Source: Oleiphilus sp. (GTDB taxonomy: Bacteria > Pseudomonadota > Gammaproteobacteria > Pseudomonadales > Oleiphilaceae). Taken from it: 64,000 nt of DNA. A model generated the notes under the pieces. It was not told where the DNA came from and searched no databases. It saw only the letters and a program-made list of their open reading frames with translations. The stretch is taken from NCBI GenBank assembly GCA_006212045.1, contig PZPK01000016.1:1-64000 (forward strand), written 5' to 3'. The translations under genes were made by a program, and so were the position numbers. Numbering within the stretch: position 1 is the stretch's first letter; every line of letters begins with the position of its first letter. This document shows positions 1-64,000 of the stretch, one piece after another.

Positions 1-272
1 CCAGCGGATTGTTGGTACGAATTCGACGCCAGTGGGATTTGGGAAACTGGTAATAGGCTAGCGTCTCATTGATGCTAATTTCCACTTTGCTTGCGGCTGC
101 GGTCAGGCGCTGGTCGCGCAGCTTCTTCACAACAAGCGCGGCTTTCTCCTGAGAGGTCTTCTTGCGCATGGATCGCTTTCAGCATTTTGGCGACGTCGCG
201 TACTTTTTTCTCGGGACAACTGTGAATACGTTTTAGGAAACAGTATTGCCTTGATCCGCTTGAACGGTGCAA
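1..272 (-). pseudogene. IS256-family transposase remnant (frameshifted, cut by window edge)
   Basis: Read on the minus strand, the stretch from about 245 down to 150 encodes VRDVAKMLKAIHAQED. After a one-base frame change near 150-165 it continues as KLRDQRLTAAASKVEISINE, then LAYYQFPKSHWRRIRTNNPL up to base 1. These are the conserved blocks in the C-terminal half of IS256-type DDE transposases, which bind and cut insertion-sequence ends. The N-terminal half is not recognisable upstream of about 250, so the copy is both truncated and frameshifted. The rest of the C-terminus would lie left of the window. It is outside the prophage and does not look active. Confidence 0.8.
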
Positions 273-433
273 AAATTCCCATAGAACTGATTCTGGTAAG
301 CTGTTGCGTTATTCAGTCCCTAATTGTTGCTGGTACAGTCTTAGTTATTTGGAATATTAGTACCAATTATTGAGATATTTTTTGCAGAAATTTGGTTGGC
401 AAGGAGCTCTTCAGCGCTGTAAAAAAGTGAGGC
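273..433. other. host intergenic stretch between IS remnant and prophage
   Basis: About 160 AT-rich bases with no supported gene. It ends with GAGGC (429-433), the left copy of the target duplication. The sequence that followed it before insertion should be the one now starting at 44057. Confidence 0.6.
429..433. repeat. left target-site duplication GAGGC
   Basis: This is directly adjacent to the TGTAG terminus at 434 and identical to 44052-44056. Five base pairs is the duplication length made by Mu-type transposition. Confidence 0.9.
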
Positions 434-460
434 TGTAGGGTAACGTTTATTTCTGGATGG
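434..460 (+). repeat. prophage left terminus and L1 transposase site
   Basis: It starts TGTAG, then six non-conserved bases, then GTTTATTTCTGGATGG (445-460). The right terminus read inward has TGTAG, six bases, then ATTTACTTCTGGACGG. The spacing is identical and the 16-mers match at 13 of 16 bases. By analogy with Mu attL, this 16-mer is the likely transposase-binding site nearest the cleavage point. Confidence 0.88.
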
Positions 461-743
461 AAGGCAAAAAGAGAAAAACCCAATAAATCGTTGAAAAATA
501 ACGTAAACCTATAAATTCGTCAAAAAATAAAAATACACATACTTCTGGACAGAAAACGATAATTAATTGTTAAAAACTACAATAAACTCTGTTTAAACAG
601 CGGTTCACAATCCAACAAATAGCGTTTATTAATGCCTGAATTTATCTATAATTACAATGTCGGTTGAAGCGCCAGGAAACATTCCTCGATCTGGCCGGAT
701 TGCGATCCGTGATGTGGTTCTACAGAGGTTCCACTCAGCCGAC
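461..743. other. left-end non-coding region of the prophage
   Basis: Apart from the L2 site at 537-552 this AT-rich 280-bp stretch holds no supported gene. A CGTTTATT match at about 625 resembles the first half of L1 and could be a degenerate third site. I see no clear rho-independent terminator for the gpF operon that ends at 744. Confidence 0.5.
537..552 (+). repeat. internal left-end transposase site L2
   Basis: ACATACTTCTGGACAG matches the terminal 16-mer core TACTTCTGGAC in the same orientation as L1, with 92 bp between the starts of the two sites. Mu attL also has a wide gap between its first two MuA sites. Confidence 0.7.
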
Positions 744-1961
744 CTAAATTTCCCCAGTCAGAAGTTCATATTGTTTCTCATCTCTTAAACTTCCAAGTGG
801 AACCAAACCACCAGATCGAACACTGTTGGTCTGCTCACCAGCTTCCTTGAAATTTACCAAAACAATAATTTTCCCGGATCTATTGTTTGCCTGCTCGGGG
901 AGAACAAACACTAACCCTCCTTTCTTATCGAGCAAAACCGCCTGGGATTTTCTCAACTGTGTTGGAAGATCATGAAGTAAATCTATTGGCAGCTGCTTCC
1001 CTTTGCTCTTTTTGAATTCCCTTTGCATCCGTTTTAGGCGCGTATCACTAATAGATATAGTGGCCGTGCTTGGGGCAATATCCTTGATTTTGAGAGCCTC
1101 TATCAAATCATCCTGAAGCCAACCAGCTGCATGGACTTTGTTCTGGCTTTTTTGTCGCAACGACTTAGCCGCCCAAAGGGAAAAGGATTTAGATAAATGC
1201 TGATGATGCACGCCGTCATGCGCTAATGCTGCACGGCGAACCGATTGAGGGAGACGCATCAGTTTCTCGCCAAACGCGATGTCACTACTGAGCCATTGCT
1301 TGCCTACGTTATTGTTCCAACCAACGCCGATACCTTTAGGGACCAACCCGTAATCCTCTCCCGTCGTCGAATTAACCCGGCTCGATTCCTGGAGCGCTGG
1401 AGCTTCTTCTGCGAGAGAGATGCCTCGTTTCTTGAGCGTTTTTTCATTTGCCGAAACAACATAGCAACGACAGCCCCAATCATTTGGAGGGTAATGCGTA
1501 TCCCACCAATCATGGTCGACCGGTAGAGCAGTAGCGTGCCATTGCCGATGTTGATCCCGAACACGTTGGTCGCCCACTGTATAATAAATCAGATACGGCC
1601 GCCTGCTTTTCACTCGCTGAATCTGCTCCCAGCGGCCAGCCATGCGTGCACTTCGCAGATTATTGTCGTAGATTACCCGAGTACGCCAACCACGCTTCCC
1701 TCTATACGTCCATCCATGTTTTTGTACAGTTCGATCAAAGCGCTTTCGAAATGCCGATATCGACTCACCTGCTTCTAGAGCTTGAGCAAGATCTTCCTGC
1801 AAATCGTTTAGCAGATCGACCTTGGTTGCTCCTGCCACTGTAAACGCTTTTGACCTAGGCAGTTCCAGGAAGTCATCCCATGTTTGAGTCGGAACTGCCA
1901 ACTTGGAACGAATGTTATCGATCGCTTCCTTTGCAGGAACGCCACTGATTTCGATAGGCAT
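744..1961 (-). CDS. Mu gpF-like head protein with C-terminal nuclease-like domain
   Basis: This 405-residue protein belongs to the phage head morphogenesis family of Mu gpF (SPP1 gp7 type). It is carried into the head and acts at the portal end of the capsid. The family core covers about residues 85-200 and ends in the signature PPNDWGCRCYV. The last 110 residues are separate and read like a PBECR-type (Barnase/EndoU/ColicinE5/RelE-like) domain, with a strand-rich AVLLDKKGGLVFVLP segment and a final VRSGGLVPLGSLRD motif. A TTG at 1973 is possible, but ATG 1961 has GAGG at proper spacing. It is the last gene of the leftward late operon, after the portal and holin genes. Confidence 0.85.
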   Translation of the reverse strand: MPIEISGVPAKEAIDNIRSKLAVPTQTWDDFLELPRSKAFTVAGATKVDLLNDLQEDLAQALEAGESISAFRKRFDRTVQKHGWTYRGKRGWRTRVIYDNNLRSARMAGRWEQIQRVKSRRPYLIYYTVGDQRVRDQHRQWHATALPVDHDWWDTHYPPNDWGCRCYVVSANEKTLKKRGISLAEEAPALQESSRVNSTTGEDYGLVPKGIGVGWNNNVGKQWLSSDIAFGEKLMRLPQSVRRAALAHDGVHHQHLSKSFSLWAAKSLRQKSQNKVHAAGWLQDDLIEALKIKDIAPSTATISISDTRLKRMQREFKKSKGKQLPIDLLHDLPTQLRKSQAVLLDKKGGLVFVLPEQANNRSGKIIVLVNFKEAGEQTNSVRSGGLVPLGSLRDEKQYELLTGEI

Positions 1962-1969
1962 CGATAGCC

Positions 1970-2059
1970 TCAACCAAACGTCATATAGATGCTAACGGAT
2001 AACATAGAGCAACCAAATGCGATGCCACCACCTATAGACATTTCATTAAGCAATCCCAT
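1970..2059 (-). CDS. 29-residue hydrophobic micropeptide between holin and gpF
   Basis: A short open frame fills the holin-gpF gap. It starts with ATG overlapping the holin stop (TGATG at 2057-2061) and ends TGA at 1970, nine bases before the gpF start. The product begins MGLLNEMSIGGGIAFGCSML and is hydrophobic enough for one membrane span. Stop-start coupling on the upstream side and its position in a lysis module suggest it is translated and may assist or oppose the holin. No family is recognised; it could simply be a coupling leader for gpF. Confidence 0.45.
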   Translation of the reverse strand: MGLLNEMSIGGGIAFGCSMLSVSIYMTFG

Positions 2060-2586
2060 CACTTTTTAGTTCCCATCACGGCTGTCTTCATCTTGCTGCC
2101 CAGAGAACTGCCGAAGTGAAACGCTGTCACATCCTGGCGTTCTTTCAACAAGGCATTGATTATAAATCCCACCAACGTAGATACGGTCGAAAGTAGCGCC
2201 GGATCGGTCTTCAGGTAGTGTGTTGCAATCACGTTAACCAGGACAAGTACAAGTATCAGCGGCAAGTTGTATTTCATAATGTAGAAGGCTATTTTATCAC
2301 TTGCCTCGTTGTGAACCTTGTAGGTCTCGCGTGCATGTTGGCGATCTTCCAGAACCATTCGATCAAAAACGTGCTCGTTGTCCATGACCGCTTTCTGAAA
2401 TTCAAGGGCCGTATTCGGGTTCGTTTTAATGGCTTCCAGAGCATCGGTTGCACCTGGCTTTCCCGTTACATCTTTAGCGATATCAACTACCTTTTCGGCG
2501 ACATCTTCTGCTTTGTCTCCGCCAATCCACCCCGCAATTTTTGGAGCGAATTTGATCAGAGCTGATGCGATTGCTATGGCAGACAT
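2059..2586 (-). CDS. three-helix-type holin
   Basis: This 175-residue protein matches the 3TM holin family (also found in gene-transfer-agent release). It has an amphipathic N-terminus, a charged central part (DRMVLEDRQHARETYKVHNE) and two strong C-terminal membrane segments, YNLPLILVLVLVNVIATHYL and LLSTVSTLVGFIINALL. Holins permeabilise the inner membrane so that endolysin reaches the wall. AGGAG precedes the ATG at good spacing. Here the holin lies far from the amidase (7395-7895), separated by packaging genes, although both are in the same leftward late operon. Confidence 0.8.
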   Translation of the reverse strand: MSAIAIASALIKFAPKIAGWIGGDKAEDVAEKVVDIAKDVTGKPGATDALEAIKTNPNTALEFQKAVMDNEHVFDRMVLEDRQHARETYKVHNEASDKIAFYIMKYNLPLILVLVLVNVIATHYLKTDPALLSTVSTLVGFIINALLKERQDVTAFHFGSSLGSKMKTAVMGTKK

Positions 2587-2596
2587 GGTGAATCTC

Positions 2597-2920
2597 CTAT
2601 TTGCGTTTTAGCCATCCGACTAAATGAGTTATTGGCAGCAACAGCAAACAGGCTACCGGCACTAAAATGGAAAGCGCGGTCAGACCGAAATCGTTTCCAC
2701 GACGATAATGGCCATCACTTTCCATCGATTGCTTGCAATGACCTGGGCCGTCCAATGGATAGAACGTAAAGTCGATGACCGTTTCCATCGAGCGCCAGTA
2801 TCGATTGCGTTTAACTTTTGAGAAATAACCTGTTCGAGCAGAAACTGTCGCCCGGCTGTCGCCTCCAACCAGAGCATTTAAAAGGCGGCTAAGTGCCTGC
2901 ATGATGTTTCGTGCCCACAT
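2597..2920 (-). CDS. small membrane protein of the lysis/packaging operon
   Basis: This 107-residue protein starts at ATG 2920 (GAGGAG upstream), just after the portal stop. An earlier start at 2950 would overlap the portal gene and lacks a ribosome site. Most of the chain is polar (SARTGYFSKVKRNRYWRSME). The C-terminus has one membrane span, LSILVPVACLLLLPITHLV, and ends in KRK. The family is not recognised. The position between portal and holin fits a lysis accessory role such as a spanin-like or regulatory protein, but nothing in the sequence proves this. Confidence 0.6.
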   Translation of the reverse strand: MWARNIMQALSRLLNALVGGDSRATVSARTGYFSKVKRNRYWRSMETVIDFTFYPLDGPGHCKQSMESDGHYRRGNDFGLTALSILVPVACLLLLPITHLVGWLKRK

Positions 2921-2921
2921 G

Positions 2922-4454
2922 TCATTGCTCCTCTTCCATGCCCTGAGCAAATGCCAGGCGCATCACTTTTTCATTGATCTCGGCTAATTTGTTCTGGTCC
3001 ATCTTAAGTCCCAGTTTTTCGATATCTGAATAAAACTCCTTCAGCGTCTTCCCGGATGATTCGTACTCACGCAGCATCTGCTCGATCGGGTCAATTAGGT
3101 TTGATTCAATAACCTTGTCCGCTTCACGGATAGCGGTGCTGATCAAGCTTACTTGAGAACGCGGCTCGGAAAATTCATGTGACCTACCGCAGTGCGAACA
3201 CGCGGAAAATTGTTTCGGTTCTGGAGTAGCTGTGGAAACTGGCGCACTCTGAACAATCACCTCTTCATCGCCTTCGGCAATAGGGATATTCATTTCTTCA
3301 TGGAGCGCCTTTAACGGAACTCTGTTTGACAATCGTGCAACGATCTCATATTGCTCAGCCCGTTCGATCGTAGGGTCCTTGTCTTTGTAGAACTCAAAGA
3401 CTGGAGCCACAACATCCTCGCCAACGTTGTAGTAAGTGATCCAGCGAAACACTTGGTTAAGCGAGGCAGCCACAGCTTTACGATTCGCCGAACTGTTATC
3501 GCTCTGGCGTTCATAGTGCGTTTTACTAGCGGCATTGGATCCGACACCCTGATTCTCGGTTGCCAATGTCTGACTTGTGATCGCCTTGCTCATTTCACGA
3601 TTACACAAATGCACCATCGCTTCCTGAGCAAGCTCTCCACTATGGCTTGAGGTTAGCAATTCTACAGAGGCATCATCGGGAACCGCCGCGGCCCCATCTT
3701 GCAGCAGCTGAACCAATGCATCCAGCAAATCCTGCTGACCTTTGAGGTCGGTACCCGCGGGATATTTTCCGATTGGAAACGGTAGCCCGTAACGTTCACA
3801 AAATTGGTAGAAGAACTTGAAACCGCCTTTTTTAAACGTGTACGGCCAAAAGCAGGCACTAAGAATCGCCCGTCCATAAGGGTTAGTCTGACTTGGCATG
3901 TGACGCGAGAGCAAAAAATAAGGATCTTCTGTCGGCTCACCATTGGTTGGTTCCCGCTTGGTCAACAACCGCAGCGCATTGTCAGGACTAAAAAGAAAAC
4001 GACGATTCGGCCGATCCAGTAGCGCGGTTGGAAAAACGCCGTCAGGCGTATTGTCCCAAATAAGTTCGTGAACCCGAAAACCCGTTAATACTGCACTACC
4101 CATGTTCCAGATGACATCGGGCCACGTCATTCGGGGTGCGGGATCTTTGCTTAGCCATAGTTCGCAAAGATCCTTTGCCCGTTCTTCCTGGGGAGTATCC
4201 AGGCTATTTACACCTGGTTTAACACGGAATTTATGGGCGTTTAAACCGGCTTCGATCGAGCGTAATTCGCCCAGGACATGCGCGTCTGACATGATGGCAT
4301 CATATACTTCATCGGCTTTTCCCATGGCACGCAGAATCGGATCAGGGTTAGGAAGTACTTCCAGTCCCTGGTAAAAATAAGGGTCTGAATCACGTCCAGC
4401 TTTAGCGGTTGACATGATTTTTTTTGCCAGCTTTTGAAGGTCTTTACCTTCCAT
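2922..4454 (-). CDS. portal protein (Mu gp29-like, DUF935)
   Basis: The 510-residue product is the dodecameric portal through which DNA enters and leaves the head. Family features include the N-terminal YFYQGLEVLPNPDPILR block, the central WPDVIWNMGSAVLTGFRVHELIW block and the FCERYGLPFPIGKYP segment, with usual family length. A C-terminal CSHCGRSHEF motif could bind zinc. ATG 4454 overlaps the last 11 bases of the terminase gene, so the two are probably translationally coupled. An upstream start at 4496 is less likely because it runs 53 bases into the terminase gene. Confidence 0.9.
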   Translation of the reverse strand: MEGKDLQKLAKKIMSTAKAGRDSDPYFYQGLEVLPNPDPILRAMGKADEVYDAIMSDAHVLGELRSIEAGLNAHKFRVKPGVNSLDTPQEERAKDLCELWLSKDPAPRMTWPDVIWNMGSAVLTGFRVHELIWDNTPDGVFPTALLDRPNRRFLFSPDNALRLLTKREPTNGEPTEDPYFLLSRHMPSQTNPYGRAILSACFWPYTFKKGGFKFFYQFCERYGLPFPIGKYPAGTDLKGQQDLLDALVQLLQDGAAAVPDDASVELLTSSHSGELAQEAMVHLCNREMSKAITSQTLATENQGVGSNAASKTHYERQSDNSSANRKAVAASLNQVFRWITYYNVGEDVVAPVFEFYKDKDPTIERAEQYEIVARLSNRVPLKALHEEMNIPIAEGDEEVIVQSAPVSTATPEPKQFSACSHCGRSHEFSEPRSQVSLISTAIREADKVIESNLIDPIEQMLREYESSGKTLKEFYSDIEKLGLKMDQNKLAEINEKVMRLAFAQGMEEEQ

Positions 4455-6069
4455 TATCGTAACCTCGTAAATCGCGAGAACTTGCGCGACGCGCACTCAA
4501 AACACTGGGTAATCCACCCATCCTGCTAACTGCGACCATCCAGAGCATATGCAACGCGTCGGGCCCATCATCATGGTCCGCTTCCGGCCAGTGAAGGAGC
4601 TGCTCCAGTAGCACCGAATGATTCCGGTTAAATCGAATCAGTCCATTTGCCACATGAGGCTGTAGCGATTCGATGCGAAGATCTTTATCCGTGTTCGGTG
4701 TGATTCCACGTGCAGGTACCGGAACGCCTACGGCGGCCGATCGTTTCACCATTTCGTCTTTGAAGAACTCCTGGAACTGAATCGTTTCAACGCCCCAGAC
4801 CAAGCAGCCATACTCGCGCTGGAACTCGATTACATCGCTGATAATCATGTCAGGCACGCGCCGTTTTATCTTGGCTTCAACGACGTCCAGCAGCCCATGT
4901 TCGCGATCGAATCCACCCACTAGAATGGCGGACGGATCGCGGCTCCGATTGCGTTTACCCATCGACGGATCGCAGGAGCCGTAGAAAATCCACTTCCGAT
5001 AGGGCTGAACCCAATAGGTTAGGTTCTTGAATGGCGCATTTTCATCGTTTGTAGGATCGTTCTGATATTCGCAATCGAACGCATGGTGGTCATCGGCACG
5101 CTCTTTCATTAAGCGCAGTAGCGGGCGTGTTTTCGGCCAACTCAGGACGGCACCTTTGTCCATGGCTTCTTTGTTCTGCAGATAGAAGCGATCGGATTCT
5201 TCCTCACCTTCGTTAATGAGGATTTCTTCCCAGGCTTCCCAAAGATCCATGTTGTCCGGCCAACGCATAATGGCCTTGAATACACGGCCATTCCAGACAG
5301 GGTTTTTGAGGGTACGATTCAGTACCGAGTCATAGTGCAGAATCGTTCCTATATAGAAAACATCCATCGTGCCGTCAGGCGGCCCCAACTTGAGCACGGC
5401 TTTCTTGAGCCAATTCTCAGTCTTGTTGCGCTGTTCAATCTTGCGGACATTTTCATCGTTCTCGATGTCATCCAACACGACCATATCTGGACGGTGTGGC
5501 CCATGTCGCCAGCCACGTACCTTTTTGCCGGAGCCCGCGACCTGAACCTTGATTTTGTTCGCAGTAATGATGACACCTGTTTGCCAAACACGGCCTGCAC
5601 CACAGGCTTCCGGAAAGTCCATTTTCAGACGCGGATTTGATTCCAACTCGACCTTGATGGCTTCGAGCATCATGGCCGCCTGATCAAAGGAATCCATCAA
5701 GATAACGGGGAATTTTTTTAGCTCGGCTACGATCACAAATAAATTGCCAAGCTGGGTGAAAAGTGTCGATTTTGCCTCGCCCCTGGGAGCCGCTCTGACT
5801 TCTTTGTACCCCTTGGTTTTATCCATTACCTTAACCGGGAATTCGTCAAAGACATCGGTATGGAAAAGAGACTCTTCTTCCTTAATGTAGTGCGGGAAAT
5901 AGGTCCGGCAGAAGAAGCGATAATCGCCGTTTAAGACACGTCCCCGACGTGTTTTACGCTCGGCCGGTTCTGAGTCGAATGCCAAGCAATCCGTTTCGAT
6001 CAGTTGCCGCTGTTCTTCCGCAAATGCAGACAGCTCCTTTAGAAATTTGGTCTCGGTATACTTTCCCAC
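4444..6069 (-). CDS. terminase large subunit (Mu gp28-like)
   Basis: This 541-residue packaging motor cuts phage-host DNA and pumps it through the portal. The ATPase half shows a Walker A-like APRGEAKSTLFTQL at about 98-111 and Walker B MVVLDDIEN near 195-203. The nuclease half begins near FYGSCDPSMGKRNRSRDPSA, which contains the first acidic residue of the RNase-H-like fold, and ends with DDGPDALHML. The start is GTG at 6069, seven bases after the small-terminase stop. It lies between the small terminase and portal genes, as in Mu. Confidence 0.92.
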   Translation of the reverse strand: MGKYTETKFLKELSAFAEEQRQLIETDCLAFDSEPAERKTRRGRVLNGDYRFFCRTYFPHYIKEEESLFHTDVFDEFPVKVMDKTKGYKEVRAAPRGEAKSTLFTQLGNLFVIVAELKKFPVILMDSFDQAAMMLEAIKVELESNPRLKMDFPEACGAGRVWQTGVIITANKIKVQVAGSGKKVRGWRHGPHRPDMVVLDDIENDENVRKIEQRNKTENWLKKAVLKLGPPDGTMDVFYIGTILHYDSVLNRTLKNPVWNGRVFKAIMRWPDNMDLWEAWEEILINEGEEESDRFYLQNKEAMDKGAVLSWPKTRPLLRLMKERADDHHAFDCEYQNDPTNDENAPFKNLTYWVQPYRKWIFYGSCDPSMGKRNRSRDPSAILVGGFDREHGLLDVVEAKIKRRVPDMIISDVIEFQREYGCLVWGVETIQFQEFFKDEMVKRSAAVGVPVPARGITPNTDKDLRIESLQPHVANGLIRFNRNHSVLLEQLLHWPEADHDDGPDALHMLWMVAVSRMGGLPSVLSARRASSRDLRGYDNGR

Positions 6070-6075
6070 CAGCGT

Positions 6076-6573
6076 CTACCCGTAAACCCGGCTAAGTTCC
6101 TGACCAAATGGCTCCAGCATCTCTGCATAGGATTCAGTCAAATGTGGGTAATGGTTGCGAATGTAATCCGCCAGTAGCTTAAGAACCTCCATTGCAACGG
6201 CCAGCGCACTCAATTTTGGATTGGAGTCTCCCGCGGCTTTCACTGTTTTTGAATAGCTGTCACTTAACTGAGCGATCAGTTGCGCTTTTTGAAGTGGATC
6301 TATGTCCTTCGAATCTTTTACCTGGTCAATGGTTGATTTGAACATCAACACGAAATCTTCGATCACTGCCGCAGTCAACGCTTTAACGCCGCTTTTAGAT
6401 ACATTATGCGCGGCACGTACGTTATCCCAATCATCGCCCTCTTGTTCGGCTTTGCGTTTCCAGTTTCGCGCTGTTTCATATTTGACGGAAACTGCCACAG
6501 ACGAAGCCTTTAGCGTCATTCCCTTAATATAGTTCGCCCGTAACTTTCGTTTTGTCTCAGCACTATAGGCCAT
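6076..6573 (-). CDS. terminase small subunit (Mu gp27-like, DUF1804)
   Basis: The 165-residue protein has an N-terminal helix-turn-helix (AETKRKLRANYIKGMTLKASSVAVSVKYETARNWKRKA), a helical middle and a C-terminal segment matching the DUF1804 family found next to gp28-type terminases. It should recognise the packaging start site near one prophage end and recruit the large subunit. It precedes the large terminase by six bases in the leftward late operon. Confidence 0.85.
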   Translation of the reverse strand: MAYSAETKRKLRANYIKGMTLKASSVAVSVKYETARNWKRKAEQEGDDWDNVRAAHNVSKSGVKALTAAVIEDFVLMFKSTIDQVKDSKDIDPLQKAQLIAQLSDSYSKTVKAAGDSNPKLSALAVAMEVLKLLADYIRNHYPHLTESYAEMLEPFGQELSRVYG

Positions 6574-6585
6574 TGTGTAAGCCTC

Positions 6586-6930
6586 TTATTTTCCGACCGA
6601 CTGTTTCAACAGTTCGACTGCAACAGCCGCCAGCGTGCCAATCGCTCCGCCACCCGCTAGAGCTTTCTTCCCATCATGCTTTCGTGCATCCAACTCCAAC
6701 TGCTGATTGTTCAGTCGGTCCTCAACTGACTCAAAACGTTTATCATTTGCGCTCCGGTGATCTTCAATGCGCCGATTGATAGCTTCTGTCTGACGATCTA
6801 CCGAGCGCGCATGATCATCGATTCGGGTATTGATAGCCTGAGTGGAGCTTTGGATTACGGTCACCATCGTCTCGACTAGGGCTTTGACCTCACCGATTCG
6901 CTGTTCAAGTTTGGCATAATCGTCAGACAT
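6586..6930 (-). CDS. coiled-coil protein with C-terminal membrane segment
   Basis: The 114-residue product starts at ATG 6930, preceded by AAGGAAG; an upstream ATG at 6945 has no good ribosome site. A long coiled coil contains related blocks INTRIDDHARSVDRQTEA and INRRIEDHRSANDKRFES. It is followed by a glycine/alanine-rich membrane segment (GGGAIGTLAAVAVELL). The shape resembles haemolysin XhlA-like or inner-membrane spanin-like phage proteins. The neighbours are amidase and terminase genes. The precise function is unknown. Confidence 0.65.
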   Translation of the reverse strand: MSDDYAKLEQRIGEVKALVETMVTVIQSSTQAINTRIDDHARSVDRQTEAINRRIEDHRSANDKRFESVEDRLNNQQLELDARKHDGKKALAGGGAIGTLAAVAVELLKQSVGK

Positions 6931-6951
6931 ATGACTTCCTTCCATTGATCG

Positions 6952-7392
6952 TTATTTAGCCGCCTTGAACGACAACGCACAGGTTTCCTTGAAAGTCACC
7001 GTTTCAAAAACCAGGTCATGTGTTGGTCGGTCTTGATCGTTTACCAGATCAACCAATGGTGGCAGGGCTTTGAAAGAGACCCCGGTTTTGACATAGTGGT
7101 CAAATTCCGGTCCCAAAATCTCCTTTAGACGTGCGGCATCGGCGATCACGACTTCCTCTTTGGGCACAACGGGAACCGTCCCCACTTCCGGAATATGCAG
7201 GGTGTATTTCTCTTTTTCGCCGAACTCTCCTTTGATCAGGCTTTTTATTTCATCCTGTCGTTTTTTGAGAGCCTTAATTTTCAAGTCGATTTCGATACCT
7301 TCAGAAGCCAGATTCTTGAATTTGGCGGGGAGTTTCGCATCCTCTTTAGCTTCGTCTTCGAACTCGATGAATGCAGGTTTGGAACGTGCCAT
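6952..7392 (-). CDS. conserved phage protein of unknown function
   Basis: The 146-residue soluble protein has an N-terminal charged helix (LKIKALKKRQDEIKSLIKGE) followed by a mixed alpha/beta part ending FKETCALSFKAAK. There is no signal peptide, membrane span or motif that I recognise. It sits three bases downstream of the amidase stop, so it is in the late operon. It may be a head or packaging accessory protein, but this is inference from position only. Confidence 0.6.
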   Translation of the reverse strand: MARSKPAFIEFEDEAKEDAKLPAKFKNLASEGIEIDLKIKALKKRQDEIKSLIKGEFGEKEKYTLHIPEVGTVPVVPKEEVVIADAARLKEILGPEFDHYVKTGVSFKALPPLVDLVNDQDRPTHDLVFETVTFKETCALSFKAAK

Positions 7393-7394
7393 GG

Positions 7395-7895
7395 TTAGAC
7401 CTCCAGTAAATGGTCATGTAGTGAGTTAAAGTCATTGTCCATCCAGGCTCGCACATCGAATCCAGGACAGGTTTTGTGTTCATTGACGGCCCGGTGGCCA
7501 ATGATTTTTGAAAGCTTTGGCAGGCTGTCATGCAGCGTGAGAATCAAACTTTTTGCGGTGGTCCACTGAGCTTCGGTAAAGGCGTCCGTACCGATCAGGC
7601 AAATTCCAACAGAGGAACTGTTGAATTTTCGAGCATGCGCCCCAACTTCTTCCAAAGAGCGGCCGCTCTCTAATACCCCGTCTGTTCTTATCACAAAGTG
7701 ATAGCCGACATGCCGTAGGTGGGGCTGATGTTTCTTGATGAAGATTTGTTCTCGTTGAAACGGCCTTAGCCCACGATTTATCCGGTCTGGCCCATGCCAA
7801 TAGTCCACGTCTTCGATCGTATGAAATCGACCGTTAGGCGTGGCTGCACAATGAAAAATTGCGGTTGTAATCTGAGACATTGAACGTGGCATCAT
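7395..7895 (-). CDS. N-acetylmuramoyl-L-alanine amidase endolysin
   Basis: This 166-residue protein matches the PGRP/amidase_2 zinc hydrolase fold (T7 lysozyme type), which cuts the amide bond between muramic acid and the peptide stem. The zinc ligands are visible: His near residue 15 in FHCAAT, His in GYHFVI is a fold landmark, and the C-terminal GHRAVNEHKTCPGFD supplies the second His and the Cys. There is no signal peptide, so it depends on the holin. ATG 7895 follows AGGTG. It is the first gene of the leftward late operon, about 55 bases downstream of the shared late-promoter motif. Confidence 0.92.
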   Translation of the reverse strand: MMPRSMSQITTAIFHCAATPNGRFHTIEDVDYWHGPDRINRGLRPFQREQIFIKKHQPHLRHVGYHFVIRTDGVLESGRSLEEVGAHARKFNSSSVGICLIGTDAFTEAQWTTAKSLILTLHDSLPKLSKIIGHRAVNEHKTCPGFDVRAWMDNDFNSLHDHLLEV

Positions 7896-7933
7896 GGCAG
7901 CACCTACTTTGTTGGTGATGCCATTGTCGAGTA

Positions 7934-7973
7934 ACGCTAGCGTTCAAAACACGTGAAATGTTTCGGGGGTAAG
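7934..7973 (-). promoter_or_regulatory. late promoter for the leftward lysis/packaging operon
   Basis: Minus-strand bases 7973-7949 carry the element with core CCCCCGAAACATTTCACGTG, also present at 19115-19139 before the rightward late operon (23 of 25 positions match). It contains the near-palindrome GAAACATTTC. A possible -10 (TAGCGT) lies 15 bases downstream. There is no good -35, which is expected for a Mor/C-activated promoter. Confidence 0.75.
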
Positions 7974-8024
7974 AATCGCTTTAACGGCCTATGGCCGAAC
8001 CACTTTAGCTATGGAATTTTTGAT

Positions 8025-8939
8025 ATGCCGAACAAAACATATAAGTTTGATTTCTTTGAAGCGTTGACTCAAAACTCGAACGCCAATGCAACACTAAGGA
8101 CCACCACAGACATGCTGCAAAGTATGAAAGAGGCATTTGATAGCGGAAACCCACCAGCGAAGGAAATTGGTGGCTAGACCCATGAGCTGAGAAGTATTGA
8201 GGAAACTGAGTTTGGATATAGAGGTATCATTGGGAAGCATCGTAAATCGAACTTACCCCATGCGGCAGCAGTTGGAGGTGAAGAACGAGAGCTTGAAATA
8301 AGAGAAGATGAGAATCTTTTGGAGAAAGCCTGCTTCCATTACTACGCAGACTACAGCTTGATAATACTACAGCGAAATATTACCTGCATAGGATACAAAA
8401 ATATGGCTAGGTTCCTGAGCGATTCAGGCTACGTTACCAGCTTGAGCCCGGTAATTGAGCCAACTGATTTGCAATGGATGATCAACAACAAAATCCATCT
8501 ACGTCATGCCGAAATCGCAATAGCAAGACCCAGAAACCCCGAATTGTTTCAAAGAATGGAGCACGACTTCAACAACTCAATCGTAACTACACTTACTGGC
8601 ACTGGAACTGCTATGCTCAAAATTGAGATTCGAGGAGATGCTAAATCGACAGACCCTGAATGTAGGTATCTTGCGCAAAACGTGAAACGAGCTTTTCGGG
8701 AGATGCAGGCGAATTTTGACGTTCGGAAGTGTAAACTATTGCTCGAACATGAAGACTCTCACATTACACACCCGGTCGACTTGGTTTTGGATCGATTGAT
8801 CTTTCAGAAGGATATCGCGATCGAAACACGCTACCCGCCATTATTTGAGATATGGGAGGCCCTTACAGAAGCCCGGACTGAAAAAGAAGAGGAACTTCGG
8901 CGCTACTTTGGAAGTCTTGAAAGGATGCGGCTTACTTAG
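8025..8939 (+). pseudogene. accessory gene of a plus-strand cassette, interrupted by an in-frame TAG
   Basis: One reading frame runs from ATG 8025 to TAG 8937-8939 (304 codons) except for an amber codon at 8175-8177 (codon 51). The first part is MPNKTYKFDFFEALTQNSNA... and ends EIGG. After the TAG the frame continues without a start codon as THELRSIEETEFGYRGIIGKH and has the composition of real protein throughout. From memory the whole resembles the uncharacterised DUF6731 family, with moderate confidence. It is a soluble protein with no catalytic motif that I can name. It faces opposite to its neighbours and is followed nine bases later by a membrane-protein gene. It could be recently broken, expressed by TAG readthrough, or a sequencing error. 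Confidence 0.7.
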
Positions 8940-8947
8940 CTTTAATT

Positions 8948-9415
8948 ATGAATAAGAATACAGTGATTCACTTCTCATCAATCGCATTCGTATCGGCTAT
9001 GATTTGTTGGTTCATATGGCCTACGGTATCCGAATTCGAATCTAAGTCGATTCAACCGATTGCATCTGCAGTTTCAACTATCACAGGTATTCTGTTGGGC
9101 TTCATTATGGCGTCAATGTCCATCATTGGCGCAGCGCCCAGCAACACCCTTATTCGAAATACCAGTTTGACTGGTTACCTACCTCAACTTGTTGAGAGGC
9201 TTCACTATACTATGGGTGCACTTCTAGTCGTATGCCTCATATTTCTGGCCGTTTTGTTTGTACCGGAATCAAAGACCCTAAGATTAAGCGAAGCAGGAGC
9301 CGAGTATCGCTTGGGATCTGTGTTCGTTTTGGTCGGAATGTTTGTATTGATAATTGCTGTCTATCTGTTCTTGTGGACCTGGACAAAGTTCAAAGATTTT
9401 GCGAAGCACATGTAA
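8948..9415 (+). CDS. four-helix membrane protein of the accessory cassette
   Basis: The 155-residue protein has four predicted membrane segments at about 8-26, 37-58, 86-106 and 120-145, and a short charged tail (TKFKDFAKHM). No family is recognised. It starts nine bases after the preceding gene and must share its transcript. Small cytosolic-plus-membrane gene pairs at such prophage positions often act in superinfection exclusion or defence, but here that is inference. A rightward terminator hairpin lies at 9724-9749. Confidence 0.65.
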   Translation: MNKNTVIHFSSIAFVSAMICWFIWPTVSEFESKSIQPIASAVSTITGILLGFIMASMSIIGAAPSNTLIRNTSLTGYLPQLVERLHYTMGALLVVCLIFLAVLFVPESKTLRLSEAGAEYRLGSVFVLVGMFVLIIAVYLFLWTWTKFKDFAKHM

Positions 9416-9451
9416 CGGATGTTTGTAATGGAGGATTAACAATTATTGAAT

Positions 9452-9679
9452 TCAGTGTGAGATAGCAGCCCTGCGCCTAAATACCGTAGTGTCTTTGTGA
9501 AAGTCGCAGATCACTGTTTTTGTTGCTATCAGCGACCAGGCGGTGTAACCGAGCTTCACCGCGACTTGTTCTATTTTCTCGCCCGTCCATGCGGCATAAA
9601 TTCTGATATCCTCATTGAGTTCAGCGCGAGCGAGTAGCCTAGTATAGGCTGCATCTTCTCGCTGTTTTTGTGATGACAT
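9452..9679 (-). CDS. small hypothetical phage protein
   Basis: The 75-residue protein starts at ATG 9679 with CAGGAGG at good spacing. A helical, charged N-terminus (SSQKQREDAAYTRLLARAEL) is followed by EDIRIYAAWTGEKIEQVAVKLGYTAWSLIATKTV, which resembles a small helix-turn-helix. It is the last gene of the leftward early/middle block and is not recognised. A DNA-binding role is possible. Confidence 0.55.
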   Translation of the reverse strand: MSSQKQREDAAYTRLLARAELNEDIRIYAAWTGEKIEQVAVKLGYTAWSLIATKTVICDFHKDTTVFRRRAAISH

Positions 9680-9723
9680 TTTGGCCTCCTGACCAAGTAG
9701 TAATTACGACAGCAAAGCGTTAT

Positions 9724-9749
9724 AGCCCGCCGAAGCGGGCTTTGATTTT
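9724..9749 (+). terminator. rho-independent-type terminator of the accessory cassette
   Basis: Perfect 7-bp stem AGCCCGC/GCGGGCT with a CGAA tetraloop (9724-9741), followed on the plus strand by TTTGATTTT. It would stop rightward transcripts from 8025-9415. The hairpin could also weaken leftward transcription, but the minus side lacks a T tract. Confidence 0.65.
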
Positions 9750-9972
9750 AGAACGTAGTGGGTTGAGCAACGCCACGGATTGCCCACATAAAACCCTGCT
9801 GCAAATTTGTTTTACCGATTGCCACACATCGCTTGTCTGTCTTTTCATTTGCCTCCAGTTTGGCTATGTATTCATGGCATTGTTCTGCGAGAGCCTTTCC
9901 TTCATTCATTAAATCGATTTCGTCCTGGCTCAGATCGCGGTAGCCTGTAATTTTTTCGTGCTGGTCTTTCAT
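9748..9972 (-). CDS. Acb2/Tad1-like anti-CBASS cyclic-nucleotide sponge
   Basis: The 74-residue helical protein shows the conserved pattern of the Acb2 family: a GYRDLSQDEIDLMNEGK N-terminal block and a C-terminal AIGKTNLQQGFMWAIRGVAQP block ending in PTTF. In Pseudomonas transposable phages such as PaMx33, Acb2 forms hexamers that trap cyclic di- and trinucleotides made by CBASS cyclases, blocking the host abortive response. Length and both motifs fit. ATG 9972 has AGAGGTG upstream. Lying in the early/middle block of a transposable phage matches its known context. Assignment is from memory of the family, without a search. Confidence 0.75.
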   Translation of the reverse strand: MKDQHEKITGYRDLSQDEIDLMNEGKALAEQCHEYIAKLEANEKTDKRCVAIGKTNLQQGFMWAIRGVAQPTTF

Positions 9973-9990
9973 GATTTACACCTCTTAGGG

Positions 9991-10054
9991 TAGTTGGTTG
10001 GGTCGCGAACGTGCGACGAATTGATCTACCAACTAAGCCCCAATGAAGGGGCTT
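9991..10054 (-). other. structured, tRNA-like leader upstream of the Acb2-like gene
   Basis: On the minus strand, hairpin AAGCCCC/GGGGCTT (10054-10035) is followed by TAGTTGG (10035-10029) pairing with CCAACTA (9997-9991). Inside that is GTCGC/GCGAC (10017-10002). GGGGCTTAGTTGGTAGA resembles a tRNA acceptor and D arm, and the inner hairpin resembles a T arm, but there is no anticodon arm. It may be a degraded tRNA or a structured 5' leader. Confidence 0.35.
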
Positions 10055-10080
10055 ATTGATTGGTTTATTCCGGAGTACTA

Positions 10081-10227
10081 CTATCCAGATTTTCGCTTAC
10101 AGCTGTCCCCGGAGTCGGATGGCCAGGCATCTATCGGGACCGTCTGCTGATTGCACCGGCTGTCTCCGAGGCACGCAACCATCGTGAGAGCGATGACAAC
10201 CAAAACCGCTTTGAAGATCGTGTTCAT
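10081..10227 (-). CDS. 48-residue putative small lipoprotein
   Basis: ATG 10227 overlaps the stop of the preceding gene (ATGA), with CAGGAG upstream. The product begins MNTIFKAVLVVIALTMVAC, a short signal with a lipobox-like MVAC, followed by about 29 polar residues with two more cysteines. It would be exported and possibly lipid-anchored. Size and type recall outer-membrane spanins (Rz1-like) or superinfection-exclusion lipoproteins, but proline content is low. Stop-start coupling supports translation. Confidence 0.55.
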   Translation of the reverse strand: MNTIFKAVLVVIALTMVACLGDSRCNQQTVPIDAWPSDSGDSCKRKSG

Positions 10228-10715
10228 GACTTTTTCTCCTGCAGTCTTTTCACCCCGCAACTTGCCAGAACTGACTTGGCATCGGCCGGTATGTCTTTCT
10301 TCATCTCGGCCGCTTTGTGTTGCTCGCCTTTCACTTCACCTGGTGGCTTCTGATAGCCTGTTTGTTTGACTGGTGACCCGAGGGTCTCCAGCACCTGCTT
10401 GAGGTAGTTGTGATTGGCCAGCGGCTGACCTTTGCTTTGCGCGGCACGTTGCTTTTGAATGTTGTCGACCGTCCGTTCCAGGGCGGCCGACAGAGGCCCT
10501 GACAACTCAAGAACTTCTTTTGCCAGCTTCAGGGCGCGGGTGTTGCTTAAGTCTTGCTTAGCGGGCCTGAAAAGGCCCAGATACTGGATCAGCGGAACCG
10601 ACACATCACGTGGCTGTTTGGCCAGCAAAGCCAACAGCTGAGAGCTGGCTTCGTCCTGAACAATTGCCTGCAGATCAATACGGTGATGACAGCACGGACA
10701 GCGACCCAGTTGCAT
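10224..10715 (-). CDS. phage early protein with N-terminal zinc-ribbon-like motif
   Basis: The 163-residue protein begins MQLGRCPCCHHRIDLQAIVQ, a CxxCHH knuckle that could bind zinc. It continues with a helical region containing LIQYLGLFRPAKQDLSNTRALKLAKEVL and a Lys/Gln-rich tail. Similar proteins occur in early regions of Mu-like phages, but their role is not known to me. A nucleic-acid-binding role in replication is plausible. The stop overlaps the start of the lipoprotein-like gene, and its start overlaps the stop of the gene at 10715-10930. Confidence 0.6.
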   Translation of the reverse strand: MQLGRCPCCHHRIDLQAIVQDEASSQLLALLAKQPRDVSVPLIQYLGLFRPAKQDLSNTRALKLAKEVLELSGPLSAALERTVDNIQKQRAAQSKGQPLANHNYLKQVLETLGSPVKQTGYQKPPGEVKGEQHKAAEMKKDIPADAKSVLASCGVKRLQEKKS

Positions 10716-10930
10716 TACTCGGCTCCTGCGTGACTGATGCGAAAGCGTTGGTAGTAGTTATCGTCAACACGGTCTGTTGACGCCAGCTGCTTGATCACAC
10801 CATTGCGCCCAAAGAAGTCATTGATCTGTTCATGTACATTGCGCCGATCTTCAATCCGGATCATGTTCGTGTTCATGGAAACGGATGCAGGACCAGGGGT
10901 GTAGTTTCGTTTTGTGGATTGGTTAAGCAT
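10715..10930 (-). CDS. small hypothetical early protein
   Basis: The 71-residue product MLNQSTKRNYTPGPASVSMN... has no recognisable motif. TAGGAA precedes the ATG at 10930. It is packed between the Mor-like activator and the zinc-knuckle protein with a one-base overlap, so it is part of the leftward early transcript. Internal methionines (for example residue 19) could be the real start. Confidence 0.5.
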   Translation of the reverse strand: MLNQSTKRNYTPGPASVSMNTNMIRIEDRRNVHEQINDFFGRNGVIKQLASTDRVDDNYYQRFRISHAGAE

Positions 10931-10953
10931 TGTTCTATTCCTATGTGAGCCAG

Positions 10954-11361
10954 TTAAAACATCGTCAGCTGATCGATGTCAGACGAGTTGATCCCCAATT
11001 CAGCGCGAATCTGCTGCACACGCCTCTGGGTATAACCCGTATTCAGGGCGATATCTCGCGACGGCACCCGTGCGGCGGTCATCTCTGCGATGAGCCTGTA
11101 TTTGATTTGCCGGACGGCCGCATCGAGCTTTGGAAACGAAAGTTCCTCGCTACGATAGGCATCTACCAACGCCTCAAATGCTTCCATACCAATGATCTTT
11201 ACAACATCGTGATCTGCATGTGCCTCATTTGGCACATACAAACGCACACCGTTGTATGCCTCTCCCAATTTGAGTGTGGCTGGCAACCCAATCACAGATG
11301 CCAGCTCTCGGTGCAGCTCAGGCAAAATATCAGGGTTGATTTTTTTCGGATCAATCGACAT
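10954..11361 (-). CDS. mor: Mor/C-family middle-late transcription activator
   Basis: The 135-residue protein matches the Mor transcription activator family (Mu Mor and C). The N-terminal dimerisation part contains LPELHRELASVIGLPATLKLGEA and GVRLYVPN, and the C-terminal helix-turn-helix SRDIALNTGYTQRRVQQIRAEL ends near residue 124. These dimers bind dyad sites over the -35 region and recruit sigma-70 polymerase to promoters without a good -35. It is the only such gene seen in the prophage, so it is the natural candidate to activate both motif-bearing late promoters (7949-7973 and 19115-19139). Confidence 0.88.
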   Translation of the reverse strand: MSIDPKKINPDILPELHRELASVIGLPATLKLGEAYNGVRLYVPNEAHADHDVVKIIGMEAFEALVDAYRSEELSFPKLDAAVRQIKYRLIAEMTAARVPSRDIALNTGYTQRRVQQIRAELGINSSDIDQLTMF

Positions 11362-11375
11362 GGTTTAAACCGTGT

Positions 11376-11885
11376 TTATTGGTCAATTAAATTGGTTTTA
11401 TAGCTATCCAGTCCGCGCTGTTGGTGCGCTTTTTTAAGAGTCTCTATCGCCGTATTCAATTGCGCAGATGAGATCCACTCAAAGCGTTCCAGGCCAGGGA
11501 CATGATTCATGCAGTAGCGTTCCATTGCTTTGCGCGATCGATCGTTGACCACCCCTGCATTCGCCAATGAATTCCATAGCGCCATCAACTTCCCGATACG
11601 TGGATTGCGCCAGCCGGGAGACGAAGCCTTGCCGTGTTTTTTGGGAACGAACCTAGCCTTAAATCCCAGGCTACGGCATTGATCGAGTGCCGCCTCAAGC
11701 TGTTCAATTGTCATCGTCGTTGCGCTGAACTTGCCGTTTTTCTCTGACGCACCGTTCATGAACAAAATGTGCCTGTAATCGTCATCGGTAAAACCTGGGC
11801 GCAGCTCCTTCAGGTGCCGGTTGGCCACGGCCAGAAGCTTGTAGTAGCGGTTACGATCATCTGTGTGTTTCAGCGCCGCGCTCAT
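11376..11885 (-). CDS. gemA: GemA-like regulatory protein (Mu gp16/DUF1018 family)
   Basis: The 169-residue protein contains the DUF1018 core DRNRYYKLLAVANRHLKELRPGFTDDDYRHILFM and a C-terminal helical part with HVPGLERFEW and LNTAIETLKK. In Mu, GemA affects host gene expression and DNA topology. It lies between the HD-like protein and Mor, the usual early-region position, and overlaps the upstream gene by four bases. Confidence 0.82.
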   Translation of the reverse strand: MSAALKHTDDRNRYYKLLAVANRHLKELRPGFTDDDYRHILFMNGASEKNGKFSATTMTIEQLEAALDQCRSLGFKARFVPKKHGKASSPGWRNPRIGKLMALWNSLANAGVVNDRSRKAMERYCMNHVPGLERFEWISSAQLNTAIETLKKAHQQRGLDSYKTNLIDQ

Positions 11886-12490
11886 TGATCACGCTCCCAG
11901 GTGGCCACGGCCGCCGCGAGAATCTCGAAAGTCTGCATAAAGTCACAGAACACCTGATAGCTGGTATTGTGATCCCACTCGATCGCATCCGCGTCGGCCG
12001 GGATCTCTGTCAAGATGTGGGAATAGCTTCGGCTTGGAGAGAAGCGCTTGGCCTCCATTGCCTGGGCAACCAATGTGGTTTTATCCAGCAAGTCGCGAAC
12101 ACCTTCTGCTGGCTTCTCGATACCCAGACTTTCATACACGATGCTCTGCACTTGGCTTTCCAGGAAAGAAATCTGCTCGCGCAGATAGCTTAGGTGCCGA
12201 ACCGGCGAAGGATAGCTTCCGGAGTACACCTCATGAGCGCGATACAACATTGCTTGCATAGCGGTATAAGGGTTGCCGGTATTCATCAGAATATAACGCT
12301 GAACCCATAGGGCATGGTGGGCCAGCGTATACGGGTTATGTATGAGCTGGTGGCCACCATTGACCGGCGTTCGACTCATGAGTAGAGCGATTTCCTCAAC
12401 GCTGGTCTTGAACTCGTCAATGTGGGTGTAATCCAGCATCTGACCCGAAATTGATTCGGTAATCATTGGTTGTGAGATTGTAGCGTTCAT
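11882..12490 (-). CDS. HD-domain-like early protein with altered metal motif
   Basis: The 202-residue product starts at ATG 12490 (GGGAG upstream); the frame is open further up but overlaps MuB. The segment YTLAHHALWVQRYIL...AMLYRAHEVYSGSYPSPVRHL lines up with phage HD-type phosphohydrolases, whose normal motif reads like ALLHDAHEAYxGDIPSPVK. Here the paired His-Asp is replaced by Tyr-Arg. The fold is probably kept, but the metal site appears lost, so it may be a non-catalytic nucleotide-binding protein. Context is between MuB and GemA in the early transcript. Confidence 0.55.
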   Translation of the reverse strand: MNATISQPMITESISGQMLDYTHIDEFKTSVEEIALLMSRTPVNGGHQLIHNPYTLAHHALWVQRYILMNTGNPYTAMQAMLYRAHEVYSGSYPSPVRHLSYLREQISFLESQVQSIVYESLGIEKPAEGVRDLLDKTTLVAQAMEAKRFSPSRSYSHILTEIPADADAIEWDHNTSYQVFCDFMQTFEILAAAVATWERDQ

Positions 12491-12506
12491 GGTTTGGCTC
12501 CCGAGG

Positions 12507-13559
12507 TTATTTACGTTTTGGGCTAAGGTTGAGGGCCTTCTTGGCGACGGCATACACCACGTCGGCACTCACGGTATTGTGTTGTGGAATGCCATATCGC
12601 TTGATGTTTGGAATCAAGCCATTCACCAGCATTCGCATCGATCCATCGCACAAGGACCAAAAGGCATTGAAAATGTCCTCGCGTAGATCGCCGTCTTCGT
12701 CGAAGATCTCCGGGCGATCATCAAAGCTCACTGACACAATCGCACGTGCATCATCCTTGGTAATGTGAAAGATGGGCTCAGGGAAAAACGGTGCTCGCGA
12801 GCGAATCTGATCGAACTGACCGCCTTCGGGTTTGATCAATGAGTAGAGTTGTGATGTACCGGCCAGCACTACGCCAATATTGCCTAGATCCATCAGTCGC
12901 CGAATGGTCTCTAAAGACTTTGGATTTACCGTCTCGGCTTCATCCAGAATCAACAAACCGTTTTCGATCTTGGCAACATGGGAAACGACGGTTTTGAATT
13001 TTCGATGGACCGGCACATAGTTGGTAAATTGCTTGATTCCCAATTTCTCGACCAATTCATCAACCAGGCAGCCAGTGTTCATGCCAGGGTACGATTCCAC
13101 CATCCAGGTGTTTGCGTGTTCCTCTGCATACTCTTTTAGCGCACGGGTTTTCCCCGTGCCCACGTTGGCCGCTACTACCGAGAACATGGCGCTCACGCGG
13201 GCTTGCTTGCAGGCCGTATTGACAATGCGAGATACGCTGGTTTCAACAAACGGTGTGTATCCCGATTCGGTTTTGCGCTCGTCAATATTGCGAATGGTCT
13301 GCATTAGTTTTGTCAGGTTCGTCGTGACATGACCGGTGTAATTGCCGTTAAGCAGCATATTGACCAGCGCCGGGCTCAACGATGCAGCCGTGGAGAGATA
13401 CCTGCCTGCTCTTTTGCGGTTATTCAGCCATTCGATAATCTCTTTTATTGCCGCCTTGTCCTCAGCCGAATACTTGCTGGTCCACTCAGTAGGTACCGTG
13501 TGCGGCTTGAAGCGAGAGGCACTGGGGTCTACTGTTACGGCGTCTGTTTTTGCTGGCAT
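12507..13559 (-). CDS. MuB-like transposition target-selection ATPase
   Basis: The 350-residue AAA+ protein captures target DNA for the transposase and gives target immunity. An N-terminal Cro/cI-like helix-turn-helix (GRYLSTAASLSPALVNMLLNG, about 52-72) precedes the ATPase with Walker A ANVGTGKTRAL (about 131-141) and Walker B LLILDEAE (about 202-209), then an arginine-rich QIRSRAPF segment. ATG 13559 with CAGGAG is preferred over an ATG at 13595, which overlaps MuA. It directly follows the transposase gene, as in all Mu-like phages. Confidence 0.92.
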   Translation of the reverse strand: MPAKTDAVTVDPSASRFKPHTVPTEWTSKYSAEDKAAIKEIIEWLNNRKRAGRYLSTAASLSPALVNMLLNGNYTGHVTTNLTKLMQTIRNIDERKTESGYTPFVETSVSRIVNTACKQARVSAMFSVVAANVGTGKTRALKEYAEEHANTWMVESYPGMNTGCLVDELVEKLGIKQFTNYVPVHRKFKTVVSHVAKIENGLLILDEAETVNPKSLETIRRLMDLGNIGVVLAGTSQLYSLIKPEGGQFDQIRSRAPFFPEPIFHITKDDARAIVSVSFDDRPEIFDEDGDLREDIFNAFWSLCDGSMRMLVNGLIPNIKRYGIPQHNTVSADVVYAVAKKALNLSPKRK

Positions 13560-13581
13560 TTGTTGCTCCTGTTGTGTGCTG

Positions 13582-15243
13582 TTAATCAAACTCATTTAGG
13601 TCGATGTCCAGATCGATATCGACATCTGGAGCCTTCGGCTCTGGCTCCGGCAAGCTGCTCTGCAATTCATGCAGCTCTTCGTACTGGTGGTTGTTTTCGA
13701 CTAAAGCTCCAGAGCGGAGCTTCACTTCGTGAATCTTGGCTTCGAGACGCTTGACTGCGGCATCTCTGGATTTTTTGATTTGTTCATCTAGACGAGACTG
13801 AGGAATAAAGACTTTCTTGCAATCCAACTCGGCATCGCATATCAGGCGGCCACTTTCATCTCGTACAGTAATGACGGTGTCGTCTTCGAAGGAGTACTCG
13901 CATACAACCGAGCGTGAGTTGTGCTGTATTAGAATCGGGTGGTAGTACTTGCGATTGTGAAGCGTTACGCATGAACGCTGTACGACTCTACTCTCGCGCG
14001 CTTTCAAGACATCCTCTGGGTCTATATGCAGTGGCGTGCGCTCCAGTGTTGACCAAAGCTCATGCGGAGTCGTGTCAGGGAACTCGGGGTGTGGTCTGTT
14101 GTGGTAGTTCTCAAGCCACTTTGTAAAGCCATCGCACCACTGTCCAAGTGTGGGTGCTTTTTTTCGTTTGGCTTTTACTTCTCGGTACCAGACTCTGGCC
14201 ACCTCTTTTGAATGACCTTCGCCGCAGAAGGCCTCGCCAAACGAGACGCCATAATCACGTTCCATTGTTCTGAAAAAACGTTCGACCTGGCCCTTGGCTT
14301 TTGCGTTACCAGGTATGGCGAATATGGTTTGGATGTTGAAGCGATTGTAAAAACCAATCGCCTCATCGCTCATGATTTTTGACTTGTACCCACACCCGTT
14401 GTCGACATACAAGATTGCGGGTACATGGTCATGATTTAGAAGCGACCTTCCGATTGCTTGTATCGTTGCGACACCTGACTCAGCGCTGCTTAGGTGCCAC
14501 CCTACAATGAAGCGTGACTTCACATCCATGAATACAGTCAGCTCCGCACGCCAGGTACCACTGCCGCTGTTCGGGTGCTCCAGGTAAACGTCGATGGTGT
14601 GGCCGTCTGCCTGGTAGATCGCGCCTACAGGAACATTCTCACAAGTACGTGAAATGAAATTCTTCTGGCTGTTGTTGTAGAGGTGTTTGCCAATGCGTGC
14701 TGGCGAGTTCTTACCCAAGGTTTCAGGCAGAGACTTAAGGTACTTGGTTACGCGAGAGTCTGTCGCACTCTCAAAATCGTGATACTCACGTAAACGCCTG
14801 GCAACCCATTGATAGCTCACCTGGTTGGGGTTTTGAAACAGCTGCACCGCAAGTGCTTCCCAGCCGTAGTCTTTACGTACACGGCCCGTGTACTTATCTA
14901 GAAGGCCGCTTTTGCCTTCATCCTGGTACGCCTTTAACCAGCCATGAATGGTTGAACGCCCAGGCACTTTCCCTGCTCTGCCAAGAGACTCAGCTAGCGC
15001 CATGTAAGAAGGGGTACACTGTTTGCTTTCAATCTTTTTTAGAAGGTTGCGGATGGCTACGTTCGCAGACCCGCCTTTGGACACGTGATCCAAAACAGGT
15101 TTGAGAAACTGCTCGCGACTGCTCGCAACCTCTCTCTGTTTGAACGTGGCCGCTTGCCACTGCTCAGATGTCGTTTTAGCTACGGGTGCGTTGTGATCCA
15201 TTACTTCCTTCACCAACGCATTAATCGGTACTACGGCTGCCAT
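13582..15243 (-). CDS. MuA-like DDE transposase
   Basis: The 553-residue protein pairs the two phage ends and performs cleavage and strand transfer. N-terminal helix-turn-helix segments (GRSTIHGWLKAY near 95-106) lead into the RNase-H-like rve core. Catalytic residues are D213 in YQADGHTID, D281 in LYVDNGCGYKS and E321 in KGQVERFF. The core is followed by the beta-barrel domain and an acidic tail (DVDIDLDIDLNEFD), the region that in MuA contacts MuB and ClpX. All catalytic residues are present. It is transcribed leftward from the early promoter near 16.67 kb. Confidence 0.95.
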   Translation of the reverse strand: MAAVVPINALVKEVMDHNAPVAKTTSEQWQAATFKQREVASSREQFLKPVLDHVSKGGSANVAIRNLLKKIESKQCTPSYMALAESLGRAGKVPGRSTIHGWLKAYQDEGKSGLLDKYTGRVRKDYGWEALAVQLFQNPNQVSYQWVARRLREYHDFESATDSRVTKYLKSLPETLGKNSPARIGKHLYNNSQKNFISRTCENVPVGAIYQADGHTIDVYLEHPNSGSGTWRAELTVFMDVKSRFIVGWHLSSAESGVATIQAIGRSLLNHDHVPAILYVDNGCGYKSKIMSDEAIGFYNRFNIQTIFAIPGNAKAKGQVERFFRTMERDYGVSFGEAFCGEGHSKEVARVWYREVKAKRKKAPTLGQWCDGFTKWLENYHNRPHPEFPDTTPHELWSTLERTPLHIDPEDVLKARESRVVQRSCVTLHNRKYYHPILIQHNSRSVVCEYSFEDDTVITVRDESGRLICDAELDCKKVFIPQSRLDEQIKKSRDAAVKRLEAKIHEVKLRSGALVENNHQYEELHELQSSLPEPEPKAPDVDIDLDIDLNEFD

Positions 15244-15263
15244 GCAAAGCTCCGCTTTTCAAA

Positions 15264-16235
15264 TTAAGATTCTGTTTTCTTAGGTCGACCAGGCTTACGT
15301 GGCCGGTTGCGCGCTCTTTCTTCTTCACGTATGCGTTTCTGCTGCTCATGCTCTTCAGTCATGTACTCACGGTCAGAGATGGACTGCATGAGTTCTTGTT
15401 CATTGAAGGTGTAATCAATGGAGAGGGGCTCTACGTAGTCGCCTAGCTGAGCATGCAGTTTGTTGACCGTTAGCGTTGCGCGCGCCTGAATTGCTTTGCA
15501 GTGAATATCTACGTTGGTAATGGCAACCGATAGAGAGTTGTCCTGACCTGTTTGAGCGATCTCATTGAGCTGGTCAATCATTTGCTCAAACTCATCAATT
15601 CTCAGATTGATTTCGTTAGCGAGGGCATTGGCCTCATAACGAATGTCATTCACATAGTCGGGATACTTGGCGTTCAGTTGTCGGCGACCTGCCAAGGTAT
15701 CGAGGAGGGCTCGGTGTTCTAACTGCTTGGTTTCTTTATCGAGTTCCAGATCCGCTTTTTCGGCTTCCAACTTGCGAATTCGGTCACGCATTTCTTGATA
15801 AGAAAGGGCTTGTAGGTCAGGGCCGTTTTCAGAGTCACTGTCGGCTAGCAGCTCTTCGATGATTTCTACGTCTAGCTTCGCCAATGAGACGAGTTTCTTT
15901 TGTCCCAGCCCTGTTAGCTTGGGTCTCTTTGATTCTGGGACTGAGAGTAGTAGTCTTGCGACCTGCATTTTCTCTCGCACAGTTCGCATCTTGAATCCGG
16001 CGCTTTTGAGCCAGGTTTCAAATTCGCCGTGGGGCAGTTTTTCTTTAAGCGCCAAGAAACAAAATCCTTGCTGAGCTTGTGCGCGTACAAGATGATTTTG
16101 TTGCTCAAGCAGAAGGTCCTTAAGTTCCTCAATGTCTTCAGGTATGTCGACTGATATTGGAATGTTTGAATTTACTAGGTTGGCTAATTCCTTTTCCAGA
16201 TCGGCCTCGGGGGCCGTTATCACGATGTCTGTCAT
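15264..16235 (-). CDS. early DNA-binding protein with AT-hook tail
   Basis: The 323-residue protein has an N-terminal region with LPHGEFETWLKSAGFKMRTV, similar to DUF3102-like phage proteins. A long coiled coil follows (about 165-190), then a helical middle and a C-terminal RPRKPGRPKK, a canonical AT-hook (GRP core). It probably binds AT-rich DNA, perhaps assisting transpososome formation or acting as a nucleoid-like factor. It sits directly upstream of the transposase gene in the early transcript. Confidence 0.65.
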   Translation of the reverse strand: MTDIVITAPEADLEKELANLVNSNIPISVDIPEDIEELKDLLLEQQNHLVRAQAQQGFCFLALKEKLPHGEFETWLKSAGFKMRTVREKMQVARLLLSVPESKRPKLTGLGQKKLVSLAKLDVEIIEELLADSDSENGPDLQALSYQEMRDRIRKLEAEKADLELDKETKQLEHRALLDTLAGRRQLNAKYPDYVNDIRYEANALANEINLRIDEFEQMIDQLNEIAQTGQDNSLSVAITNVDIHCKAIQARATLTVNKLHAQLGDYVEPLSIDYTFNEQELMQSISDREYMTEEHEQQKRIREEERARNRPRKPGRPKKTES

Positions 16236-16309
16236 ATTTGACGTCTCCTATTTTAAAACGGCGCTGGCGCCGTTTTGCCATGTGTGCGTATTGATTTTTC
16301 TTGGTTTGG

Positions 16310-16609
16310 TTAGCTTGCTTTTCTAAGCTCTGATTCCGCAGCGCCTTTTGCTGGGAGTCGGCCTCTCGTGCTGTTGCCGCGGAGCTTTTTGTACTTGGCT
16401 GGACATGTCAGATATTTCCCAGGCCAGAGTTTTTCGGTGGGAATGTCGATAATTGAAGAAATGGCATAAGCGACTGGATGGCTCACTTTGGTGCCTCGTA
16501 TTACTTCCGTTACAACGGATTTACTTACCGACTCTTGTTCGGCGACTTTCGTCAAGGTCCAACCTCTTTTTTGCAGCTCACAAACAATTTCCGCCCAATG
16601 TAAAAGCAT
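16310..16609 (-). CDS. ner: Ner/Nlp-family early regulator
   Basis: The 100-residue protein starts at ATG 16609 after AGAGGA; an open frame reaches farther up but crosses the promoter region. The winged/HTH pattern WAEIVCELQKRGWTLTKVAEQESVSKSVVTEVI...PTEKLWPGKY matches the Ner family, which in Mu lowers early transcription after lytic onset. The basic tail KKLRGNSTRGRLPAKGA is longer than in Mu Ner. It is the first gene of the leftward early operon and faces the repressor gene across 134 bases of operator DNA. Confidence 0.82.
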   Translation of the reverse strand: MLLHWAEIVCELQKRGWTLTKVAEQESVSKSVVTEVIRGTKVSHPVAYAISSIIDIPTEKLWPGKYLTCPAKYKKLRGNSTRGRLPAKGAAESELRKAS

Positions 16610-16653
16610 TCTTTTTTGATCCTCTCTATGCGATACTGACACGATAAATCTAA

Positions 16654-16699
16654 AATGTTCGATAAATTGAACATTAATTCTATATGTGGGACATGTCAA
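16654..16699 (-). promoter_or_regulatory. early promoter with overlapping operator
   Basis: On the minus strand TTGACA (16699-16694), a 17-bp spacer and TAATGT (16676-16671) form a strong sigma-70 promoter driving ner-muA-muB. A perfect 7-bp dyad AATGTTC/GAACATT with an 8-bp spacer (16654-16675) covers the -10 and start point. TTCTATA(T/G)GTGG occurs as a direct repeat at 16678 and 16729. Repressor or Ner binding here would close the promoter. Confidence 0.75.
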
Positions 16700-16743
16700 C
16701 CTTTCATGCATCACAATTAATAATAATGTTCTATAGGTGGAAT

Positions 16744-17160
16744 ATGGCTTCTGTTGGTTCGCGACTACAGGAAGAAAGAAAACGGCTAAAAATAAGTCAG
16801 GCCGAATTTGGAAAGATAGGTGGGTGTGGAAGAACCACACAGATTCGGTACGAGTCTGATGAGGGGTCTCCAACTCTTGATTATTTGGACAGGATTGGAG
16901 ATGCCGGTGCAGACATTATCTATATCGTTTCAGGAGAAAGATCCGGAAAGGCGAGATACGAATCACCGCTGGAAGCGATGCAGGTTGTAATCGAAGTACA
17001 AGAAGAACTAAAGCTCAAACTTGAAGCAGAGCAAATTAGGAATCTGACAGGGTTGACCTATTCCGCAAGTCTTGATCGCGAACAGTTAAAGGCAGTTGTG
17101 CTTGGCTCCTACCAACTTGATGGCATTGACATTGGCACCCCCTCTGAATCGAAACAATAA
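16744..17160 (+). CDS. XRE-type phage repressor
   Basis: The 138-residue product starts at ATG 16744 with AGGTGGA just upstream. The N-terminal helix-turn-helix SRLQEERKRLKISQAEFGKIGGCGRTTQIRYESDE covers about residues 5-40. A linking segment SPTLDYLDRIGDAGADIIYIVSGER is typical of XRE regulators in prophages. The C-terminal half is helical and probably forms oligomers; there is no S24 protease domain. It is divergent from ner, the position of Mu c, and is the best candidate for lysogeny maintenance. Confidence 0.8.
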   Translation: MASVGSRLQEERKRLKISQAEFGKIGGCGRTTQIRYESDEGSPTLDYLDRIGDAGADIIYIVSGERSGKARYESPLEAMQVVIEVQEELKLKLEAEQIRNLTGLTYSASLDREQLKAVVLGSYQLDGIDIGTPSESKQ

Positions 17161-17710
17161 ATTTCATCAACATATCTTTTTCCTTACAACGTTTCCGGTC
17201 GGCTAGATTCTCTTTATCATTTTTCACAGAATAATCCTTGAACTCCAGCGTCGCTGGCTGCTGCCCAGCAACATTGTTATTTGGTTACCGTATATCGTAT
17301 TATTTGGCCACTAAATCTACACCGTCCTTCCGCCCCGTATCGCGGAGCTTTGCGCAGCTTTCGCTGTGCGTACTTCCGTGGTCGGGTCGAGAGCGGCGAA
17401 TACAATACCCCTTGTGGGAAATACCCGCCGGTTCGTGTAGAGCCAGTTGAGGCCCGGCCTGCCAATGCCTCAAAGCAATGTGAATAGTTGATCATTTGTT
17501 TAGGAATCTGACAAGCGCCGCCCCGTCAAATGCGAGTGTGATGGAGTTCACGCCACCTGACACCGCGTGTCGCCTTTTACAGCATCGAGTTCACAAAAAG
17601 GCCCCAAAAGCGACAAATTTGTCGCATCGTGAACAAATGTAAAACTGCAGTTGTCCAGACTTTTATGTGATGTATTCCACGAAATTTACGTGGTCTGAAT
17701 GAGGGCGGAT
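17161..17710. other. 550-bp non-coding region downstream of the repressor
   Basis: No supported gene. 17235-17500 is GC-rich, with short inverted repeats such as CCAGC/GCTGG, and looks like a degenerate extragenic repeat. 17540-17700 carries operator-like palindromes before the next gene. A weak promoter, TTGTCC (about 17652) with TATTCC (about 17674), could drive the gene at 17711. Confidence 0.45.
17546..17634. promoter_or_regulatory. palindromic operator cluster upstream of second XRE gene
   Basis: A perfect 16-bp palindrome GCGACAAATTTGTCGC (17610-17625) lies between GTTCAC (17589-17594) and its complement GTGAAC (17629-17634), with another GTTCAC at 17546-17551. Farther down, CCACG/CGTGG flank AAATTTA next to the gene start. 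This is the expected architecture for an autoregulated XRE protein. Confidence 0.5.
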
Positions 17711-18079
17711 ATGAAAAATGGGACACATATCAGGTGTTTGCTGGCAAGAGAAGCGGCACAGTTATCCCAAACGGAAGCCGCACGGCGATTGAATCGCAGT
17801 GTGCGTTCGATCCAGCGGCTGGAAAAACACGATCGGGAAGATGTCTCCATCTTTCAGCAACTGGGAGATATATACGAATGCTCACCGATTTGGCTGGAAT
17901 ATGGCCTGGGCCCCATGCAAAAAGATTCGCGCCTGGCTGGAATTGCCAGCACCTGGTCTCGGCTTTCGGAGCGACAGCGCGATATGTTTTGGAAACTTTT
18001 GATTCAAATACTGGAGAGTAATCAGCATGCAAAAACAAGCGATCGCATTCTTTATGATTATATTGGCTTCTTCCTTTAG
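17711..18079 (+). CDS. second XRE-type regulator
   Basis: The 122-residue protein starts at ATG 17711 (GAGGGCGG upstream). Its N-terminal helix-turn-helix is REAAQLSQTEAARRLNRSVRSIQRLEK, followed by a DIYECSPIWLEYGLGPM segment common to small phage regulators. The C-terminus is a helical tail. It is separated from the first repressor by 550 bases with its own palindromic operator, so it may regulate the two secreted-protein genes downstream rather than lysogeny. Confidence 0.65.
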   Translation: MKNGTHIRCLLAREAAQLSQTEAARRLNRSVRSIQRLEKHDREDVSIFQQLGDIYECSPIWLEYGLGPMQKDSRLAGIASTWSRLSERQRDMFWKLLIQILESNQHAKTSDRILYDYIGFFL

Positions 18080-18401
18080 CCATGGTTATGACTCCATCGC
18101 GCAGCAGGTTTTTAATTATGAATGCCAGCAGCTGAATCATCTCGATTGCAAGTTCCAGTGTGACTATCGTGGGCCCGGTGATTTGACCTTTCATGTTGAA
18201 AAGGGCTTTGATGAAAAAGACGAGCACTGCCAGTATGAATTTGGAAAGGTATTGTTGCGATACGCTGCCCATGGTGGCGAGCTATATAAAACCACGTACG
18301 AATCCAAAGGCGATGACTACTATCGAAAACATCAGATAACCAATCGCAATGGAAGGAAAATTTCTTGGGAGTGCAGTATTGCATCTGGACAGTGCGAATA
18401 A
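18027..18401 (+). CDS. secreted cysteine-rich protein of unknown function
   Basis: The 124-residue product begins with signal peptide MQKQAIAFFMIILASSFSHG and a mature chain holding six cysteines, including CQQLNHLDCKFQC and WECSIASGQC, consistent with disulfides in the periplasm or outside. It overlaps the preceding regulator gene by 53 bases in another frame, implying coupled expression. No family is recognised. It may alter the lysogen's surface, for example superinfection exclusion, but this is inference. Confidence 0.6.
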   Translation: MQKQAIAFFMIILASSFSHGYDSIAQQVFNYECQQLNHLDCKFQCDYRGPGDLTFHVEKGFDEKDEHCQYEFGKVLLRYAAHGGELYKTTYESKGDDYYRKHQITNRNGRKISWECSIASGQCE

Positions 18402-18531
18402 ACATCACCGACAAGCCGTTTAAAGGGTGTTTAACTTCAACGATCGCTTTTTAGAGGTGCCATTACCGCACTTTCAATTTTAGGCGCTTAAAACGGCCTA
18501 GAATCGCTCAGATTATTTTAGCCTGGGAGAA

Positions 18532-19059
18532 ATGACCGTGAGAATAAAAACGAGCTGTGTGCTCCAACTAATAATCCTTGTACTTAGTTTTAATGTGTGT
18601 GCGGATGAATATGATGATTCGCTAGTTGACCGTGCCAATGTTTTTTTGAGCGAAGAGTATTCGCTTTTAGAAATCACCAATCCCGAATCACTTATAAGAA
18701 ACTGGAATCAAATCGAAGGGATTGACTTACTCACATTTATGTACAAAGAAAAGAGTGCTCATTTTAGCCGAACTAATGCCGCTCCTCATATGCTTCACAA
18801 ATGGGCAAATCAAAGAGCATCTTACGCAATGTTGAATCACAACGATCCGGTCGTTTATTCTCTTGTGGCGATGATAGAAAACTACAGATATTTTTTGAGA
18901 CTCAGATTGAATGACGGCAATGGCCGCCCGTATCAGGGAGATACATATTACGAGGCAAAACACCTAGTTATTAATGCAGGTCGTCGTCTGGCTACTCTCG
19001 TGGACCAGAAGTATACTGACGCAAAAATTCTTCGCCCCGAAAAAGTAATAGAGTTTTAA
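18532..19059 (+). CDS. secreted protein of unknown function
   Basis: The 175-residue product starts at ATG 18532 after GGGAGA. A signal peptide TSCVLQLIILVLSFNVCA precedes a helical mature domain (YDDSLVDRANVFLSEEYSLLE...ARRLATLVDQKYTDAK) without cysteines. It is not recognised. It lies between the cysteine-rich secreted protein and the rightward late promoter, so it is likely expressed in the lysogen rather than as a late gene. Confidence 0.6.
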   Translation: MTVRIKTSCVLQLIILVLSFNVCADEYDDSLVDRANVFLSEEYSLLEITNPESLIRNWNQIEGIDLLTFMYKEKSAHFSRTNAAPHMLHKWANQRASYAMLNHNDPVVYSLVAMIENYRYFLRLRLNDGNGRPYQGDTYYEAKHLVINAGRRLATLVDQKYTDAKILRPEKVIEF

Positions 19060-19114
19060 ACAAACGTTGAAGACCAATCTTACGCTCAACGAACTAAACG
19101 TTAGATAGCTAAAA

Positions 19115-19156
19115 CTTCCCCCGAAATATTTCACGTGTTGGCCTTTATCCTATCCT
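19115..19156 (+). promoter_or_regulatory. late promoter for the rightward head/tail operon
   Basis: Core CCCCCGAAATATTTCACGTG (within 19115-19139) contains the perfect palindrome GAAATATTTC (19123-19132). Two overlapping TATCCT -10 candidates begin 13 and 18 bases after it (19146 and 19151). No -35 is visible. It matches 7949-7973 on the other strand. A start point near 19158-19163 would leave almost no leader before the first ATG. Confidence 0.78.
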
Positions 19157-19162
19157 CGGATA

Positions 19163-20419
19163 ATGGGCCCTATGAAAAATACACCGCACACAATCTATGA
19201 CTTCAAGGGCCTCGACGATTGGTTTGAAGTGTTCCGCGCGGGAACCCAAACCGATAGCAAGGGGCGTGAAGCCACCTTCACCCAGGACGACCTTGACAGC
19301 ATTGTTGCCAACCATAGCGCTGAGCAACCTGCGCCTTTGGTCGTTGGGCATCCCCAACAAAATCACCCTGCCTATGGCTGGACCGCAGGGCTGAAGCGCG
19401 ACGGTGACGTGTTGCTGGCTAAGGCCCAAGATGTGGTGCCCGAATTCCAGTCTGCGGTTGAGGCCAAACAATATCGTCACCGTTCAGTGTCTTTGGTGCC
19501 AGCCGAAAATGGCTATCGCTTGCGCCATATCGGTTTTCTCGGGGCTGTTGCGCCCGCTGTGCCAGGTCTGAAAGATATTGCCTTTAATGCGGGTGATGAA
19601 TCCGCCACGTTTGAATTCTCGGTTGACGACGCTGTTCGCAGTGTTAGCTGGCGCTTTGGTTCCATTGCCACGCTATTCCGCCGATTTAAAAACTGGTTTA
19701 TCGAACAGGAAGGGGCCGAGGCAGCCGAGCAGCTGATTCCGGAATACACACTTGAAGATCTCACCACCGCGCAAGAACGCATTACCAGCGATCTGGACCG
19801 CAGCGAATTAAAAAACAGTTTTCAGGATTCGCGAAAAAATTCCACTGACACCATCACTATTCACTCCGATTCACCAGAGGAGACTCCTATGTCGGACAAA
19901 AAATCATTTAGCCAGGCAGATCTGGACGCGGCGGTGGAGGCTGCTGTTGCACCGCTAAAACAGGAGCGCGATGCGCTCAAGCAACAACAGCAAGAAGCCT
20001 CCTTTAATACCAAGCGACAGGAAGCAACAACTTTTGTCAATGGATTGGTCGACAAGGGCGTGCTGCTACCTTCGCAATCGGGCGGCATGATCGAGTTTCT
20101 GGCGGCACTAGATGGCGATGAAGAATCCAGCTTCGAGTTCAGCGTTGGAGAAGGTGAGCAGGCACAGACCAAAAAATCAACGCCTCAATCCTTCATGAAA
20201 GAGTGGCTGAGCGCGCTACCAAAACAAATTGAATTCAATCGCAAGTCCGATGCAGGTGACGATCTGGATGACAGCACCAGCTCCGATTATGCAGCGCCAA
20301 ATGGCATGACCGTCGATCCGGATCGTGCCGCGCTGGATAAGAAAGCGATGGATTATTCCAAACAGCACAACGTCGATTACGCGACGGCTGTTCAACTAGT
20401 GGCGCAGGAGGATTCGTGA
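19163..20419 (+). CDS. prohead protease with C-terminal scaffold (Mu gpI-like)
   Basis: The 418-residue head maturation protein has a protease domain at about 1-150 with conserved VVGHPQQNHPAYGWTAGLKRDGD, the YRHRSVSLVP segment that places the catalytic residues, and IGFLGAVAPAVPGLKDIAF. The C-terminal half is acidic and helical (scaffold). An ATG at 19172 is an alternative start. It is the first gene of the rightward late operon, followed immediately by the decoration protein and major capsid genes. Confidence 0.9.
   Translation: MGPMKNTPHTIYDFKGLDDWFEVFRAGTQTDSKGREATFTQDDLDSIVANHSAEQPAPLVVGHPQQNHPAYGWTAGLKRDGDVLLAKAQDVVPEFQSAVEAKQYRHRSVSLVPAENGYRLRHIGFLGAVAPAVPGLKDIAFNAGDESATFEFSVDDAVRSVSWRFGSIATLFRRFKNWFIEQEGAEAAEQLIPEYTLEDLTTAQERITSDLDRSELKNSFQDSRKNSTDTITIHSDSPEETPMSDKKSFSQADLDAAVEAAVAPLKQERDALKQQQQEASFNTKRQEATTFVNGLVDKGVLLPSQSGGMIEFLAALDGDEESSFEFSVGEGEQAQTKKSTPQSFMKEWLSALPKQIEFNRKSDAGDDLDDSTSSDYAAPNGMTVDPDRAALDKKAMDYSKQHNVDYATAVQLVAQEDS
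19889..20419 (+). CDS. nested scaffold protein from internal start
   Basis: An in-frame ATG at codon 243 of the protease gene is preceded by AGAGGAG at ideal spacing. It would produce a 176-residue MSDKKSFSQADLDAAVEAAV... scaffold identical to the protease C-terminus. Mu makes its scaffold Z from an internal start in gene I, so the same arrangement is expected. The scaffold shapes the prohead and is cleaved by the protease. Confidence 0.65.
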   Translation: MSDKKSFSQADLDAAVEAAVAPLKQERDALKQQQQEASFNTKRQEATTFVNGLVDKGVLLPSQSGGMIEFLAALDGDEESSFEFSVGEGEQAQTKKSTPQSFMKEWLSALPKQIEFNRKSDAGDDLDDSTSSDYAAPNGMTVDPDRAALDKKAMDYSKQHNVDYATAVQLVAQEDS

Positions 20420-20757
20420 TGCCAAAAACCCATATACCCGTTTGTCCGATCACCGTCACTGCCAATGGCGTGCTTATTGCCAACCGCTTTGTCGGCGCAG
20501 ATAAAGCACAAGCCGGTGCTGGTGCCAATACTCTCGGCGTTGCCATGCATCCTGCAGAGGATGGTGATGATGCCACCATCGAAACCCTTGGAGTCGTCTC
20601 CGTTGAAACGGGTGCGTCCGTGACAATTGATTCGCTGGTGGAATCGGACGCCTCGGGGCGCGCAGTTGATCAATCGGCTGGCGAAGCGGTTGGGCGTGCA
20701 TTAGATGGTTCAGCGGCTGCTGGTGAGTTTGTCCGCGTACTTTTGATTCGTAACTAA
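20419..20757 (+). CDS. capsid decoration-like protein (DUF2190)
   Basis: The 112-residue protein matches DUF2190, a small all-beta family encoded between protease and capsid genes in many phages and thought to decorate the capsid. It shows VTANGVLIANRFVGAD, an LGVA motif and VSVETGASVTI strands. ATG 20419 overlaps the protease stop (TGATG), with CAGGAGG upstream. Confidence 0.78.
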   Translation: MPKTHIPVCPITVTANGVLIANRFVGADKAQAGAGANTLGVAMHPAEDGDDATIETLGVVSVETGASVTIDSLVESDASGRAVDQSAGEAVGRALDGSAAAGEFVRVLLIRN

Positions 20758-20769
20758 GGAGTAATCGCA

Positions 20770-21705
20770 ATGACATTGAGCAGAGCGCAAGCACGAGTAG
20801 TCGATCCGGTTCTTTCCCGGACGGCTCAAGGCTATAAAAGCCAGGAATTTGTAGGGCATCACCTGATGCCGTTTGTCAATATATCCCGATCCGGCGTGAT
20901 GTTGATGAAGTTTGGTAAGGAAGCGTTTGTGCGCTATCTGACACGTCGCGCACCTGGTTCAAAGGTCAGTCGTGTGCAGTATGGATTTGCCTCAGAGCCC
21001 GTCGCATTATTCCAAGATAGTTTGGAAGGCGTTGTACCTCGTGAGTGGATACGCGACAGTGAATCTCTACCGGGCGTTAATCACCAAATCACGGCTGTAA
21101 ACAATGTAATGCGCAGCATCATGCTGGGCCACGAGGTTGACGTCGCTGCATTGGCATTGGATGCCAACAACTATGGCATCAATAACAAGATTGCATTGAC
21201 ATCGGGTGTCGATAGCTGGGAAGTCGGCACGGTGAATGTTGCCAAGCAGTTCCGTGCTTATCGCGAGGCAATTCGAGCCCAGATTGGTGTTTACCCCAAT
21301 ACGGTTGTGTTCTCTCCGGACGACTGGAATGCCCTGGCCGAAAACGCGGATGTGCGCGATCGCTTCAAGTACACCAGCTCGGACTCGCTGACCACAGCGA
21401 TGGCGGCCAAGTACCTCGAAGTCGACAACGTGTATATCGGAAAGTCTGTCTCGACAGTAGAAGCGGATGCCGCCTTCGATGATATCTGGACGCACACGGT
21501 GCTGGCTTACGTGCCACCTGAAAGCGAGCGCAATATCGCGGTGCCGTCGTACGGCTACAGCTACCGACTCGATGGCCACCCCATGGTTGAGGAGGGCTAT
21601 TACGAGAAGGATATCAAGTCCTGGGTGTATCCCGTTGAGTATGAGCGTCGCCCATACCTGGTCGGGATGAATGCCGGGTTTCTGATTCAAGGCGCAGCGG
21701 GCTAA
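20770..21705 (+). CDS. major capsid protein (Mu gpT-like)
   Basis: The 311-residue protein forms the icosahedral shell. It follows protease/scaffold and decoration genes and has the expected length. HK97-type features include an N-terminal arm, a long central helix region (VAKQFRAYREAIRAQIGVYPNTVVFSPDDWNAL, a block conserved in phage major capsid proteins) and the C-terminal PVEYERRPYLVGMNAGFLI beta segment. AAGGAG lies upstream of the ATG. Confidence 0.88.
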   Translation: MTLSRAQARVVDPVLSRTAQGYKSQEFVGHHLMPFVNISRSGVMLMKFGKEAFVRYLTRRAPGSKVSRVQYGFASEPVALFQDSLEGVVPREWIRDSESLPGVNHQITAVNNVMRSIMLGHEVDVAALALDANNYGINNKIALTSGVDSWEVGTVNVAKQFRAYREAIRAQIGVYPNTVVFSPDDWNALAENADVRDRFKYTSSDSLTTAMAAKYLEVDNVYIGKSVSTVEADAAFDDIWTHTVLAYVPPESERNIAVPSYGYSYRLDGHPMVEEGYYEKDIKSWVYPVEYERRPYLVGMNAGFLIQGAAG

Positions 21706-21715
21706 GGAGGCTGTC

Positions 21716-22087
21716 ATGAGTAATGAAGAAATTCTAATCGCGTGCTTTGTTGTTTCGCCTATCTTGTTTGAGGGTGAGCGCGTGGTCAACAAGGATGTGT
21801 CACTGACTTCTAAGCAGATTTCGCGCTTTAAGAAGCTAGACCCTTGTCCGATTGTCGTGAAGGAAAACGAAGCGAGCAATTCGTTGGCTTCGGAGCCAGG
21901 CGGTTCGACAGTGCAGTCTCCAGAGGCGACTGCGGGTTCTGATCCAAACGATTCTGGGGGGGCAGCGGCCGACCCGGATGAGGGTTCAGAGCCCGGTGAC
22001 TCGAAGGAGCCAGTTTCCGCGACTGAAAATAAGTCCGATACGGCAGCCAAACCCAAACCCAAGTCCAAGCCGCAGGCCAAGAAGTAG
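21716..22087 (+). CDS. small head-associated protein with low-complexity tail
   Basis: The 123-residue product has an ordered N-terminus (EEILIACFVVSPILFEGERVVNKDV...RFKKLDPCPIVV) and a Ser/Pro/Asp-rich tail ending in alternating Lys-Pro (KPKPKSKPQAKK). GGAGG precedes ATG. Proteins of this type sit between capsid and gp36 genes in Mu-like phages. Function is unknown, possibly head completion. Confidence 0.6.
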   Translation: MSNEEILIACFVVSPILFEGERVVNKDVSLTSKQISRFKKLDPCPIVVKENEASNSLASEPGGSTVQSPEATAGSDPNDSGGAAADPDEGSEPGDSKEPVSATENKSDTAAKPKPKSKPQAKK

Positions 22088-22129
22088 GCTTGTGGCTTCG
22101 TTATAACCCAAGCGAAGCGAAGAGAGGGG

Positions 22130-22159
22130 TGGGTCCGGTTACCGGTGACCGGGCCCACG
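22130..22159. other. GC-rich hairpin near the exact centre of the prophage
   Basis: GTGGGTCCGGT pairs with ACCGGGCCCAC (one mismatch) around a short loop. No T tract follows, so it is not a standard terminator. It is about 100 bp from the midpoint of the element (22242), where Mu keeps its strong gyrase site between head genes. Confidence 0.4.
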
Positions 22160-22193
22160 CAGTCCCTATAGCCGGATAACGTTGGAGCAATGC

Positions 22194-22694
22194 ATGTACG
22201 CCACCCTTCAAAACCTCTGTACCCAGTATGGGTATCGTGAAATTTCTCAATTGTTGTGTGATGAGGATTCGCTGCTAACAGAGGACATGTTGCGCACGGC
22301 CATCGCGGGAGGCGATCTGACTGTGTATACAGCAGAAGAACAGGAAGACATCGCGGCAGCCGTGAACCGTGGCAATGATGCATTGACCAGGCAAAGTGCC
22401 TTGATGGATAGCCGTATTGCTTCGGCTTACAACCTGCCTCTACCCGCAACGGCCATTGCTGCATCACCGCTGGAGGAATGTTGCCTGGCACTGACTCGTG
22501 CCTATTTGTGTGATGACAGCGACAACACCTCTCAAGTTATCGAGGGGTCACGCACACGTTGGATCAAGTGGCTGGTGGATCTGGCCAGTGGGCAAACCGT
22601 GATTCCGGGCGGAGATCGTATCGGCGACGGCGGAATCGACAAGCAATTTCATAGTACGGCCGTGAGTGATCGCACGGATTTGAGCAACTATTAA
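22194..22694 (+). CDS. head-tail joining protein (Mu gp36-like, DUF1320)
   Basis: The 166-residue product starts at ATG 22194 (TTGGAG upstream; a TTG at 22182 is less likely). It begins MYATLQNLCTQYGYREISQL and carries the DUF1320 segment ALTRQSALMDSRIASAYNLPLPATAIAASPLEECCLALTRAYLC. In Mu, gp36 is essential for head-tail morphogenesis. Gene order capsid, small protein, gp36 matches Mu. Confidence 0.85.
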   Translation: MYATLQNLCTQYGYREISQLLCDEDSLLTEDMLRTAIAGGDLTVYTAEEQEDIAAAVNRGNDALTRQSALMDSRIASAYNLPLPATAIAASPLEECCLALTRAYLCDDSDNTSQVIEGSRTRWIKWLVDLASGQTVIPGGDRIGDGGIDKQFHSTAVSDRTDLSNY

Positions 22695-22821
22695 AAAACG
22701 CCCAGGGGGCGGTGGCGGATAACACCCTCTGTTCGGCTTGACCACGCCTTCCGGTTTCGGCACCGGTAAAAGATGGCAAGTGACGAACTGCCTTCGGGCA
22801 CCTTGTGAATCAGGAGTGAAC
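22695..22821. other. 127-bp GC-rich gap between gp36-like and gpG-like genes
   Basis: It holds short inverted repeats (CGCCC/GGGCG near 22700, CCGGT/ACCGG near 22750-22768) but no T tract and no convincing reading frame. It may be a structured intercistronic RNA. Confidence 0.35.
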
Positions 22822-23256
22822 ATGACCGGCATCGCACTGCATTACAACATCGATATTGAACATCCGATCCGTGGATTGGATGCGCTGGCGAACGTGGACC
22901 GGTCTGCGTTGCTGACAGATATCGCTGAGCTTGTGATCGAAGATACGTTGGAAAACTTCGAGAACGAGCGTGCGCCAGACGGAACTCCCTGGATACCGAG
23001 CCAACGTGATGGCAAAACGCTACAGGACAAAGGTCATTTGCGTGACAGTTTGACGTATGTGTTGGCAATTCAGGAGAGCAATGTCGAGATCGGAAGCAAT
23101 ATGGATTATGCGGCAATCCATCAGTTTGGCGGCCATGCAGGTAAGAACCATTCTGTGAAAATCGACGCCCGGCCTTATCTGGGCTTGAATGATGACCTCC
23201 GCCAGGAGATTGGTAATACCGTTCTCTGGTATCACGAGCAGGCATTGCAGCTATGA
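22822..23256 (+). CDS. virion morphogenesis/tail completion protein (gpG-like)
   Basis: The 144-residue protein starts at ATG 22822 with CAGGAG. An upstream in-frame start at 22738 would add a non-conserved leader. Family features of phage virion morphogenesis proteins (PF05069 type) are ERAPDGTPWIPSQRDGKTLQDKGHLRDSL, YAAIHQFGGHAG and the terminal RPYLGL. Mu gpG lies before the protease; here it follows gp36. Confidence 0.85.
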   Translation: MTGIALHYNIDIEHPIRGLDALANVDRSALLTDIAELVIEDTLENFENERAPDGTPWIPSQRDGKTLQDKGHLRDSLTYVLAIQESNVEIGSNMDYAAIHQFGGHAGKNHSVKIDARPYLGLNDDLRQEIGNTVLWYHEQALQL

Positions 23257-23825
23257 GCATTACAAGCTTTTTAAACATCGTTGAATCAGCGTTCAAAGGT
23301 GGCTTAAACGGTGTCAAAACGCTGGAGCAGTCAGGTGGAACCCTCAATCCGGCCTACCTGGTTGAGCGTCAATTTTCGGCACCGGCTGTTTTCCTGGCGT
23401 TTACCGGGGCAATCAAGCCACGCGAACAGGACGAACGTGATCTAAACCAATATGGCCGCGTGATGGCCTGCCGCTTTGGTGCGATGGCGATAGGTAAACA
23501 TGCCAAGAGCCAGATTGCCGCACAGCAAATTGCCCTGACGATGGCCGAGCAGATTGTGGTGCAGCTCTACAGACAGAATTTTGGTCTCGAACATGTGGCT
23601 CAAGCCTACAACTGTAGCATTGAACAAGTGGCCGTGGGCCGCGACGGCAATACCGGACATTTGAGCTTCTGGCGAGTGACCTGGTGGCATGGTATGGCTC
23701 TGGTACCAGATGACTTGCAGTCCCTGATAGACACTTTTGACGGCTACGATGCGGACCACTTCGCACAAGACGCCGACCAACAAACTGACGCCCCGACGAT
23801 GGAGACAGAGGAAACCTACTCATGA
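23253..23825 (+). CDS. tail terminator-like protein (Mu gp37-like, DUF1834)
   Basis: The 190-residue product overlaps the gpG stop by four bases. The DUF1834 region includes VERQFSAPAVFLAF and TIAEQ-like ALTMAEQIVVQLYRQNFGLE, ending in an acidic tail. In Mu-type phages the gene precedes DUF2635 and sheath genes, exactly as here. It is thought to sit at the head-tail joint or tail terminus. Confidence 0.82.
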   Translation: MSITSFLNIVESAFKGGLNGVKTLEQSGGTLNPAYLVERQFSAPAVFLAFTGAIKPREQDERDLNQYGRVMACRFGAMAIGKHAKSQIAAQQIALTMAEQIVVQLYRQNFGLEHVAQAYNCSIEQVAVGRDGNTGHLSFWRVTWWHGMALVPDDLQSLIDTFDGYDADHFAQDADQQTDAPTMETEETYS

Positions 23826-24046
23826 GTCAACCCAAAAAAGTATTTGTGAAGCCAGCCCCCAAACGCAAACCACGCCATCCGGATATCGGCCGTAACATTG
23901 AGCCGAGCGGCGAATACATTGTGGATTCCCCCACGCTCCGTCGAATGATCCGAGACCAGGACGTGCTAAAGAGCCTGCCAAATGGCAAAACGAAGCGAGC
24001 CAAAAAGCCAGGCAGCAAACCGGCAGATAAAGGAGCCTCCGCATGA
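23822..24046 (+). CDS. DUF2635 protein
   Basis: The 74-residue basic protein has a VFVKPAPKRKPRHPDIGRNI start and a central PSGEYIVDSPTLRRMIRDQDV typical of DUF2635, always located just before the tail-sheath gene in Mu-like phages. The C-terminus is Lys-rich. It overlaps both neighbours by four bases. Role in tail assembly is unknown. Confidence 0.82.
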   Translation: MSQPKKVFVKPAPKRKPRHPDIGRNIEPSGEYIVDSPTLRRMIRDQDVLKSLPNGKTKRAKKPGSKPADKGASA

Positions 24047-25521
24047 GCAGCATCTTTTCCTTTAATAACATTTTTACCAATACCCGATTGCCCGGATTTC
24101 AGGGTGAGCTGGATCCCAGTCAGGCAAACACCGGTTCTCGCAATTGGAATTTGCTGGTTGTCGGCCAACGCCTGGCGTCGGGAGCCGTCGACGCTCTGGA
24201 CCCCGTTAGGATTACTACCGTTGCTGAAGCGGAAACAAATTTTGGCCGTGGATCCATGCTGGCGAACATGCTGAAAACTGTCTTGGATAACAACCCTGGC
24301 AATGCCGTGTGGGCAATTGCCTTAGATGATGTCGCTGGTGGCTCGGGCGGAAATGCGGCTGCCGGGAGTATCACGCTTGCGGGCAATGCCTCGCACAGCG
24401 GCCGCATCGTAGTATCGATCGCTGGCAAGGAAGTGGGCGTGGGTATGGTGGCAGGCGACACACCAAACACAATGGTTAGTCAGATTGTGGCCGCGGTGAA
24501 TGCCGCCAGTGACCTGGACGTGAATGCAGCACAAAATGGTGGCACTACTGAACAGATTGACTTTACTGCTAAACACGCGGGAGAAACCGGCAACGCGTTG
24601 GTCGTGAAGATTCGTGTGGAAGCAGCCTCGGAAGTCACAGCGCCGACGTTGACCAGCAATGGCACGATTACTTTGACAGGCGGTACCGGCAATCCCGATA
24701 TTGTTGATGTGCTGGACGTGATGGGGAGCGACTGGTATCGCTGGATGATCATGCCCTATACCGATGACACCAACCTGACCGCGCTGGAAACGGAATTGGA
24801 GAATCGCTTCTCACCTAGCAAGCAGATTGGCTGCCGCGCCTTTATTGCCTTTGCCGGAACCTACGGCGCCGCAGCAGCATTTGGTGATACGCGCAATAGT
24901 CCACATGTGAGCTGCATGGGAACAGGGTCCTCTGATACCCCGCCGTGGATCTGGGCTTCAGCAATTGCGACCGTTTGTTCAAATTCCTTGGCAAATGATC
25001 CGACCCGACAGATGCGATCACTCAAACTCAACGGCGTGAAACCTCCACGAGTGCAAGATCGGTTTATCGATACCCAGCGTGATTTGCTGCTGTTTGATGG
25101 CATTAGCACCTACACCGTTGGTAGCGATAACTCTATCTACCTGGAAGCCATTATCACGATGTACCAGGAGAACGCGCAAGGCTTGCCGGATGACAGCTTG
25201 TTGTATCTGAACACGATGGAGTGGTACGAAATGTACCGCTATGAGCAGCGTGTGCTATTTGCACCATACGCCCGTGACAAGTTAGCCGAAGACAGCCCGA
25301 CGCTGCCGAAAGGCCAGCCAATCATGACGCCAAAGAAAGCCAAAGGACTACTGGCAGACTGGTATGCCCGTTTGATGGTAGGTACCTATGGCTGGTGCGA
25401 GCAACCTGAAAACTATGAACCCCAGGTGGTCAAAAACGGCAATCGCCTGGAGATTATCGACAATCCGAACCCTGTTGAGAATAACCGACAGCAGTTCGTT
25501 CGCAGCGTAATGACTTTGTAG
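24043..25521 (+). CDS. contractile tail sheath protein (Mu gpL-like)
   Basis: The 492-residue protein forms the contractile sheath. Evidence is the N-terminal FNNIFTNTRLPGFQGELDPS, the central LVVGQRLASG and VVSIAGKEVGVGMVAGDTP blocks, and the C-terminal core PRVQDRFIDTQRDLLLFDGISTYTV, which is the conserved interlocking region of Mu-type sheaths. Length is as expected. It is followed directly by the tube gene. Confidence 0.93.
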   Translation: MSSIFSFNNIFTNTRLPGFQGELDPSQANTGSRNWNLLVVGQRLASGAVDALDPVRITTVAEAETNFGRGSMLANMLKTVLDNNPGNAVWAIALDDVAGGSGGNAAAGSITLAGNASHSGRIVVSIAGKEVGVGMVAGDTPNTMVSQIVAAVNAASDLDVNAAQNGGTTEQIDFTAKHAGETGNALVVKIRVEAASEVTAPTLTSNGTITLTGGTGNPDIVDVLDVMGSDWYRWMIMPYTDDTNLTALETELENRFSPSKQIGCRAFIAFAGTYGAAAAFGDTRNSPHVSCMGTGSSDTPPWIWASAIATVCSNSLANDPTRQMRSLKLNGVKPPRVQDRFIDTQRDLLLFDGISTYTVGSDNSIYLEAIITMYQENAQGLPDDSLLYLNTMEWYEMYRYEQRVLFAPYARDKLAEDSPTLPKGQPIMTPKKAKGLLADWYARLMVGTYGWCEQPENYEPQVVKNGNRLEIIDNPNPVENNRQQFVRSVMTL

Positions 25522-25531
25522 GAGTGACGCG

Positions 25532-25879
25532 ATGAGTATTGAAAACGTTCTGCATATTGATTTGCAAGACATCGGTCGTGTGAGTGTGGATAGCGCCTCC
25601 TTTGTACCGTCTGGCCGCGCCCATTCTTTGGAAAGTGGTGAGGAAGGTGACGTGGGATTTGGCTCGACACACCGAGCCGCCAAGCTGGACTTCAGCATCT
25701 TTAAGGTTGCAGGTTTGTCGGTGCAGCAGATCAACGACTTTAGTGGATCGATCACAATACAAACCGATGAAGGGAGTACCTATCTGATGACGGATGCACG
25801 GCTGGTCGGTGACGTGACGCTCAGCAACGGCCGTATGGGCGGCACCTTTCATTCGTTGAACTCTCGAGAGGTCGGCTAG
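25532..25879 (+). CDS. tail tube protein
   Basis: The 115-residue all-beta protein follows the sheath gene and matches the Mu gpM-type tube family: VDSASFVPSGRAHSLESGEEGDVGFGSTHRAAKLDFSIF and TLSNGRMGGTFHSLNSREV. Hexameric rings stack into the channel for DNA ejection. Confidence 0.88.
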   Translation: MSIENVLHIDLQDIGRVSVDSASFVPSGRAHSLESGEEGDVGFGSTHRAAKLDFSIFKVAGLSVQQINDFSGSITIQTDEGSTYLMTDARLVGDVTLSNGRMGGTFHSLNSREVG

Positions 25880-25881
25880 CA

Positions 25882-26271
25882 ATGAAGCATGAGTTTGACC
25901 TGCCCGATGGACCAACGCTGGATGGGGTTGCGCAAACCTGCACGGTACTCAAGGAGCTTTCTGGTGTTGATTATGCTCAATGCCTGGAGGAGGCGGAGAA
26001 AATTGTGCAAGTGCCCGTTGGCTATGACGACAAGGGCAATGCGATTTTCGAAACCCAACTTGTCGCGAGCCCCAATAAGATGGCCATGCTGGTAATGCGT
26101 AAACGTATCGCGAGGATCGGAGAGTTCAAAGCTCCAATTCCCGATTCTGTTTGGTGCAAACTCAGTGCGTCGGACATCAACAAACTGCTGGAAGAATCCA
26201 ACAACTTTGATGACGCGCTGTCTGGGGTGCAGCCGTTGGGGGAAGCGCACTCCGGCTCGCCCGAGACCTGA
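25882..26271 (+). CDS. tail assembly chaperone (Mu gp41-like) with probable frameshift extension
   Basis: The 129-residue product coats the tape measure during tail assembly. A G5 run at 26238-26242 lies near its end. In the -1 frame the reading continues as LIQAANRLSRCSANSRAELL and onward to TGA at 26376-26378, overlapping the tape-measure start. This fits the conserved short/long chaperone pair of contractile tails. The -1 frame opens only after a stop at 26211-26213, so the shift must occur between there and 26271. Confidence 0.82.
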   Translation: MKHEFDLPDGPTLDGVAQTCTVLKELSGVDYAQCLEEAEKIVQVPVGYDDKGNAIFETQLVASPNKMAMLVMRKRIARIGEFKAPIPDSVWCKLSASDINKLLEESNNFDDALSGVQPLGEAHSGSPET

Positions 26272-26370
26272 TTCAGGCGGCCAACCGCCTCAGCCGTTGT
26301 AGCGCGAATTCGCGTGCTGAACTGCTGACTCTGACTGTCCGCCAGCTACTTCAATATATAAGGCACAACC

Positions 26371-28155
26371 ATGAGTGAGCATTCGCTTGATGCCAGTGTC
26401 ATCGTTGACCTGGATGGCAACCTAAGACAGAACGCCAAACGATTCCAGCAGGCCTTGGGTACGATGAGCCGAACTGGCGGCCAGCATCTGACACGCCTGC
26501 AACGTACGACCGCCCGATTGGACCGCGTGATGGGCAGATTGGGTAACCGTTGGGTTGCCCTAGCCAGTGGTGGTACCGTCGTGGCGGCAGGCAGACAAGT
26601 GCTGGACTTTGACGCCAAGTTGCTACGCATGCAAACCAGTGCGCGAATGAGTGATAAGCAAGCCGCCAGCCTGAAGGAGCGCTTGCAGGAGATTGCCAAC
26701 TCAGACGATATTCGCGTACCGATAGATGACTTGACTGATGCGGTCGCGCAGTTCCTGGATAAGACCGGCGATACAGATTACGCGCAGGCGCAGTTGCACA
26801 ACATTGGCATGATGATGCAGGGCCTGGGTGTTGAGGCTCGCTCAGCCGGTTTACTGTTGGCCCAATTTTGGGAGGATGGCATACAGGATCCGGCACACGT
26901 CGAGGCACTGATGGATCGCTTGTTTTATCAGTTTAGTCAGGGCTCGGTATCTGTTGCCGATATTGCGCGAGTGTCCTCCGAGTTGTTTTCGACCGTGCGT
27001 CGTCAGGGGCCTGACGCGATTGCCGAAATTGGCGCACTGGCCCAGGTGTATGCCAAGACGGCGGGGAATGCGAGCAAGGCGCAGACGTCGCTCAAAGCGA
27101 CGGTGCGTATCCTCGACAATGCTAAAAAAGCGGCGATCATTGACAAGGCGCTTGTCAGTGCTGGCCTGGAACCCATTCGCCAGGCAGACGGTATGATCCG
27201 GTCTTTGCCAGAACTATTACTCGACATCACCAAGGTTGCCAAAGATTCTGCACCAGTACTCAGTAGCATATTCGATGGCGAAGCCTTCGATGGTTTGAAG
27301 TCTTTACTCGACCCCAAGAACAAGGCCCTGTTGATGGATATGGTCAACGGCACGGTCGAACTCAACTTGACGCAGCGCGCTTCAATTCGCAACGCAGGTA
27401 GTGCCGCTGCGGCTCTGACCAGTTTGCGTAACGTGGCGCGAGAATTCGCTGACACACAACTATCCGGCCCTATCCAGGAGCTGGCCGATTCCCTAAATGA
27501 TTTAGGCAGTGAGCGCTTGATGGAAGTACTGGATACTGCGCTGGAAGTTGCCGCGGCATTAGGTATGGTCCTGGTGGGTTACAAAGCGCTGCGCGCAGGA
27601 ACCAACGTGTATCAGGGAGCCAAGTCACTGGGAAAAGCTGGAGGAGGTCTGGCAGAGACGGCCAGCATGGCGGCTCCGATTCCTGTTTTTGTGGTGAACA
27701 ACATTTCAGGGCTTGGCGGTGGTAGCGGCGCCAAGACGCCGGGGAAAAATGGCGGCCCTGGCAAAGTTGGTAAACTAACCAAGCTGGGAAGCAAGGCGGC
27801 GATGGCAGGCTCCGGCGGACTGGCGGCAACCGGAGCTTTTTCAGTCGGATATGGCATTGGCTCGGTCTTAAATGAGGCCCTGGAAGGGACGGCATTTTAT
27901 GATTGGCTGGGTGCGAGCATTGCCCGTGCAATGGCGCTTGGCAGTGATGATGCTAGGGCCGCGGTTGATGCCAATGGTGACCGGCATCCTATCTATGGCA
28001 ATGTTGGCTGGTCTAACCCGACTGCCAAGCAAAAGGAAGTCGCGAGGGTGGAGCTAACGTTGGACCGCGAAGCCTCCAAGCTGCTAAAGCCCAAGACAGT
28101 TGAGCGTAGCGAGAAAGTGGATGTCGAAGCCTCTTCCAGTTTTGGAGGTTTGTGA
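26371..28155 (+). CDS. tail tape measure protein
   Basis: The 594-residue helical protein sets tail length. The N-terminal two thirds are helical coiled segments (NLRQNAKRFQQALGTMSRTGG, KQAASLKERLQEIANSDDIRVPIDDLTDAVAQF). A Gly/Ala-rich membrane-active region follows at about 440-510 (NISGLGGGSGAKTPGKNGGPG, SGGLAATGAFSVGYGIGS). It lies after the frameshifted chaperone pair, the canonical position. It is shorter than many Mu-type tape measures, suggesting a relatively short tail. Confidence 0.9.
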   Translation: MSEHSLDASVIVDLDGNLRQNAKRFQQALGTMSRTGGQHLTRLQRTTARLDRVMGRLGNRWVALASGGTVVAAGRQVLDFDAKLLRMQTSARMSDKQAASLKERLQEIANSDDIRVPIDDLTDAVAQFLDKTGDTDYAQAQLHNIGMMMQGLGVEARSAGLLLAQFWEDGIQDPAHVEALMDRLFYQFSQGSVSVADIARVSSELFSTVRRQGPDAIAEIGALAQVYAKTAGNASKAQTSLKATVRILDNAKKAAIIDKALVSAGLEPIRQADGMIRSLPELLLDITKVAKDSAPVLSSIFDGEAFDGLKSLLDPKNKALLMDMVNGTVELNLTQRASIRNAGSAAAALTSLRNVAREFADTQLSGPIQELADSLNDLGSERLMEVLDTALEVAAALGMVLVGYKALRAGTNVYQGAKSLGKAGGGLAETASMAAPIPVFVVNNISGLGGGSGAKTPGKNGGPGKVGKLTKLGSKAAMAGSGGLAATGAFSVGYGIGSVLNEALEGTAFYDWLGASIARAMALGSDDARAAVDANGDRHPIYGNVGWSNPTAKQKEVARVELTLDREASKLLKPKTVERSEKVDVEASSSFGGL

Positions 28156-29369
28156 TGAGCTGGATAGACCAACTGTTACCGGCCAGCTTTGGCGGCCAGC
28201 CTTTCTTCGTGGATGTGGGCAGCAGTGGTGGCTTTGGTCGCCGCTATGAGCTGACCAACTACCCCTTTAGCGATCGCTTCGATGTGGAAGATCTGGGCCG
28301 CGAGAATAGCGTGATGAAGATTCGGGCGTTCCTGTTGGATGACGGCCAGGACAGTTTGGATCGTCGGCACGATGCTTTGGTGGCCATGATCGATGCAGGC
28401 GAAAACACGCTGGTACACCCTCGACTGGGCCAAATGCGTGTATTGCCAGGGCGTTGCACCTATACGTTTGTGGCTGGCCGGATACGCTATGACCTGGAGT
28501 TTTTGCCGCCACAGAATGCACCAATAAGAAGTGAGCAAACCGAAACCTCCGCTCAGGTTGATGCCGCTGCAACCGCTGCCCAAGAGACCGTACAGTTGGA
28601 GGCGGCCGAACAGCTGCAAACTGATCAGCGCAACCTGTTGGAGGCGGTACAGGAGCAGGTACATGTAGCCCTGGATACCGTGCGGGAAGTGAATGGCAGT
28701 ATCGATGCCGCTTTAGCTCCAGTGTCGGAACTGGCGTTAACGATTGATGCGATCGGAGATCAGGTGGTGGACCTGATTCGCACACCTTCGGAGCTAATCA
28801 ACCGAATGGCTTCCCTCTATGACAATGTGCTCACGCTGAATGACGATATTGACCAGGCACTGGTGAGTGTTCGCGGCTTGAAGATTGACCGCGACTACAG
28901 TGAGCCAGTTGGCCTGACCGCGCAGTTGCGCCAGCAAAACCAACAGGCCCTGGATGCGGCCACCAATACCGCACTGATCGCCTCGAGCGCTCGTTTGGTA
29001 GCCGCAAAAAGCGCCCGGTTAGACGTAAACAGCAATGCGGATTCTCCCTTTGATAGCTACGGCCATGCCGTGGCGGTGAGAGATGAACTGTTGGCGCTGA
29101 TTGACCAGGTGTTGCCCATTGTCGGCCACGCGAGCTATGCCGCATTACTGGCTCTTCGCAGCCAGATATACCAACACATTGACGCTCATGGCATGCGCCT
29201 ACCGCGTATTGAGCGGGTGCAATTTGGCCAGGGTTTGCCCGCCTGGGCGATCGCACATCAGGTGTATGGCGACGCCCGGCTGATGGATGACCTGGTGCGC
29301 CGAAACCAAATTGCCCAACCGTGTTATATCGCCGCCGACACTGAACTGGAGATACTGCGCAATGCGTAA
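28155..29369 (+). CDS. DNA circularisation/baseplate hub protein (Mu gpN-like)
   Basis: The 404-residue product has the N-terminal domain FVDVGSSGGFGRRYELTNYPFSD...HPRLGQMRVLPGRCTYTF of the DNA-circularisation (gpN/gp42) family. The C-terminal half is helical and ends with a LysM-like LPAWAIAHQVYGDARLMDDLVRRNQI segment. It belongs to the baseplate next to the tape measure. ATG 28155 overlaps the previous stop (TGATG). Confidence 0.88.
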   Translation: MSWIDQLLPASFGGQPFFVDVGSSGGFGRRYELTNYPFSDRFDVEDLGRENSVMKIRAFLLDDGQDSLDRRHDALVAMIDAGENTLVHPRLGQMRVLPGRCTYTFVAGRIRYDLEFLPPQNAPIRSEQTETSAQVDAAATAAQETVQLEAAEQLQTDQRNLLEAVQEQVHVALDTVREVNGSIDAALAPVSELALTIDAIGDQVVDLIRTPSELINRMASLYDNVLTLNDDIDQALVSVRGLKIDRDYSEPVGLTAQLRQQNQQALDAATNTALIASSARLVAAKSARLDVNSNADSPFDSYGHAVAVRDELLALIDQVLPIVGHASYAALLALRSQIYQHIDAHGMRLPRIERVQFGQGLPAWAIAHQVYGDARLMDDLVRRNQIAQPCYIAADTELEILRNA

Positions 29370-30396
29370 AGTAAGCCTGAGCATAAACGGAACCCGCTAC
29401 CTGGACTGGCACTCGATGACCGTGATTCGATCGCTGGAGCACTTGCCCTGGCGCTTTGAGGCGGAAGTGCGTAATGGTTGGCAGGACGATGCCAAGCGTC
29501 GCATTCGCCGCGGCGATGCGGTGCAGGTCAAGTACGGGGAAGAGGTATTGATTACCGGCTATGTCGACGAAGTCCTGGCGGATTACGATGCCCACTCGCA
29601 TCAGTTGACGATTATGGGTCGATCAAAGCTGGGCGACCTGGTGGACTGCACAGCGAGCGGCGAAAGCAGCAATCAACAAAGCTTGGCAAAAATCGCAAAG
29701 GCACTGTGCAAGCCCTTTGGGATTGAGGTGGTAGACCATGCCAAGAAGAACAAGCCTTACGTCCAACATGTGGTTACCGCGGGTGAAGGCGTGATGGATT
29801 ATCTGGAAGAACGATCCCGCATTCGCGGTGTGCGGTTGTCGGACAGCCCGGAAGGCAACCTGCACATCGTCGACAAGCCTCAGCACCGGAGTGAGACCGC
29901 GCTGGTGCTGGGCCGGAATATTCTCAGTGCGACCAGCCAGCGACGGGCCCAGAGTCTGTATAGCAATTATGTAATCTTGGGAGAGTTTGGTGGGTTATCC
30001 GCTGGATCTGCTTCGCAAAAAGTGCAAATAAACGCTGAGGTAACTGACCCTTTTGTTAAGCGCCACCGGCCCTTGTTCATTAATACCGCAACCAGTGTCG
30101 ATGATGAAGACGCCGCGACCCGCGCCGAGATCCAGAAACGGGTGCACCGCAGCCGCGCGGAACGCCATACCTATACCGTAAAAGGCTGGACCCAGGACAA
30201 CGGCCGCACCTGGTTGCCGGGCATGCTGGTGGCGGTACGCGATGCCTATACCGGCGTGCAGGAAGACTTGTTGATTATGGAAAGCCGCCTGACCCTGGGC
30301 GAGGATGGTGAGACCAGCGAGTTGCTGATGATGCCCAAATATGCCGTGGAACGTGCCCCGGTACCGGAAGAGGACAACGAAGAGTTTACGCTATGA
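29362..30396 (+). CDS. baseplate hub protein (Mu gpP-like)
   Basis: The 344-residue protein starts at ATG 29362 inside the last codons of gpN (ATGCGTAA). Mu gpP features are RKVSLSINGTRYLDWHSMTVIRSLEHLPWRFEAEV, GDAVQVKYGEEVLITGYVDEV and a C-terminal LPGMLVAVRDAYTGVQEDLLI. It forms the central hub ring holding the spike. Confidence 0.9.
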   Translation: MRKVSLSINGTRYLDWHSMTVIRSLEHLPWRFEAEVRNGWQDDAKRRIRRGDAVQVKYGEEVLITGYVDEVLADYDAHSHQLTIMGRSKLGDLVDCTASGESSNQQSLAKIAKALCKPFGIEVVDHAKKNKPYVQHVVTAGEGVMDYLEERSRIRGVRLSDSPEGNLHIVDKPQHRSETALVLGRNILSATSQRRAQSLYSNYVILGEFGGLSAGSASQKVQINAEVTDPFVKRHRPLFINTATSVDDEDAATRAEIQKRVHRSRAERHTYTVKGWTQDNGRTWLPGMLVAVRDAYTGVQEDLLIMESRLTLGEDGETSELLMMPKYAVERAPVPEEDNEEFTL

Positions 30397-31004
30397 AGTT
30401 TATGGATCGTGTACAGCTAGCGCTGCGTCTGATCGCGAACCGCAGTGTACAAACGGCAGACAAGTATGTGTCGGGTGTGCATGTGGTGCAAACCCAACGC
30501 AACACGCGTGAAGGGGCGCAGGAGTTGGAACACGTTGAGCCGTTCGGTTTTGCCAGCCGCCCAGGTAACGGCGCGGAGCATATTGTGCTATCGCTGGGCG
30601 GGGATCGCACCCAGAGCGTGGTGATCATGGCGCACAACCGGCAGTACAAATTCGCACTCAACGAAGGCGAGATGGCCATCTACAACGAATTTGGTGATCA
30701 CGTGCATTTAAAGGACAACGGCGAGGCGCACGTGAAGGCCAGCACCAAGGTATTTGCGGAAACGCCTTTATTTGAGACCAGTGCGGATTGCCTGATTGGG
30801 GGCAATCTGGTGGTGAACGGTACTTCACAGTTGAAGCAAACGACGACCGTTGAAGCGGGGAACTTTGTGTGCGCAGCGTCTGCGATATTCAATTCACCAG
30901 CCGGGTTTGTGGCAGGCATCACGGCCAACGGCACCAACATTGGAGAATCACACGATCACACTTATGGTAACGAGGGTGATGGCTCAACAGGACCAGTACG
31001 ATGA
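30393..31004 (+). CDS. baseplate spike protein (Mu gp45-like)
   Basis: The 203-residue protein forms the trimeric membrane-piercing spike. An OB-fold N-terminus (HVEPFGFASRPGNGAEHIVLSLGGDRTQSVVIMAHNRQY) leads into a beta-helix and ends in SHDHTYGN. That HxH motif at the tip binds an iron ion in Mu gp45 and P2 gpV. Confidence 0.9.
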   Translation: MKFMDRVQLALRLIANRSVQTADKYVSGVHVVQTQRNTREGAQELEHVEPFGFASRPGNGAEHIVLSLGGDRTQSVVIMAHNRQYKFALNEGEMAIYNEFGDHVHLKDNGEAHVKASTKVFAETPLFETSADCLIGGNLVVNGTSQLKQTTTVEAGNFVCAASAIFNSPAGFVAGITANGTNIGESHDHTYGNEGDGSTGPVR

Positions 31005-31426
31005 CACATGTATTAGACATGGGATTCACACGTAATTTGAACCGAGGCGACCTGGCACCGCAGGCGGCCGTTGAATGTAGCGGTGACTTTATCGCCAATG
31101 CGATCAAGACCAGTTTGTTTACCAACCGGCGCGATGCGGGTTTGCAGGCCGGTGGCTGTTGGTCGGACATGTTATACGAGGATAGTTTTGGCTCGCTGTT
31201 GTGGACCAAACAACGCGAGAAGCTAACCGGAAAGTTGCTGATAGAGCTGGACCAGATCTGTCGTGATGCCTTGCGTTGGATGGTGGTGGAAGGCCATATC
31301 AAGGCGATAGATGTGGCTGTTGAAGAGTCCGGACCAAGAGCGATAACGATTACGGTAACAGCGCATTTGAACAACGACCAGACGCAAACACGCACCGAGG
31401 AATATGTGCTGCAGGAGGTGAATTGA
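31001..31426 (+). CDS. baseplate wedge protein (Mu gp46-like)
   Basis: The 141-residue protein has the gp46 pattern LFTNRRDAGLQAGGCWSDMLYEDSFGSLLWTKQREKLTGKLL, corresponding to the gp25/gpW wedge family. It overlaps gp45 and gp47 by four bases or fewer. Confidence 0.88.
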   Translation: MTHVLDMGFTRNLNRGDLAPQAAVECSGDFIANAIKTSLFTNRRDAGLQAGGCWSDMLYEDSFGSLLWTKQREKLTGKLLIELDQICRDALRWMVVEGHIKAIDVAVEESGPRAITITVTAHLNNDQTQTRTEEYVLQEVN

Positions 31427-32490
31427 TGGCCTTGGAAATCCCTACCCTTGATGAAATTCGGAATAACCTGGCAAATGATTATGAGCTGCGCTATCAGCAA
31501 GCCGGGATAGACGTTGACGCACATACTCGCGGTACCGGGCATACAGAGAAAGTGAATGCGATCGCCGCGCTAGCATTCGGTTTGCGATTGAACCAGAAGT
31601 ACATCGTCGAGCAGTTGTTTGTTTCGACCATGTCTGAAGAGGTGTTGCTGAAGACCGGTGCGGAGCTGGGTGTGGTACGTATTCCACCAGCGTATGCCCA
31701 AGGCAATGTGGAATGTACCGGCACCAATGGTGTCACGATTGCTGCTAGCTCGGTGCTGTCGCATGCCAGTGGTGGGCAGTATCGTGTTGTAACGGATACG
31801 GTGATCGCCGGAACGACTACTGTTCCGATAATCGCCCTTGAACCAGGTGTTAATGGAAATTTAAACGCTGCTGAAACACTTAATTTTACCTCGCCTATTG
31901 CCGGAGTAGATAGTGAAGCTGCGGTGGATGGATCCGGCCTGACAAGTGGTGCCGATATTGAGCCATTGGAGCGTTATCGTGATCGAGTGCGGGTACGCCG
32001 AAAAGAACCACCGATGGGTGGCAAGTATCATGATTATGTGGCCTGGGCGAAGGCGGCCTCGGTGGATGTAACGCGTGCTTGGGTGTCGGCACATGAAAAC
32101 CAGGTGGGACAGATTATTGTGCGCTTCGTGGCGGAGAATCTGGCGAATCCGATTCCTACGCCCGCGTTGATCACCACCGTGAACGACTACATCCAGACCA
32201 AGAAGCCGGTCGAGGCGAATGTACTGGTACAGGCACCTAGCGAGTTGCCGTTGGATCTGATCTTTACAGACCTGGTACCGAATACTCAAGATGTACAGGA
32301 CGCCATTGTGGCGGAGCTGGAAGATCTGCTAGAGCGCGAAGTGCGTTCAGATGGCACCTTATTCTTGAACCGGATTCGGGCAGCGATCAGCAACGCACCT
32401 GGTGTTGAAGATTTTACCATTACGCTCGCTGCCAACGTGTCGATCGCAATTGATGAATATGCGGTGGTGGGTACCACCACATTCCCATAG
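31426..32490 (+). CDS. baseplate J-like protein (Mu gp47)
   Basis: The 354-residue baseplate wedge protein has an N-terminal LDEIRNNLANDYELRYQQAGID and a central GLTSGADIEPLERYRDRVRVRRKEPPMGGKYHDYVAWAKA, the baseplate_J signature, plus a C-terminal LTLAANVSI-type end. ATG 31426 has CAGGAGGTG upstream and overlaps the gp46 stop. Confidence 0.92.
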   Translation: MALEIPTLDEIRNNLANDYELRYQQAGIDVDAHTRGTGHTEKVNAIAALAFGLRLNQKYIVEQLFVSTMSEEVLLKTGAELGVVRIPPAYAQGNVECTGTNGVTIAASSVLSHASGGQYRVVTDTVIAGTTTVPIIALEPGVNGNLNAAETLNFTSPIAGVDSEAAVDGSGLTSGADIEPLERYRDRVRVRRKEPPMGGKYHDYVAWAKAASVDVTRAWVSAHENQVGQIIVRFVAENLANPIPTPALITTVNDYIQTKKPVEANVLVQAPSELPLDLIFTDLVPNTQDVQDAIVAELEDLLEREVRSDGTLFLNRIRAAISNAPGVEDFTITLAANVSIAIDEYAVVGTTTFP

Positions 32491-32497
32491 GTGATCC

Positions 32498-33115
32498 ATG
32501 GCATTAACGATTGAAACCCTGCGAGATGTGTTGCTCGCTTCACTACCGAATGGGCCGATGTGGCCGCGTGCGGGTGATAGTCAATGGGGCTTGCTGTTCG
32601 AAGCAATCGCGCCGGAATTTGTAGAGATTGATGAGCTGGACCAACAGCTAATCAAAGAGATGAGCCCGCATACAGCCAGCCTACTGTTTGATGAGTGGGA
32701 GGCGGAGCTTGGTTTGCCGGATGCTTGCCACGGTGAGGGGCAAACCTACAACCAGCGCCATTTTGCAATGAAAGAGCGCTATAGCACGATCGGTCGCCAG
32801 GACAAGCAGTTCTTTATCGATTTGGCGGCACGATTAGGCTACACGATCACGATTGACGAGTTTTCTCCCAGCAATCCGGGGCCCGCTGGAAACTTGGAGG
32901 TTGTGAAACAGAACGGCGAAACGTTTCACGTGTCTCCTAGCGGCGATGAGTGGAATTATGTATGGCGTGTGAATGCGCCGTCGACTGTTAATCAGCCACG
33001 ACAATATCCCAGCCAGTATGGCGAGCCTTATACCATCGTTGGGAATGACCTTTTGGAATGTACGCTACGTCAGTACGCGCATGAGCACAGGGTGTTGATC
33101 TTTGCTTATGTATAG
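32498..33115 (+). CDS. baseplate/tail protein (Mu gp48-like, DUF2313)
   Basis: The 205-residue protein has the DUF2313 pattern RDVLLASLPNGPMWPRAGDSQWGLLFEAIAPEF and LFDEWEAELGLPDACHGEGQTYNQRHFAM. It links wedge to fibres at the end of the baseplate operon. Confidence 0.9.
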   Translation: MALTIETLRDVLLASLPNGPMWPRAGDSQWGLLFEAIAPEFVEIDELDQQLIKEMSPHTASLLFDEWEAELGLPDACHGEGQTYNQRHFAMKERYSTIGRQDKQFFIDLAARLGYTITIDEFSPSNPGPAGNLEVVKQNGETFHVSPSGDEWNYVWRVNAPSTVNQPRQYPSQYGEPYTIVGNDLLECTLRQYAHEHRVLIFAYV

Positions 33116-33123
33116 GTGCGCGT

Positions 33124-33852
33124 ATGGATTATCCGGTCTCCGATCCGGGTTCACAGTTACACAACGGCCGCTTAACGGACGGAGATTCCGCCCAGGGCGT
33201 TGACCCGTCAATCGATAAATCCGCGCATATGAACGCGGTTTACGATGAGCTGCTCAATCTTATCACCGGCATGGGCATCACGCCCGATGAAGCCGAATTT
33301 AACCAGGTGTTACAGGCGATCAATATTGCCGCACCGGTGTCCCAAATTACTTTCCATTATGTAGACCTTAATGACCCGGATCCGGTGCCTGGTTGGTTGC
33401 TGTGTGATGGATCCAATGGCACGCCAGATCTGACCGATCGTTTTGTTGTGTGTGCTACAGGGGGTGACCGGGATGTCGGGGATGTCGGAGGATCGAATAC
33501 GAAAACCAGCAGTACTGGGGGGGCGCATAATCACTCTGTCACGGTCAATAACCGCACTCTCAGCGAGAGCCAGATGCCCGCGCATTATCACCAGCAAGGA
33601 TTCAAAATAAAGAATACGAACTTGCAGTTTGGTTATACCGACACTGGTGTAAATGAGGCGGGTTATGAGGGGTCTGACAACAACAACCCGAACTTGATAC
33701 ACACAAATACTGTCGGCGGCAGCCAGGCGCACGACCATACCGCTAGTAGTGCCGCAAACGGTAATCACTCTCACACCGTCGATGTGCGCCCACCTTACTT
33801 CGCGCTGGCGCCATTTATCCGTGCTGACTACGCCGCGACTTTAAATCTGTAG
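33124..33852 (+). CDS. tail fibre with phage collar domain
   Basis: The 242-residue protein has an N-terminal phage-attaching part (HLNAVYDELLNLITGMGI type). The tail-collar signature PGWLLCDGSNGTPDLTDRFVVCA follows, then His-rich repeats HNHSVTV, AHYHQQG, HDHTASS and HSHTVDVRPPYFAL. Such fibres carry metal-binding His repeats along a trimeric rod. It probably contacts the receptor or anchors further fibres. Confidence 0.85.
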   Translation: MDYPVSDPGSQLHNGRLTDGDSAQGVDPSIDKSAHMNAVYDELLNLITGMGITPDEAEFNQVLQAINIAAPVSQITFHYVDLNDPDPVPGWLLCDGSNGTPDLTDRFVVCATGGDRDVGDVGGSNTKTSSTGGAHNHSVTVNNRTLSESQMPAHYHQQGFKIKNTNLQFGYTDTGVNEAGYEGSDNNNPNLIHTNTVGGSQAHDHTASSAANGNHSHTVDVRPPYFALAPFIRADYAATLNL

Positions 33853-33861
33853 AGAAAAATT

Positions 33862-34473
33862 ATGGAACTCAAAGCAATTTTGGCCGACAGCCTCATCATC
33901 AAAGATAGTGTGCCACTGCGCGTGGATTTCAGTGCCTTGGAAATCGATACGAGTAATCTCTGGGCGCTCGAATGGGATGACTCGGTCAGCCCACAGGGAG
34001 AGATGGAGCTGCTCAACGGCAATCAGAATGTGCCGTTCACCGACCTAGCCACCATACAGCCGTTCATCGACTTGTATGACAACACGATGGCCGAGGAATC
34101 TGTCGTTGATCTCGATCTGCACAAAGCAGCGGCGATGGACGCGATGAGTACCGCAGCGCGGGCGCAGATTATTGCTGGATTTGAGAGTGATGCCCTTGGT
34201 ACCACGCACCACTATGGCGGATTTGAAACCGACCAGATCAATCTTATCGGTGCCGCTACATCCGGAGCCGACATGCCATACCCCTGTCGGGATCAGGCCG
34301 GAGTGTGGGCGCGTAGATTGCACACTGCCGCTCAGCTTAACCAGGTGCTGCGCGACGGCTCTTTATTTAAGCAGTCTGTTTTGGTGGCGCTTGATGGCAG
34401 GCGAAATGAAATTGATCTGGCTGTCGATGAGGCTCAGGTCGATGCCGTGCAATGGATGGAGGTTACCCAATGA
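33862..34473 (+). CDS. tail-fibre-associated protein (DUF4376-like)
   Basis: The 203-residue product has a C-terminal ARAQIIAGFESDALGTTHHYGGFETDQINLIGAA...RDQAGVWARRLHTAAQLNQVL block characteristic of DUF4376, found in fibre assembly proteins. It overlaps the following signal-peptide protein gene by four bases (ATGA). Confidence 0.72.
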   Translation: MELKAILADSLIIKDSVPLRVDFSALEIDTSNLWALEWDDSVSPQGEMELLNGNQNVPFTDLATIQPFIDLYDNTMAEESVVDLDLHKAAAMDAMSTAARAQIIAGFESDALGTTHHYGGFETDQINLIGAATSGADMPYPCRDQAGVWARRLHTAAQLNQVLRDGSLFKQSVLVALDGRRNEIDLAVDEAQVDAVQWMEVTQ

Positions 34474-37400
34474 TCCGCTTGATATTTATACTCACCGCAC
34501 TGCTGTCTGCAATCGCATACGGCGCTGCGCAATTGCCTGCGACCAGTTCTGGCGTACACTACTCTGATGGACAGGGCGGCTACACTTCGCTGCCACCTGC
34601 TCAGCAAAGTGAAAATCAGGATCCTGTAATCACTCTGACTGGCTCCAGTCCTGTTTCTGTTACAGAAGGGACTTCTTACTCAAGCGCAGGTGCAACGTGT
34701 ACTGACGCTGAAGATGGTACGATCAGTGTCCCGGCACCGAGTTATAGTCCAGCATTCAACATCAATGTACCCGGCACTTATGTCGCGACATATTCATGCA
34801 CCGACTCTGATAGCAATACCGTAACCGTGAATCGCACGGTTAACGTCAACAGTGCACCACAAAACTCAGATCTCGCTTTTACTAATACGACAGTTGCGTT
34901 GGATAACGGGGCTGGAACGAATATTCCGCAGGTGTTCTGGGCAGGTATGCCAGACGTGAACGGCGACGGCTGCTTAGACGTTTATATCGGCGCACATGCT
35001 GATGTTGTTAATTCTAATATGTATGTACAGAACAACGTGAATGGTGTGTGTCAGGGGACGTTTACATTCTTTCCTGATACAGAAAACTACTCGCAAGGTA
35101 CGGTTGGTCAGCCTGACGAGTTCCCACGTATTACTTCCCGTTATGTGTGGGGTAACTGGTATGGGCACCCAGAAGGGTTTTGGTCATTTACCGGGCAGGA
35201 TGTGGATGGGTCATCGTCAGCACGATATGTCCTTGATCCGTCGTTTACCACGGTCGGGGGTAATCCTCAGTACCTGACAAAATCGGGCGGCTGCTTTGGC
35301 TCGCGGCCTAAGTGTCTCCCTGTTGATATGGACGGGGATGGTACATTCGAGATGGCCTACAGGTCTTTTGATGCACCTTACAATACCGGCTATGTCGTAA
35401 GCGCATCTAACGGCAACACGATCTATCCGTCGAATGGCCAGAACGGTACGTTTGTAGGCTCGCTCTCTGTGTTCGATGTGGATAACGATGGCTATCCTGA
35501 AATCGTCAATGCTGGCTTGGGTGGTTACTTTACCTTTGATTCTGTCAACTCTGAAATGGATTGGGTAGGCGGCAAATTCGTCGGTTCTTCTGCGAATGCG
35601 GGCACCACTGGCAATCATAAATTACCGTTTGACTACGACAATGATGGTGATCTTGATCTTTATATTGGGGAAGGCGAATACAACGTTAGTGGTGACCTTG
35701 TAGTCCACATGCTGCAAAACGACGGTAACGGAAATTTTACCGACGTTACTTCAACCGCGTTTTCCGGCATCACACTTAAAACCACGGCTTATCACACGAC
35801 ATATGGTAACTCTCAGATTGCGGATATTAATCTGGATGGCTGGCCCGACATCGTTTTCGGTGCAGAGGAGTTTGATGATACTGTCCGATTTATATTGAAC
35901 AATGGCGATGGAACTTTCTCACTCAATGCAGATATTGAAACTACGCCACAAAATTTTGGCAGCGGTAATGACTCTTCGCGCAGGCCATGGATTCAGATCG
36001 CTGACTACGATAACGATGGTCTGCCTGATCTTATTCACAATGGCGAGCGCACTGGCGGGACGTTGGTTGATGGTCAGCTCTACCGGAATACAACTTCAAC
36101 GAGTAACCATTGGATTCAGATCAGAATCAGGGGGGCAGGTAATAATACGGACGGGATGCATTCGCGCACGACAATATTTGAAGCTGGTACGACAAACATC
36201 ATCGCACACCAACATATTGGTGTATTCAGCTCTGGATACCAAAACATGCGCGTCCACACAGGGACCGGATCGCATACGCTCGTCGATGTGCGAGTTGAGT
36301 ACCCACACGGCGGGCCGACTTGTGATTTCAGCAATGTCGGCGTTGATCAAAACTATGTGGCGTTCCCAAGTTGCAACCTGCAAACCTATACACCGGGTTC
36401 GGCGATTCCGCTGACGTATGTAGCAACAAATAACGTTAACACCACAGTCCAGCTGGTAGCAGATTCGGTTATCACGCCAACAAACTCTGAGCAAGTCACG
36501 TTTGCGATACCTTTCGCGGAAGGTGATGTGGCAGATGTTAGCGAATTGAAAATTAGTATCGCAGGATCGGAAGTAGCTGCTGCTGTGGATGAAATCGTCA
36601 GCTATCAGGGGAGCAAGATAGGCGTGCGATCTGCGCGAATTCAGATCCCGTCCGTTGATATGACAAGCGGCACTGTCACGGTTTCGATTACGGATGAGGG
36701 TGCGAGCGTTGCCCGGGTGCCGTTCTCAGATCAGAGTGTGGAGTTTGCCACTGCTGCAGCCAACAAAGCCTCGATGCCATTTAAGCGGGTATGGGCTCAA
36801 CACAATTTAGCGTATGTCGCGGTGGCTGGATTGATCCCGCCGTATGCGACAGGGGCCGATCTGGATGCAGCGTATGCAACCTACGCCGAACATCAGTTTG
36901 ACAACTGGGCGTCAGGGTTTGATTACAGTGCATCGTCGCAGTCAAACTGGTTGTTTGATCGAGCTGGAGCGCTTTACAAACTGTATTTGCAGTTTGGCGA
37001 TACCAAGTACTTAAAAGAAGCATTTCTGGCGTTTCGATACTACATCTCTAACATTCAGATGACGGGTACAGTCGCAAGCGGGCGCGGAGGCTGGATAGGC
37101 GACACGGTAGATGACAAATATGCGTATGCCGAAGCGGTGCTAATTCACTATGCACTGACCGGCGATGATACTTGGCTTCCAGGCGGCGATTCTGTAAACG
37201 CGGTGGTGACCGACATGGCATTGCGGGCGCTGGATCATTCTGAGCAAGGGTATATCTATACTAGTCTATTCAGCAACGGGCCTGGTTATGAGAGTGAGCG
37301 AGAGTTTTTCACAGAGCGTCGAACGGGCCTGACGCTGTGGGGTGCAGCAGTCGCGTGCAGTATGACTGGAGACGCGACGCTATGTAATCGGGTTGATGAT

Positions 37401-38162
37401 TTCATTCTGGATCTTAAAGAGCATCAGCAGGGAGTTGATAACTTCGATATAGCAAACGGCTGGGATACGAAAACCGGCGCATTTGTTCACAGTTGGTTGG
37501 TGCATGAGTGTGGCGGCTGCTTCTCTGGTAATGAGTCGAACGTTCCTCTAGGGTCGAACCCTGACAGACGCTTCAGCCCTTGGATGAGTTCGAACATTCA
37601 GCTTGCGCTATGGACTGCGTACTGGACGCTGGATAGTACCCTGCTAACCAATCGCTCGGAATTGCCTGAAATTATCCGGTTCTTAGCGGACGGCGTGCAT
37701 AACTACGGATTAGACCCATCGCCAATCGGGGCCAGCTCAAACTCCCATGGTTTCGCGGCTTACACAAATACTCGCGCTGGGTATACCTACGGTTCCATGT
37801 CGTTCTGTGACGCCACTGACTCAAGCCCTTTCGTGCTGTATACCGCAGCTCCTTACGCTACACAGGCGGAGTTGTTCGACCCTATCCCGTATAGCGGTGG
37901 GGCAGCGGGCTCCATGGACTACCCAGATAATCGCGCCTCGACGCACTACGGCGAGGTGATGGGGCTGCTGGCTGCTGGGCTTTATTTTGAAACAGATTCA
38001 GCAAAAAGATCTGCCTTAGAAACCACCATCGCAAACTTATCTGACGTATACACCACGGCATGTTCGAGCTGGTTTGCCGGTTCAGGTGTCCCACGAGCAT
38101 TTAACTGGCAGTTCTTCACGAATCCGCGTGCGACATACGATTGGGCGAGGCAGCAGTCATGA
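34470..38162 (+). CDS. large exported FG-GAP/ASPIC protein with C-terminal helical toroid-like domain
   Basis: The 1230-residue product starts at ATG 34470 with GGAGGT upstream. It opens with a real signal peptide (MIRLIFILTALLSAIAYGAA). An Ig-like DUF5011 domain follows at about 50-130. Next is a seven-blade-type FG-GAP/VCBS propeller with at least six calcium loops (DVNGDGCLD, DMDGDGTFE, DVDNDGYPE, DYDNDGDLD, DINLDGWPD, DYDNDGLPD). An ASPIC/UnbV-like beta domain lies near 550-640. The last 450 residues are helical with aromatic-rich repeats, resembling alpha/alpha-toroid glycan-acting enzymes. It is tightly coupled to tail genes on both sides, so it may be a host-range or glycan-active factor. 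A signal peptide on a tail protein is odd. Confidence 0.72.
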   Translation: MIRLIFILTALLSAIAYGAAQLPATSSGVHYSDGQGGYTSLPPAQQSENQDPVITLTGSSPVSVTEGTSYSSAGATCTDAEDGTISVPAPSYSPAFNINVPGTYVATYSCTDSDSNTVTVNRTVNVNSAPQNSDLAFTNTTVALDNGAGTNIPQVFWAGMPDVNGDGCLDVYIGAHADVVNSNMYVQNNVNGVCQGTFTFFPDTENYSQGTVGQPDEFPRITSRYVWGNWYGHPEGFWSFTGQDVDGSSSARYVLDPSFTTVGGNPQYLTKSGGCFGSRPKCLPVDMDGDGTFEMAYRSFDAPYNTGYVVSASNGNTIYPSNGQNGTFVGSLSVFDVDNDGYPEIVNAGLGGYFTFDSVNSEMDWVGGKFVGSSANAGTTGNHKLPFDYDNDGDLDLYIGEGEYNVSGDLVVHMLQNDGNGNFTDVTSTAFSGITLKTTAYHTTYGNSQIADINLDGWPDIVFGAEEFDDTVRFILNNGDGTFSLNADIETTPQNFGSGNDSSRRPWIQIADYDNDGLPDLIHNGERTGGTLVDGQLYRNTTSTSNHWIQIRIRGAGNNTDGMHSRTTIFEAGTTNIIAHQHIGVFSSGYQNMRVHTGTGSHTLVDVRVEYPHGGPTCDFSNVGVDQNYVAFPSCNLQTYTPGSAIPLTYVATNNVNTTVQLVADSVITPTNSEQVTFAIPFAEGDVADVSELKISIAGSEVAAAVDEIVSYQGSKIGVRSARIQIPSVDMTSGTVTVSITDEGASVARVPFSDQSVEFATAAANKASMPFKRVWAQHNLAYVAVAGLIPPYATGADLDAAYATYAEHQFDNWASGFDYSASSQSNWLFDRAGALYKLYLQFGDTKYLKEAFLAFRYYISNIQMTGTVASGRGGWIGDTVDDKYAYAEAVLIHYALTGDDTWLPGGDSVNAVVTDMALRALDHSEQGYIYTSLFSNGPGYESEREFFTERRTGLTLWGAAVACSMTGDATLCNRVDDFILDLKEHQQGVDNFDIANGWDTKTGAFVHSWLVHECGGCFSGNESNVPLGSNPDRRFSPWMSSNIQLALWTAYWTLDSTLLTNRSELPEIIRFLADGVHNYGLDPSPIGASSNSHGFAAYTNTRAGYTYGSMSFCDATDSSPFVLYTAAPYATQAELFDPIPYSGGAAGSMDYPDNRASTHYGEVMGLLAAGLYFETDSAKRSALETTIANLSDVYTTACSSWFAGSGVPRAFNWQFFTNPRATYDWARQQS

Positions 38163-39034
38163 CAATCCTAGCAGTTAATTCCGCAACCACAGGCCAGTCC
38201 TCTTGGGCGGCGCTGCCTGCTCCAGCAGCAGGTTCAAACCGTCTACACATTTACTTTATCGGTGCTGAGGTCAACGGGGGCACAACAGAGTCGCTAGCTG
38301 AAACCCTAACACTGGACGGTAAACCGTTTACAAAAATTGGCGAGTGCGAGGTCACTGCTACGTATGCGCGGGGTATAACCGCTTTCGCTGCGCTTGAAAG
38401 TACGCTGGATGCGTCAGGTAACGACGCTGGATTGATTGTATTGGATGGTAGTGGCAATAACTGTCAGTACTCAGGCGCACACATGGTTGGTTCGATCACG
38501 TTGGGGGATATCGACCAGGGTATTGATCTAAACACAATCGCGGTACTTGCTCCTGACGTTACCAGTATTAATGTCCCGACCAACGATGGTGAAGACATTG
38601 TTGTATGCGGCTTGGCTAGCAACCCTGGCGCAATGACGTGGGCAGGCGCAACCGAGCAGGCCGAGTGGGGCAGCACGTTTGATATGGCGATTGCTACGCA
38701 CGACTCGACAGTGACAGAAAACCGCGCGATCAGCTATTCGACCGATGCTGCGAGCAACTTCGATCCTTCAGTCATCGCGCTTTCGGTCCCGGCAGTGCAA
38801 GTCGTGCCAGAGATCACCAGTATTAACGGCGGGCAGTCGGTCTATCGCGGCCAAGTGGGCGTAGTCGTGAATTTCGACAACATGAGTACCGAACAAGTCA
38901 CCGACATGAATGCCAACGGCGAAAATTTCACAAATGTATCTCATGTGGCGGGGGCGGCGTCGGCAACGATTGACGTGCCCGTTTCAATGACAACCTCAAC
39001 TAGCACTGACGTAACAGCTAATTTCACGGAGTAA
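38159..39034 (+). CDS. phage surface protein of unknown function
   Basis: The 291-residue product has no signal. It is strand-rich (NRLHIYFIGAEVNGGTT..., ITSINGGQSVYRGQVGVVVNFDN), with the last third resembling an Ig/IPT-like fold. It starts at ATG 38159 overlapping the previous stop (ATGA). It is probably a tail-tip or fibre component by position, but not recognised. Confidence 0.55.
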   Translation: MTILAVNSATTGQSSWAALPAPAAGSNRLHIYFIGAEVNGGTTESLAETLTLDGKPFTKIGECEVTATYARGITAFAALESTLDASGNDAGLIVLDGSGNNCQYSGAHMVGSITLGDIDQGIDLNTIAVLAPDVTSINVPTNDGEDIVVCGLASNPGAMTWAGATEQAEWGSTFDMAIATHDSTVTENRAISYSTDAASNFDPSVIALSVPAVQVVPEITSINGGQSVYRGQVGVVVNFDNMSTEQVTDMNANGENFTNVSHVAGAASATIDVPVSMTTSTSTDVTANFTE

Positions 39035-39039
39035 TTTTT

Positions 39040-39426
39040 ATGTTTGAAGTACAAGAAGCAGTCGCAAATGCAATGCTCGATGCAGGCGGCGCACTGGTAG
39101 ATGCAGGCGCAGGCGCAGGCAAGGCAAAAATTTATGATGCATCAGGCAATCTACTATCAGAGCACACGCTGTCTCCCACAGCCTTTGCAGCCGCAGCGGG
39201 AGGCTCTTTGGATTCAAACGCTATTGTTGACGTGAATGGCACAGCAACAGGCGTCGCAAGTACGGCTGACGTAACTGATAGCAACGATGTTGTACGGTTC
39301 CATGGCGATTGTGGATTAACGGGTTCTGGCGCGTTTTGTGAGCTTTCGAATACAACAATTACGCAGAACGAGCAGGTGCAGTGTACCGGCATTAGCGTAA
39401 CGATTTCGAATCTGATCACTCCATAG
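39040..39426 (+). CDS. small phage protein with Ala/Gly-rich strands
   Basis: The 128-residue product MFEVQEAVANAMLDAGGALV... has a repetitive AGAGAGKAKIYDASG stretch and two cysteines in the C-terminal DCGLTGSGAFCELS. It is five bases after the previous gene and not recognised. A tail-associated role is inferred from position. Confidence 0.5.
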   Translation: MFEVQEAVANAMLDAGGALVDAGAGAGKAKIYDASGNLLSEHTLSPTAFAAAAGGSLDSNAIVDVNGTATGVASTADVTDSNDVVRFHGDCGLTGSGAFCELSNTTITQNEQVQCTGISVTISNLITP

Positions 39427-39441
39427 GATAGGGGAAAGCCT

Positions 39442-41310
39442 GTGCATTTTTCGCTATCGAAGTATCTGGCTACACAAACGTCGCCGCTTGCTTTTAACGT
39501 CACTCTAGCAACTGGTTATATACCTGTTGTAGCTAACCAGCAGGTAGAGTTTTTTGCTCGAGATGATGCTGGGAACGGGTGTCATTTTCGAGGCGTACTA
39601 TCAGGTACAACGATTACGCGGACGTTTATCTACGAGTCAACCGAGCCTGATGATCGGATGCCTACGTTCGATGATGCAACGCTTCGCATTCAGTCTGTGA
39701 TGGGCGGGATGACGATGCGCGAGCGTGACTTGGGTACAGCGATTATTGGGCTGTTTTGGCAATCCAATACGATTGGTACGCACATAGACTCAATTGGGTC
39801 ACAAGAGTTGCCAGACAACCGTATTTACGAGTGGTTGGACGAAGGGCGAAAAGTTATTGCGGAGCACCCTTTAGAGCATCAATCCATACCTCGATCAAAT
39901 TCGTTTGGGTACGGTACAGGGCTTGCAAAGTTGCTGTATCAGTACGAGGGTTACAGGGACGTTTTAATCGTTGCCGGTGCGCGTGGTGGTTCTGGTTTTG
40001 CGGCGAACAACTGGAACAAGGGTGATCCTGAGTACAACCACTTCGTGAATAAGGTCAATGCAGCGATTGCTGCACATCCATATAACCAGCTTATTGGGTT
40101 ATACGGTTCAGGAGGCGAAGATGATTGTTGGGGAGACTGGCCGGGTTCTGCGACGGCATTTCAGGGCAGGCTGGATCAATTTATAGATGATGTTCGTGCA
40201 GATATTGTATTGAATCCGATCCAAGGACCGAACTGGAATAATCGGTTTCCGATTGTGATTACAGAGATGGCTCCGGCGTTTGTTGCGCAAGGTGGCGATA
40301 AAGTTATCGTTAATAATGTAATGAAGACCGTAGGCCAGCGTAAGCCCTATACAGCCTGTGCAAGCTCGGACGGTCTATTAAGCATATCGGGAGAGCCGTA
40401 TCATCTTGTTGGTAACTCCATCAGACAACAACCGGATCGACTGTACCTAAGCACTCTACAGGCTCGTGGTAACGACACATTAGGCGGGCCAGTTTCATGT
40501 TCGATGGCCGGTGAGGTTGTGGTTGATGGCAGTATGGCGGTTGTGCCGACTGTACCCCCTGTCGAGGCTACGCTGACCGGCGAAGTATTGGTTGACGGCA
40601 GCATGAGTATGCTTATTGGTAACGTCATTCAAATGGCTCTGGCCGGTGAAGTGGTACTCGATGGCAGTATGACTATGCTGGTTGGCGCAACACCAGAGAT
40701 GCGATTGCTGGCAGGCACTGGCATTACAGAAGATGCTGACGGTATCAGCGATTGGGCAGATCCTGTGAATACAGGAATCAGTGCTATCCAAACTGTTGAT
40801 TCTGAGAAGCCGAATACCGACGCTTCCGGCAATGTCATATTTATTCGGGCGAATGAAGAGAAGATGCTGGTTCCTCACGCTCTGCTCAATACCGGCAATG
40901 GTTACACGATCATAGCGAAGATTAATACGTCGTCAACGGCGGGCAATCAGAATATCTTGTCTACAAATAAACATGGGTTTTACGTCCATAATGCATCTGG
41001 ATCGATTGCTGGGTTCTTGAATAACAGTCTGAGCACAATCCCTGTAGCGACAACAGTCGTAAATGATGGTACTGATCATATCGTTGCGGTAACGGTTACG
41101 TCTGGAGGCGTGTTGAGTCTCTTTGTTGACAGTTCAATCGAAGCGTCTCACAACTTCGGCTCCCTTCAAAGTGACTCTATTCGCGCAGTGCTTGGAGCTT
41201 TTTGGAACGCCAGTCCGGTTAACCATTTCGATGGAATAATGAAGCGGATTGAGCTGTTTTCCAACTCCATGACAGAAAGCGAAATTAATGCTGCTACGGC
41301 GACATGGTAA
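39442..41310 (+). CDS. tail spike-like protein with sialate-esterase-like and LamG-like domains
   Basis: The 622-residue product starts at GTG 39442. Residues about 95-320 resemble SGNH/sialate O-acetylesterases: GLFWQSNTIGTHI carries the Gln-Ser-Asn nucleophile block, and YGSGGEDDCWGDWPGS fits the family's QGESD-like block. Three related linkers (GEVVVDGSMAVV, GEVLVDGSMSML, GEVVLDGSMTML) at about 353-415 lead to a concanavalin/LamG-like C-terminal domain. It probably deacetylates a host surface glycan during adsorption. The second block is divergent, so activity is uncertain. Confidence 0.62.
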   Translation: MHFSLSKYLATQTSPLAFNVTLATGYIPVVANQQVEFFARDDAGNGCHFRGVLSGTTITRTFIYESTEPDDRMPTFDDATLRIQSVMGGMTMRERDLGTAIIGLFWQSNTIGTHIDSIGSQELPDNRIYEWLDEGRKVIAEHPLEHQSIPRSNSFGYGTGLAKLLYQYEGYRDVLIVAGARGGSGFAANNWNKGDPEYNHFVNKVNAAIAAHPYNQLIGLYGSGGEDDCWGDWPGSATAFQGRLDQFIDDVRADIVLNPIQGPNWNNRFPIVITEMAPAFVAQGGDKVIVNNVMKTVGQRKPYTACASSDGLLSISGEPYHLVGNSIRQQPDRLYLSTLQARGNDTLGGPVSCSMAGEVVVDGSMAVVPTVPPVEATLTGEVLVDGSMSMLIGNVIQMALAGEVVLDGSMTMLVGATPEMRLLAGTGITEDADGISDWADPVNTGISAIQTVDSEKPNTDASGNVIFIRANEEKMLVPHALLNTGNGYTIIAKINTSSTAGNQNILSTNKHGFYVHNASGSIAGFLNNSLSTIPVATTVVNDGTDHIVAVTVTSGGVLSLFVDSSIEASHNFGSLQSDSIRAVLGAFWNASPVNHFDGIMKRIELFSNSMTESEINAATATW

Positions 41311-41314
41311 CTAG

Positions 41315-43165
41315 ATGTCTGATTTTGATCCAATCGGCGAGTACCCAATTGGCGAGACTGGTCAGCAACAGAATACGGAGGCAACTATGGGCCAAATGAC
41401 ATTCAGCGGGCTCGTAATCCGCGACCCAAGGCCTGATGTGGCAAGCGTATCGACGATCCGGCGTACCGAAACGTCTACCGCTACGATCACTGGTGAGCTG
41501 GATCTGACTGCTGCATCGGCGGTATCCGCTACGATCGGTGGTGTGGCATGCTCCGGCGTGAATGTGCTGAATGCAACACAGCTCGAGTTTACCGCACCTG
41601 GTAACGTTCAGCTCGGTGCGCAGCTTGATCTGGTGATCACAGCCGATGGCCAGGCTGGCCTGGCGTACCAGGTTGCCGTTCTTCCGCAGACTGGTTGGAG
41701 CTTTATAAACCTGTTATCGATCGGGCAGTATTCTGTGCCTGCGACGGCGTTTCCCGGGTTCGTGGGCGACGGTGCAGAGTTGATCGGGGTGAGCGATCAG
41801 TGGCTGTACAGTTCAAAAACGTCAGGGACCGCGCTCAAGCCGGGCGGATACGATGTCAGTTTTGATTCCGCCGGGAACCTGACAATCACTGATCCGGATG
41901 ATGGCGTGGCGGATGATGACCCGGAGAGCGTCGACATTCAATTGATGTACCTGGATGCCCAGGATAGTTTTACTCCCTCGCCCGTCAGTATTTACACATC
42001 GTCGCCATCCGCTGCCCCCCCGGATACGACGCCAGACCAATTTGATCTGGGGACTGATATGGTTGATGCCGAGCCGGGCACGCTCGTTCAGCGCCAGTTT
42101 GTGCTGGCAGGCATCGACGCAGGTGAGTTTGTGACAGTCCAGCCAACTGGTAGTGCATCTGTGTCGCCTGTTTCGGCTCAGCTAGGCGACACGATTACAA
42201 TGTCACTCACAAGCGGTGCATTTGGCGCGACGGTTTCTGGCGGGGTGACTATTAATGGTGTCAATGACTCCATTTCAGTCTCAACCCGTGCGGCTGTGGT
42301 GCCAGCTGTCAGTACTCAGCCGGTTAGCACCTCAGTTGCGGCCGGTCAGATTGCGACGTTCTCAGCAGTGTTTACAAATGCACAAAGCGTACAGTGGTAT
42401 AATGCTAGTGATGATTCGGCAATGCCTGGTGAAACGTCTGCCGCTCTGCAGTTCACTGCTCAGCAAAGTGACAACGGCGCGACGTTCTATTGTGTTGCAA
42501 CCTCTTCAGATGGATTGACCGTTCAAACTAATACGGTTTCGCTAACCGTGTCGGCAACAAATCCGACGATTGTGCCTGTCATTACACCTGTGGGCGGTAC
42601 CAGCATAACCATCAATGCAGGTGCAGGTTATTCCGATCCCGCGTGGACTGCAGTGGATGATGTAGGGTCGGTGCCAGTAACCTGGTCCGGTGATACGGTC
42701 GATACTGCAACGCCTGGTGTTTACACGCGCACAGCGTTTGCTACTAACTCAGTAGGGGCCGCAACACCTGTAGTCTATACGGTGACGGTGTCAGCATCAG
42801 GAAGCTTAGTACCTACAATTCATGCTCCAAACCCTAGCGCATTAGCTGTGGTGATTCCGGCAGATAGTAAACGGCTTTCATCTGGCCATGTTGCGATTCA
42901 GGAATGGAAGGCACTGTGGTCGGCCCTCGATCACCAAGGAAATCCAGCTGGTTTAACTTTCGGTATTCCAAGCTTGATGCATGTAAATGATAGTCCGGTA
43001 AATGTGCCCATACTGGCAATTGATAATGAGGGCAGAACAACTTCTACTAGTGCTTTAATCACGATCACACAATTGGCTATGGTCTCTGCAGAAGCAGTTC
43101 TTACTCCAGGTGAGACGGAACGTTATGAACAGAAAGGATTTAGATACTTTAAGACGAATGACTAA
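41315..43165 (+). CDS. multi-Ig-domain phage surface protein
   Basis: The 616-residue protein is built of Ig/IPT-like beta domains. Evidence includes the TIG-like SAVSATIGGVACSGVNVLNATQLEFTAPG, the Ig-like QPVSTSVAAGQIATFSAVFTNAQSVQWYNASDD...GATFYCVATSSDGL and an HYR/DUF5011-like VTWSGDTVDTATPGVYTRTAFATNSVG. Such domains in phages bind surface glycans weakly. It is the last structural gene before the right-end methylase. Confidence 0.65.
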   Translation: MSDFDPIGEYPIGETGQQQNTEATMGQMTFSGLVIRDPRPDVASVSTIRRTETSTATITGELDLTAASAVSATIGGVACSGVNVLNATQLEFTAPGNVQLGAQLDLVITADGQAGLAYQVAVLPQTGWSFINLLSIGQYSVPATAFPGFVGDGAELIGVSDQWLYSSKTSGTALKPGGYDVSFDSAGNLTITDPDDGVADDDPESVDIQLMYLDAQDSFTPSPVSIYTSSPSAAPPDTTPDQFDLGTDMVDAEPGTLVQRQFVLAGIDAGEFVTVQPTGSASVSPVSAQLGDTITMSLTSGAFGATVSGGVTINGVNDSISVSTRAAVVPAVSTQPVSTSVAAGQIATFSAVFTNAQSVQWYNASDDSAMPGETSAALQFTAQQSDNGATFYCVATSSDGLTVQTNTVSLTVSATNPTIVPVITPVGGTSITINAGAGYSDPAWTAVDDVGSVPVTWSGDTVDTATPGVYTRTAFATNSVGAATPVVYTVTVSASGSLVPTIHAPNPSALAVVIPADSKRLSSGHVAIQEWKALWSALDHQGNPAGLTFGIPSLMHVNDSPVNVPILAIDNEGRTTSTSALITITQLAMVSAEAVLTPGETERYEQKGFRYFKTND

Positions 43166-43231
43166 CCGCACGCAGGCATAAATGTGTGCTTCAAGTAATT
43201 ACTGGCTCGCTGATAAATAGAAGTATGAATT

Positions 43232-43987
43232 ATGGCGAAACCATTGGTGCCGTGGATTGGCGGCAAAAGAAAATTAGCAAAACACTTACTCCCGTACCCT
43301 GATCACACATGCTATGTCGAGCCTTTCTGCGGTGCGGCAGCCTTGTTCTTTATAAAAGAACCAAGCAAGGTAGAAGTACTCAACGATGTGAATGGTGACC
43401 TGGTAAACCTTTATCGGGTGGTTAAACACCATTTCAGCGAACTTTATTCACAGTTTAAATGGGTATTAATCAGTCGGGAAAATTGGAGTTCTCTCAAAAA
43501 AACACCTAGTGAAACACTGACTGATATTCAGCGCGCTGCCAGGTTCCTTTATCTGCAGAAAATGGCTTTTGGCGGAAAAGTTGTTGGGCAGACTTTCGGA
43601 ACTTCAGTTACATGTAAGCCCAGGTTCAATCTACTGTCGCTTGAGCATGACCTGTCAGATGCCCATATGCGACTTTCTAGAACGACTATTGAGAGCTTGG
43701 ATTGGAAGGCATGCATCAAGAAGTATGATCGCCCAGAAACATTGTTTTACTGCGATCCCCCATATTGGCAAACAGAAGGCTATGGAAATCAGTTTGGTTT
43801 TAATGAGTATGAGGCTCTTCAGGAGCTTGCTAAAACGATCAAGGGAAAAATGCTGATCTCTATCAATAAACATCCCGATATCGAGGCACTCTTCGATGGC
43901 ATGAACAAGCGTGAAATTGATTACAAGTATACGAACGGTAGAGGGCATACCAAAGCTGTTGAGCTGGTGTATCGCAACTGGGGCTAA
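43232..43987 (+). CDS. dam: Dam-type DNA adenine-N6 methyltransferase
   Basis: The 251-residue protein has motif X KPLVPWIGGKRKL, motif I VEPFCGAAAL and motif IV YCDPPYW, in the D12-class (Dam) order. It transfers a methyl group from AdoMet to adenine, probably in a short recognition site. It lies immediately inside the right end, 15 bases from the R2 site, where Mu carries the DNA-modifying mom gene. A weak promoter (TTCAAG, TAAATA) may lie at 43191-43220. Confidence 0.88.
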   Translation: MAKPLVPWIGGKRKLAKHLLPYPDHTCYVEPFCGAAALFFIKEPSKVEVLNDVNGDLVNLYRVVKHHFSELYSQFKWVLISRENWSSLKKTPSETLTDIQRAARFLYLQKMAFGGKVVGQTFGTSVTCKPRFNLLSLEHDLSDAHMRLSRTTIESLDWKACIKKYDRPETLFYCDPPYWQTEGYGNQFGFNEYEALQELAKTIKGKMLISINKHPDIEALFDGMNKREIDYKYTNGRGHTKAVELVYRNWG

Positions 43988-44002
43988 AATGCCCCATAAT
44001 TA

Positions 44003-44018
44003 CCGTCCAGAAGTAAAT
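44003..44018 (-). repeat. internal right-end transposase site R2
   Basis: On the minus strand ATTTACTTCTGGACGG, identical to R1 and 22 bp from it, two helical turns, so both lie on the same DNA face. Confidence 0.85.
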
Positions 44019-44024
44019 GTTTGC

Positions 44025-44051
44025 CCGTCCAGAAGTAAATGGCGCGCTACA
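44025..44051 (-). repeat. prophage right terminus and R1 transposase site
   Basis: Read inward on the minus strand: TGTAG, six bases, then ATTTACTTCTGGACGG (44040-44025). The organisation is the same as at the left terminus. Confidence 0.9.
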
Positions 44052-44056
44052 GAGGC
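44052..44056. repeat. right target-site duplication GAGGC
   Basis: Immediately follows the terminal CTACA and is identical to 429-433. Confidence 0.9.
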
Positions 44057-44162
44057 ATTGCTCATAATGAACACTCGTTCCGCTTTTGTGTGCTAACCAG
44101 TCATACAATAAAATGTAAGCTCATTCTCAAAATATCTGCGTGGCCGATGCTTAGAATCAAAA

Positions 44163-44207
44163 TGAGAACATTCTCTCAAAATCGCTGATAAAACCAGCTA
44201 GTATTAT
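44163..44207 (+). promoter_or_regulatory. activator-type promoter of the GGA-rich element
   Basis: TGAGAACATTCTCTCA (44163-44178) is a 5-bp-arm dyad similar to GacA/UvrY boxes. A related TGTAAGCTCATTCTCA lies at 44114-44129. A TATTAT -10 (44202-44207) stands without a -35, so a start near 44213 would need an activator. Confidence 0.45.
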
Positions 44208-44210
44208 GTT

Positions 44211-44310
44211 GCGCCCATGGAACGGGCGCGTTGCCAGGAAGGTCTTGTCAGGGATGGCGAAGCCTCTAGGGATGGAGGTTGTTGCATGGGAGCAACAGCC
44301 TTCCTGGCTA
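44211..44310 (+). ncRNA. candidate RsmY/CsrB-like RNA or GGA-hairpin repeat element
   Basis: About 100 bases with hairpin GCGCCC/GGGCGC (loop ATGGAAC, 44211-44229), two AGGGATGG copies, an ATGGAGG and hairpin TGTTGC/GCAACA (loop ATGGGA, 44280-44297). All are enclosed by a 10-bp repeat GCCAGGAAGG/CCTTCCTGGC (44233-44308). Multiple ANGGA motifs in loops are the mark of RNAs that titrate CsrA/RsmA. No terminal T tract follows, so a repeated extragenic element is an alternative. Confidence 0.45.
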
Positions 44311-44340
44311 CCTTCTCTCAATTCCCACACTGGAAGATAG

Positions 44341-45054
44341 TTATTCGATATCTATCAGGAGCGCAGTATTACCCTCAACGGCATAGCGAATATTATAGTC
44401 GTAGAGTTTTAATCCATACTCTCTATGTTGCTCAGAGTTCTGATATGCAGGCGCCGGGTTAAGTCCTATGACCTCTCTGATTAGATCCTGAAAACCGGGG
44501 TACTTGCTTTCACATGCGTCGACTTTGCGTTTTATAGAAGTGGGAAATTTAACAACTAAAGTATCCGAAGGTTTCACAGTCGCGTATCCACTTATGGCAT
44601 CGGCAATGGAATCGCAATAGGCCACGTAAGGTTTGATATCAACGATGGGTGTTCCGTCGACTAGATCGGGACACTCAATCTCCAGTGAAATACCATTGTC
44701 GGTTTGTATTTTTTTGAGTGCGACTACCGATTGGCCTATTAAATTAGGTCTAAATGGTGACCTGCTGGCAAATACACCAATTTTTTTATTGCCGCCTAAT
44801 CTTGGCGGCCTGACCTTTGATTTCCAGCCTTTTGCGATTGATTGATGGAATATGAAGGTAAGCCAGATATGGGAGAATTCTTCAAGGCCTGAGAATGATT
44901 CGGGATCTGCAAATTCCGGGCTAATTTGTATATGAGCATTGACGGCGGTAATAAGCCCCGGTTGCCTGGGTAAGCCGAATTTTTCTTTGAAAGGGGAGCG
45001 CACGTACCCCAGGGGCTGTAAAACCAGTTGCTGATTCAAGTTTTCGCTATTCAT
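44341..45054 (-). CDS. trmO: tRNA (t6A37) N6-methyltransferase TrmO
   Basis: The 237-residue protein (TsaA/YaeB family) methylates t6A37 in tRNA-Thr using AdoMet. It shows PLGYVRSPFKEKFGLPRQPGL, FSHIWLTFIFH, ASRSPFRPNLIGQSVV and DIKPYVAYCDS, all hallmark blocks in order. The C-terminal domain ends at IRYAVEGNTALL. It is the last gene of a leftward host operon and overlaps the upstream gene by eight bases. Confidence 0.93.
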   Translation of the reverse strand: MNSENLNQQLVLQPLGYVRSPFKEKFGLPRQPGLITAVNAHIQISPEFADPESFSGLEEFSHIWLTFIFHQSIAKGWKSKVRPPRLGGNKKIGVFASRSPFRPNLIGQSVVALKKIQTDNGISLEIECPDLVDGTPIVDIKPYVAYCDSIADAISGYATVKPSDTLVVKFPTSIKRKVDACESKYPGFQDLIREVIGLNPAPAYQNSEQHREYGLKLYDYNIRYAVEGNTALLIDIE

Positions 45055-46018
45055 CTGAGGAAAACACCAGTTCTATTTTGGCGGTTAGTGACGGTTGTAA
45101 GTTGAAATTATCGTTTCGCGGAAAAAGAAGTTCAGGCGTCAATTCGTAAAAAAGCCAAGTGCTATAGATTTTTCTGCGATACGTGGTATTCAAAAAATAG
45201 GCGGTTGTTTGGCGCTCGGGTTTGTTCTGTCCAAGGATCCCGATTCTTGCAGTAATCGCACGAATCTCACTCAGTTCTTTCAGCACCGAAAATATCTGCG
45301 CAAATTCCATACTGCGCGATAGGTGTTTGTATTTGGCCTCGGATTTGGTGCGGAATACGTAGTTATTTCCGGAACGCTCGAATTCCAGTTGTGTCGTTTC
45401 ACCCCAGCCGCTGCTGTGGAAATGATAGATGCTTTGACGTAGCTCAAATTGCCACAGCTCATCTATGTCCCAAGAATAGTTTCCTTTAGATCGCCAGAAT
45501 GGATCCAGAGGGATCTGAAAGTCAATACCCACAGAGGTCGATGCATTCCACCGGTGTGATGGCTTTGACTTGATCTGAAGCGCGCCCACGGCCCCTTCAG
45601 ATCGTCGTTCTTCTTCGAGATCGCGGTCGCGGTTGGTCTCCTCCAGTGTTTTTGTTTCTTCTGTTTCACTTTCGATAACGAGTTTCAGTCTTTCTTTAAG
45701 GGCTGGCAGATCCAGTCTGAACTTAAAATCCGGCCTCAAATATGAACGTTCACCACTTTTCTGTTCTGCCTTAAGGCCAATTTTAACGAAGCTGTCATTT
45801 GAGTGCTCAATCGCCCCCGTATTGGCAAAGAAGGCATCCAGACGGCGACCGGCTGCGCCAACCAGTTTGCCCCAGTCGTTTCGCTTGTTTTTAAGCCAAT
45901 CGAGTGTGGTAACTGGTTTATGTTCGGGAACATTACTATCCTGGTCCGCAGACAGGGGCAGCGGAAGGTGCAGCAGACAGACTCCGATAAACATAGTCAT
46001 GCGTGTTAAATGCCACAA
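45047..46018 (-). CDS. predicted exported outer-membrane-like protein
   Basis: The 323-residue product has a signal peptide (MFIGVCLLHLPLPLSA; MTM at 46000 is an alternative start). A charged helical N-terminal half follows (KERLKLVIESETEETKTLEE). The C-terminal half consists of alternating strands (KGNYSWDIDELWQFELRQSIYHF, TAYFLNTTYRRKIYSTWLFYELTPELLF) and ends AKIELVFSSDE, resembling a beta-barrel. The function is unknown. It lies between HIT and trmO. Confidence 0.65.
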   Translation of the reverse strand: MWHLTRMTMFIGVCLLHLPLPLSADQDSNVPEHKPVTTLDWLKNKRNDWGKLVGAAGRRLDAFFANTGAIEHSNDSFVKIGLKAEQKSGERSYLRPDFKFRLDLPALKERLKLVIESETEETKTLEETNRDRDLEEERRSEGAVGALQIKSKPSHRWNASTSVGIDFQIPLDPFWRSKGNYSWDIDELWQFELRQSIYHFHSSGWGETTQLEFERSGNNYVFRTKSEAKYKHLSRSMEFAQIFSVLKELSEIRAITARIGILGQNKPERQTTAYFLNTTYRRKIYSTWLFYELTPELLFPRNDNFNLQPSLTAKIELVFSSDE

Positions 46019-46036
46019 TGCCGGACGCCTCGTCTA

Positions 46037-46483
46037 TCACAGCGATAAATGGGAAGAAATCTCCGTTGCCATCCTGTTCAGAGACGCTCGCTTGGTTTTC
46101 AGTCCAAACAGGCCGCTGATGTGTAATGCCAGTTTGGGTAAACTATACCAGAGGTCACCTTGTTTTCTGGGGATTAGATGCAGGTGTACATGAGGAACGC
46201 TTTGATTGGCCGCCTTACCATCATTTATCAGAAGGTTGGTGCCGTGGACGCCAAATCCGGATGCCTTTTGAGCTTCCATGACATGGTGGGAAATTTCATA
46301 TAGGCGTGCTCTGGCATCGCAATCAAGTTGATTCAGGCGTTGCACGTGTTGCTTGGGAATCACCATGCAATGTCCCTCTGCGAGCGGGTACGCATCCATA
46401 ATCACTATAAATTCATCATCCTGATAAACGATGCTTGCAGGTTCCCTGAGATCAATAATACGGCAGAATATGCACTTGCTCAT
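46037..46483 (-). CDS. HIT-family nucleotide hydrolase/transferase
   Basis: The 148-residue protein has the N-terminal [20 protein letters not shown] and the catalytic histidine triad [11 protein letters not shown] near residues 100-110. HIT proteins cleave nucleotide phosphoramidates or dinucleoside polyphosphates; the specific substrate is not known. Its ATG overlaps the yacG stop (ATGA). Confidence 0.9.
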
Positions 46484-46698
46484 TGCAAGGTGTCGGGACC
46501 GAGAGAGTGGTTGCTTTGTGGGTCTTCACTCCATTGTTTTTCTGGCGGGGCAGGTATGGCGTACTCTTCATTGGCCCAAGCGCCCAGATCAATCAGTTTG
46601 CAGCGCTCGCAGCAGAAAGGTCTATGTTCATTTTCAGTTTTCCACTCAACAGTTGCATTGCAGGTCGGACAGTTAACGTGAAGAGGAGAGGTGCTCAT
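46480..46698 (-). CDS. yacG: DNA gyrase inhibitor YacG
   Basis: The 72-residue protein starts at ATG 46698 (an upstream start at 46767 runs into coaE). Zinc ligands CPTC and CCERC, the [16 protein letters not shown] block and a flexible acidic tail define YacG, which binds GyrB and protects against gyrase over-activity. It overlaps coaE by 26 bases, as is common in this gene block. Confidence 0.92.
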
Positions 46699-47293
46699 GA
46701 GCCAGTTCCAGATATAAGTGATGAATGCGTTGGACCTTGCTGCGCAGGGACTGCAGATCCGTGTCATTCAGAATAATATCATCCGCTTTTTCTATTTTAC
46801 ATTCTCGTGGCATTTGTTGTGCGATGATTGCGCGTATTTGATCAGGATCTGCGTTATCCCGATAACTGGCTCGCTCGATCTGGAGTTCTACCGGGACGTC
46901 AATCAGCAAGGTACGGTCAACCAGAACGTGTTGGTCGGTCTCAAAGAGCAGGGGAGACACAAGGACGCTGTAAGGTGTTGTCGAGTTCGAAAGCTGATTC
47001 GCGATTTCTGCTCTTATAATGGGGTGAAGCAGGGCTTCCAGCCATCCTTTTTGCTGCTTATCCTTGAAGATAAGGCTTCTCAGCTTTTTGCGGTCGAGCC
47101 AGCCCGCCTCGTCCAGAATATCGTCTCCGAAATGCTTTGAAATCTCGGAAAGAGCCGGTGAACCCGGTTCCACAACTTCCCGTGCAACAATATCTGCATC
47201 GACGACCTTAATGCCACACTCTTCAAAACAATCGCTCGCAGCGGTCTTACCGCTTCCTATCCCGCCTGTCAGTCCAATTCTGAATAGACTCAT
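46673..47293 (-). CDS. coaE: dephospho-CoA kinase
   Basis: The 206-residue enzyme does the last step of coenzyme A synthesis. It has the P-loop [42 protein letters not shown] and SPLLFE blocks, all typical. ATG 47293 is chosen over 47311. It follows pilD and precedes yacG as in pseudomonads. Confidence 0.95.
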
Positions 47294-47297
47294 TCGG

Positions 47298-48161
47298 CTA
47301 CAAGGTTCCAAGCCACAGAGACGTGATGTCCCGTCCCCAAATTAACGCGATCCATCCGGCAATCGCCAGATAGGGCCCAAATGGAATAGGGATACTTTTA
47401 TCCTTGCCCTGAATGGCAATCATACTGATACCGATGACGGCTCCCACCACAGAGGACAGAAGGATGATTACCGGTAGCATTTGCCAGCCCAGCCAAGCGC
47501 CCAAGGCAGCCAGAAGTTTAAAATCGCCATAGCCCATACCTTCTTTGCCAGTAAGCAGCTTGAATCCCCAGTAAACCAGCCATAGCGCGAGATAGCCCCA
47601 GATGGCTCCCCACAAAGCGCTGCCAAGGGGGACAATCATCTCGTAATAGTTGACGATCAGTCCGAGCCACAATAAGGGCAAAGTCATCGAGTCCGGCAAA
47701 AGCTGAGTATCGGCATCGATCATGGTCAGGCTAATCAGGGTCCAGGTGAAGAAAAGCAAAGCAAGGCTCAAATAGCTTGCACCAAAATACGCAATAATGA
47801 ACAGAGAGAGAAGGGCTGTTGCGATTTCGACAAGCGGGTATCGAACAGAAATGGCGTTGCTGCAATTGCTGCATTTTCCGCGCAGCATCAGATAGCTGAT
47901 AACGGGAATATTTTCCCAGGGCTTAATGGCATGGCCACAGTGAGGACAAGTAGAGTTTGGTTTCGACAGCGTGATCGTATCCTCAATGGGAGCGGCCATT
48001 TCCAGCATCTCATGGCATTGTTGCTTCCATGTTTGTTCCAGTATTAATGGCGTCCTGTGAATCACGACATTCAAAAAACTACCGATCAACAAGCCGAGCA
48101 CGAAGGTGCCGCTGTAAAGCACAGCTGGATTAGAGTTCAAAAAAACGAAAAAGTCAGTCAT
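47298..48161 (-). CDS. pilD: prepilin peptidase/N-methyltransferase PilD
   Basis: The 287-residue inner-membrane aspartyl protease cleaves and N-methylates type IV prepilins. The cytoplasmic zinc domain has CPHC and CSNC. The catalytic aspartates lie in LISLTMIDADTQLLPD and GMGYGDFKLLAALGAWLGW. About eight membrane segments are present. It is separated from pilC by a strong terminator. Confidence 0.95.
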   Translation of the reverse strand: MTDFFVFLNSNPAVLYSGTFVLGLLIGSFLNVVIHRTPLILEQTWKQQCHEMLEMAAPIEDTITLSKPNSTCPHCGHAIKPWENIPVISYLMLRGKCSNCSNAISVRYPLVEIATALLSLFIIAYFGASYLSLALLFFTWTLISLTMIDADTQLLPDSMTLPLLWLGLIVNYYEMIVPLGSALWGAIWGYLALWLVYWGFKLLTGKEGMGYGDFKLLAALGAWLGWQMLPVIILLSSVVGAVIGISMIAIQGKDKSIPIPFGPYLAIAGWIALIWGRDITSLWLGTL

Positions 48162-48187
48162 GGTTATATTTCTAGCCTGATAAAAGT

Positions 48188-48227
48188 AAAAAGGCCAAAG
48201 TCACAGGTGGTGGCTTCGGCCTTTTTT
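48188..48227. terminator. bidirectional-type terminator between pilC and pilD
   Basis: AAAAAGGCC (48188-48196) pairs with GGCCTTTTTT (48218-48227) around an imperfect stem. The T tracts suit both directions. On the minus strand it follows the pilC stop, so pilD probably has its own promoter or relies on readthrough. Confidence 0.75.
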
Positions 48228-48242
48228 GGGAAGTAGGGGGGC

Positions 48243-49463
48243 CTAAACAACTTGACCCATTTGGAAGATAGGCAGGTACATGGCAATGATTAGTCCACCT
48301 ACCAAAACGCCAAGGACACCCATAATTATAGGCTCCATCAGCGTTGTCATGTTGTCGACGAGATTATCTACCTCCTCTTCAAAGTGCTCCGCAACTTTAT
48401 CCAGCATGGAATCCAGTGCTCCTGATTCTTCTCCGATAGCCACCATTTGAACCGCCATTGTCGGGAAGACGCCCGTTGCTTTCATAGAAAATTGTAACTG
48501 GGTACCTGAGGCTACGTCATCCCGTATTTTTTCGACCGCAGACTTGTAGACAATATTTCCCGTAGCCCCCGCGACCGAGTCAAGCGCATCTACGAGTGGT
48601 ACACCAGCCGCGAATGTTGTCGACAATACACGTGCAAATCTCGCTACCGAGGACTTGTCGATAATGTCGCCGACGATAGGTAACCGCAACATAAACCGAT
48701 CGAGTCCATCGCGGAATTTCTCTGATCTGGCTTTTACCTGTTTAAAGACATAGACAAATGCGGCGATACCAAACAAGAACATAAGCCACCACTCCTGCAT
48801 CCATTCAGATATTTCCACCACAAATTGAGTGAATGCTGGGAGGTCGGCGCCAAAGTTACTAAACATTTCCTGGAATTGTGGCACTACTTTTATAAGCAGT
48901 ATGGTAGTTACTATAAATGCCACCACAATTACAGAAATCGGATAGGTCATTGCTTTTTTGACTTTCTTCTTCAGGGTTTCGGTTTTCTCCATATACATGG
49001 CGACCCGATCCAACATCGTCTCAAGCGCACCAGACTTTTCACCAGAATCCACGAGGTTACAGAATAAGTCGTCAAAATGTTGGGGATGTTTTTTTAGAGC
49101 ACCGGCGAAGTTATTACCCGCAGCCACATCGTTTTTGATATCGAGTACCAGCTCCCGTAGAGTGGGGTTTTCAAGGCCGTCTGCCACAATATCGAATGAC
49201 TGAATCAGAGGCACCCCGGCCTTCATCATGGTGGCCATTTGCCGAACGAATATAGCAATATCGAATGGAGTGATTTTTTTCTTCTTGCTCCCACCCAGAG
49301 AAATCGCCTGTTTGCGTACTTTGGTTGGGGTGATACCCTGTTTACGCAACTGGGCCTTCACAAGAGCGACATTGGTTCCTGTGGTTTGGCCCTTGGTTTT
49401 GTTGCCTTTTTTATCGGTACCTTCCCAGGTGAAGGTGGACAGTTTTACGCTATCTGTTGCCAT
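48243..49463 (-). CDS. pilC: type IV pilus inner-membrane platform protein PilC
   Basis: The 406-residue protein has two GspF domains. The first contains FVRQMATMMKAGVPLIQSFDI and the second FARVLSTTFAAGVPLVDALDSVAG, each ending in an IGEESG-type motif (DSGEKSGALETML and AIGEESGALDSML). Three membrane segments lie at about 170-190, 220-240 and 375-400. It anchors PilB and assembles pilin. Confidence 0.96.
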   Translation of the reverse strand: MATDSVKLSTFTWEGTDKKGNKTKGQTTGTNVALVKAQLRKQGITPTKVRKQAISLGGSKKKKITPFDIAIFVRQMATMMKAGVPLIQSFDIVADGLENPTLRELVLDIKNDVAAGNNFAGALKKHPQHFDDLFCNLVDSGEKSGALETMLDRVAMYMEKTETLKKKVKKAMTYPISVIVVAFIVTTILLIKVVPQFQEMFSNFGADLPAFTQFVVEISEWMQEWWLMFLFGIAAFVYVFKQVKARSEKFRDGLDRFMLRLPIVGDIIDKSSVARFARVLSTTFAAGVPLVDALDSVAGATGNIVYKSAVEKIRDDVASGTQLQFSMKATGVFPTMAVQMVAIGEESGALDSMLDKVAEHFEEEVDNLVDNMTTLMEPIIMGVLGVLVGGLIIAMYLPIFQMGQVV

Positions 49464-49466
49464 GCC

Positions 49467-51173
49467 TTAGTCCTTCGTGACCCTGTCGACTTCGGAAAGA
49501 CTAGTGACGCCTTCCATTGCCTTTAACAGGGCGGATTTTCTCAAATCATTAAAGCCTTCTTCCGCCGCCGCCGCGGCTATTTCAATCGAAGAGGCTTCAT
49601 TCATAATCAGTTGTGAAATCTTGGGTGTAATCTTGACGACCTCATAAATACCTAATCTACCTTTATAGCCGTTATTGCACTTATCACAGCCTTTTGGTTG
49701 ATAAACTGTGAAGCCGCTATCAATTTGCTCCTTGGTATAGCCCATTTTTTCGAGCTGTTCCTTGGGAACATCGATTGGCTCTTTGCAGCTGCTGCACAAG
49801 CGTCTTGCGAGCCGCTGTGCGATGATCAGGCTGACGGAAGTTGCTATATTGAAAGCCGGAACGCCCATATTCAACATCCGCGTCAGCGTTTCAGGTGCAC
49901 TATTTGTATGTAGGGTCGACATCACCATGTGACCTGTTTGTGCGGCCTTGATCGCGATTGAAGCCGTTTCCAGGTCCCGTATCTCACCAACCATGACGAT
50001 GTCTGGATCCTGACGCAGGAAGGATCTGAGCGCTTCAGCAAACCCCAAACCAACCTTGTTGTTCACGTTCACCTGATTGATCCCTTCCAAGTTGATTTCG
50101 ACCGGATCTTCCGCCGTTGAGATATTACGTTCCGGTGTATTAAGGATATTCAATCCGGTATAAAGAGAAACCGTTTTACCACTCCCCGTCGGTCCGGTCA
50201 CCAATATCATGCCTTGGGGTTGGTGAAGAGCTTCCATATACATTTCTTTCTGCACTTCTTCATAGCCCAAAGCGTCGATACCCATTTTGGCGCTGGAAGG
50301 GTCGAGGATCCGCAGAACTATTTTTTCACCCCATAGAGTCGGCAGGGTGTTTACCCTAAAGTCGATGGCTTTTGTTTTGGAAAGCTTCATCTTGATACGG
50401 CCATCCTGCGGGACGCGCCGTTCTGATATGTCCAATTGCGACATGACCTTCAAACGTGCCGATATTTTTGGTGCCAGTTTGATCGATGGGCGCGATACTT
50501 CGTGCAAAATACCGTCAGTACGGTAGCGCACACGATAGGCTTTTTCATAAGGCTCAAAGTGTAAATCTGATGCGCCGCCTTTGATGGCATCCAGGAGCAT
50601 CTTGTTGACATACTTTACGATAGGTGCATCATCGGCGTCACTGGCGCTGACTTCCTGCTCCTGATCATCACCGCTATCAACATCAATACCTTCAAGATCG
50701 GCGTCATCTAGGTCGCCCATGGACGTGTCCTGCGAATCCAGATACTTGTCGATCGCGACAGATAGTTTGTCGTCTTCTACCAGGACGGCATCGATGCTCA
50801 ATCCGGTATGAAACTTGATTTCATCCTGGGCCTGAATATTCGTGGGATCCGACACGGCGATAAAAAGGCGATTGCCCCTCCTGAACAGCGGCAAGGTATG
50901 GTGCTTTCGGATCAATTTTTCTTCTATCACCTTTTCAGGCAGGGATTCAGTAGAAAATGCAGACAGGTCAAGCACCGGCATACCAAATTCCTGGGCTGCG
51001 GAAAATGCCAGCGCCTTGGCATCCGCTTGCCCATTGGTGACCAGGTGAGTCACGATGGACACTCGGTTTTCCAAAGCATGTGTTTGGGCTTTTGCTGCAA
51101 TTTCTTCGTCAATGATCTGATCCTGCACGAATTTGCGTGCCAGACCGGTCAATGTAGTGGATGATGCTGTCAT
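49467..51173 (-). CDS. pilB: type IV pilus assembly ATPase PilB
   Basis: The 568-residue hexameric ATPase powers pilus extension. It has an N-terminal GspE_N domain, Walker A VTGPTGSGKTVSLYTGLN, an acidic box near DPDIVMVGEIRDLETA (Walker B), a His box and the zinc tetracysteine CSSC...CDKCNNGYKG. It starts three bases upstream of pilC and reads away from pilA. Confidence 0.96.
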   Translation of the reverse strand: MTASSTTLTGLARKFVQDQIIDEEIAAKAQTHALENRVSIVTHLVTNGQADAKALAFSAAQEFGMPVLDLSAFSTESLPEKVIEEKLIRKHHTLPLFRRGNRLFIAVSDPTNIQAQDEIKFHTGLSIDAVLVEDDKLSVAIDKYLDSQDTSMGDLDDADLEGIDVDSGDDQEQEVSASDADDAPIVKYVNKMLLDAIKGGASDLHFEPYEKAYRVRYRTDGILHEVSRPSIKLAPKISARLKVMSQLDISERRVPQDGRIKMKLSKTKAIDFRVNTLPTLWGEKIVLRILDPSSAKMGIDALGYEEVQKEMYMEALHQPQGMILVTGPTGSGKTVSLYTGLNILNTPERNISTAEDPVEINLEGINQVNVNNKVGLGFAEALRSFLRQDPDIVMVGEIRDLETASIAIKAAQTGHMVMSTLHTNSAPETLTRMLNMGVPAFNIATSVSLIIAQRLARRLCSSCKEPIDVPKEQLEKMGYTKEQIDSGFTVYQPKGCDKCNNGYKGRLGIYEVVKITPKISQLIMNEASSIEIAAAAAEEGFNDLRKSALLKAMEGVTSLSEVDRVTKD

Positions 51174-51505
51174 GAATGTGCTGCTTTGTGTCTTTAAATG
51201 ATTGATACGGTGAAAAATTACCGGTGCTATAAGAAGAAAGTGTAGTGCAAGTTACCGGTTTTAAAAGAAATGTCTGATCTCTGCACTAACTGACAATATT
51301 TGTCACATTGTGACTGCAAAGAGTCTTTCAAGCTTGCCTTCAATTTTTATATGGAAACGTTATTAATGTCCGCAAGCTATTGAAATATAATTGATTTATA
51401 AAATAGTTTGAAATTGGCACACCGGCTGCTAACGTTAAAGTCAGGCACGCTAAATGCGGATGTACTGCTAAAGCGGTCGTTAATTTTAAACTGGAGATTT
51501 CAAAT
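51174..51505. other. divergent pilB-pilA regulatory region
   Basis: AT-rich 332 bp without a gene. It holds a dyad cluster at 51291-51314 and a sigma-54 promoter at 51414-51430, described separately. A long untranslated leader of about 65 bases precedes pilA. Confidence 0.7.
51291..51430 (+). promoter_or_regulatory. sigma-54 promoter of pilA with upstream PilR-like dyads
   Basis: TTGGCAC (51414-51420), five bases, then CTGCT (51426-51430) gives GG-N10-GC spacing, the sigma-54 -24/-12 pattern. About 115-140 bp upstream lie overlapping palindromes TGACAATATTTGTCA (51291-51305) and GTCACATTGTGAC (51302-51314), containing TGTC motifs typical of PilR sites. Confidence 0.78.
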
Positions 51506-51949
51506 ATGAAGACAATGCAAAAGGGTTTTACTCTCATTGAATTGATGATCGTTGTAGCGATTATCGGTATTTTGGCAGCAGTTGCGATTCCTGCTTATCA
51601 AGATTACACCGTGCGAGCAAAAGTTACGGAGATTATGGGCATCGCATCAAGTGCCAAAACGTCTGTATCCGAGTTCTATGTTTCGCAGGGCTCAATGCCT
51701 GCTACTGAAGCCGCTGCGGGTATTATTGTCGATGGTTCAGAATACGCAACGACTTACCTGAAAGATTTGAGTTATGCTCAGGTTGACGCCGATAATGGTA
51801 CGATTACAGCTACCATTTTTGATTTGGGTGGCGATGCTGCCGAAGACGAAACGATTATATTTGCAGGTACAGGTAGTGCAACGGGTGTTACTTGGACTTG
51901 TACGGGTGGTGACCTGGAAGATAAATATCGTCCAGCCAACTGTCGTTAG
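51506..51949 (+). CDS. pilA: type IVa major pilin
   Basis: The 147-residue prepilin has a short class-III leader MKTMQKG cut before [20 protein letters not shown], which has the conserved Glu at mature position 5. The C-terminal disulfide loop is closed by cysteines in VTWTC and PANC. GGAG precedes ATG. A sigma-54 promoter and terminator bracket it, so it is mainly monocistronic. Confidence 0.96.
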
Positions 51950-51967
51950 TAGTTAGATCTTAGTTGG

Positions 51968-51991
51968 AAAAGCGCCTCCGGGCGCTTTTTT
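51968..51991 (+). terminator. pilA rho-independent terminator
   Basis: AAAAGCGCC-TCC-GGGCGCTTTTTT, strong stem plus T6. The next gene starts only four bases later, so its expression may depend on readthrough. Confidence 0.88.
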
Positions 51992-51994
51992 ATT

Positions 51995-53698
51995 ATGTGG
52001 ATATTAAAGAGCTCGACTTTTCAATTAGTCCTGATTGCCATGTTGACCCTGTCTGTCTTTGCAGCCGGGCTATCAGGAGGTTTTTATTTCGACGATGAAT
52101 GGAATGTGCTTCGCAATTCCGCCTTGCAAGTCGAAGGCTTGGGTATTGAGCAGCTATGGGCTGCAGCTATGTCTGGTACAGCAGGACCTTTAGGCAGGCC
52201 GCTAGCGACGCTTACTTTTGCAATCAACCACTTATTCTTCGGTTTTGACCCATACTATTTCAAGTTGACAAACTTGGTAATTCATCTTGCTTGCGGCGCA
52301 GCTGTCTATGCAGTGTCGTTCTCATTGAGCCGTCAGTTATACTTTGGAGTTGAAAAGTACCGGAAGCTATTTGCAGCACTGGTGGCCTTGCTATGGCTGC
52401 TGCACCCTCTCAACCTCACACCCGTATTATATGTCGTTCAACGCATGACTAGCCTCAGTGCCTTGTTCTGTTTATTAGGCATGCTGGCGTATATTCAAGC
52501 AAGACTGTCATCAACAGACCAACAATTACGATCAAGACTGCTACTCATCGTAACTTATTTTATATGTTTCCCCTTGGGGCTTCTGAGCAAAGAAAATGCT
52601 GCGCTATTACCTGTATATTGTTTATTGATCGAGTTAATATTTTTTCGTTTTCGTTTGGGTGACGGAACGTTAAGTAAGCCACTGATTAGCTTACACATCG
52701 TTCTCGTGTTAGTTCCCGGTTTAATCATTCTGGCATACTTACTTGTTTCACCCGAATGGGTGATGGGCGGTTATGTACGTCGTGATTTTACGATGTTAGA
52801 GCGCCTGCTGACACAGCCGAGAATATTGGTTTTCTACTTGAGCCAGTTGATACTGCCGCTAAATAGTGAGTTGGCACTATTTCATGATGATATTCGAGTG
52901 TCGACTGGATTGTTTTCTCCTATAACTACATTCTTTTCGATTTTGCTGATTATCGGTTTGCTGGGTACTGCTTTTTTGCAATTGAAGAAGCGCCCGCTCA
53001 TAGCTTTTTCGATTATGTTCTATTTCTGTGCGCATCTACTTGAATCATCGGTTCTTGCGCTGGAGCTGATGCATGAGCACCGTAATTATCTTGCCAGTTT
53101 TCCGATATTGCTTTGTTTTGCCTACTACTTGGTATCCCTTATGGAATATAAGCTTAAGCAAGGGGTGTTGCTATCGCTAATGATGCTTCTGTTTCTTGCC
53201 GTCAGCACAACCATTCGAGCAGCGCTATGGGGTAACCCGGCGCTTCAGGCTTGGCAAGAGATGGTTGATCACCCAAACTCCGCAAGAGCCACATACGAGA
53301 TTGGGAAAAGATATGCGATCTATGCAAACGGTTTAACTGAGTCTGAGCAAAAAACAGAAGCAATGGAGCAGGCCGCTGAATACTTTAGAAAAAGTAGCAT
53401 ATTGCGAGAGAGTTACACCGATGGTCTATTTGGGCTACTGATGCTGGAAGGCATTGAAGGAGTTAAAATGGATGCGTACTTTAATGGCTTGTTATTAAAC
53501 CGATTGGCTTCCGGTCCATTTAACAACAATAATTATAATTACCTGAATGCTGTTTTTCAGTGCGCAGAAGCGGGGCAATGCTCCTATGAGCCTAGTCGAA
53601 TTGCTCGGCTCATCGAAGCGTGCAAATTGAACCCCGGTTTCGCTGGTTCCCATCAAAAATCCCTACTTGCCAGATATGAGCGGTACAAACAGCAATGA
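51995..53698 (+). CDS. GT-C membrane glycosyltransferase, likely pilin-modifying
   Basis: The 567-residue protein has about 10-11 membrane segments and a TMTC/PMT-like GT-C signature. The first periplasmic loop reads GGFYFDDEWNVLRNSALQ with the acidic catalytic pair. RPLATLTFAINHLFFG, ALLWLLHPLNLTPVLYVVQR and LGLLSKENAALLPVYC follow. A C-terminal helical, TPR-like segment (ATYEIGKRYAIYANGL...AAEYFRKSSILRE) is present. Such enzymes transfer sugars from lipid carriers to proteins in the periplasm. Position directly after pilA and before a TfpZ-like gene suggests pilin O-glycosylation. No ribosome site is evident. Confidence 0.75.
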   Translation: MWILKSSTFQLVLIAMLTLSVFAAGLSGGFYFDDEWNVLRNSALQVEGLGIEQLWAAAMSGTAGPLGRPLATLTFAINHLFFGFDPYYFKLTNLVIHLACGAAVYAVSFSLSRQLYFGVEKYRKLFAALVALLWLLHPLNLTPVLYVVQRMTSLSALFCLLGMLAYIQARLSSTDQQLRSRLLLIVTYFICFPLGLLSKENAALLPVYCLLIELIFFRFRLGDGTLSKPLISLHIVLVLVPGLIILAYLLVSPEWVMGGYVRRDFTMLERLLTQPRILVFYLSQLILPLNSELALFHDDIRVSTGLFSPITTFFSILLIIGLLGTAFLQLKKRPLIAFSIMFYFCAHLLESSVLALELMHEHRNYLASFPILLCFAYYLVSLMEYKLKQGVLLSLMMLLFLAVSTTIRAALWGNPALQAWQEMVDHPNSARATYEIGKRYAIYANGLTESEQKTEAMEQAAEYFRKSSILRESYTDGLFGLLMLEGIEGVKMDAYFNGLLLNRLASGPFNNNNYNYLNAVFQCAEAGQCSYEPSRIARLIEACKLNPGFAGSHQKSLLARYERYKQQ

Positions 53699-54420
53699 AA
53701 AACTTATCTAAAGCGAGTCTTTTCGGTTGGAGTTTTGCTGAGACCTTCCTGATGATGGGTGTGAGTTATGCCCTGTTACTTAGCTGGTATCCAGACTTAT
53801 ATTTTCAGGTTTTTGATTTGGAAACCAAGTTCTCACTATTAGTGTTAATGGCTATTCTTGTTGGTCCTGTTTTGTCATTGATCATATTCAAAAAGCAACA
53901 GATCCAGTTAGTTAATGATCTAACAGTGATAGCTTTGATTAAATACATCGCCATATTTTTGGCATTGTTTCTATTCTACAGTCAAAGACCGCTGTTGCTT
54001 GTTTTTGCTGTAGACCGCTTTGTTGTTGTGCAGGCACATCAGGTTCCAAAAAATACTATACCTCCAAATGTAGTTGCTTTAATGGTTTCCAGCAAAGAGC
54101 CCCCTTTGGTTGCTGCCCGTCTTTTTGATTCAGCAAACCTGGAAGTGATGATGGAGGTTCTATCAGGTGCGCCTGATATTGAGTTTAGGCCGAGCCAGTA
54201 CGAATTGATTAAGTATCAGACAAAACAAATTGCGGAGGAGAGCAAAAAATGGCTGACTGCAGGCCGAGAAGCCTGGATGATGGAGAATACAGAATGGAAC
54301 TCAAGGCATGAGGCAGTAATGCCTTTGCCCCTTGTATACGGAAATGATAAACATGGTGTTGCTCTTATCAATGTAATGACGTCCTCAATTGAAGGTTTTA
54401 TAGATGTAAATCCATGGTGA
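53695..54420 (+). CDS. TfpZ/FimB-like type IV pilin accessory protein
   Basis: The 241-residue protein has about three N-terminal membrane segments with the family pattern LVGPVLSLIIFKKQQIQLVNDLTVIALIKYIAIFLALFLFYSQRPLLLVFAVDRFVVVQAHQV. The rest is a soluble periplasmic domain. TfpZ and FimB proteins are encoded beside pilA in several pilin types and stabilise or process their cognate pilin. The gene overlaps the GT-C gene by four bases. Confidence 0.78.
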   Translation: MKNLSKASLFGWSFAETFLMMGVSYALLLSWYPDLYFQVFDLETKFSLLVLMAILVGPVLSLIIFKKQQIQLVNDLTVIALIKYIAIFLALFLFYSQRPLLLVFAVDRFVVVQAHQVPKNTIPPNVVALMVSSKEPPLVAARLFDSANLEVMMEVLSGAPDIEFRPSQYELIKYQTKQIAEESKKWLTAGREAWMMENTEWNSRHEAVMPLPLVYGNDKHGVALINVMTSSIEGFIDVNPW

Positions 54421-54450
54421 TAGAGCATTTAGTCGAAATAAAAAAGTAGG

Positions 54451-55359
54451 ATGAAAGAACCTGTTTTTATGAAGAACGCGAGAAAAGTCAGTATTGTTAT
54501 TCCTGCAAAAAACGAAGGAAAAGCCTTGGTATGGTTTTTACCTTTACTAAAAAAAACTCGTCCTCATGACGAGATAATTATTGTCAACGACGGTTCAGAT
54601 GATGATACATCAGCGCTGTGTTTAACGAATAGAGTAAAGGAAGTGAAGCATCCATACTCGAAAGGTAATGGGGCAGCAATCAAAAGCGGTGCCAGAGCGG
54701 CTAAAGGGGAAGTGATTGTATTTCTAGATGCCGATGGGCAACACCAACCCAAGTATATTGAGCGCTTGCTTGATCGTCTTGACGAGGGGTTCGACCTTGT
54801 TGTTGGGGCGCGCAGATCTCGGACTTCTCAGGCAGGTTTGGGTCGATGGGCCGCCAATAGCACGTATAACAAATTGGCGAGCTGGATGGTGGGCGCTCGA
54901 GTTGAAGACCTGACTTCTGGTTTTAGAGCTGTTGATGCAAAAAAATTCAAACAGTTTCTGTACATGCTTCCGAATGGTTTTTCTTATCCTACGACGAGCA
55001 CAATGGCGTTTTTTCGTGCCGGTTATTCAGTAGCGTATGAGCAGGTTGACGTTCTAAAAAGAGAGGGCAAGAGTCATATTAAACCGCTGAAAGACGGTCT
55101 GCGTTTTCTATTGATTATTTTTAAAATTTGTACGTTGTATTCGCCGCTGAAACTTTTTGTACCTGTTAGTGCATCGTTTTTCGCAATGGGCATTACCTAT
55201 TACATGTTTACTTTTTTCGTTTACGGACGTTTTACCAATATGAGCATGTTATTACTAAGCACCTCAATTCTGATATTTATGATAGGGTTGGTTTCTGAGC
55301 AGATAACCATGTTGCAATACAAAGGTACGGATAGGGAGCATCAGCGAATGACAGATTAA
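54451..55359 (+). CDS. family 2 glycosyltransferase (dolichyl-phosphate-mannose-synthase-like)
   Basis: The 302-residue protein has a GT-A domain VSIVIPAKNEGKALVWFLPLLKK, VNDGSDDDT, FLDADGQHQ (DXD) and LTSGFRAVDAKKF. Two C-terminal membrane segments (about 228-250 and 260-282) follow. It probably loads a sugar on undecaprenyl phosphate, which could serve the GT-C enzyme upstream. An internal ATG at 54469 is an alternative start. Confidence 0.85.
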   Translation: MKEPVFMKNARKVSIVIPAKNEGKALVWFLPLLKKTRPHDEIIIVNDGSDDDTSALCLTNRVKEVKHPYSKGNGAAIKSGARAAKGEVIVFLDADGQHQPKYIERLLDRLDEGFDLVVGARRSRTSQAGLGRWAANSTYNKLASWMVGARVEDLTSGFRAVDAKKFKQFLYMLPNGFSYPTTSTMAFFRAGYSVAYEQVDVLKREGKSHIKPLKDGLRFLLIIFKICTLYSPLKLFVPVSASFFAMGITYYMFTFFVYGRFTNMSMLLLSTSILIFMIGLVSEQITMLQYKGTDREHQRMTD

Positions 55360-56291
55360 TCATTGTCGTTACGTGTTCCATTAAAGTAAGAAAGGCCTGC
55401 GCAAATTCGTACCAGGACAATACGGAGTTTCAGAGGTAGAACACCAAAGTAAATCACCATCGAGGTTATTCTTTTATATAGTGGTAAAAACAGTGCGCTA
55501 AATTGCATTAGCCGAACGGAAAACATGCGCAGCTCGTTTTGATCAACCTTGCAATAATGCATTTTCCTGTATTCAACTGGAAACCTCTTTCTAAACACTG
55601 TGCTGGCATGTTTTCCTGCTAGGTATTGTTTCTGACAGTAACTCTCCACCGATTCTGTGGTGTGGTGCACTAGTGGTGACAAACTGTTGTAAGCAATCTC
55701 TTCTTGCTGCTTCGGTAACTGTTGAATAAGCCTTAAAAGCAGGTCCCTATCTTCAAAACCGTAGGATTTATATTCCTCGTAGAAGCCGCCTGCCTTGATA
55801 AAAAGTGTTCGCCGAATAAGCACGTTCGTTGTTGAGAAACCAGTTGGTTCATCAATAGATTTTCGATCCTGAGAAGCGTTAAAGTAAAGCCCCCAAAAGT
55901 TAGGGGCAGGGTCTAACATACCAGCAAATACAAGGCTTTTTCCCTTGTTTATGGCGTCAAGAAACCCGTTTATATAGTTGTTGTCTTTAGCCTCACAGTC
56001 TGCGTCAATCAGTAATAGGTATTCTGAAGGTATAGTATTAGCTGCTGTATTGATGGACAGGCCTCTACCGATATTTTCAGCGTTGTGAATTGTGTAGAGT
56101 GTAAAGTGGGCGGGGCTTAAGCTTTCAATTAGTTCGCCGGTTTTGTCCGTTGATGCATCGTTGACGATTGTGACCGCAATCTTATGTTTTGGTTCTGATG
56201 AAGCCAGAGCACGTTGCTTGTCCAATGAAAAAATTAATCGTGATATTGTTTGCTCAGCATTAAAAGCGGGAATAACGATATTGATTAACAA
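55356..56291 (-). CDS. family 2 glycosyltransferase
   Basis: The 311-residue GT-A enzyme starts at TTG 56291, supported by GGGGAGG eight bases upstream. Motifs are NIVIPAFNAEQTISRLI, VNDASTDKTGE, ENIGRGLSINTAAN, LLIDADCEA and GFEDRDLLLRL. The basic C-terminus may touch the membrane. It is convergent with the preceding gene (four-base overlap). Confidence 0.85.
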   Translation of the reverse strand: MLINIVIPAFNAEQTISRLIFSLDKQRALASSEPKHKIAVTIVNDASTDKTGELIESLSPAHFTLYTIHNAENIGRGLSINTAANTIPSEYLLLIDADCEAKDNNYINGFLDAINKGKSLVFAGMLDPAPNFWGLYFNASQDRKSIDEPTGFSTTNVLIRRTLFIKAGGFYEEYKSYGFEDRDLLLRLIQQLPKQQEEIAYNSLSPLVHHTTESVESYCQKQYLAGKHASTVFRKRFPVEYRKMHYCKVDQNELRMFSVRLMQFSALFLPLYKRITSMVIYFGVLPLKLRIVLVRICAGLSYFNGTRNDND

Positions 56292-56349
56292 AAATGTCCT
56301 CCCCTCAGAATAGTTGGCTAAACTCAGAGTTTAAATGAATTAATCATAG

Positions 56350-57264
56350 GTGAGTATTCTTTTGATCACGAAACATCGGCCTTTCGTCACCGTCATTGTT
56401 CCTGTATTCAATGATTATGAGGGGTTAATTTCAACGCTCAATGCACTTTCAGTTCAGAGTTATCCGCGAAACTGTTTTGAGGTTGTTGTGGTCGATAATG
56501 GCTCTTGTCCCAAGGTTGGTTTGGCGGGATTAACCTTGCAGATGACGGTAAGGCTTGTTGTAGAAACTCGCCCCGGAAGCTATGCAGCCAGAAATTCTGG
56601 TATTCTGGCGGCCAGAGGCGACGTGCTCGCTTTTACTGATGCAGACTGCATTCCGGATTCGGAGTGGTTAAGCAATGCGTTAAATTGTCTTGGGGACAAT
56701 AGCGCTCGGAACATTGTGGGTGGTGATGTTCATGTCGTTAATAACGCCCGCGAATTAACGTGGGCTGCCACATATTCTATATTTGCAGGCTTCCAACAAA
56801 AAGATAATGTGAGTCTGCGAGGTTTTTCAGCCACAGCAAACATGGTCGTATACAAAGATGCTTTTGATGCTGTTGGCCTATTTGACAGCAGCCTGCTTTC
56901 CGGAGGCGATAGTGAATGGTGCTGGAGGGCTGCCAAAGAAGGCTATCGGGTCAGGTTCGAAAAGAGTGTGCTTGTAAAACATCCTTGCAGAACTTCGCTA
57001 AGGTCGCTTGCGGTGCAGGCTAGAAGGGTTGCCGCTGGAAGACTTCAGTTAAAAAAGAAGGGATACTTAATCAGCGGGTCTGTTTCTTCCAGATCGCATG
57101 TGGAAAGAAAATCACTGGTATCGGTAGTTGGTCGGATAGTTTCGAATTCAGAAACCGGCAATTGCGACAAGATAAAAATATTACTGGTTGGTGCAATTAT
57201 TCGATTTATTTCGGCAATTGAAATCGTTAGGCTGCGCTTCGGCACGTTGGCAGAGAGGCGTTAG
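56350..57264 (+). CDS. family 2 glycosyltransferase
   Basis: The 304-residue protein has VTVIVPVFNDYEGLISTLNALSVQ, VDNGS, ETRPGSYAARNSGILAARGDVLAFTDADCIPD (DXD) and GGDSEWCWRAAKEGY, typical of GT2 enzymes for surface polysaccharides. The start codon is GTG. It is divergent from the preceding gene and probably in an operon with the next. Confidence 0.85.
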   Translation: MSILLITKHRPFVTVIVPVFNDYEGLISTLNALSVQSYPRNCFEVVVVDNGSCPKVGLAGLTLQMTVRLVVETRPGSYAARNSGILAARGDVLAFTDADCIPDSEWLSNALNCLGDNSARNIVGGDVHVVNNARELTWAATYSIFAGFQQKDNVSLRGFSATANMVVYKDAFDAVGLFDSSLLSGGDSEWCWRAAKEGYRVRFEKSVLVKHPCRTSLRSLAVQARRVAAGRLQLKKKGYLISGSVSSRSHVERKSLVSVVGRIVSNSETGNCDKIKILLVGAIIRFISAIEIVRLRFGTLAERR

Positions 57265-57268
57265 GCCA

Positions 57269-58465
57269 ATGGCGAGAATGCTGGTATTAACCACAACGTA
57301 CCCTCTAGGTCCAGATGATCCGCAACCAAGATTTGTAGAGTACCTCTCAAAAGGTTTATCAAAAGATAATAAAGTTTGGGTCTTGGCTCCTTCCATTAAA
57401 GGGCGACCGCAATCATGTCACTCCGATTTTCCGATTGTGAAACGATACCGTTACTTTTTCGCGTGTGGGGAAACACTTTGTGGTGGTGATGGGGTGCTAG
57501 AGAACCTAAAAAATAATCGCTTACGCTTGTTGTTATTGCCTTTCTTTATGGTCGCTCAATTCATGGCGGCAGTTCGTTTGGTGAGAAAGCATAATATTGA
57601 TGTAATTCATGCACATTGGATAATCCCGCAGGGTTTGATAGCAGTCTTGCTATCGCTTTTAAGTCGCCGAAGATTGAAAGTGCTTGTTACAGCACATGGC
57701 GCAGATCTATTTGCGCTCCAAGGAACTGTTCTGGCTAGGTTAAAGCGCTTTGTGATGCAAAAAGCTGACAGCGTAACGGTGGTTAGTGAAGCAATGAAGC
57801 AGCGTTGTATTTCTTGTCATGGAATTGACAGTACCAGAATTTCAGTCGCACCAATGGGGGTCGATTTAAACACAACTTTTGTCCCCAAGGGTGTTAAGAA
57901 TAAACGTAGACTTGTTTTTGTGGGACGTTTAGCCGAAAAAAAAGGTATCGATACTCTTCTGAAAGCAGTTTCGATATTGCAACCGAAACAAGAGTTCGTG
58001 GTTGACATCATTGGTGGTGGCAGCAAGCTGGATTATTACAAGTCCCAGGCAGACAGATACCGAGTGTTGGATCGTGTTCTTTTTCATGGCGCCATAGAAA
58101 ATGCATCGATTGGAAGTTTTTTACAGCATGCCTCCATAGCAGTCTTCCCTTTTAGAGTAACTACCGATGGTGATCAAGAGGGGCTTGGCTTGACCATGGT
58201 AGAAGCGATGGGCTGTGAGTGTATAGTGATCGCATCCGACTTACCGGCAGTGCGGGATGTTGTAAAAGACGGCGTTACAGGGTTTCTTGTGGAAGCTGAG
58301 TCCGCAGAATTACTTGCGGAACAGATTGATCGTGTGTTGTCAGATCAGGATAAGCTTGACTCGTTGAGGATAAATGCAAGACAGCACGTACTACGTTCGT
58401 TTGACTGGTCGATAGTGGCTGCTAGATACAATGGCATACTAAAAGGTTTCTACCGCCTTGATTGA
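57269..58465 (+). CDS. family 4 (group 1) glycosyltransferase
   Basis: The 398-residue GT-B enzyme starts at ATG 57269 (GAGAGG upstream), five bases after the previous stop. The N-terminal domain has VLTTTYPLGPDDPQPRFVEYLSKGL and HAHWIIPQG. The C-terminal domain has RRLVFVGRLAEKKGIDTLLKA and PFRVTTDGDQEGLGLTMVEAMGCECIVIASDL (EX7E region). It likely extends the same glycan. Confidence 0.9.
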   Translation: MARMLVLTTTYPLGPDDPQPRFVEYLSKGLSKDNKVWVLAPSIKGRPQSCHSDFPIVKRYRYFFACGETLCGGDGVLENLKNNRLRLLLLPFFMVAQFMAAVRLVRKHNIDVIHAHWIIPQGLIAVLLSLLSRRRLKVLVTAHGADLFALQGTVLARLKRFVMQKADSVTVVSEAMKQRCISCHGIDSTRISVAPMGVDLNTTFVPKGVKNKRRLVFVGRLAEKKGIDTLLKAVSILQPKQEFVVDIIGGGSKLDYYKSQADRYRVLDRVLFHGAIENASIGSFLQHASIAVFPFRVTTDGDQEGLGLTMVEAMGCECIVIASDLPAVRDVVKDGVTGFLVEAESAELLAEQIDRVLSDQDKLDSLRINARQHVLRSFDWSIVAARYNGILKGFYRLD

Positions 58466-59388
58466 ATTAGCTGTGTGACGCCAGACAGAAATTTACTGGT
58501 TTGCAACGCTATTTCACGAAGTACTGGCGCAACAGTATTCTGCCAGTAATACGGAGCTTCAGGATTTTTTTGTAAGGTGATCAGGGTTTTTTTTAAGCAA
58601 ACTGGTATGAATAATAATGCAAGAACAAGTAGTGCTGATATGGTGGGTTCTCTGTCTTGACTGCTCCAGTAATCACGTCCAACTGCCTTGCCCTGTTGCC
58701 AAAACCAACTTAGAGTTTGTTTTTTTAAGCCGACATAGTGGTAAATAATAACGTTTGGGTCAAATCCCAGTATAAATCCTTGCCTGCGAGCGGTTTCCTG
58801 AACGTAGTTTTCTTCGCCATAAGCGACTGAGTGCCCGTGCATCCCCATTTGAGTAGGAAAGCCCTTTGTTGATTCGAGAAGTTTTCTGCGATAAACAGCA
58901 TTTCCACCGCTGAAACATTGATCTGTCAGAATCGAGGGTGATTTGAAAGTAAGCCAGCTAGTGTTACTTCCATATGAATCACGATACCAATGTACTTTGC
59001 CGTCTCTATACCATGGTAAGTAGGCACCTCCAAATGCATCATAATCTCTTTCCCGGATCGTATGTTGGATTTGAGAGAGCCAGTTCTTGCTCGGGTAAGC
59101 ATCGTCATCAAGGTAGACAATCCACTGACCTTGTGCCTCTGATAACCCTTTATTTCGCGCATAACTCAAGCCTTGCATGGGTTCTATGTGATATTTTGCC
59201 AGGCATCTGTTCTTTGCAACCCAGTCTCGAGCGAATGTTTCTGTGTCGTCCGACGAGTTGTTGTCTATTATTAATAATTCACAGTCTTTTGTTGTTTTCA
59301 GCTGGCATGACAAGTGTTCAAGCAGGTTTTCCAAGAACCATTTTCTATTGTAGGTACAAACTACTATCGAGAGGTTGATGGCCACCAC
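58450..59388 (-). CDS. family 2 glycosyltransferase
   Basis: The 312-residue protein starts at GTG 59388. GT-A motifs are LSIVVCTYNRKWFLENLL, IDNNSSDDTE, PMQGLSYARNKGLSEAQGQWIVYLDDDAYP and GGNAVYRRKLL. A C-terminal membrane-like helix is ALLVLALLFIPVCLKKTLI. It is convergent with the GT4 gene, with overlapping 3' ends. Confidence 0.86.
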   Translation of the reverse strand: MVAINLSIVVCTYNRKWFLENLLEHLSCQLKTTKDCELLIIDNNSSDDTETFARDWVAKNRCLAKYHIEPMQGLSYARNKGLSEAQGQWIVYLDDDAYPSKNWLSQIQHTIRERDYDAFGGAYLPWYRDGKVHWYRDSYGSNTSWLTFKSPSILTDQCFSGGNAVYRRKLLESTKGFPTQMGMHGHSVAYGEENYVQETARRQGFILGFDPNVIIYHYVGLKKQTLSWFWQQGKAVGRDYWSSQDREPTISALLVLALLFIPVCLKKTLITLQKNPEAPYYWQNTVAPVLREIALQTSKFLSGVTQLIQSRR

Positions 59389-59566
59389 TTAAATCCCTGA
59401 CTGAGTTGGTTGCGTGAATAAATCTAGTACCAATTAAGGCGCAAAATATAGCAAAAACTTAACCGGCTGATACGCTAAAAACGTAAAAGAACATGGAAGT
59501 AAATTCTCTCATGAATGCAAAAAAATTCATATTTGTTCTGGTTAGAACTCCCTAGGCAATCCTCAC
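59389..59566. other. AT-rich gap between divergent glycan genes
   Basis: 178 bp without a gene. It must hold promoters for both flanking genes, but no clear element is picked out. Confidence 0.4.
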
Positions 59567-62503
59567 ATGCTGAAGACTGAAATCAATCACCTTTTTTGGA
59601 TAGCAGTATTTTCCTTAATGATGTCTTTTTGCTGTATTTTCTTGATCGCACCGCTGGATGTAGCAGAAACCCAAACTCTAATTACCGATCAACAGCTTTC
59701 GGTGAAGGGAAATGATTCGACGAATCCCGGTGCTAGGTTACGGCATGACCTTCGGGGAAAACTGTTCATAAAACCGGGTAGGAGCCGATCTATAGCTGTG
59801 ACCTATACTTCGTCTCAGGACACTAACTTGAGACTTGAATTAAGAAGCCGTCGTTTTGTTCAGGAGTGCTCAGAAAGTGGCGGGTCTTTGGATGTAAACG
59901 TATACAAGAACAACGAACTGATATATTCGTCCAATCAGATTCTAGGCCAGAATAATGAGGTGTATATAGATGCGAAAAGGGGCGACTCTGTTTCAATAGA
60001 GCTTGGGAAGAATCAATACCATTGCACTTGGCTCGTGGCTAGTTTCACCAATGAAGACTTAAATCTTAGCGTCCGAAAGATAGCGCTGGTTTTTTTGCTA
60101 GCAATTTTCATAGGCTATTGCACTTGCCAAAAAGCAATGTCGCTCGTGCTTAAGTTTTGCCTGGTTTTTTCACTATTTATGGTCGCTGAAAAAGAAACAT
60201 TCGGGACTATTCAGTACTCGTCAGTTTTAACCTATCTTGCACTTTCCATGTTTGTTATCAGCTTGGCTCTTTTATTGAGCCGTCTCTGTGCGCTGGGTTC
60301 TTACAGCTTTAAGTGGCTTGCCATATTTCTGAATATAGCGGTTTCAATCTTAGTTTGTATAACTCCCGCGGTTTTTATTATCTATACAAAAGATTTTAAT
60401 CACGCTTTAGATCAGGATTCATTGTTCGCAATTTTCCAAACCAATTTTTCGGAAGCGGCAGAGTTTGTTGATGGCTTTATTTCAGTAAGCAGTCTGATCC
60501 TATTGCTCCTGGGTTTGGCGATTATAGTTGTTGTAACTTTAATCCTTTATAGGCACGTCAATAATCGAATGGGGCATTGGGATGTCCTTTTGTTCTCGTG
60601 CCTTATCGTTTTCTCAGGTTATCAAATTCATAATGATGCGGACACTCTGCGTATCTTTAGTTTTACCGAAGGAAGCTGGAGTAAATATCAGGCAGAATTA
60701 GTAAAGTTTCAGCTGATTCTTGAAAAACGGAACGCGGGCAAAATAAAGTACGACGCATACAAAGAAAACAACAATGAGACTTATATTGTAGTTGTTGGGG
60801 AATCGGTTAATAAAGCACATTTGGGCTTATATGGATATGTGCGTGAGACAACGCCAAGGCTGTCACAATACTTGTTGAATGGCAGTCTGATGGTGTTCGA
60901 GAATGCGTTTTCCAGCCACACACATACGATGCCAACATTATCTCTAGCGCTTACGCAAGCCAACCAGCATAACGGTAAGGAATATTTCAACGTTCCTTCA
61001 GTGCTAGATTTACTTGATTCAGCTGGTGTTAGAACGGCATGGGTGACAAATCAGGTGGTATATGGAGACTGGGATAACCTAGTTTCAGTTCTGGCCGCTG
61101 GAGCGGACGAGCGCCATAATTTAAATAAAAATATAGGGACTTCAACACGAACAACTAGTTTTGATGCTGATGTGATACCGGTGGTATCAGAAATTTTGGG
61201 CAGGGGAGAAGCTGAAAACCGCATTATTTTTGTTCACTTAATGGGAAGTCACGGAAAATATTGTAACAGATTCCCGATCGAGTATAAGGTCTACAATGGT
61301 GAGCTTGATGTTGGAGATTTTGGCAATGCCGCGAAGCAAGAGAACCTTGCGAACAGGCTGAATTGCTACGACAACAGTATTTTGTATTCAGATTATGTCG
61401 TGTCAGAGCTTATTGAAGAACTTAGAGCGATCGAGGGTGTCTCCGGGCTTGTTTACTTTTCAGATCATTCCGAAGATGTGCTGCGCGGGCTGGGACACAA
61501 CGCAGCGCAGTTCACGATGGAAATGACCCAAATACCATTGTTTGTATGGCTTTCTGAAGATTATCAACAGTTATATCCAGAAAAGATACGCGTATTAAAA
61601 GGGAATGCTTATCAGCTTTTTTCAAACGATCTGATTTATGAAACCTTGTTGGGAATTACAGGTATAAAAACTCCCTACTATGAAGAAAAACACGACCTGT
61701 CCAATGAAAAGTATGCGCTCCCCCCGGAATCAAGCTTGACTCTTCATGGCCAGCGTCTCTATTCAAATAGCGCCGAATATCGGAAGTTTGAGTCAGTGGC
61801 GGGCCTGAAGAAGCTAGAACAACTTTCAAGAGTTATTCCCCATAGAGTAAATACCCTCGGTAAGCTTGGCCAAATTATACACAGTGGATTTAGGGCCTTT
61901 GAGTTAGATGTAATTTTCCGCGAAGGACATTTTTTTGAAGTGGGGCATGATGATAGTAATGCGACAGGGCAAAGCTTGGAAGGAATATTGAACAGGCTGG
62001 AGTCGCAAAAATATGAAAAACTATGGTTAGATGTCAAGAATGCTGGTGAAGAAAACATTGGGCAGATGTTACAGGTATTGGAAAAACTGAATAGAAAATT
62101 CGGACTAAAAGAAAAACTGATATTTGAGTCTTCATCACAATCTTTTTATATGAAGGAAATTTCAGATGCGGGTTTCCATACTTCCTACTACCTGCCAACA
62201 CAGCACATAAAAAATCTTCTTGAAAACGGCGATGGTTATGATCTTGCATTGCAAGCGAAGGCTTTTGCTGAACAGGCGAACACTCAATCGTTGTCCGCCG
62301 TATCTTTTGACAGTGACCTATACCCATTTGTTGATAAATACCTTGGGCCAATTCTTGATGAGGAAGTTGTTTTCCATACCTGGAATCTAAGGCTTCGCTT
62401 AAATGATCAGCACTTTTTGTCAGAATTACTGTCAAGCGATATTTACAAGGATGAGAGAATTAAGACGATACTCATTAACTATAAAACAGCATTTAATTTT
62501 TGA
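59567..62503 (+). CDS. phosphoethanolamine-transferase-like enzyme fused to a glycerophosphodiesterase-like domain
   Basis: The 978-residue protein has one N-terminal membrane segment, a periplasmic domain (about 40-165) and a cluster of about five membrane helices (166-350). An EptA-type alkaline-phosphatase-superfamily domain follows: VVVGESVNKAHLGLYGYVRETTPRL near 405-430, nucleophile-bearing SSHTHTMPTLSLAL near 447-460, HLMGSHGKY near 556 and FSDHSED near 631. Residues about 757-978 form a GDPD-like domain: PHRVNTLG, FELDV and VGHDD retain the family's His-Arg, Glu-x-Asp and His. It probably moves a phospho-alcohol group onto a surface glycan and may also trim glycerophosphodiesters. This fusion is unusual. 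Confidence 0.78.
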   Translation: MLKTEINHLFWIAVFSLMMSFCCIFLIAPLDVAETQTLITDQQLSVKGNDSTNPGARLRHDLRGKLFIKPGRSRSIAVTYTSSQDTNLRLELRSRRFVQECSESGGSLDVNVYKNNELIYSSNQILGQNNEVYIDAKRGDSVSIELGKNQYHCTWLVASFTNEDLNLSVRKIALVFLLAIFIGYCTCQKAMSLVLKFCLVFSLFMVAEKETFGTIQYSSVLTYLALSMFVISLALLLSRLCALGSYSFKWLAIFLNIAVSILVCITPAVFIIYTKDFNHALDQDSLFAIFQTNFSEAAEFVDGFISVSSLILLLLGLAIIVVVTLILYRHVNNRMGHWDVLLFSCLIVFSGYQIHNDADTLRIFSFTEGSWSKYQAELVKFQLILEKRNAGKIKYDAYKENNNETYIVVVGESVNKAHLGLYGYVRETTPRLSQYLLNGSLMVFENAFSSHTHTMPTLSLALTQANQHNGKEYFNVPSVLDLLDSAGVRTAWVTNQVVYGDWDNLVSVLAAGADERHNLNKNIGTSTRTTSFDADVIPVVSEILGRGEAENRIIFVHLMGSHGKYCNRFPIEYKVYNGELDVGDFGNAAKQENLANRLNCYDNSILYSDYVVSELIEELRAIEGVSGLVYFSDHSEDVLRGLGHNAAQFTMEMTQIPLFVWLSEDYQQLYPEKIRVLKGNAYQLFSNDLIYETLLGITGIKTPYYEEKHDLSNEKYALPPESSLTLHGQRLYSNSAEYRKFESVAGLKKLEQLSRVIPHRVNTLGKLGQIIHSGFRAFELDVIFREGHFFEVGHDDSNATGQSLEGILNRLESQKYEKLWLDVKNAGEENIGQMLQVLEKLNRKFGLKEKLIFESSSQSFYMKEISDAGFHTSYYLPTQHIKNLLENGDGYDLALQAKAFAEQANTQSLSAVSFDSDLYPFVDKYLGPILDEEVVFHTWNLRLRLNDQHFLSELLSSDIYKDERIKTILINYKTAFNF

Positions 62504-62571
62504 TAAATGACACAACTCTGTGTTTAATTTTTACATAGTTAGCGGGCAGTCTCCTAAGAGAATGAATTTGC

Positions 62572-63510
62572 ATGAACGATAGTCCAAAGGTTTCTGTCTG
62601 TGTTCTGGCATTTAATCACGAACCCTATATCGGTGGGTGCCTAACCAGCATTTTGTCCCAAGAGGTAAGCTTTTCTTTTGAAGTTATTGTTGGTGTAGAC
62701 AAGTCAGATGATCAGACGCGGGAAATTGTCGAAGATTATGTTGCCCGGTTCCCAGGTAGAGTAAGGGCCATCTATCACGCAGAGAACGTCGGAGGGCAAG
62801 AAAACTACTTCGCCGTACACAGAGCCGCAAGCGGGGATTTCGTCTGTCATATTGATGGTGATGATATGACACTTGACGGTAAGTTAGAGGCCCAATATCA
62901 AGTTTTGAGTTCGGACCCCGACTTGGTGATGTGTACTCATAATATGTTCGCGATAGGATCGCAAAACCGAATATCCAAAACACTTTGGAATCCGCGAAAA
63001 GAGGGGCGTTATAACCTGAAGTTTTACTTGTTTAATATGCCTTTTTTCTGTCACTCCTCAAAAATGTATAGAAAAAGCAAAGCTCTGCACTTAAATCGGA
63101 AATTCGGAGAAAGATATGATTTTGAACTGTCTTTTTCGGACCTTTGTGCGGGAGATGTTTATCATATAGAAAGGCCATTGGGCGCCTATAGAATCGGCGC
63201 CGGCACGTCGACAAACCATGGTGAGTCAGTAGTAAATGAAAGTATGGCCTATGCAGCAATTGCACTGTATGACAGAGCGAGAGATTATTTTCCGGAACGT
63301 GTATGTAATTCGGCTCGGGCGAACAAGACTATACAGCTAGCTAGACAGGCAGCGCGAGGGGAAGGATGGATCCAAATGAAGCTGTTCCTGTCGCTTGTAA
63401 GAGGTAAGCATGCCCTTTCTGCCTACTATTGTTATTTACGTCTCGTTTCAACATTACCAGTTGCACTAAAGCGGAGATTAATGGTGCCAAAGACGAAACT
63501 GCCGATATAA
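62572..63510 (+). CDS. family 2 glycosyltransferase
   Basis: The 312-residue protein has VSVCVLAFNHEPYIGGCLTSILSQ, GVDKSDDQTREIVEDY, NVGGQENYFAVHRAASGDFVCHIDGDDM (DXD) and a basic C-terminus (PVALKRRLMVPKTKLPI). It resembles capsule or LPS glycosyltransferases using nucleotide-hexoses. It follows the fusion gene by 68 bases, likely the same transcript. Confidence 0.87.
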   Translation: MNDSPKVSVCVLAFNHEPYIGGCLTSILSQEVSFSFEVIVGVDKSDDQTREIVEDYVARFPGRVRAIYHAENVGGQENYFAVHRAASGDFVCHIDGDDMTLDGKLEAQYQVLSSDPDLVMCTHNMFAIGSQNRISKTLWNPRKEGRYNLKFYLFNMPFFCHSSKMYRKSKALHLNRKFGERYDFELSFSDLCAGDVYHIERPLGAYRIGAGTSTNHGESVVNESMAYAAIALYDRARDYFPERVCNSARANKTIQLARQAARGEGWIQMKLFLSLVRGKHALSAYYCYLRLVSTLPVALKRRLMVPKTKLPI

Positions 63511-63591
63511 ATTCAATACAAAATGGTGAAAGAGGTGAAAGACCGGTAACTTTCGAATAATCGCGAGAGTACTGCAGAGGTTTTACCCAGT

Positions 63592-63840
63592 TTACCGACC
63601 CCAATTCTGGCGAAGATTAACAATCTGTTTTGTGACTCTGTATGCGCCAAAACAAAGCGTCATTACGAACACAAAAAGAGTCTGAGTAATCAGATAGATA
63701 ACCGAATTCATACGAGAGTCAGTGTAGCCAATTTCAAACAAGCTTTGAAATGTTAGTGTGCTTAGAATTGCAACGAATACTACCGGGCAGATATCAGCAG
63801 GCCTGGAACGAAGTAGTAAAAATAATGCGTTGTAATTCAA
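63592..63840 (-). CDS. small membrane protein (low confidence)
   Basis: An 82-codon frame with TTG start and two predicted membrane segments (CPVVFVAILSTLTFQSLFEI and VIYLITQTLFVFVMTLCFGAY), ending VNLRQNWGR. There is no clear ribosome site and no ATG near the start, so it could be a decayed or spurious gene. Nothing similar is recognised. Confidence 0.35.
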   Translation of the reverse strand: MNYNALFLLLRSRPADICPVVFVAILSTLTFQSLFEIGYTDSRMNSVIYLITQTLFVFVMTLCFGAYRVTKQIVNLRQNWGR

Positions 63841-63907
63841 TGGATTGCTATGAGAGATAGTGTGGGAAATTCAGGTTTTTAGTTGCGAGAGTTTGTTGTG
63901 CGTAAAG

Positions 63908-63928
63908 AGGCTGAATTGAATTCAGCCT
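63908..63928 (-). terminator. terminator hairpin after the ComEA-like gene
   Basis: The 21-base inverted repeat AGGCTGAATTGAATTCAGCC(T) forms a 9-10-bp stem just downstream of a minus-strand stop, followed by CTCTTTACG; the T tract is weak. Confidence 0.55.
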
Positions 63929-63938
63929 CCAGTTGAGT

Positions 63939-64000
63939 CTACTTCACCGCAATCAAACCGGCATTTTTCTCCACCGTCGATTTGCCTATGCCACTTACCT
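63939..64000 (-). CDS. C-terminal end of a ComEA-like helix-hairpin-helix protein (partial)
   Basis: The last 20 codons before TAG (63939-63941) read VSGIGKSTVEKNAGLIAVK. The GIGxxTxEKN pattern is the second half of the helix-hairpin-helix DNA-binding motif at the end of ComEA-type competence proteins, which bind incoming DNA in the periplasm. The start is outside the window. Confidence 0.6.
   Translation of the reverse strand, partial: VSGIGKSTVEKNAGLIAVK

Follow-up and report, generated by a model that had tools for sequence, protein, structure and literature searches.

Duplicated dyads before the two opposed late operons of a KS10/TJ1-like prophage and their probable Mor/C-type ligand

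In bacteriophage Mu, the late regulon is controlled by activator C, a Mor/C-family protein that acts on promoters lys, I, P and mom; those before the lysis gene and gene I are separate, with non-consensus −10 and −35 elements (PMC4461284). Mor of Mu activates the middle operon; its site, two 5-bp repeats separated by a G/C-rich 6-bp spacer, forms a 16-bp dyad in promoter Pm that has its centre at −43.5 and takes the place of the −35 (PMC4390567). In KS10-type phages the head genes are divided between two opposed operons; the KS10 paper leaves the reason for the split and its coordination unexplained, and proposes that the DksA-like gp7 coordinates both head modules (PMC2628397). Among openly licensed articles in PMC, we found no paper that deals with the operator described below or with late genes of these phages being leaderless, which is weak evidence of novelty.

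The prophage in the window (the whole 64-kb stretch of DNA analysed here) is a KS10/TJ1-like transposable phage (Table 1). Its transposase is 39% identical to those of both KS10 and TJ1, and its Mor-like protein is 39% and 34% identical, respectively. All three phages have a leftward lysis/packaging arm and a rightward head/tail arm with dyads before both, but the transposition cassette of KS10 and TJ1 is reversed relative to the window, the outer operator bases differ, and TJ1 has two more dyad copies in its tail region. Apart from the amidase, the leftward operon of the window contains small genes of unknown function and genes for a DUF1804 protein (by position, the terminase small subunit), the terminase large subunit, the Mu portal and a Mu F-like protein. 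Near the end of the rightward operon, a baseplate wedge and a tail fibre protein were tested, and the tail genes in between are assigned by order only.

Table 1. Coordinates of the prophage features in the window
Feature	Position	Strand	Basis or remark
Leftward late operon	744..7895	-	Lysis/packaging arm
Amidase, leftward late operon	7395-7895	-	Preceded by left operator
Left late promoter -10, GACAAT	7923..7928	-	Sequence; predicted +1 ~7916
Left operator, 16-bp dyad CCCGAAAC/ATTTCACG	7952..7967	-	Centre ~ -43.5
Mor/C-type late activator (predicted)	10954..11361	-	phrog_836, E 3.6e-26
Early transposition cassette: MuB-like ATPase, MuA-like transposase, gene upstream	12507..16235	-	Between operators
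Right operator, 16-bp dyad CCCGAAAT/ATTTCACG	19120..19135	+	Centre ~ -43.5
Right late promoter -10, GATAAT	19159..19164	+	Sequence; predicted +1 ~19171
Head maturation protease	19172..20419	+	phrog_976, E 1.5e-86
Remainder of rightward late operon	20416..33852	+	Scaffold-like and major head protein tested

The 20-mer CCCCCGAAAYATTTCACGTG has two exact matches in the window, at 7950-7969 (−) and 19118-19137 (+), with no further place at up to three mismatches and no match in 100 dinucleotide shuffles; the duplication far exceeds chance. The two copies form an inverted repeat with 22-nt arms (7948-7969 and 19118-19139) that are 95% complementary and separated by 11,148 nt, and each copy is oriented in the direction of transcription of the operon downstream, leftward for amidase/packaging and rightward for protease/head-tail. 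A preliminary description had confined the motif to the fronts of two opposed operons about 11 kb apart, in the same orientation relative to transcription, and these points are borne out. It had also given the motif a length of 25 bp (7973-7949 and 19115-19139); the sharing is real, but the two stretches are one base out of register (CTTA-CCCCC versus CTT-CCCCC) and the core measures 20–22 bp. At up to three mismatches, the host's own 4.43-Mb genome contains two extra places, which we dropped since the reversed-pattern control also yields two. A third site in the window, at 32915 (GGCGAAACGTTTCACG), was not counted because it lies inside a baseplate gene and lacks a matching partner.

Beyond the motif, a −10-like hexamer is found at identical spacing from both copies, with 34 bp between dyad centre and hexamer centre. 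Two flanking columns are the most informative in both arms, an A 33 positions (+33) and a T 37 positions (+37) from the dyad centre, each present in 18 of 19 left arms and 18 of 21 right arms. Since these correspond to −11A and −7T of a −10 element, the dyad centre is placed at −43.5. In size, centre and replacement of the −35, the window dyad matches the Mor site of Pm, whereas the window factor appears to drive late operons directly. As in a Mu-type late promoter, the putative activator dyad is situated directly upstream of the core promoter, with its centre near −43.5, and the promoters are in front of the lysis and protease (I) genes. When the sequence collection was scanned for a dyad followed by a −10 and an ATG with these distances, 72 stretches were returned, compared with 8 and 7 for two decoys.

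We therefore consider it very likely that the motif copies are operators of two activator-dependent late promoters with a Mor/C-type ligand; the preliminary reading, with one promoter motif and a single Mor/C-type activator for two arms, appears largely supported. A dimer of the 10954–11361 protein would bind the 16-bp dyad (core GAA-N4-TTC) at −43.5 and recruit host sigma-70 RNA polymerase to the −10 hexamer of either promoter, neither of which seems to have a recognisable −35, so that one signal would switch on the leftward lysis/packaging and the rightward head/tail operons. Promoter-adjacent dyads are also typical of repressor sites, and in addition to the Mor-like protein the prophage has genes for two or more HTH regulators. 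Nevertheless, a dyad centred at −43.5, immediately before the core promoter, is well placed for an activator, and neither motif copy is found in the repressor/Ner region at 16.2–16.9 kb, where repressor sites would be expected; operators at which a CI-like or Ner-like product silences the late arms in the lysogen are thus very unlikely.

The activator-operator arrangement resembles the Mu late regulon in having a Mor/C-family protein and promoters before the lysis and protease/I genes, and since C of Mu activates promoters at the matching genes, the window system is a variant of a known regulon. The differences are several. Mu uses Mor plus C, whereas one Mor/C-like gene was detected per phage here by a search that missed Mu Mor. 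The 206 nt preceding Mu gene I lack the GAA-N4-TTC core, and upstream of Mu lys this core occurs only in the leader beside the start codon. In addition, the window promoters point in opposite directions around the transposition cassette, and the protease ATG in these phages is located at about +1 to +3.

Relatives were fetched by transposase and not by motif, and were scored over 12 bases against the consensus GGTGAA-N4-TTCACC, derived from TJ1 and KS10. At least 10 of the 12 bases are present in 31 of the 34 regions from the left arm and in 35 of the 38 from the right arm, counts that include TJ1 and KS10 themselves. Compared with dinucleotide shuffles, 22 of 34 left and 32 of 38 right loci score at P<0.01, as do 12 of 17 left and 17 of 22 right transposase clusters. 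In another count, dyad pairs occur at 10 of 22 loci. Conservation upstream of the lysis and protease genes, as the preliminary description proposed, thus holds for most KS10-type relatives in the form of corresponding dyads with a fixed −10 spacing. It does not extend to the exact 20-mer of the window, which is absent from the other 96 of the 97 genomes at up to two mismatches and has no exact match in viral_contigs.

The right operator of the window agrees with the family consensus at 8 of 12 bases (P=0.69), and the left operator is outside that test; support for the right operator comes from the geometry and from L042/L171, the nearest relative with the window's gene order. The L042 and L171 contigs share 126 identical bases at their ends, in order, and the identical TCCGAAATATTTCGGT precedes both the protease and the endolysin, approximately 11.1 kb apart. 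When we scanned for window-type promoters, 36 stretches were returned, and genes of this family of phages are present in just two of them, L158 (the L042 contig) and L171. L043, which also has the window's gene order, shows no shared dyad when searched in three ways. Ten 20-kb stretches around Mor-like genes in window order, some of which may lack one arm, contain a pair only in L077.

The outer dyad bases differ between phages but agree within one phage: left and right dyads match at 11.88 of 12 bases within a phage and at 10.70 between phages (n=17), and none of 10,000 permutations is as high. The sites of the window and L066 had been chosen through such left/right agreement, and both were therefore left out of a second test, which gives 11.87 versus 11.25 (P=0.0003, n=15). 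Two phages with a Mu-type map and a related activator have pairs whose outer bases differ again, CCTGAA-N4-TTCAGG in B23 and GCTGAAGTCCTTCGCC twice in YPCBV-1. The duplicated dyad, the promoter geometry, the conserved position and spacing and the within-phage agreement are all read directly from the sequences. Because the core is constant and the outer bases change from phage to phage, these operators form a natural series in which DNA recognition by Mor/C proteins could be read.

Because the copies flank the cassette as inverted repeats and the cassette is oppositely oriented in KS10-type phages, we also considered that they serve as recombination sites for inversion of the 11-kb transposition cassette. 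Two orientation changes are required on the transposase tree, a single clade of the four reversed rows being rejected (p-AU 4.5e-7). The additional change hinges on L069 and L071, whose orientation is ambiguous and which were counted as not reversed, whereas the protease tree places the window, L042, L043 and L066 on one side of a branch (support 100/99) and requires one change. This single change and the two extra copies inside the TJ1 tail region argue against an invertible segment, as does the conserved −10 spacing, and we regard it as highly improbable. Assignment of L069 to the window type had rested only on a weak terminase-like match (E 1.6e-4) between transposase and mor and was rejected, the match being taken as spurious.

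The candidate ligand, the 10954–11361 product, matches the PHROG profile of late transcriptional activators (Table 1). The protein itself has no match to Pfam Mor (PF08765), and we therefore call it Mor/C-type and not a Pfam Mor member; in family A1, PF08765 matches 8 of 9 members (E up to 1), and in A3 it matches 14 of 23 (E up to 0.01). The A3 profile aligns with Mu Mor and C in hhalign (probability 93.9, E 1.6e-7). Profile searches of the PDB find Mor 1rr7 with A1 (E 9.5e-4) and C chains with A3 (E 2.1e-4 and 3.7e-4), although in both the unrelated 8vd6, a designed repeat protein, scores higher through the HTH-like part. The predicted model (pLDDT 86) is mostly helical with short strands, and a Foldseek search of the PDB gave no match at E<=0.001. 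One Mor/C-like ORF each was detected in the window (positions 1–44500), KS10, TJ1, B23 and YPCBV-1. The single gene of the preliminary description is consistent with this count, which comes from a search that recovered C of Mu but not Mor; these phages may therefore have a second, diverged copy.

An activator other than the Mor-like protein, which would then act elsewhere, is unlikely. Such a factor could be another phage or host protein, for instance the GemA-like or another early product or a DksA-like factor; gp7 has been proposed as coordinator in KS10 (PMC2628397), and binding by the Mor-like protein is itself deduced from sequence. On the other hand, the dyad matches a Mor site in both length and location, and B23, YPCBV-1, KS10, TJ1 and the window, which differ in map, all combine a Mor-like gene with a GAA-N4-TTC pair. 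We infer that the dyads are bound by the Mor-like protein, that this binding activates transcription and that the two arms fire together. A common operator for one activator would be a simple answer to how the split head module of KS10-type phages is coordinated, though not to why it is split.

The longest protease ORF begins at 19163, inside the −10, and the gene probably starts at 19172, which places its ATG at +2 of the predicted transcript; a leaderless start is predicted. Counted from the −10 in 21 independent right arms, the ATG is at +1 in 7, +2 in 11 and +3 in 2. For the remaining arm (L055) the script gave +76, the frame being cut by the contig end, and an ATG is present at +2. The mean best match to AGGAGG in the right arms is 3.1 of 6. 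Both protease and tail operons look leaderless. If true, this would limit expression of the late structural genes from early transcripts that read through into them, and confirmation would make it an unusual way of translating virion proteins that are needed in abundance.

A broader generalisation is possible, if somewhat doubtful: a widespread late system of transposable phages, unlike that of Mu, with one Mor/C-type protein and no separate middle-stage C, an operator in which GAA-N4-TTC is fixed and the outer bases are particular to each phage, between two and four late promoters, leaderless structural operons (protease, tail chaperone, gp46) and, in many members, lysis mRNA blocked on read-through RNA. 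In phage T4 gene e, the SD of the lysis gene is hidden in read-through RNA and free in late RNA. The left leader of the window does not support such hiding, as its SD is unpaired at 0.47 in late and 0.44 in read-through RNA (0.32 with shuffled upstream sequence). In a set of 14 leaders, 9 are at or below 5% of shuffles, although the start is doubtful in L045, which belongs to these nine; the result is suggestive of gene e-type SD hiding in relatives.

The core CCCCCGAAAYATTTCACGTG stands before both opposed late operons of the prophage, as the preliminary description had it: two exact copies are present in the window, with no third place within three mismatches, and 0/100 dinucleotide-shuffled versions of the window contained a match. 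Together they make up an inverted repeat of 22 nt whose arms are 11,148 nt apart, and each copy reads toward the operon that follows it, which bears out the claim of a common orientation relative to transcription. The proposed 25-bp motif holds as a shared element, but its placement was one base out of register and the common core is 20–22 bp. In the genome that holds the prophage, two extra places occur at three mismatches, the number given by the reversed control. The core was found in none of 96 other genomes at ≤2 mismatches, and no exact match was found in viral contigs. The window has two promoters of this type and no more.

Features of the window around the two late promoters
Feature	Position	Strand	Content or evidence
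Leftward operon		-	amidase (PF01510) first, then DUF1804 protein, terminase, Mu portal, Mu F-like gene
Left edge of the window, close to the Mu F-like gene	1-744		window base 1 = contig base 1
Left-arm dyad	7952-7967	-	core GAA-N4-TTC
Small genes outside late operons	8319-9415; 17699-19059	+	phrog_7651, phrog_8552, HTH protein, others
Between operons			MuA-like transposase, MuB-like ATPase, late transcriptional activator
Late transcriptional activator	10954-11361	-	phrog_836, E 3.6e-26
Right-arm dyad	19120-19135	+	core GAA-N4-TTC
Rightward operon		+	head maturation protease (phrog_976) first, then scaffold-like and major head protein
Longest protease ORF, start	19163	+	ATG
Protease, likely start	19172	+	ATG

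The small genes are possibly accessory cargo, and the edge at the Mu F-like gene may be the prophage left end or an assembly break.

On phrog and profile evidence, the activator gene product is of the Mor/C type. PF08765 is matched by 8/9 and 14/23 relatives in two alignments, with no match to the window protein, and the family profile matches Mu Mor and C with a probability of 93.9 (E 1.6e-7). PDB chains of C scored E 2.1e-4 and 3.7e-4, both outranked by an unrelated repeat protein aligned to the HTH-like part, and Foldseek with the window protein model (pLDDT 86) returned nothing significant. One Mor/C-like ORF each was detected in the window (1-44500), KS10, TJ1, B23 and YPCBV-1, by a search that found Mu C and missed Mu Mor and that a diverged second copy could escape.

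Burkholderia KS10 (L005) and Curvibacter TJ1 (L006) are the closest named phages. Both have two opposed late arms as in the window, around a transposition cassette of the opposite orientation. Comparison of the pre-arm regions of TJ1 gave TTGGTGAAACACTTCACCATGAC and TTGGTGAAGCGTTTCACCATGAC, and KS10 has GGTGAAACATTTCATA before the holin; the consensus GGTGAA-N4-TTCACC was derived from these sites prior to the wider survey. Relatives were collected by transposase alignment, independently of the motif (10 loci from genomes, 32 from viral contigs; L-numbers). Most have one dyad between lysis arm and repressor and a second immediately ahead of the protease, so that the conservation expected in related prophages is seen at both arms. 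Searched in 360-nt regions, the consensus reaches 10/12 or better in 31/34 left and 35/38 right arms, KS10 and TJ1 included. Against dinucleotide shuffles, P<0.01 was reached by 22/34 left and 32/38 right loci, or 12/17 and 17/22 transposase clusters; a random-placement control was unsound and was discarded. The window right arm fails this test (8/12, P=0.69; the left arm was outside the test set), as do L042, L043 and the right arms of L036, L055 and L068. L066, which has the window's gene order, carries GGGGAACTCTTTCCCC on both arms. L043, of the same order and with a Mor-like gene, lacks the shared GAA-N4-TTC dyad; another dyad, GTGTAA-N6-TTACAC, precedes its protease at about 6873, and a second complete copy is absent from that locus.

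For promoter geometry, 29 left and 30 right sites were chosen by hand and reduced to one phage per cluster (19 and 21). Outside the dyad, the most informative positions are the same two on either arm: A at +33 and T at +37 relative to the dyad centre, each present in 18/19 left and 18/21 right sites. They correspond to the pair of bases best conserved in a sigma-70 -10 element, which places the dyad centre at -43.5. An extract of PMC4390567 gives the Mu Mor site in Pm as a 16-bp element, also centred at -43.5. The window has GACAAT and GATAAT at the -10 place and lacks the ATGAC, a partial -35, that directly follows the dyad in many relatives. Left and right dyads of the same phage, compared without the four central bases, agree at 11.88/12 versus 10.70 with permuted partners (0/10,000 as high, n=17). 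Omission of the window and L066, whose sites had been chosen through left/right agreement, leaves 11.87 versus 11.25 (P=0.0003, n=15). In many relatives (KS10, TJ1, L038 and others) the right-arm -10 lies inside a small palindrome such as GCACAGTGC or CGCAGACTGCG; the corresponding window sequence is TATCCTCGGATA.

The late-promoter pair is real and conserved. The motif copies are probably operators of two late promoters driven by the Mor/C-type protein, with both binding and start sites predicted.

Counted from the -10, the protease ATG falls at +1 (7), +2 (11) or +3 (2) in 20/21 independent right arms; in the remaining arm, L055, the contig stops within the frame, and the computed +76 is not meaningful. 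The Shine–Dalgarno (SD) match upstream of the protease is poor (mean 3.1/6), and the structural operons are likely leaderless. In the window this spacing makes the ATG at 19172 the likely start; the ATG that opens the longest protease ORF lies within the predicted -10 itself. In KS10, the annotated TTG start of the protease lies upstream of the dyad (18125-18140, in region 18120-18177), and an in-frame ATG at 18177 is at +2 of the predicted promoter. In the viral collection, 84 matches in 72 stretches combine dyad, -10 and ATG at this spacing, versus 8 stretches with a reversed dyad and 7 with wrong spacing; many matches come from contigs already surveyed and are not independent of the survey. 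The ATG opens a protease in 26 matches, a tail chaperone in 22, a gp46-like baseplate gene in 21, a holin in 1 and short frames in 14, 11 of which resemble one unrelated coding sequence. By sequence context 70 matches are distinct (23, 20, 17, 1 and 9, respectively).

On the left arm of relatives, the -10 is part of an inverted repeat that, in read-through RNA, could base-pair with the SD of the lysis gene. Predicted SD accessibility on this RNA is below the shuffled-upstream value in 13/14 relatives and falls in the lowest 5% of shuffles in 9/14, one of which (L045) has a doubtful start; 19 left arms were tried, five without a clear start. The window is an exception (0.44 on read-through RNA, 0.32 with shuffled upstream, 0.47 on late RNA). 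In L038, L052, L059 and others, the sequence CCAGACA at the -10 complements that around the lysis-gene SD, and a terminator-like hairpin with a T run is visible by eye between the two; the SD is predicted to be masked on read-through RNA.

L042 has protease, repressor, transposase and Mor-like gene arranged as in the window, with TCCGAAATATTTCGGT before the protease, and its contig ends soon after mor. A scan of the collection for window-type promoters gave 36 stretches, two with genes of this phage family: the L042 contig and L171, from the same metagenome, whose terminase is 63% identical to the window's. L171 begins with 126 bases identical to L042 12554-12679 read in the same direction, so the two represent neighbouring pieces of one phage or of phages nearly identical to each other. 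L171 carries the identical 16-mer before its endolysin gene, and if the contigs adjoin, the dyads are about 11.1 kb apart, versus 11.15 kb in the window.

The cassette is reversed relative to KS10 in the window, L042, L043 and L066; 39/46 loci are arranged like KS10, and three (L007, L069 and L071) were left unassigned. In the protease tree, the four reversed loci form one side of a branch (support 100/99). The transposase tree needs two orientation changes and rejects a single clade (p-AU 4.5e-7), with L069 and L071, which adjoin L066, scored as not reversed. The best fit is an ancient rearrangement between the two operators; rapid switching of the cassette found no support. A common operator on both arms would leave the late programme intact in either orientation.

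Two phages with Mu-type maps and a Mor-like gene also carry such pairs: B23 has CCTGAA-N4-TTCAGG ahead of both the lysis side and gene I, and YPCBV-1 has two identical GCTGAAGTCCTTCGCC, with -10-like hexamers at the same spacing or shifted by one base. When GAA-N4-TTC, A33/T37 and agreement of the outer bases were all required, a pair was found in 10/22 loci, and four control cores gave none. The 12 loci without a pair are L007, L043, L069 (whose matched dyads were excluded by the -10 filter) and 9/10 window-order stretches (L076, L078-L085). In Mu, GAA-N4-TTC is absent from the 206 nt before gene I and occurs once before lys, adjoining the start codon.

According to part of PMC4461284, the promoters activated by Mu C precede lys, I, P and mom; that lysis and protease genes have late promoters was therefore already known for the group. 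As far as our literature searches reach, what is new is an operator with core GAA-N4-TTC and phage-specific outer bases, two arms that share an operator and lie on either side of the transposition genes and, likely, leaderless structural operons. Detection of one activator per phage, instead of Mor plus C, is apparently new as well. That one Mor/C-type protein, a fixed-core operator and leaderless structural operons make up a late system distinct from Mu's is a tentative reading, with the odds slightly against it. Confidence in this reading and in that of the operators is reduced by the missed Mu Mor, the transposase tree and the PDB results. In excerpts from PMC2628397, the KS10 authors leave the split head module unexplained and suggest a DksA-like coordinator; the shared operator is a simpler candidate for that role.

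TJ1 has extra dyads, each with a -10 and a near-leaderless ATG, at 25570 and 31233 in its tail region, preceding chaperone-like and gp46-like genes; the annotated start at 25586 falls between dyad and -10. With these two, TJ1 would have four late promoters, like Mu.

What the first reader, a model, noticed from the sequence alone, without database searches (positions are those of the whole stretch)
8025..9415. Plus-strand two-gene accessory cassette between lysis and early modules
A soluble protein of about 300 residues (DUF6731-like from memory) and a four-helix membrane protein form a pair transcribed against the flanking genes, with their own terminator at 9724-9749. Prophage cassettes with this form often protect the lysogen from other phages. 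I know of no described function for this pair, so it is the best candidate here for an undescribed system.
Basis: inference. Interest (0 to 1): 0.7.

Follow-up and report, generated by a model that had tools for sequence, protein, structure and literature searches.

The report
RexAB-like prophage defence pair, partly broken
Two adjacent genes in a Mu-like prophage form a widespread, always-paired cassette (a DNA-binding-type sensor and a four-helix membrane protein) that resembles phage lambda's RexA/RexB 'suicide' defence, although in this bacterium the sensor gene carries a premature stop.

Summary
Gene A (8025-8939 +, Pfam DUF6731, in-frame TAG at 8175-8177) and gene B (8948-9415 +, four predicted transmembrane helices) form a low-GC pair inserted against the flanking lysis and early genes of a Mu-like prophage. 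The pair is a real mobile unit. B is preceded by a DUF6731 gene in every fetched locus that reaches far enough to show it. Genomes found through DUF6731 alone all carry a membrane partner. A and B distances agree (Mantel r 0.95, 0 of 10,000 permutations). It sits behind phage repressors (five loci), between Q and lysis genes in E. coli prophages, beside an integrase in a tailless Vibrio phage, and once between Septu and PDC-S52 defence genes. The predicted structure of A matches lambda RexA best (Z 11.5; next 7.5). Profiles of A and B match lambda RexA and RexB weakly, but above shuffled controls. Best reading: a divergent RexAB-type abortive-infection cassette, with A as infection sensor/activator and B as membrane effector. 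Neither gene matches the Pfam RexA or RexB models, and I found no paper on DUF6731, so I call it a new variant of a known kind. This copy is probably inactive. No function was tested.

The parts
8025..8939 (+). Gene A: DUF6731 protein, RexA/RdgC-like fold, proposed infection sensor/activator; interrupted by TAG
8175..8177 (+). In-frame TAG (codon 51 of gene A); first start codon after it is TTG 8319, giving at most a 206-aa C-terminal product without the N-terminal strands
8948..9415 (+). Gene B: 155-aa four-helix membrane protein, proposed RexB-like effector
9724..9741 (+). Rho-independent-terminator-like hairpin followed by T-rich tail, plausible end of the cassette transcript
7896..8024 (+). 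Divergent intergenic region between amidase (-) and gene A (+); presumed promoter region, no sigma-70 consensus found there
7395..7895 (-). Flank: N-acetylmuramoyl-L-alanine amidase (endolysin)
9452..9679 (-). Flank: 75-aa ORF, no convincing family
9748..9972 (-). Flank: Acb2/Tad1 hairpin-domain protein (family known as anti-CBASS/anti-Thoeris sponge)

Best explanation
The pair is a divergent RexAB-type abortive-infection (phage-exclusion) cassette carried as an accessory gene pair by temperate phages. Protein A (DUF6731) has the RexA/RdgC fold, probably dimerises and binds DNA, and is switched by an infecting phage (replication or recombination intermediates, or a phage protein). Activated A then opens or otherwise triggers protein B, a small four-helix inner-membrane protein that compromises the membrane and stops growth, so the infection aborts. 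Shown here: pairing, order, shared history, predicted fold of A, helix count of B, remote profile similarity to lambda RexA/RexB, accessory position, and interruption of A in this copy. Inferred: DNA binding, the trigger, A-to-B activation, membrane damage, and anti-phage activity.
For: Fold: AlphaFold2 model of A (pLDDT 79.6, pTM 0.66) has lambda RexA 8twq as best match, Z 11.5, rmsd 3.8, 147 residues, ahead of Iml3, CENP-N and RdgC at 6-7.5, the same relatives that PMC11077077 names for RexA. Sequence: hhalign A vs lambda-type RexA scores 29.1 against a shuffled maximum of 23.5 (0 of 200), B vs RexB 27.4 against 21.8 (0 of 200); with more divergent members A 0 of 100, B 2 of 100. A close relative of B hits the PADLOC RexB model at E 0.007. 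Anatomy: A always precedes B; A-first genome searches give a membrane partner in all genuine hits; Mantel r 0.95. Repressor-A-B order, as in lambda cI-rexA-rexB, in L007, L024, L025, L084, L100. Defence island in L027. Literature: P. putida RexAB (PMC12894663), Sbash (PMC6426596) and CarolAnn (PMC6426606) are tested pairs of the same anatomy.
Against: No functional test of any DUF6731 pair was found (no paper names DUF6731). Foldseek's own PDB list does not show RexA in its top 50; the match rests on the second aligner. The A model is of moderate confidence and was built with a placeholder at the stop. Neither protein reaches the Pfam RexA or RexB model. The profile scores are weak in absolute terms (probability 6-31%). 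The window copy of A is interrupted, so this copy may do nothing.
Confidence: 0.74

Rival explanations
1. [quoted passage not shown]
For: Repressor-A-B order in several phages; PMC11077077 reports that RexA biases the lambda switch.
Against: In the window, in lambdoid E. coli prophages and in the tailless Vibrio phage the pair is not next to the repressor; it also occurs next to host housekeeping genes (L126, L127) and in a defence island. The constant B partner is not explained.
Confidence: 0.1
2. Toxin-antitoxin pair: B is a membrane toxin and A neutralises it.
For: Two-gene operon with a membrane protein; in the Butters system the roles of the two partners are reversed (described in PMC12894663).
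Against: Broken A with intact B occurs in the window, L017, L058, L088 and E. coli NDM2 (IS2 in A); an antitoxin loss beside an intact toxin should be lethal. A has a predicted RexA/RdgC-type fold, not an antitoxin fold. Caveat: few cases, and partial A may be made.
Confidence: 0.05
3. Superinfection exclusion at the membrane: B alone blocks DNA entry and A is a regulator.
For: Small prophage membrane proteins often act this way (established knowledge); B stays intact where A is broken.
Against: Near-perfect pairing and shared history of A and B, and A's RexA-type fold, are not expected for a lone entry blocker.
Confidence: 0.07
4. Lysis-module accessory (holin or antiholin type) given its place beside lysis genes.
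For: Next to the amidase in the window and to holin/lysozyme genes in E. coli prophages.
Against: Transcribed against the lysis genes, absent from several relatives, and found far from lysis genes elsewhere.
Confidence: 0.04

Closest known systems
Lambda RexA/RexB exclusion system
   Same: Soluble ~280-310 aa protein followed at once by a ~145-155 aa four-helix membrane protein; RexA-type fold of A; repressor-A-B order in several relatives; weak profile similarity of both partners
   Different: No hit to Pfam RexA PF15969 or RexB PF15968; about 12% identity over the structural alignment; in the window it stands alone against lysis genes, not in the immunity operon
P. putida RexABpp (PP_5643/PP_5644)
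   Same: Prophage pair, DNA-binding RexA-like protein plus four-helix membrane effector, both needed for defence (PMC12894663)
   Different: Sequence not available to me, so it is unknown whether PP_5643 is itself a DUF6731 protein; RexBpp is longer (residue Y181 is reported) than B (155 aa)
Sbash gp30/gp31 and CarolAnn gp44/gp43
   Same: Same two-gene anatomy and proposed mechanism; BFVD search with the B model returns an Sbash membrane protein of 165 aa, the length of gp31 (prob 0.96)
   Different: No detectable profile similarity to A or B; the soluble proteins are about 370 aa
RdgC / CENP-L,N / Iml3-Chl4 fold
   Same: Shared two-domain DNA-binding fold, Z 6-7.5
   Different: Not paired with a membrane protein; roles in recombination or kinetochore

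Membership tests
Pfam DUF6731 (PF20505) | Score above the curated cut-off | tested here: met
   35.4 bits vs 27 on the post-stop part; 39.1 bits whole gene
Pfam RexA (PF15969) | Score above the curated cut-off of the RexA model | tested here: not met
   Gene A returns only DUF6731 at E up to 1, while lambda RexA scores 326.8 bits
Pfam RexB (PF15968) | Score above the curated cut-off of the RexB model | tested here: not met
   Gene B returns only a sub-threshold DUF998 hit; relative L024 reaches PADLOC RexB at E 0.007
RexAB-type exclusion system (functional class) | RexA/RdgC-type two-domain fold in the soluble partner | tested here: met
   Predicted model: 8twq Z 11.5, best of 997 chains, over model 6-298
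RexAB-type exclusion system (functional class) | Adjacent small four-helix membrane partner, soluble gene first | tested here: met
RexAB-type exclusion system (functional class) | Carried by temperate phages, often co-oriented behind the repressor | tested here: met
   Relatives L007, L024, L025, L084, L100; prophage-borne but not behind the repressor in the window itself
RexAB-type exclusion system (functional class) | Soluble partner binds DNA non-specifically as a dimer | not testable with these tools
   Needs purified protein
RexAB-type exclusion system (functional class) | Both genes needed to block other phages, with membrane damage | not testable with these tools
   Needs phage challenge
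PADLOC-DB 2.0.0 defence models | Hit to a described defence protein | tested here: not met
   No model for A at E up to 1; B only 'Effector 2TM' at E 0.51

The most novel reading that the evidence does not exclude
DUF6731 plus its four-helix partner is a large, so far unnamed branch of RexAB-type immunity across the phylum. It moves between lambdoid, Mu-like and tailless phages and chromosomal sites including defence islands, with its own triggers and possibly a membrane effect other than depolarisation.
Probability: 0.45. Interest if true: 0.66.

Novelty: new variant of a known kind. Interest (0 to 1): 0.52.

Why it matters
PMC12894663 counts only five described RexAB-like systems, and says the way lambda RexAB is triggered by T4 rII is still unknown after 70 years. 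If the DUF6731 pair is RexAB-type, dozens of natural, divergent pairs become available, including ones in ordinary E. coli prophages (84 of 5426 complete genomes if the 73 and 11 found with two probes do not overlap). Comparing their triggers and membrane effects would make the old question directly testable, and it would give a function to DUF6731.

Tried and rejected
Sequence-only search of solved structures with A profiles found nothing meaningful. hhalign of A against Sbash/CarolAnn/Sejanus RexA-like proteins, and B against their membrane partners, was at noise level; lambda RexA against those proteins was also at noise, so this does not separate the hypotheses. Foldseek on the PDB listed CENP-L and RdgC, not RexA, in its top rows. 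RexA Pfam search in 294 genomes of the order found nothing, and no control rang. No plasmid in PLSDB carries a relative of A at the tblastn limit used. One genome-contig query failed because the alignment was too diverse; the second gave a single Pseudomonas locus. One genome-scan hit, L022, is a low-complexity false match. A bias toward broken A over broken B (5 vs 0, one both) is not significant given A's larger size.

Full report
What is there. The window is the first 64 kb of one contig of a 4.43 Mb draft genome. It carries a Mu-like prophage: transposase, MuB-like, GemA, a Mor-like late activator, amidase, terminase, portal and minor head genes on the minus strand (transposase and MuB read from the translations). 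Between the amidase (7395-7895 -) and the early genes lie two plus-strand genes. Gene A (8025-8939) is a DUF6731 protein (Pfam E 1.1e-8) with one in-frame TAG at codon 51. Gene B (8948-9415) starts 8 bases later and encodes 155 residues with four hydrophobic helices. The cassette's GC is 43.7% against 48.8-49.8% for its flanks, lower than any same-size stretch of the rest of the module. Distant relatives of the phage have the Mor-like gene directly followed by the amidase (L116, L117), so the stretch is accessory. A terminator-like hairpin at 9724-9741 is sound but lies beyond a 75-codon antisense ORF.

Is the pair real? Yes. Direct phage hits led to E. coli phages cdtI and vB_EcoS-733R5, a tailless Vibrio phage and Pseudomonas phage AUS531phi; in all of them a DUF6731-like gene is followed at once by a small membrane-protein gene. 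A scan of viral contigs with the B alignment gave 75 loci; where the contig reaches far enough, B is preceded by a same-strand A, mostly within 30 bases (L088 by a broken A). The A-first scan of viral contigs gave 13 loci, all with B. Whole-genome searches that used only A gave ten genuine places (L020, L021, L098-L100, L126-L130), each with a small membrane protein directly downstream; L022 is a low-complexity false hit. Distances among A proteins and among B proteins agree with Mantel r 0.95 in 28 pairs, against a permuted maximum of 0.54. The B partners of a few remote loci were taken by position, so that number leans slightly on the pairing itself.

Where does it live? (i) Repressor-A-B order in the Mu-like contigs L024 and L025, in the AUS531phi type (L007), L084 and L100; the repressors carry S24 peptidase and, in four of the five, HTH domains. 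(ii) Between holin/lysozyme/methylase and antiterminator Q, against the late operon, in lambdoid E. coli prophages. (iii) Next to an integrase in a Vinavirales phage and, from its translation, in L035. (iv) In L027 between a Septu PtuA/PtuB pair (E 4e-166, 2e-76) and the candidate defence protein PDC-S52 (E 4e-79). (v) Beside apparent host housekeeping genes in L126 and L127 (read from the translations). In RefSeq E. coli it is found in 11 and 73 of 5426 complete genomes with two probes.

What is it? The AlphaFold2 model of A, with the stop read as a placeholder residue and 26 sequences, has lambda RexA (8twq) as the best structural match with Z 11.5, followed by Iml3, CENP-N/Chl4 and RdgC at 6-7.5. 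PMC11077077 names RdgC, IML3 and CHL4 as the structural relatives of RexA. Foldseek's own list shows CENP-L and RdgC. In the viral library the top hits of A and of B come from the same virus, ctylc9 (TM 0.74 and 0.60), an independent sign of pairing; the B search also returns an Sbash membrane protein of 165 aa, the length of gp31. Profile comparisons with lambda-type RexA and RexB are weak, but beat all 200 shuffled versions each; with a wider family A again beats all, and B beats 98 of 100 under a stricter block shuffle. For scale, lambda RexA against its published Sbash counterpart is at noise by this test.

How does it likely work? By analogy with lambda, Sbash, CarolAnn and P. putida RexAB (PMC6426596, PMC6426606, PMC12894663): A senses infection, probably through DNA, and triggers B in the membrane, so growth stops and the infection fails. 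In P. putida, overproduced RexA stops growth only if RexB is present, with leaky membranes but no measured depolarisation (PMC12894663). Broken A beside intact B occurs in the window, in L017, L058 and L088 and in E. coli NDM2, where IS2 lies in A. That fits A as activator and speaks against A as antitoxin, though the numbers are small.

State of this copy. The TAG leaves at most a 206-residue C-terminal product from TTG 8319, without the N-terminal strands of the fold. The rest of the frame is open, so the lesion is recent or a sequencing error. Intact relatives exist. I expect this copy to be inactive.

Known or new? DUF6731 appears in no paper of the library and has no PADLOC model. The kind of system, RexAB-type exclusion, is known. 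The Pfam RexA and RexB tests are not met, so I do not file the genes in those families; I say the pair works like RexAB and is probably a remote relative.

Noticed in passing
window 9748-9972 (-): Acb2/Tad1 hairpin-domain protein (PF24729 E 2.8e-19), a family known for sponging the signals of CBASS and Thoeris, next to the proposed defence pair.
   Followed up: no
window 744-16873 (-) and 19163-44000 (+): Early, lysis, terminase, portal and minor-head genes are on the minus strand while protease and tail genes run on the plus strand, an order inverted relative to a usual Mu-like phage; no inverted repeats of 25 bases or more in 1-20000. Inversion, second prophage or assembly artefact.
   Followed up: partly
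L027 1821-6232: DUF6731/membrane pair lies between a Septu PtuA/PtuB pair and PDC-S52.
   Followed up: yes
L124 3682-6050 (E. coli NDM2): IS2 disrupts the DUF6731 gene while the membrane gene stays intact.
   Followed up: partly
L026 2442-3470: A protein with a weak SIR2 match (E 1.6e-4, below cut-off) lies upstream of the pair, and a 461-aa protein without a PADLOC hit lies downstream; possible further defence genes.
   Followed up: no
L005 1389-2896: The same cassette occurs in a tailless Vinavirales Vibrio phage right after its integrase, suggesting transfer between unrelated virus realms.
   Followed up: partly
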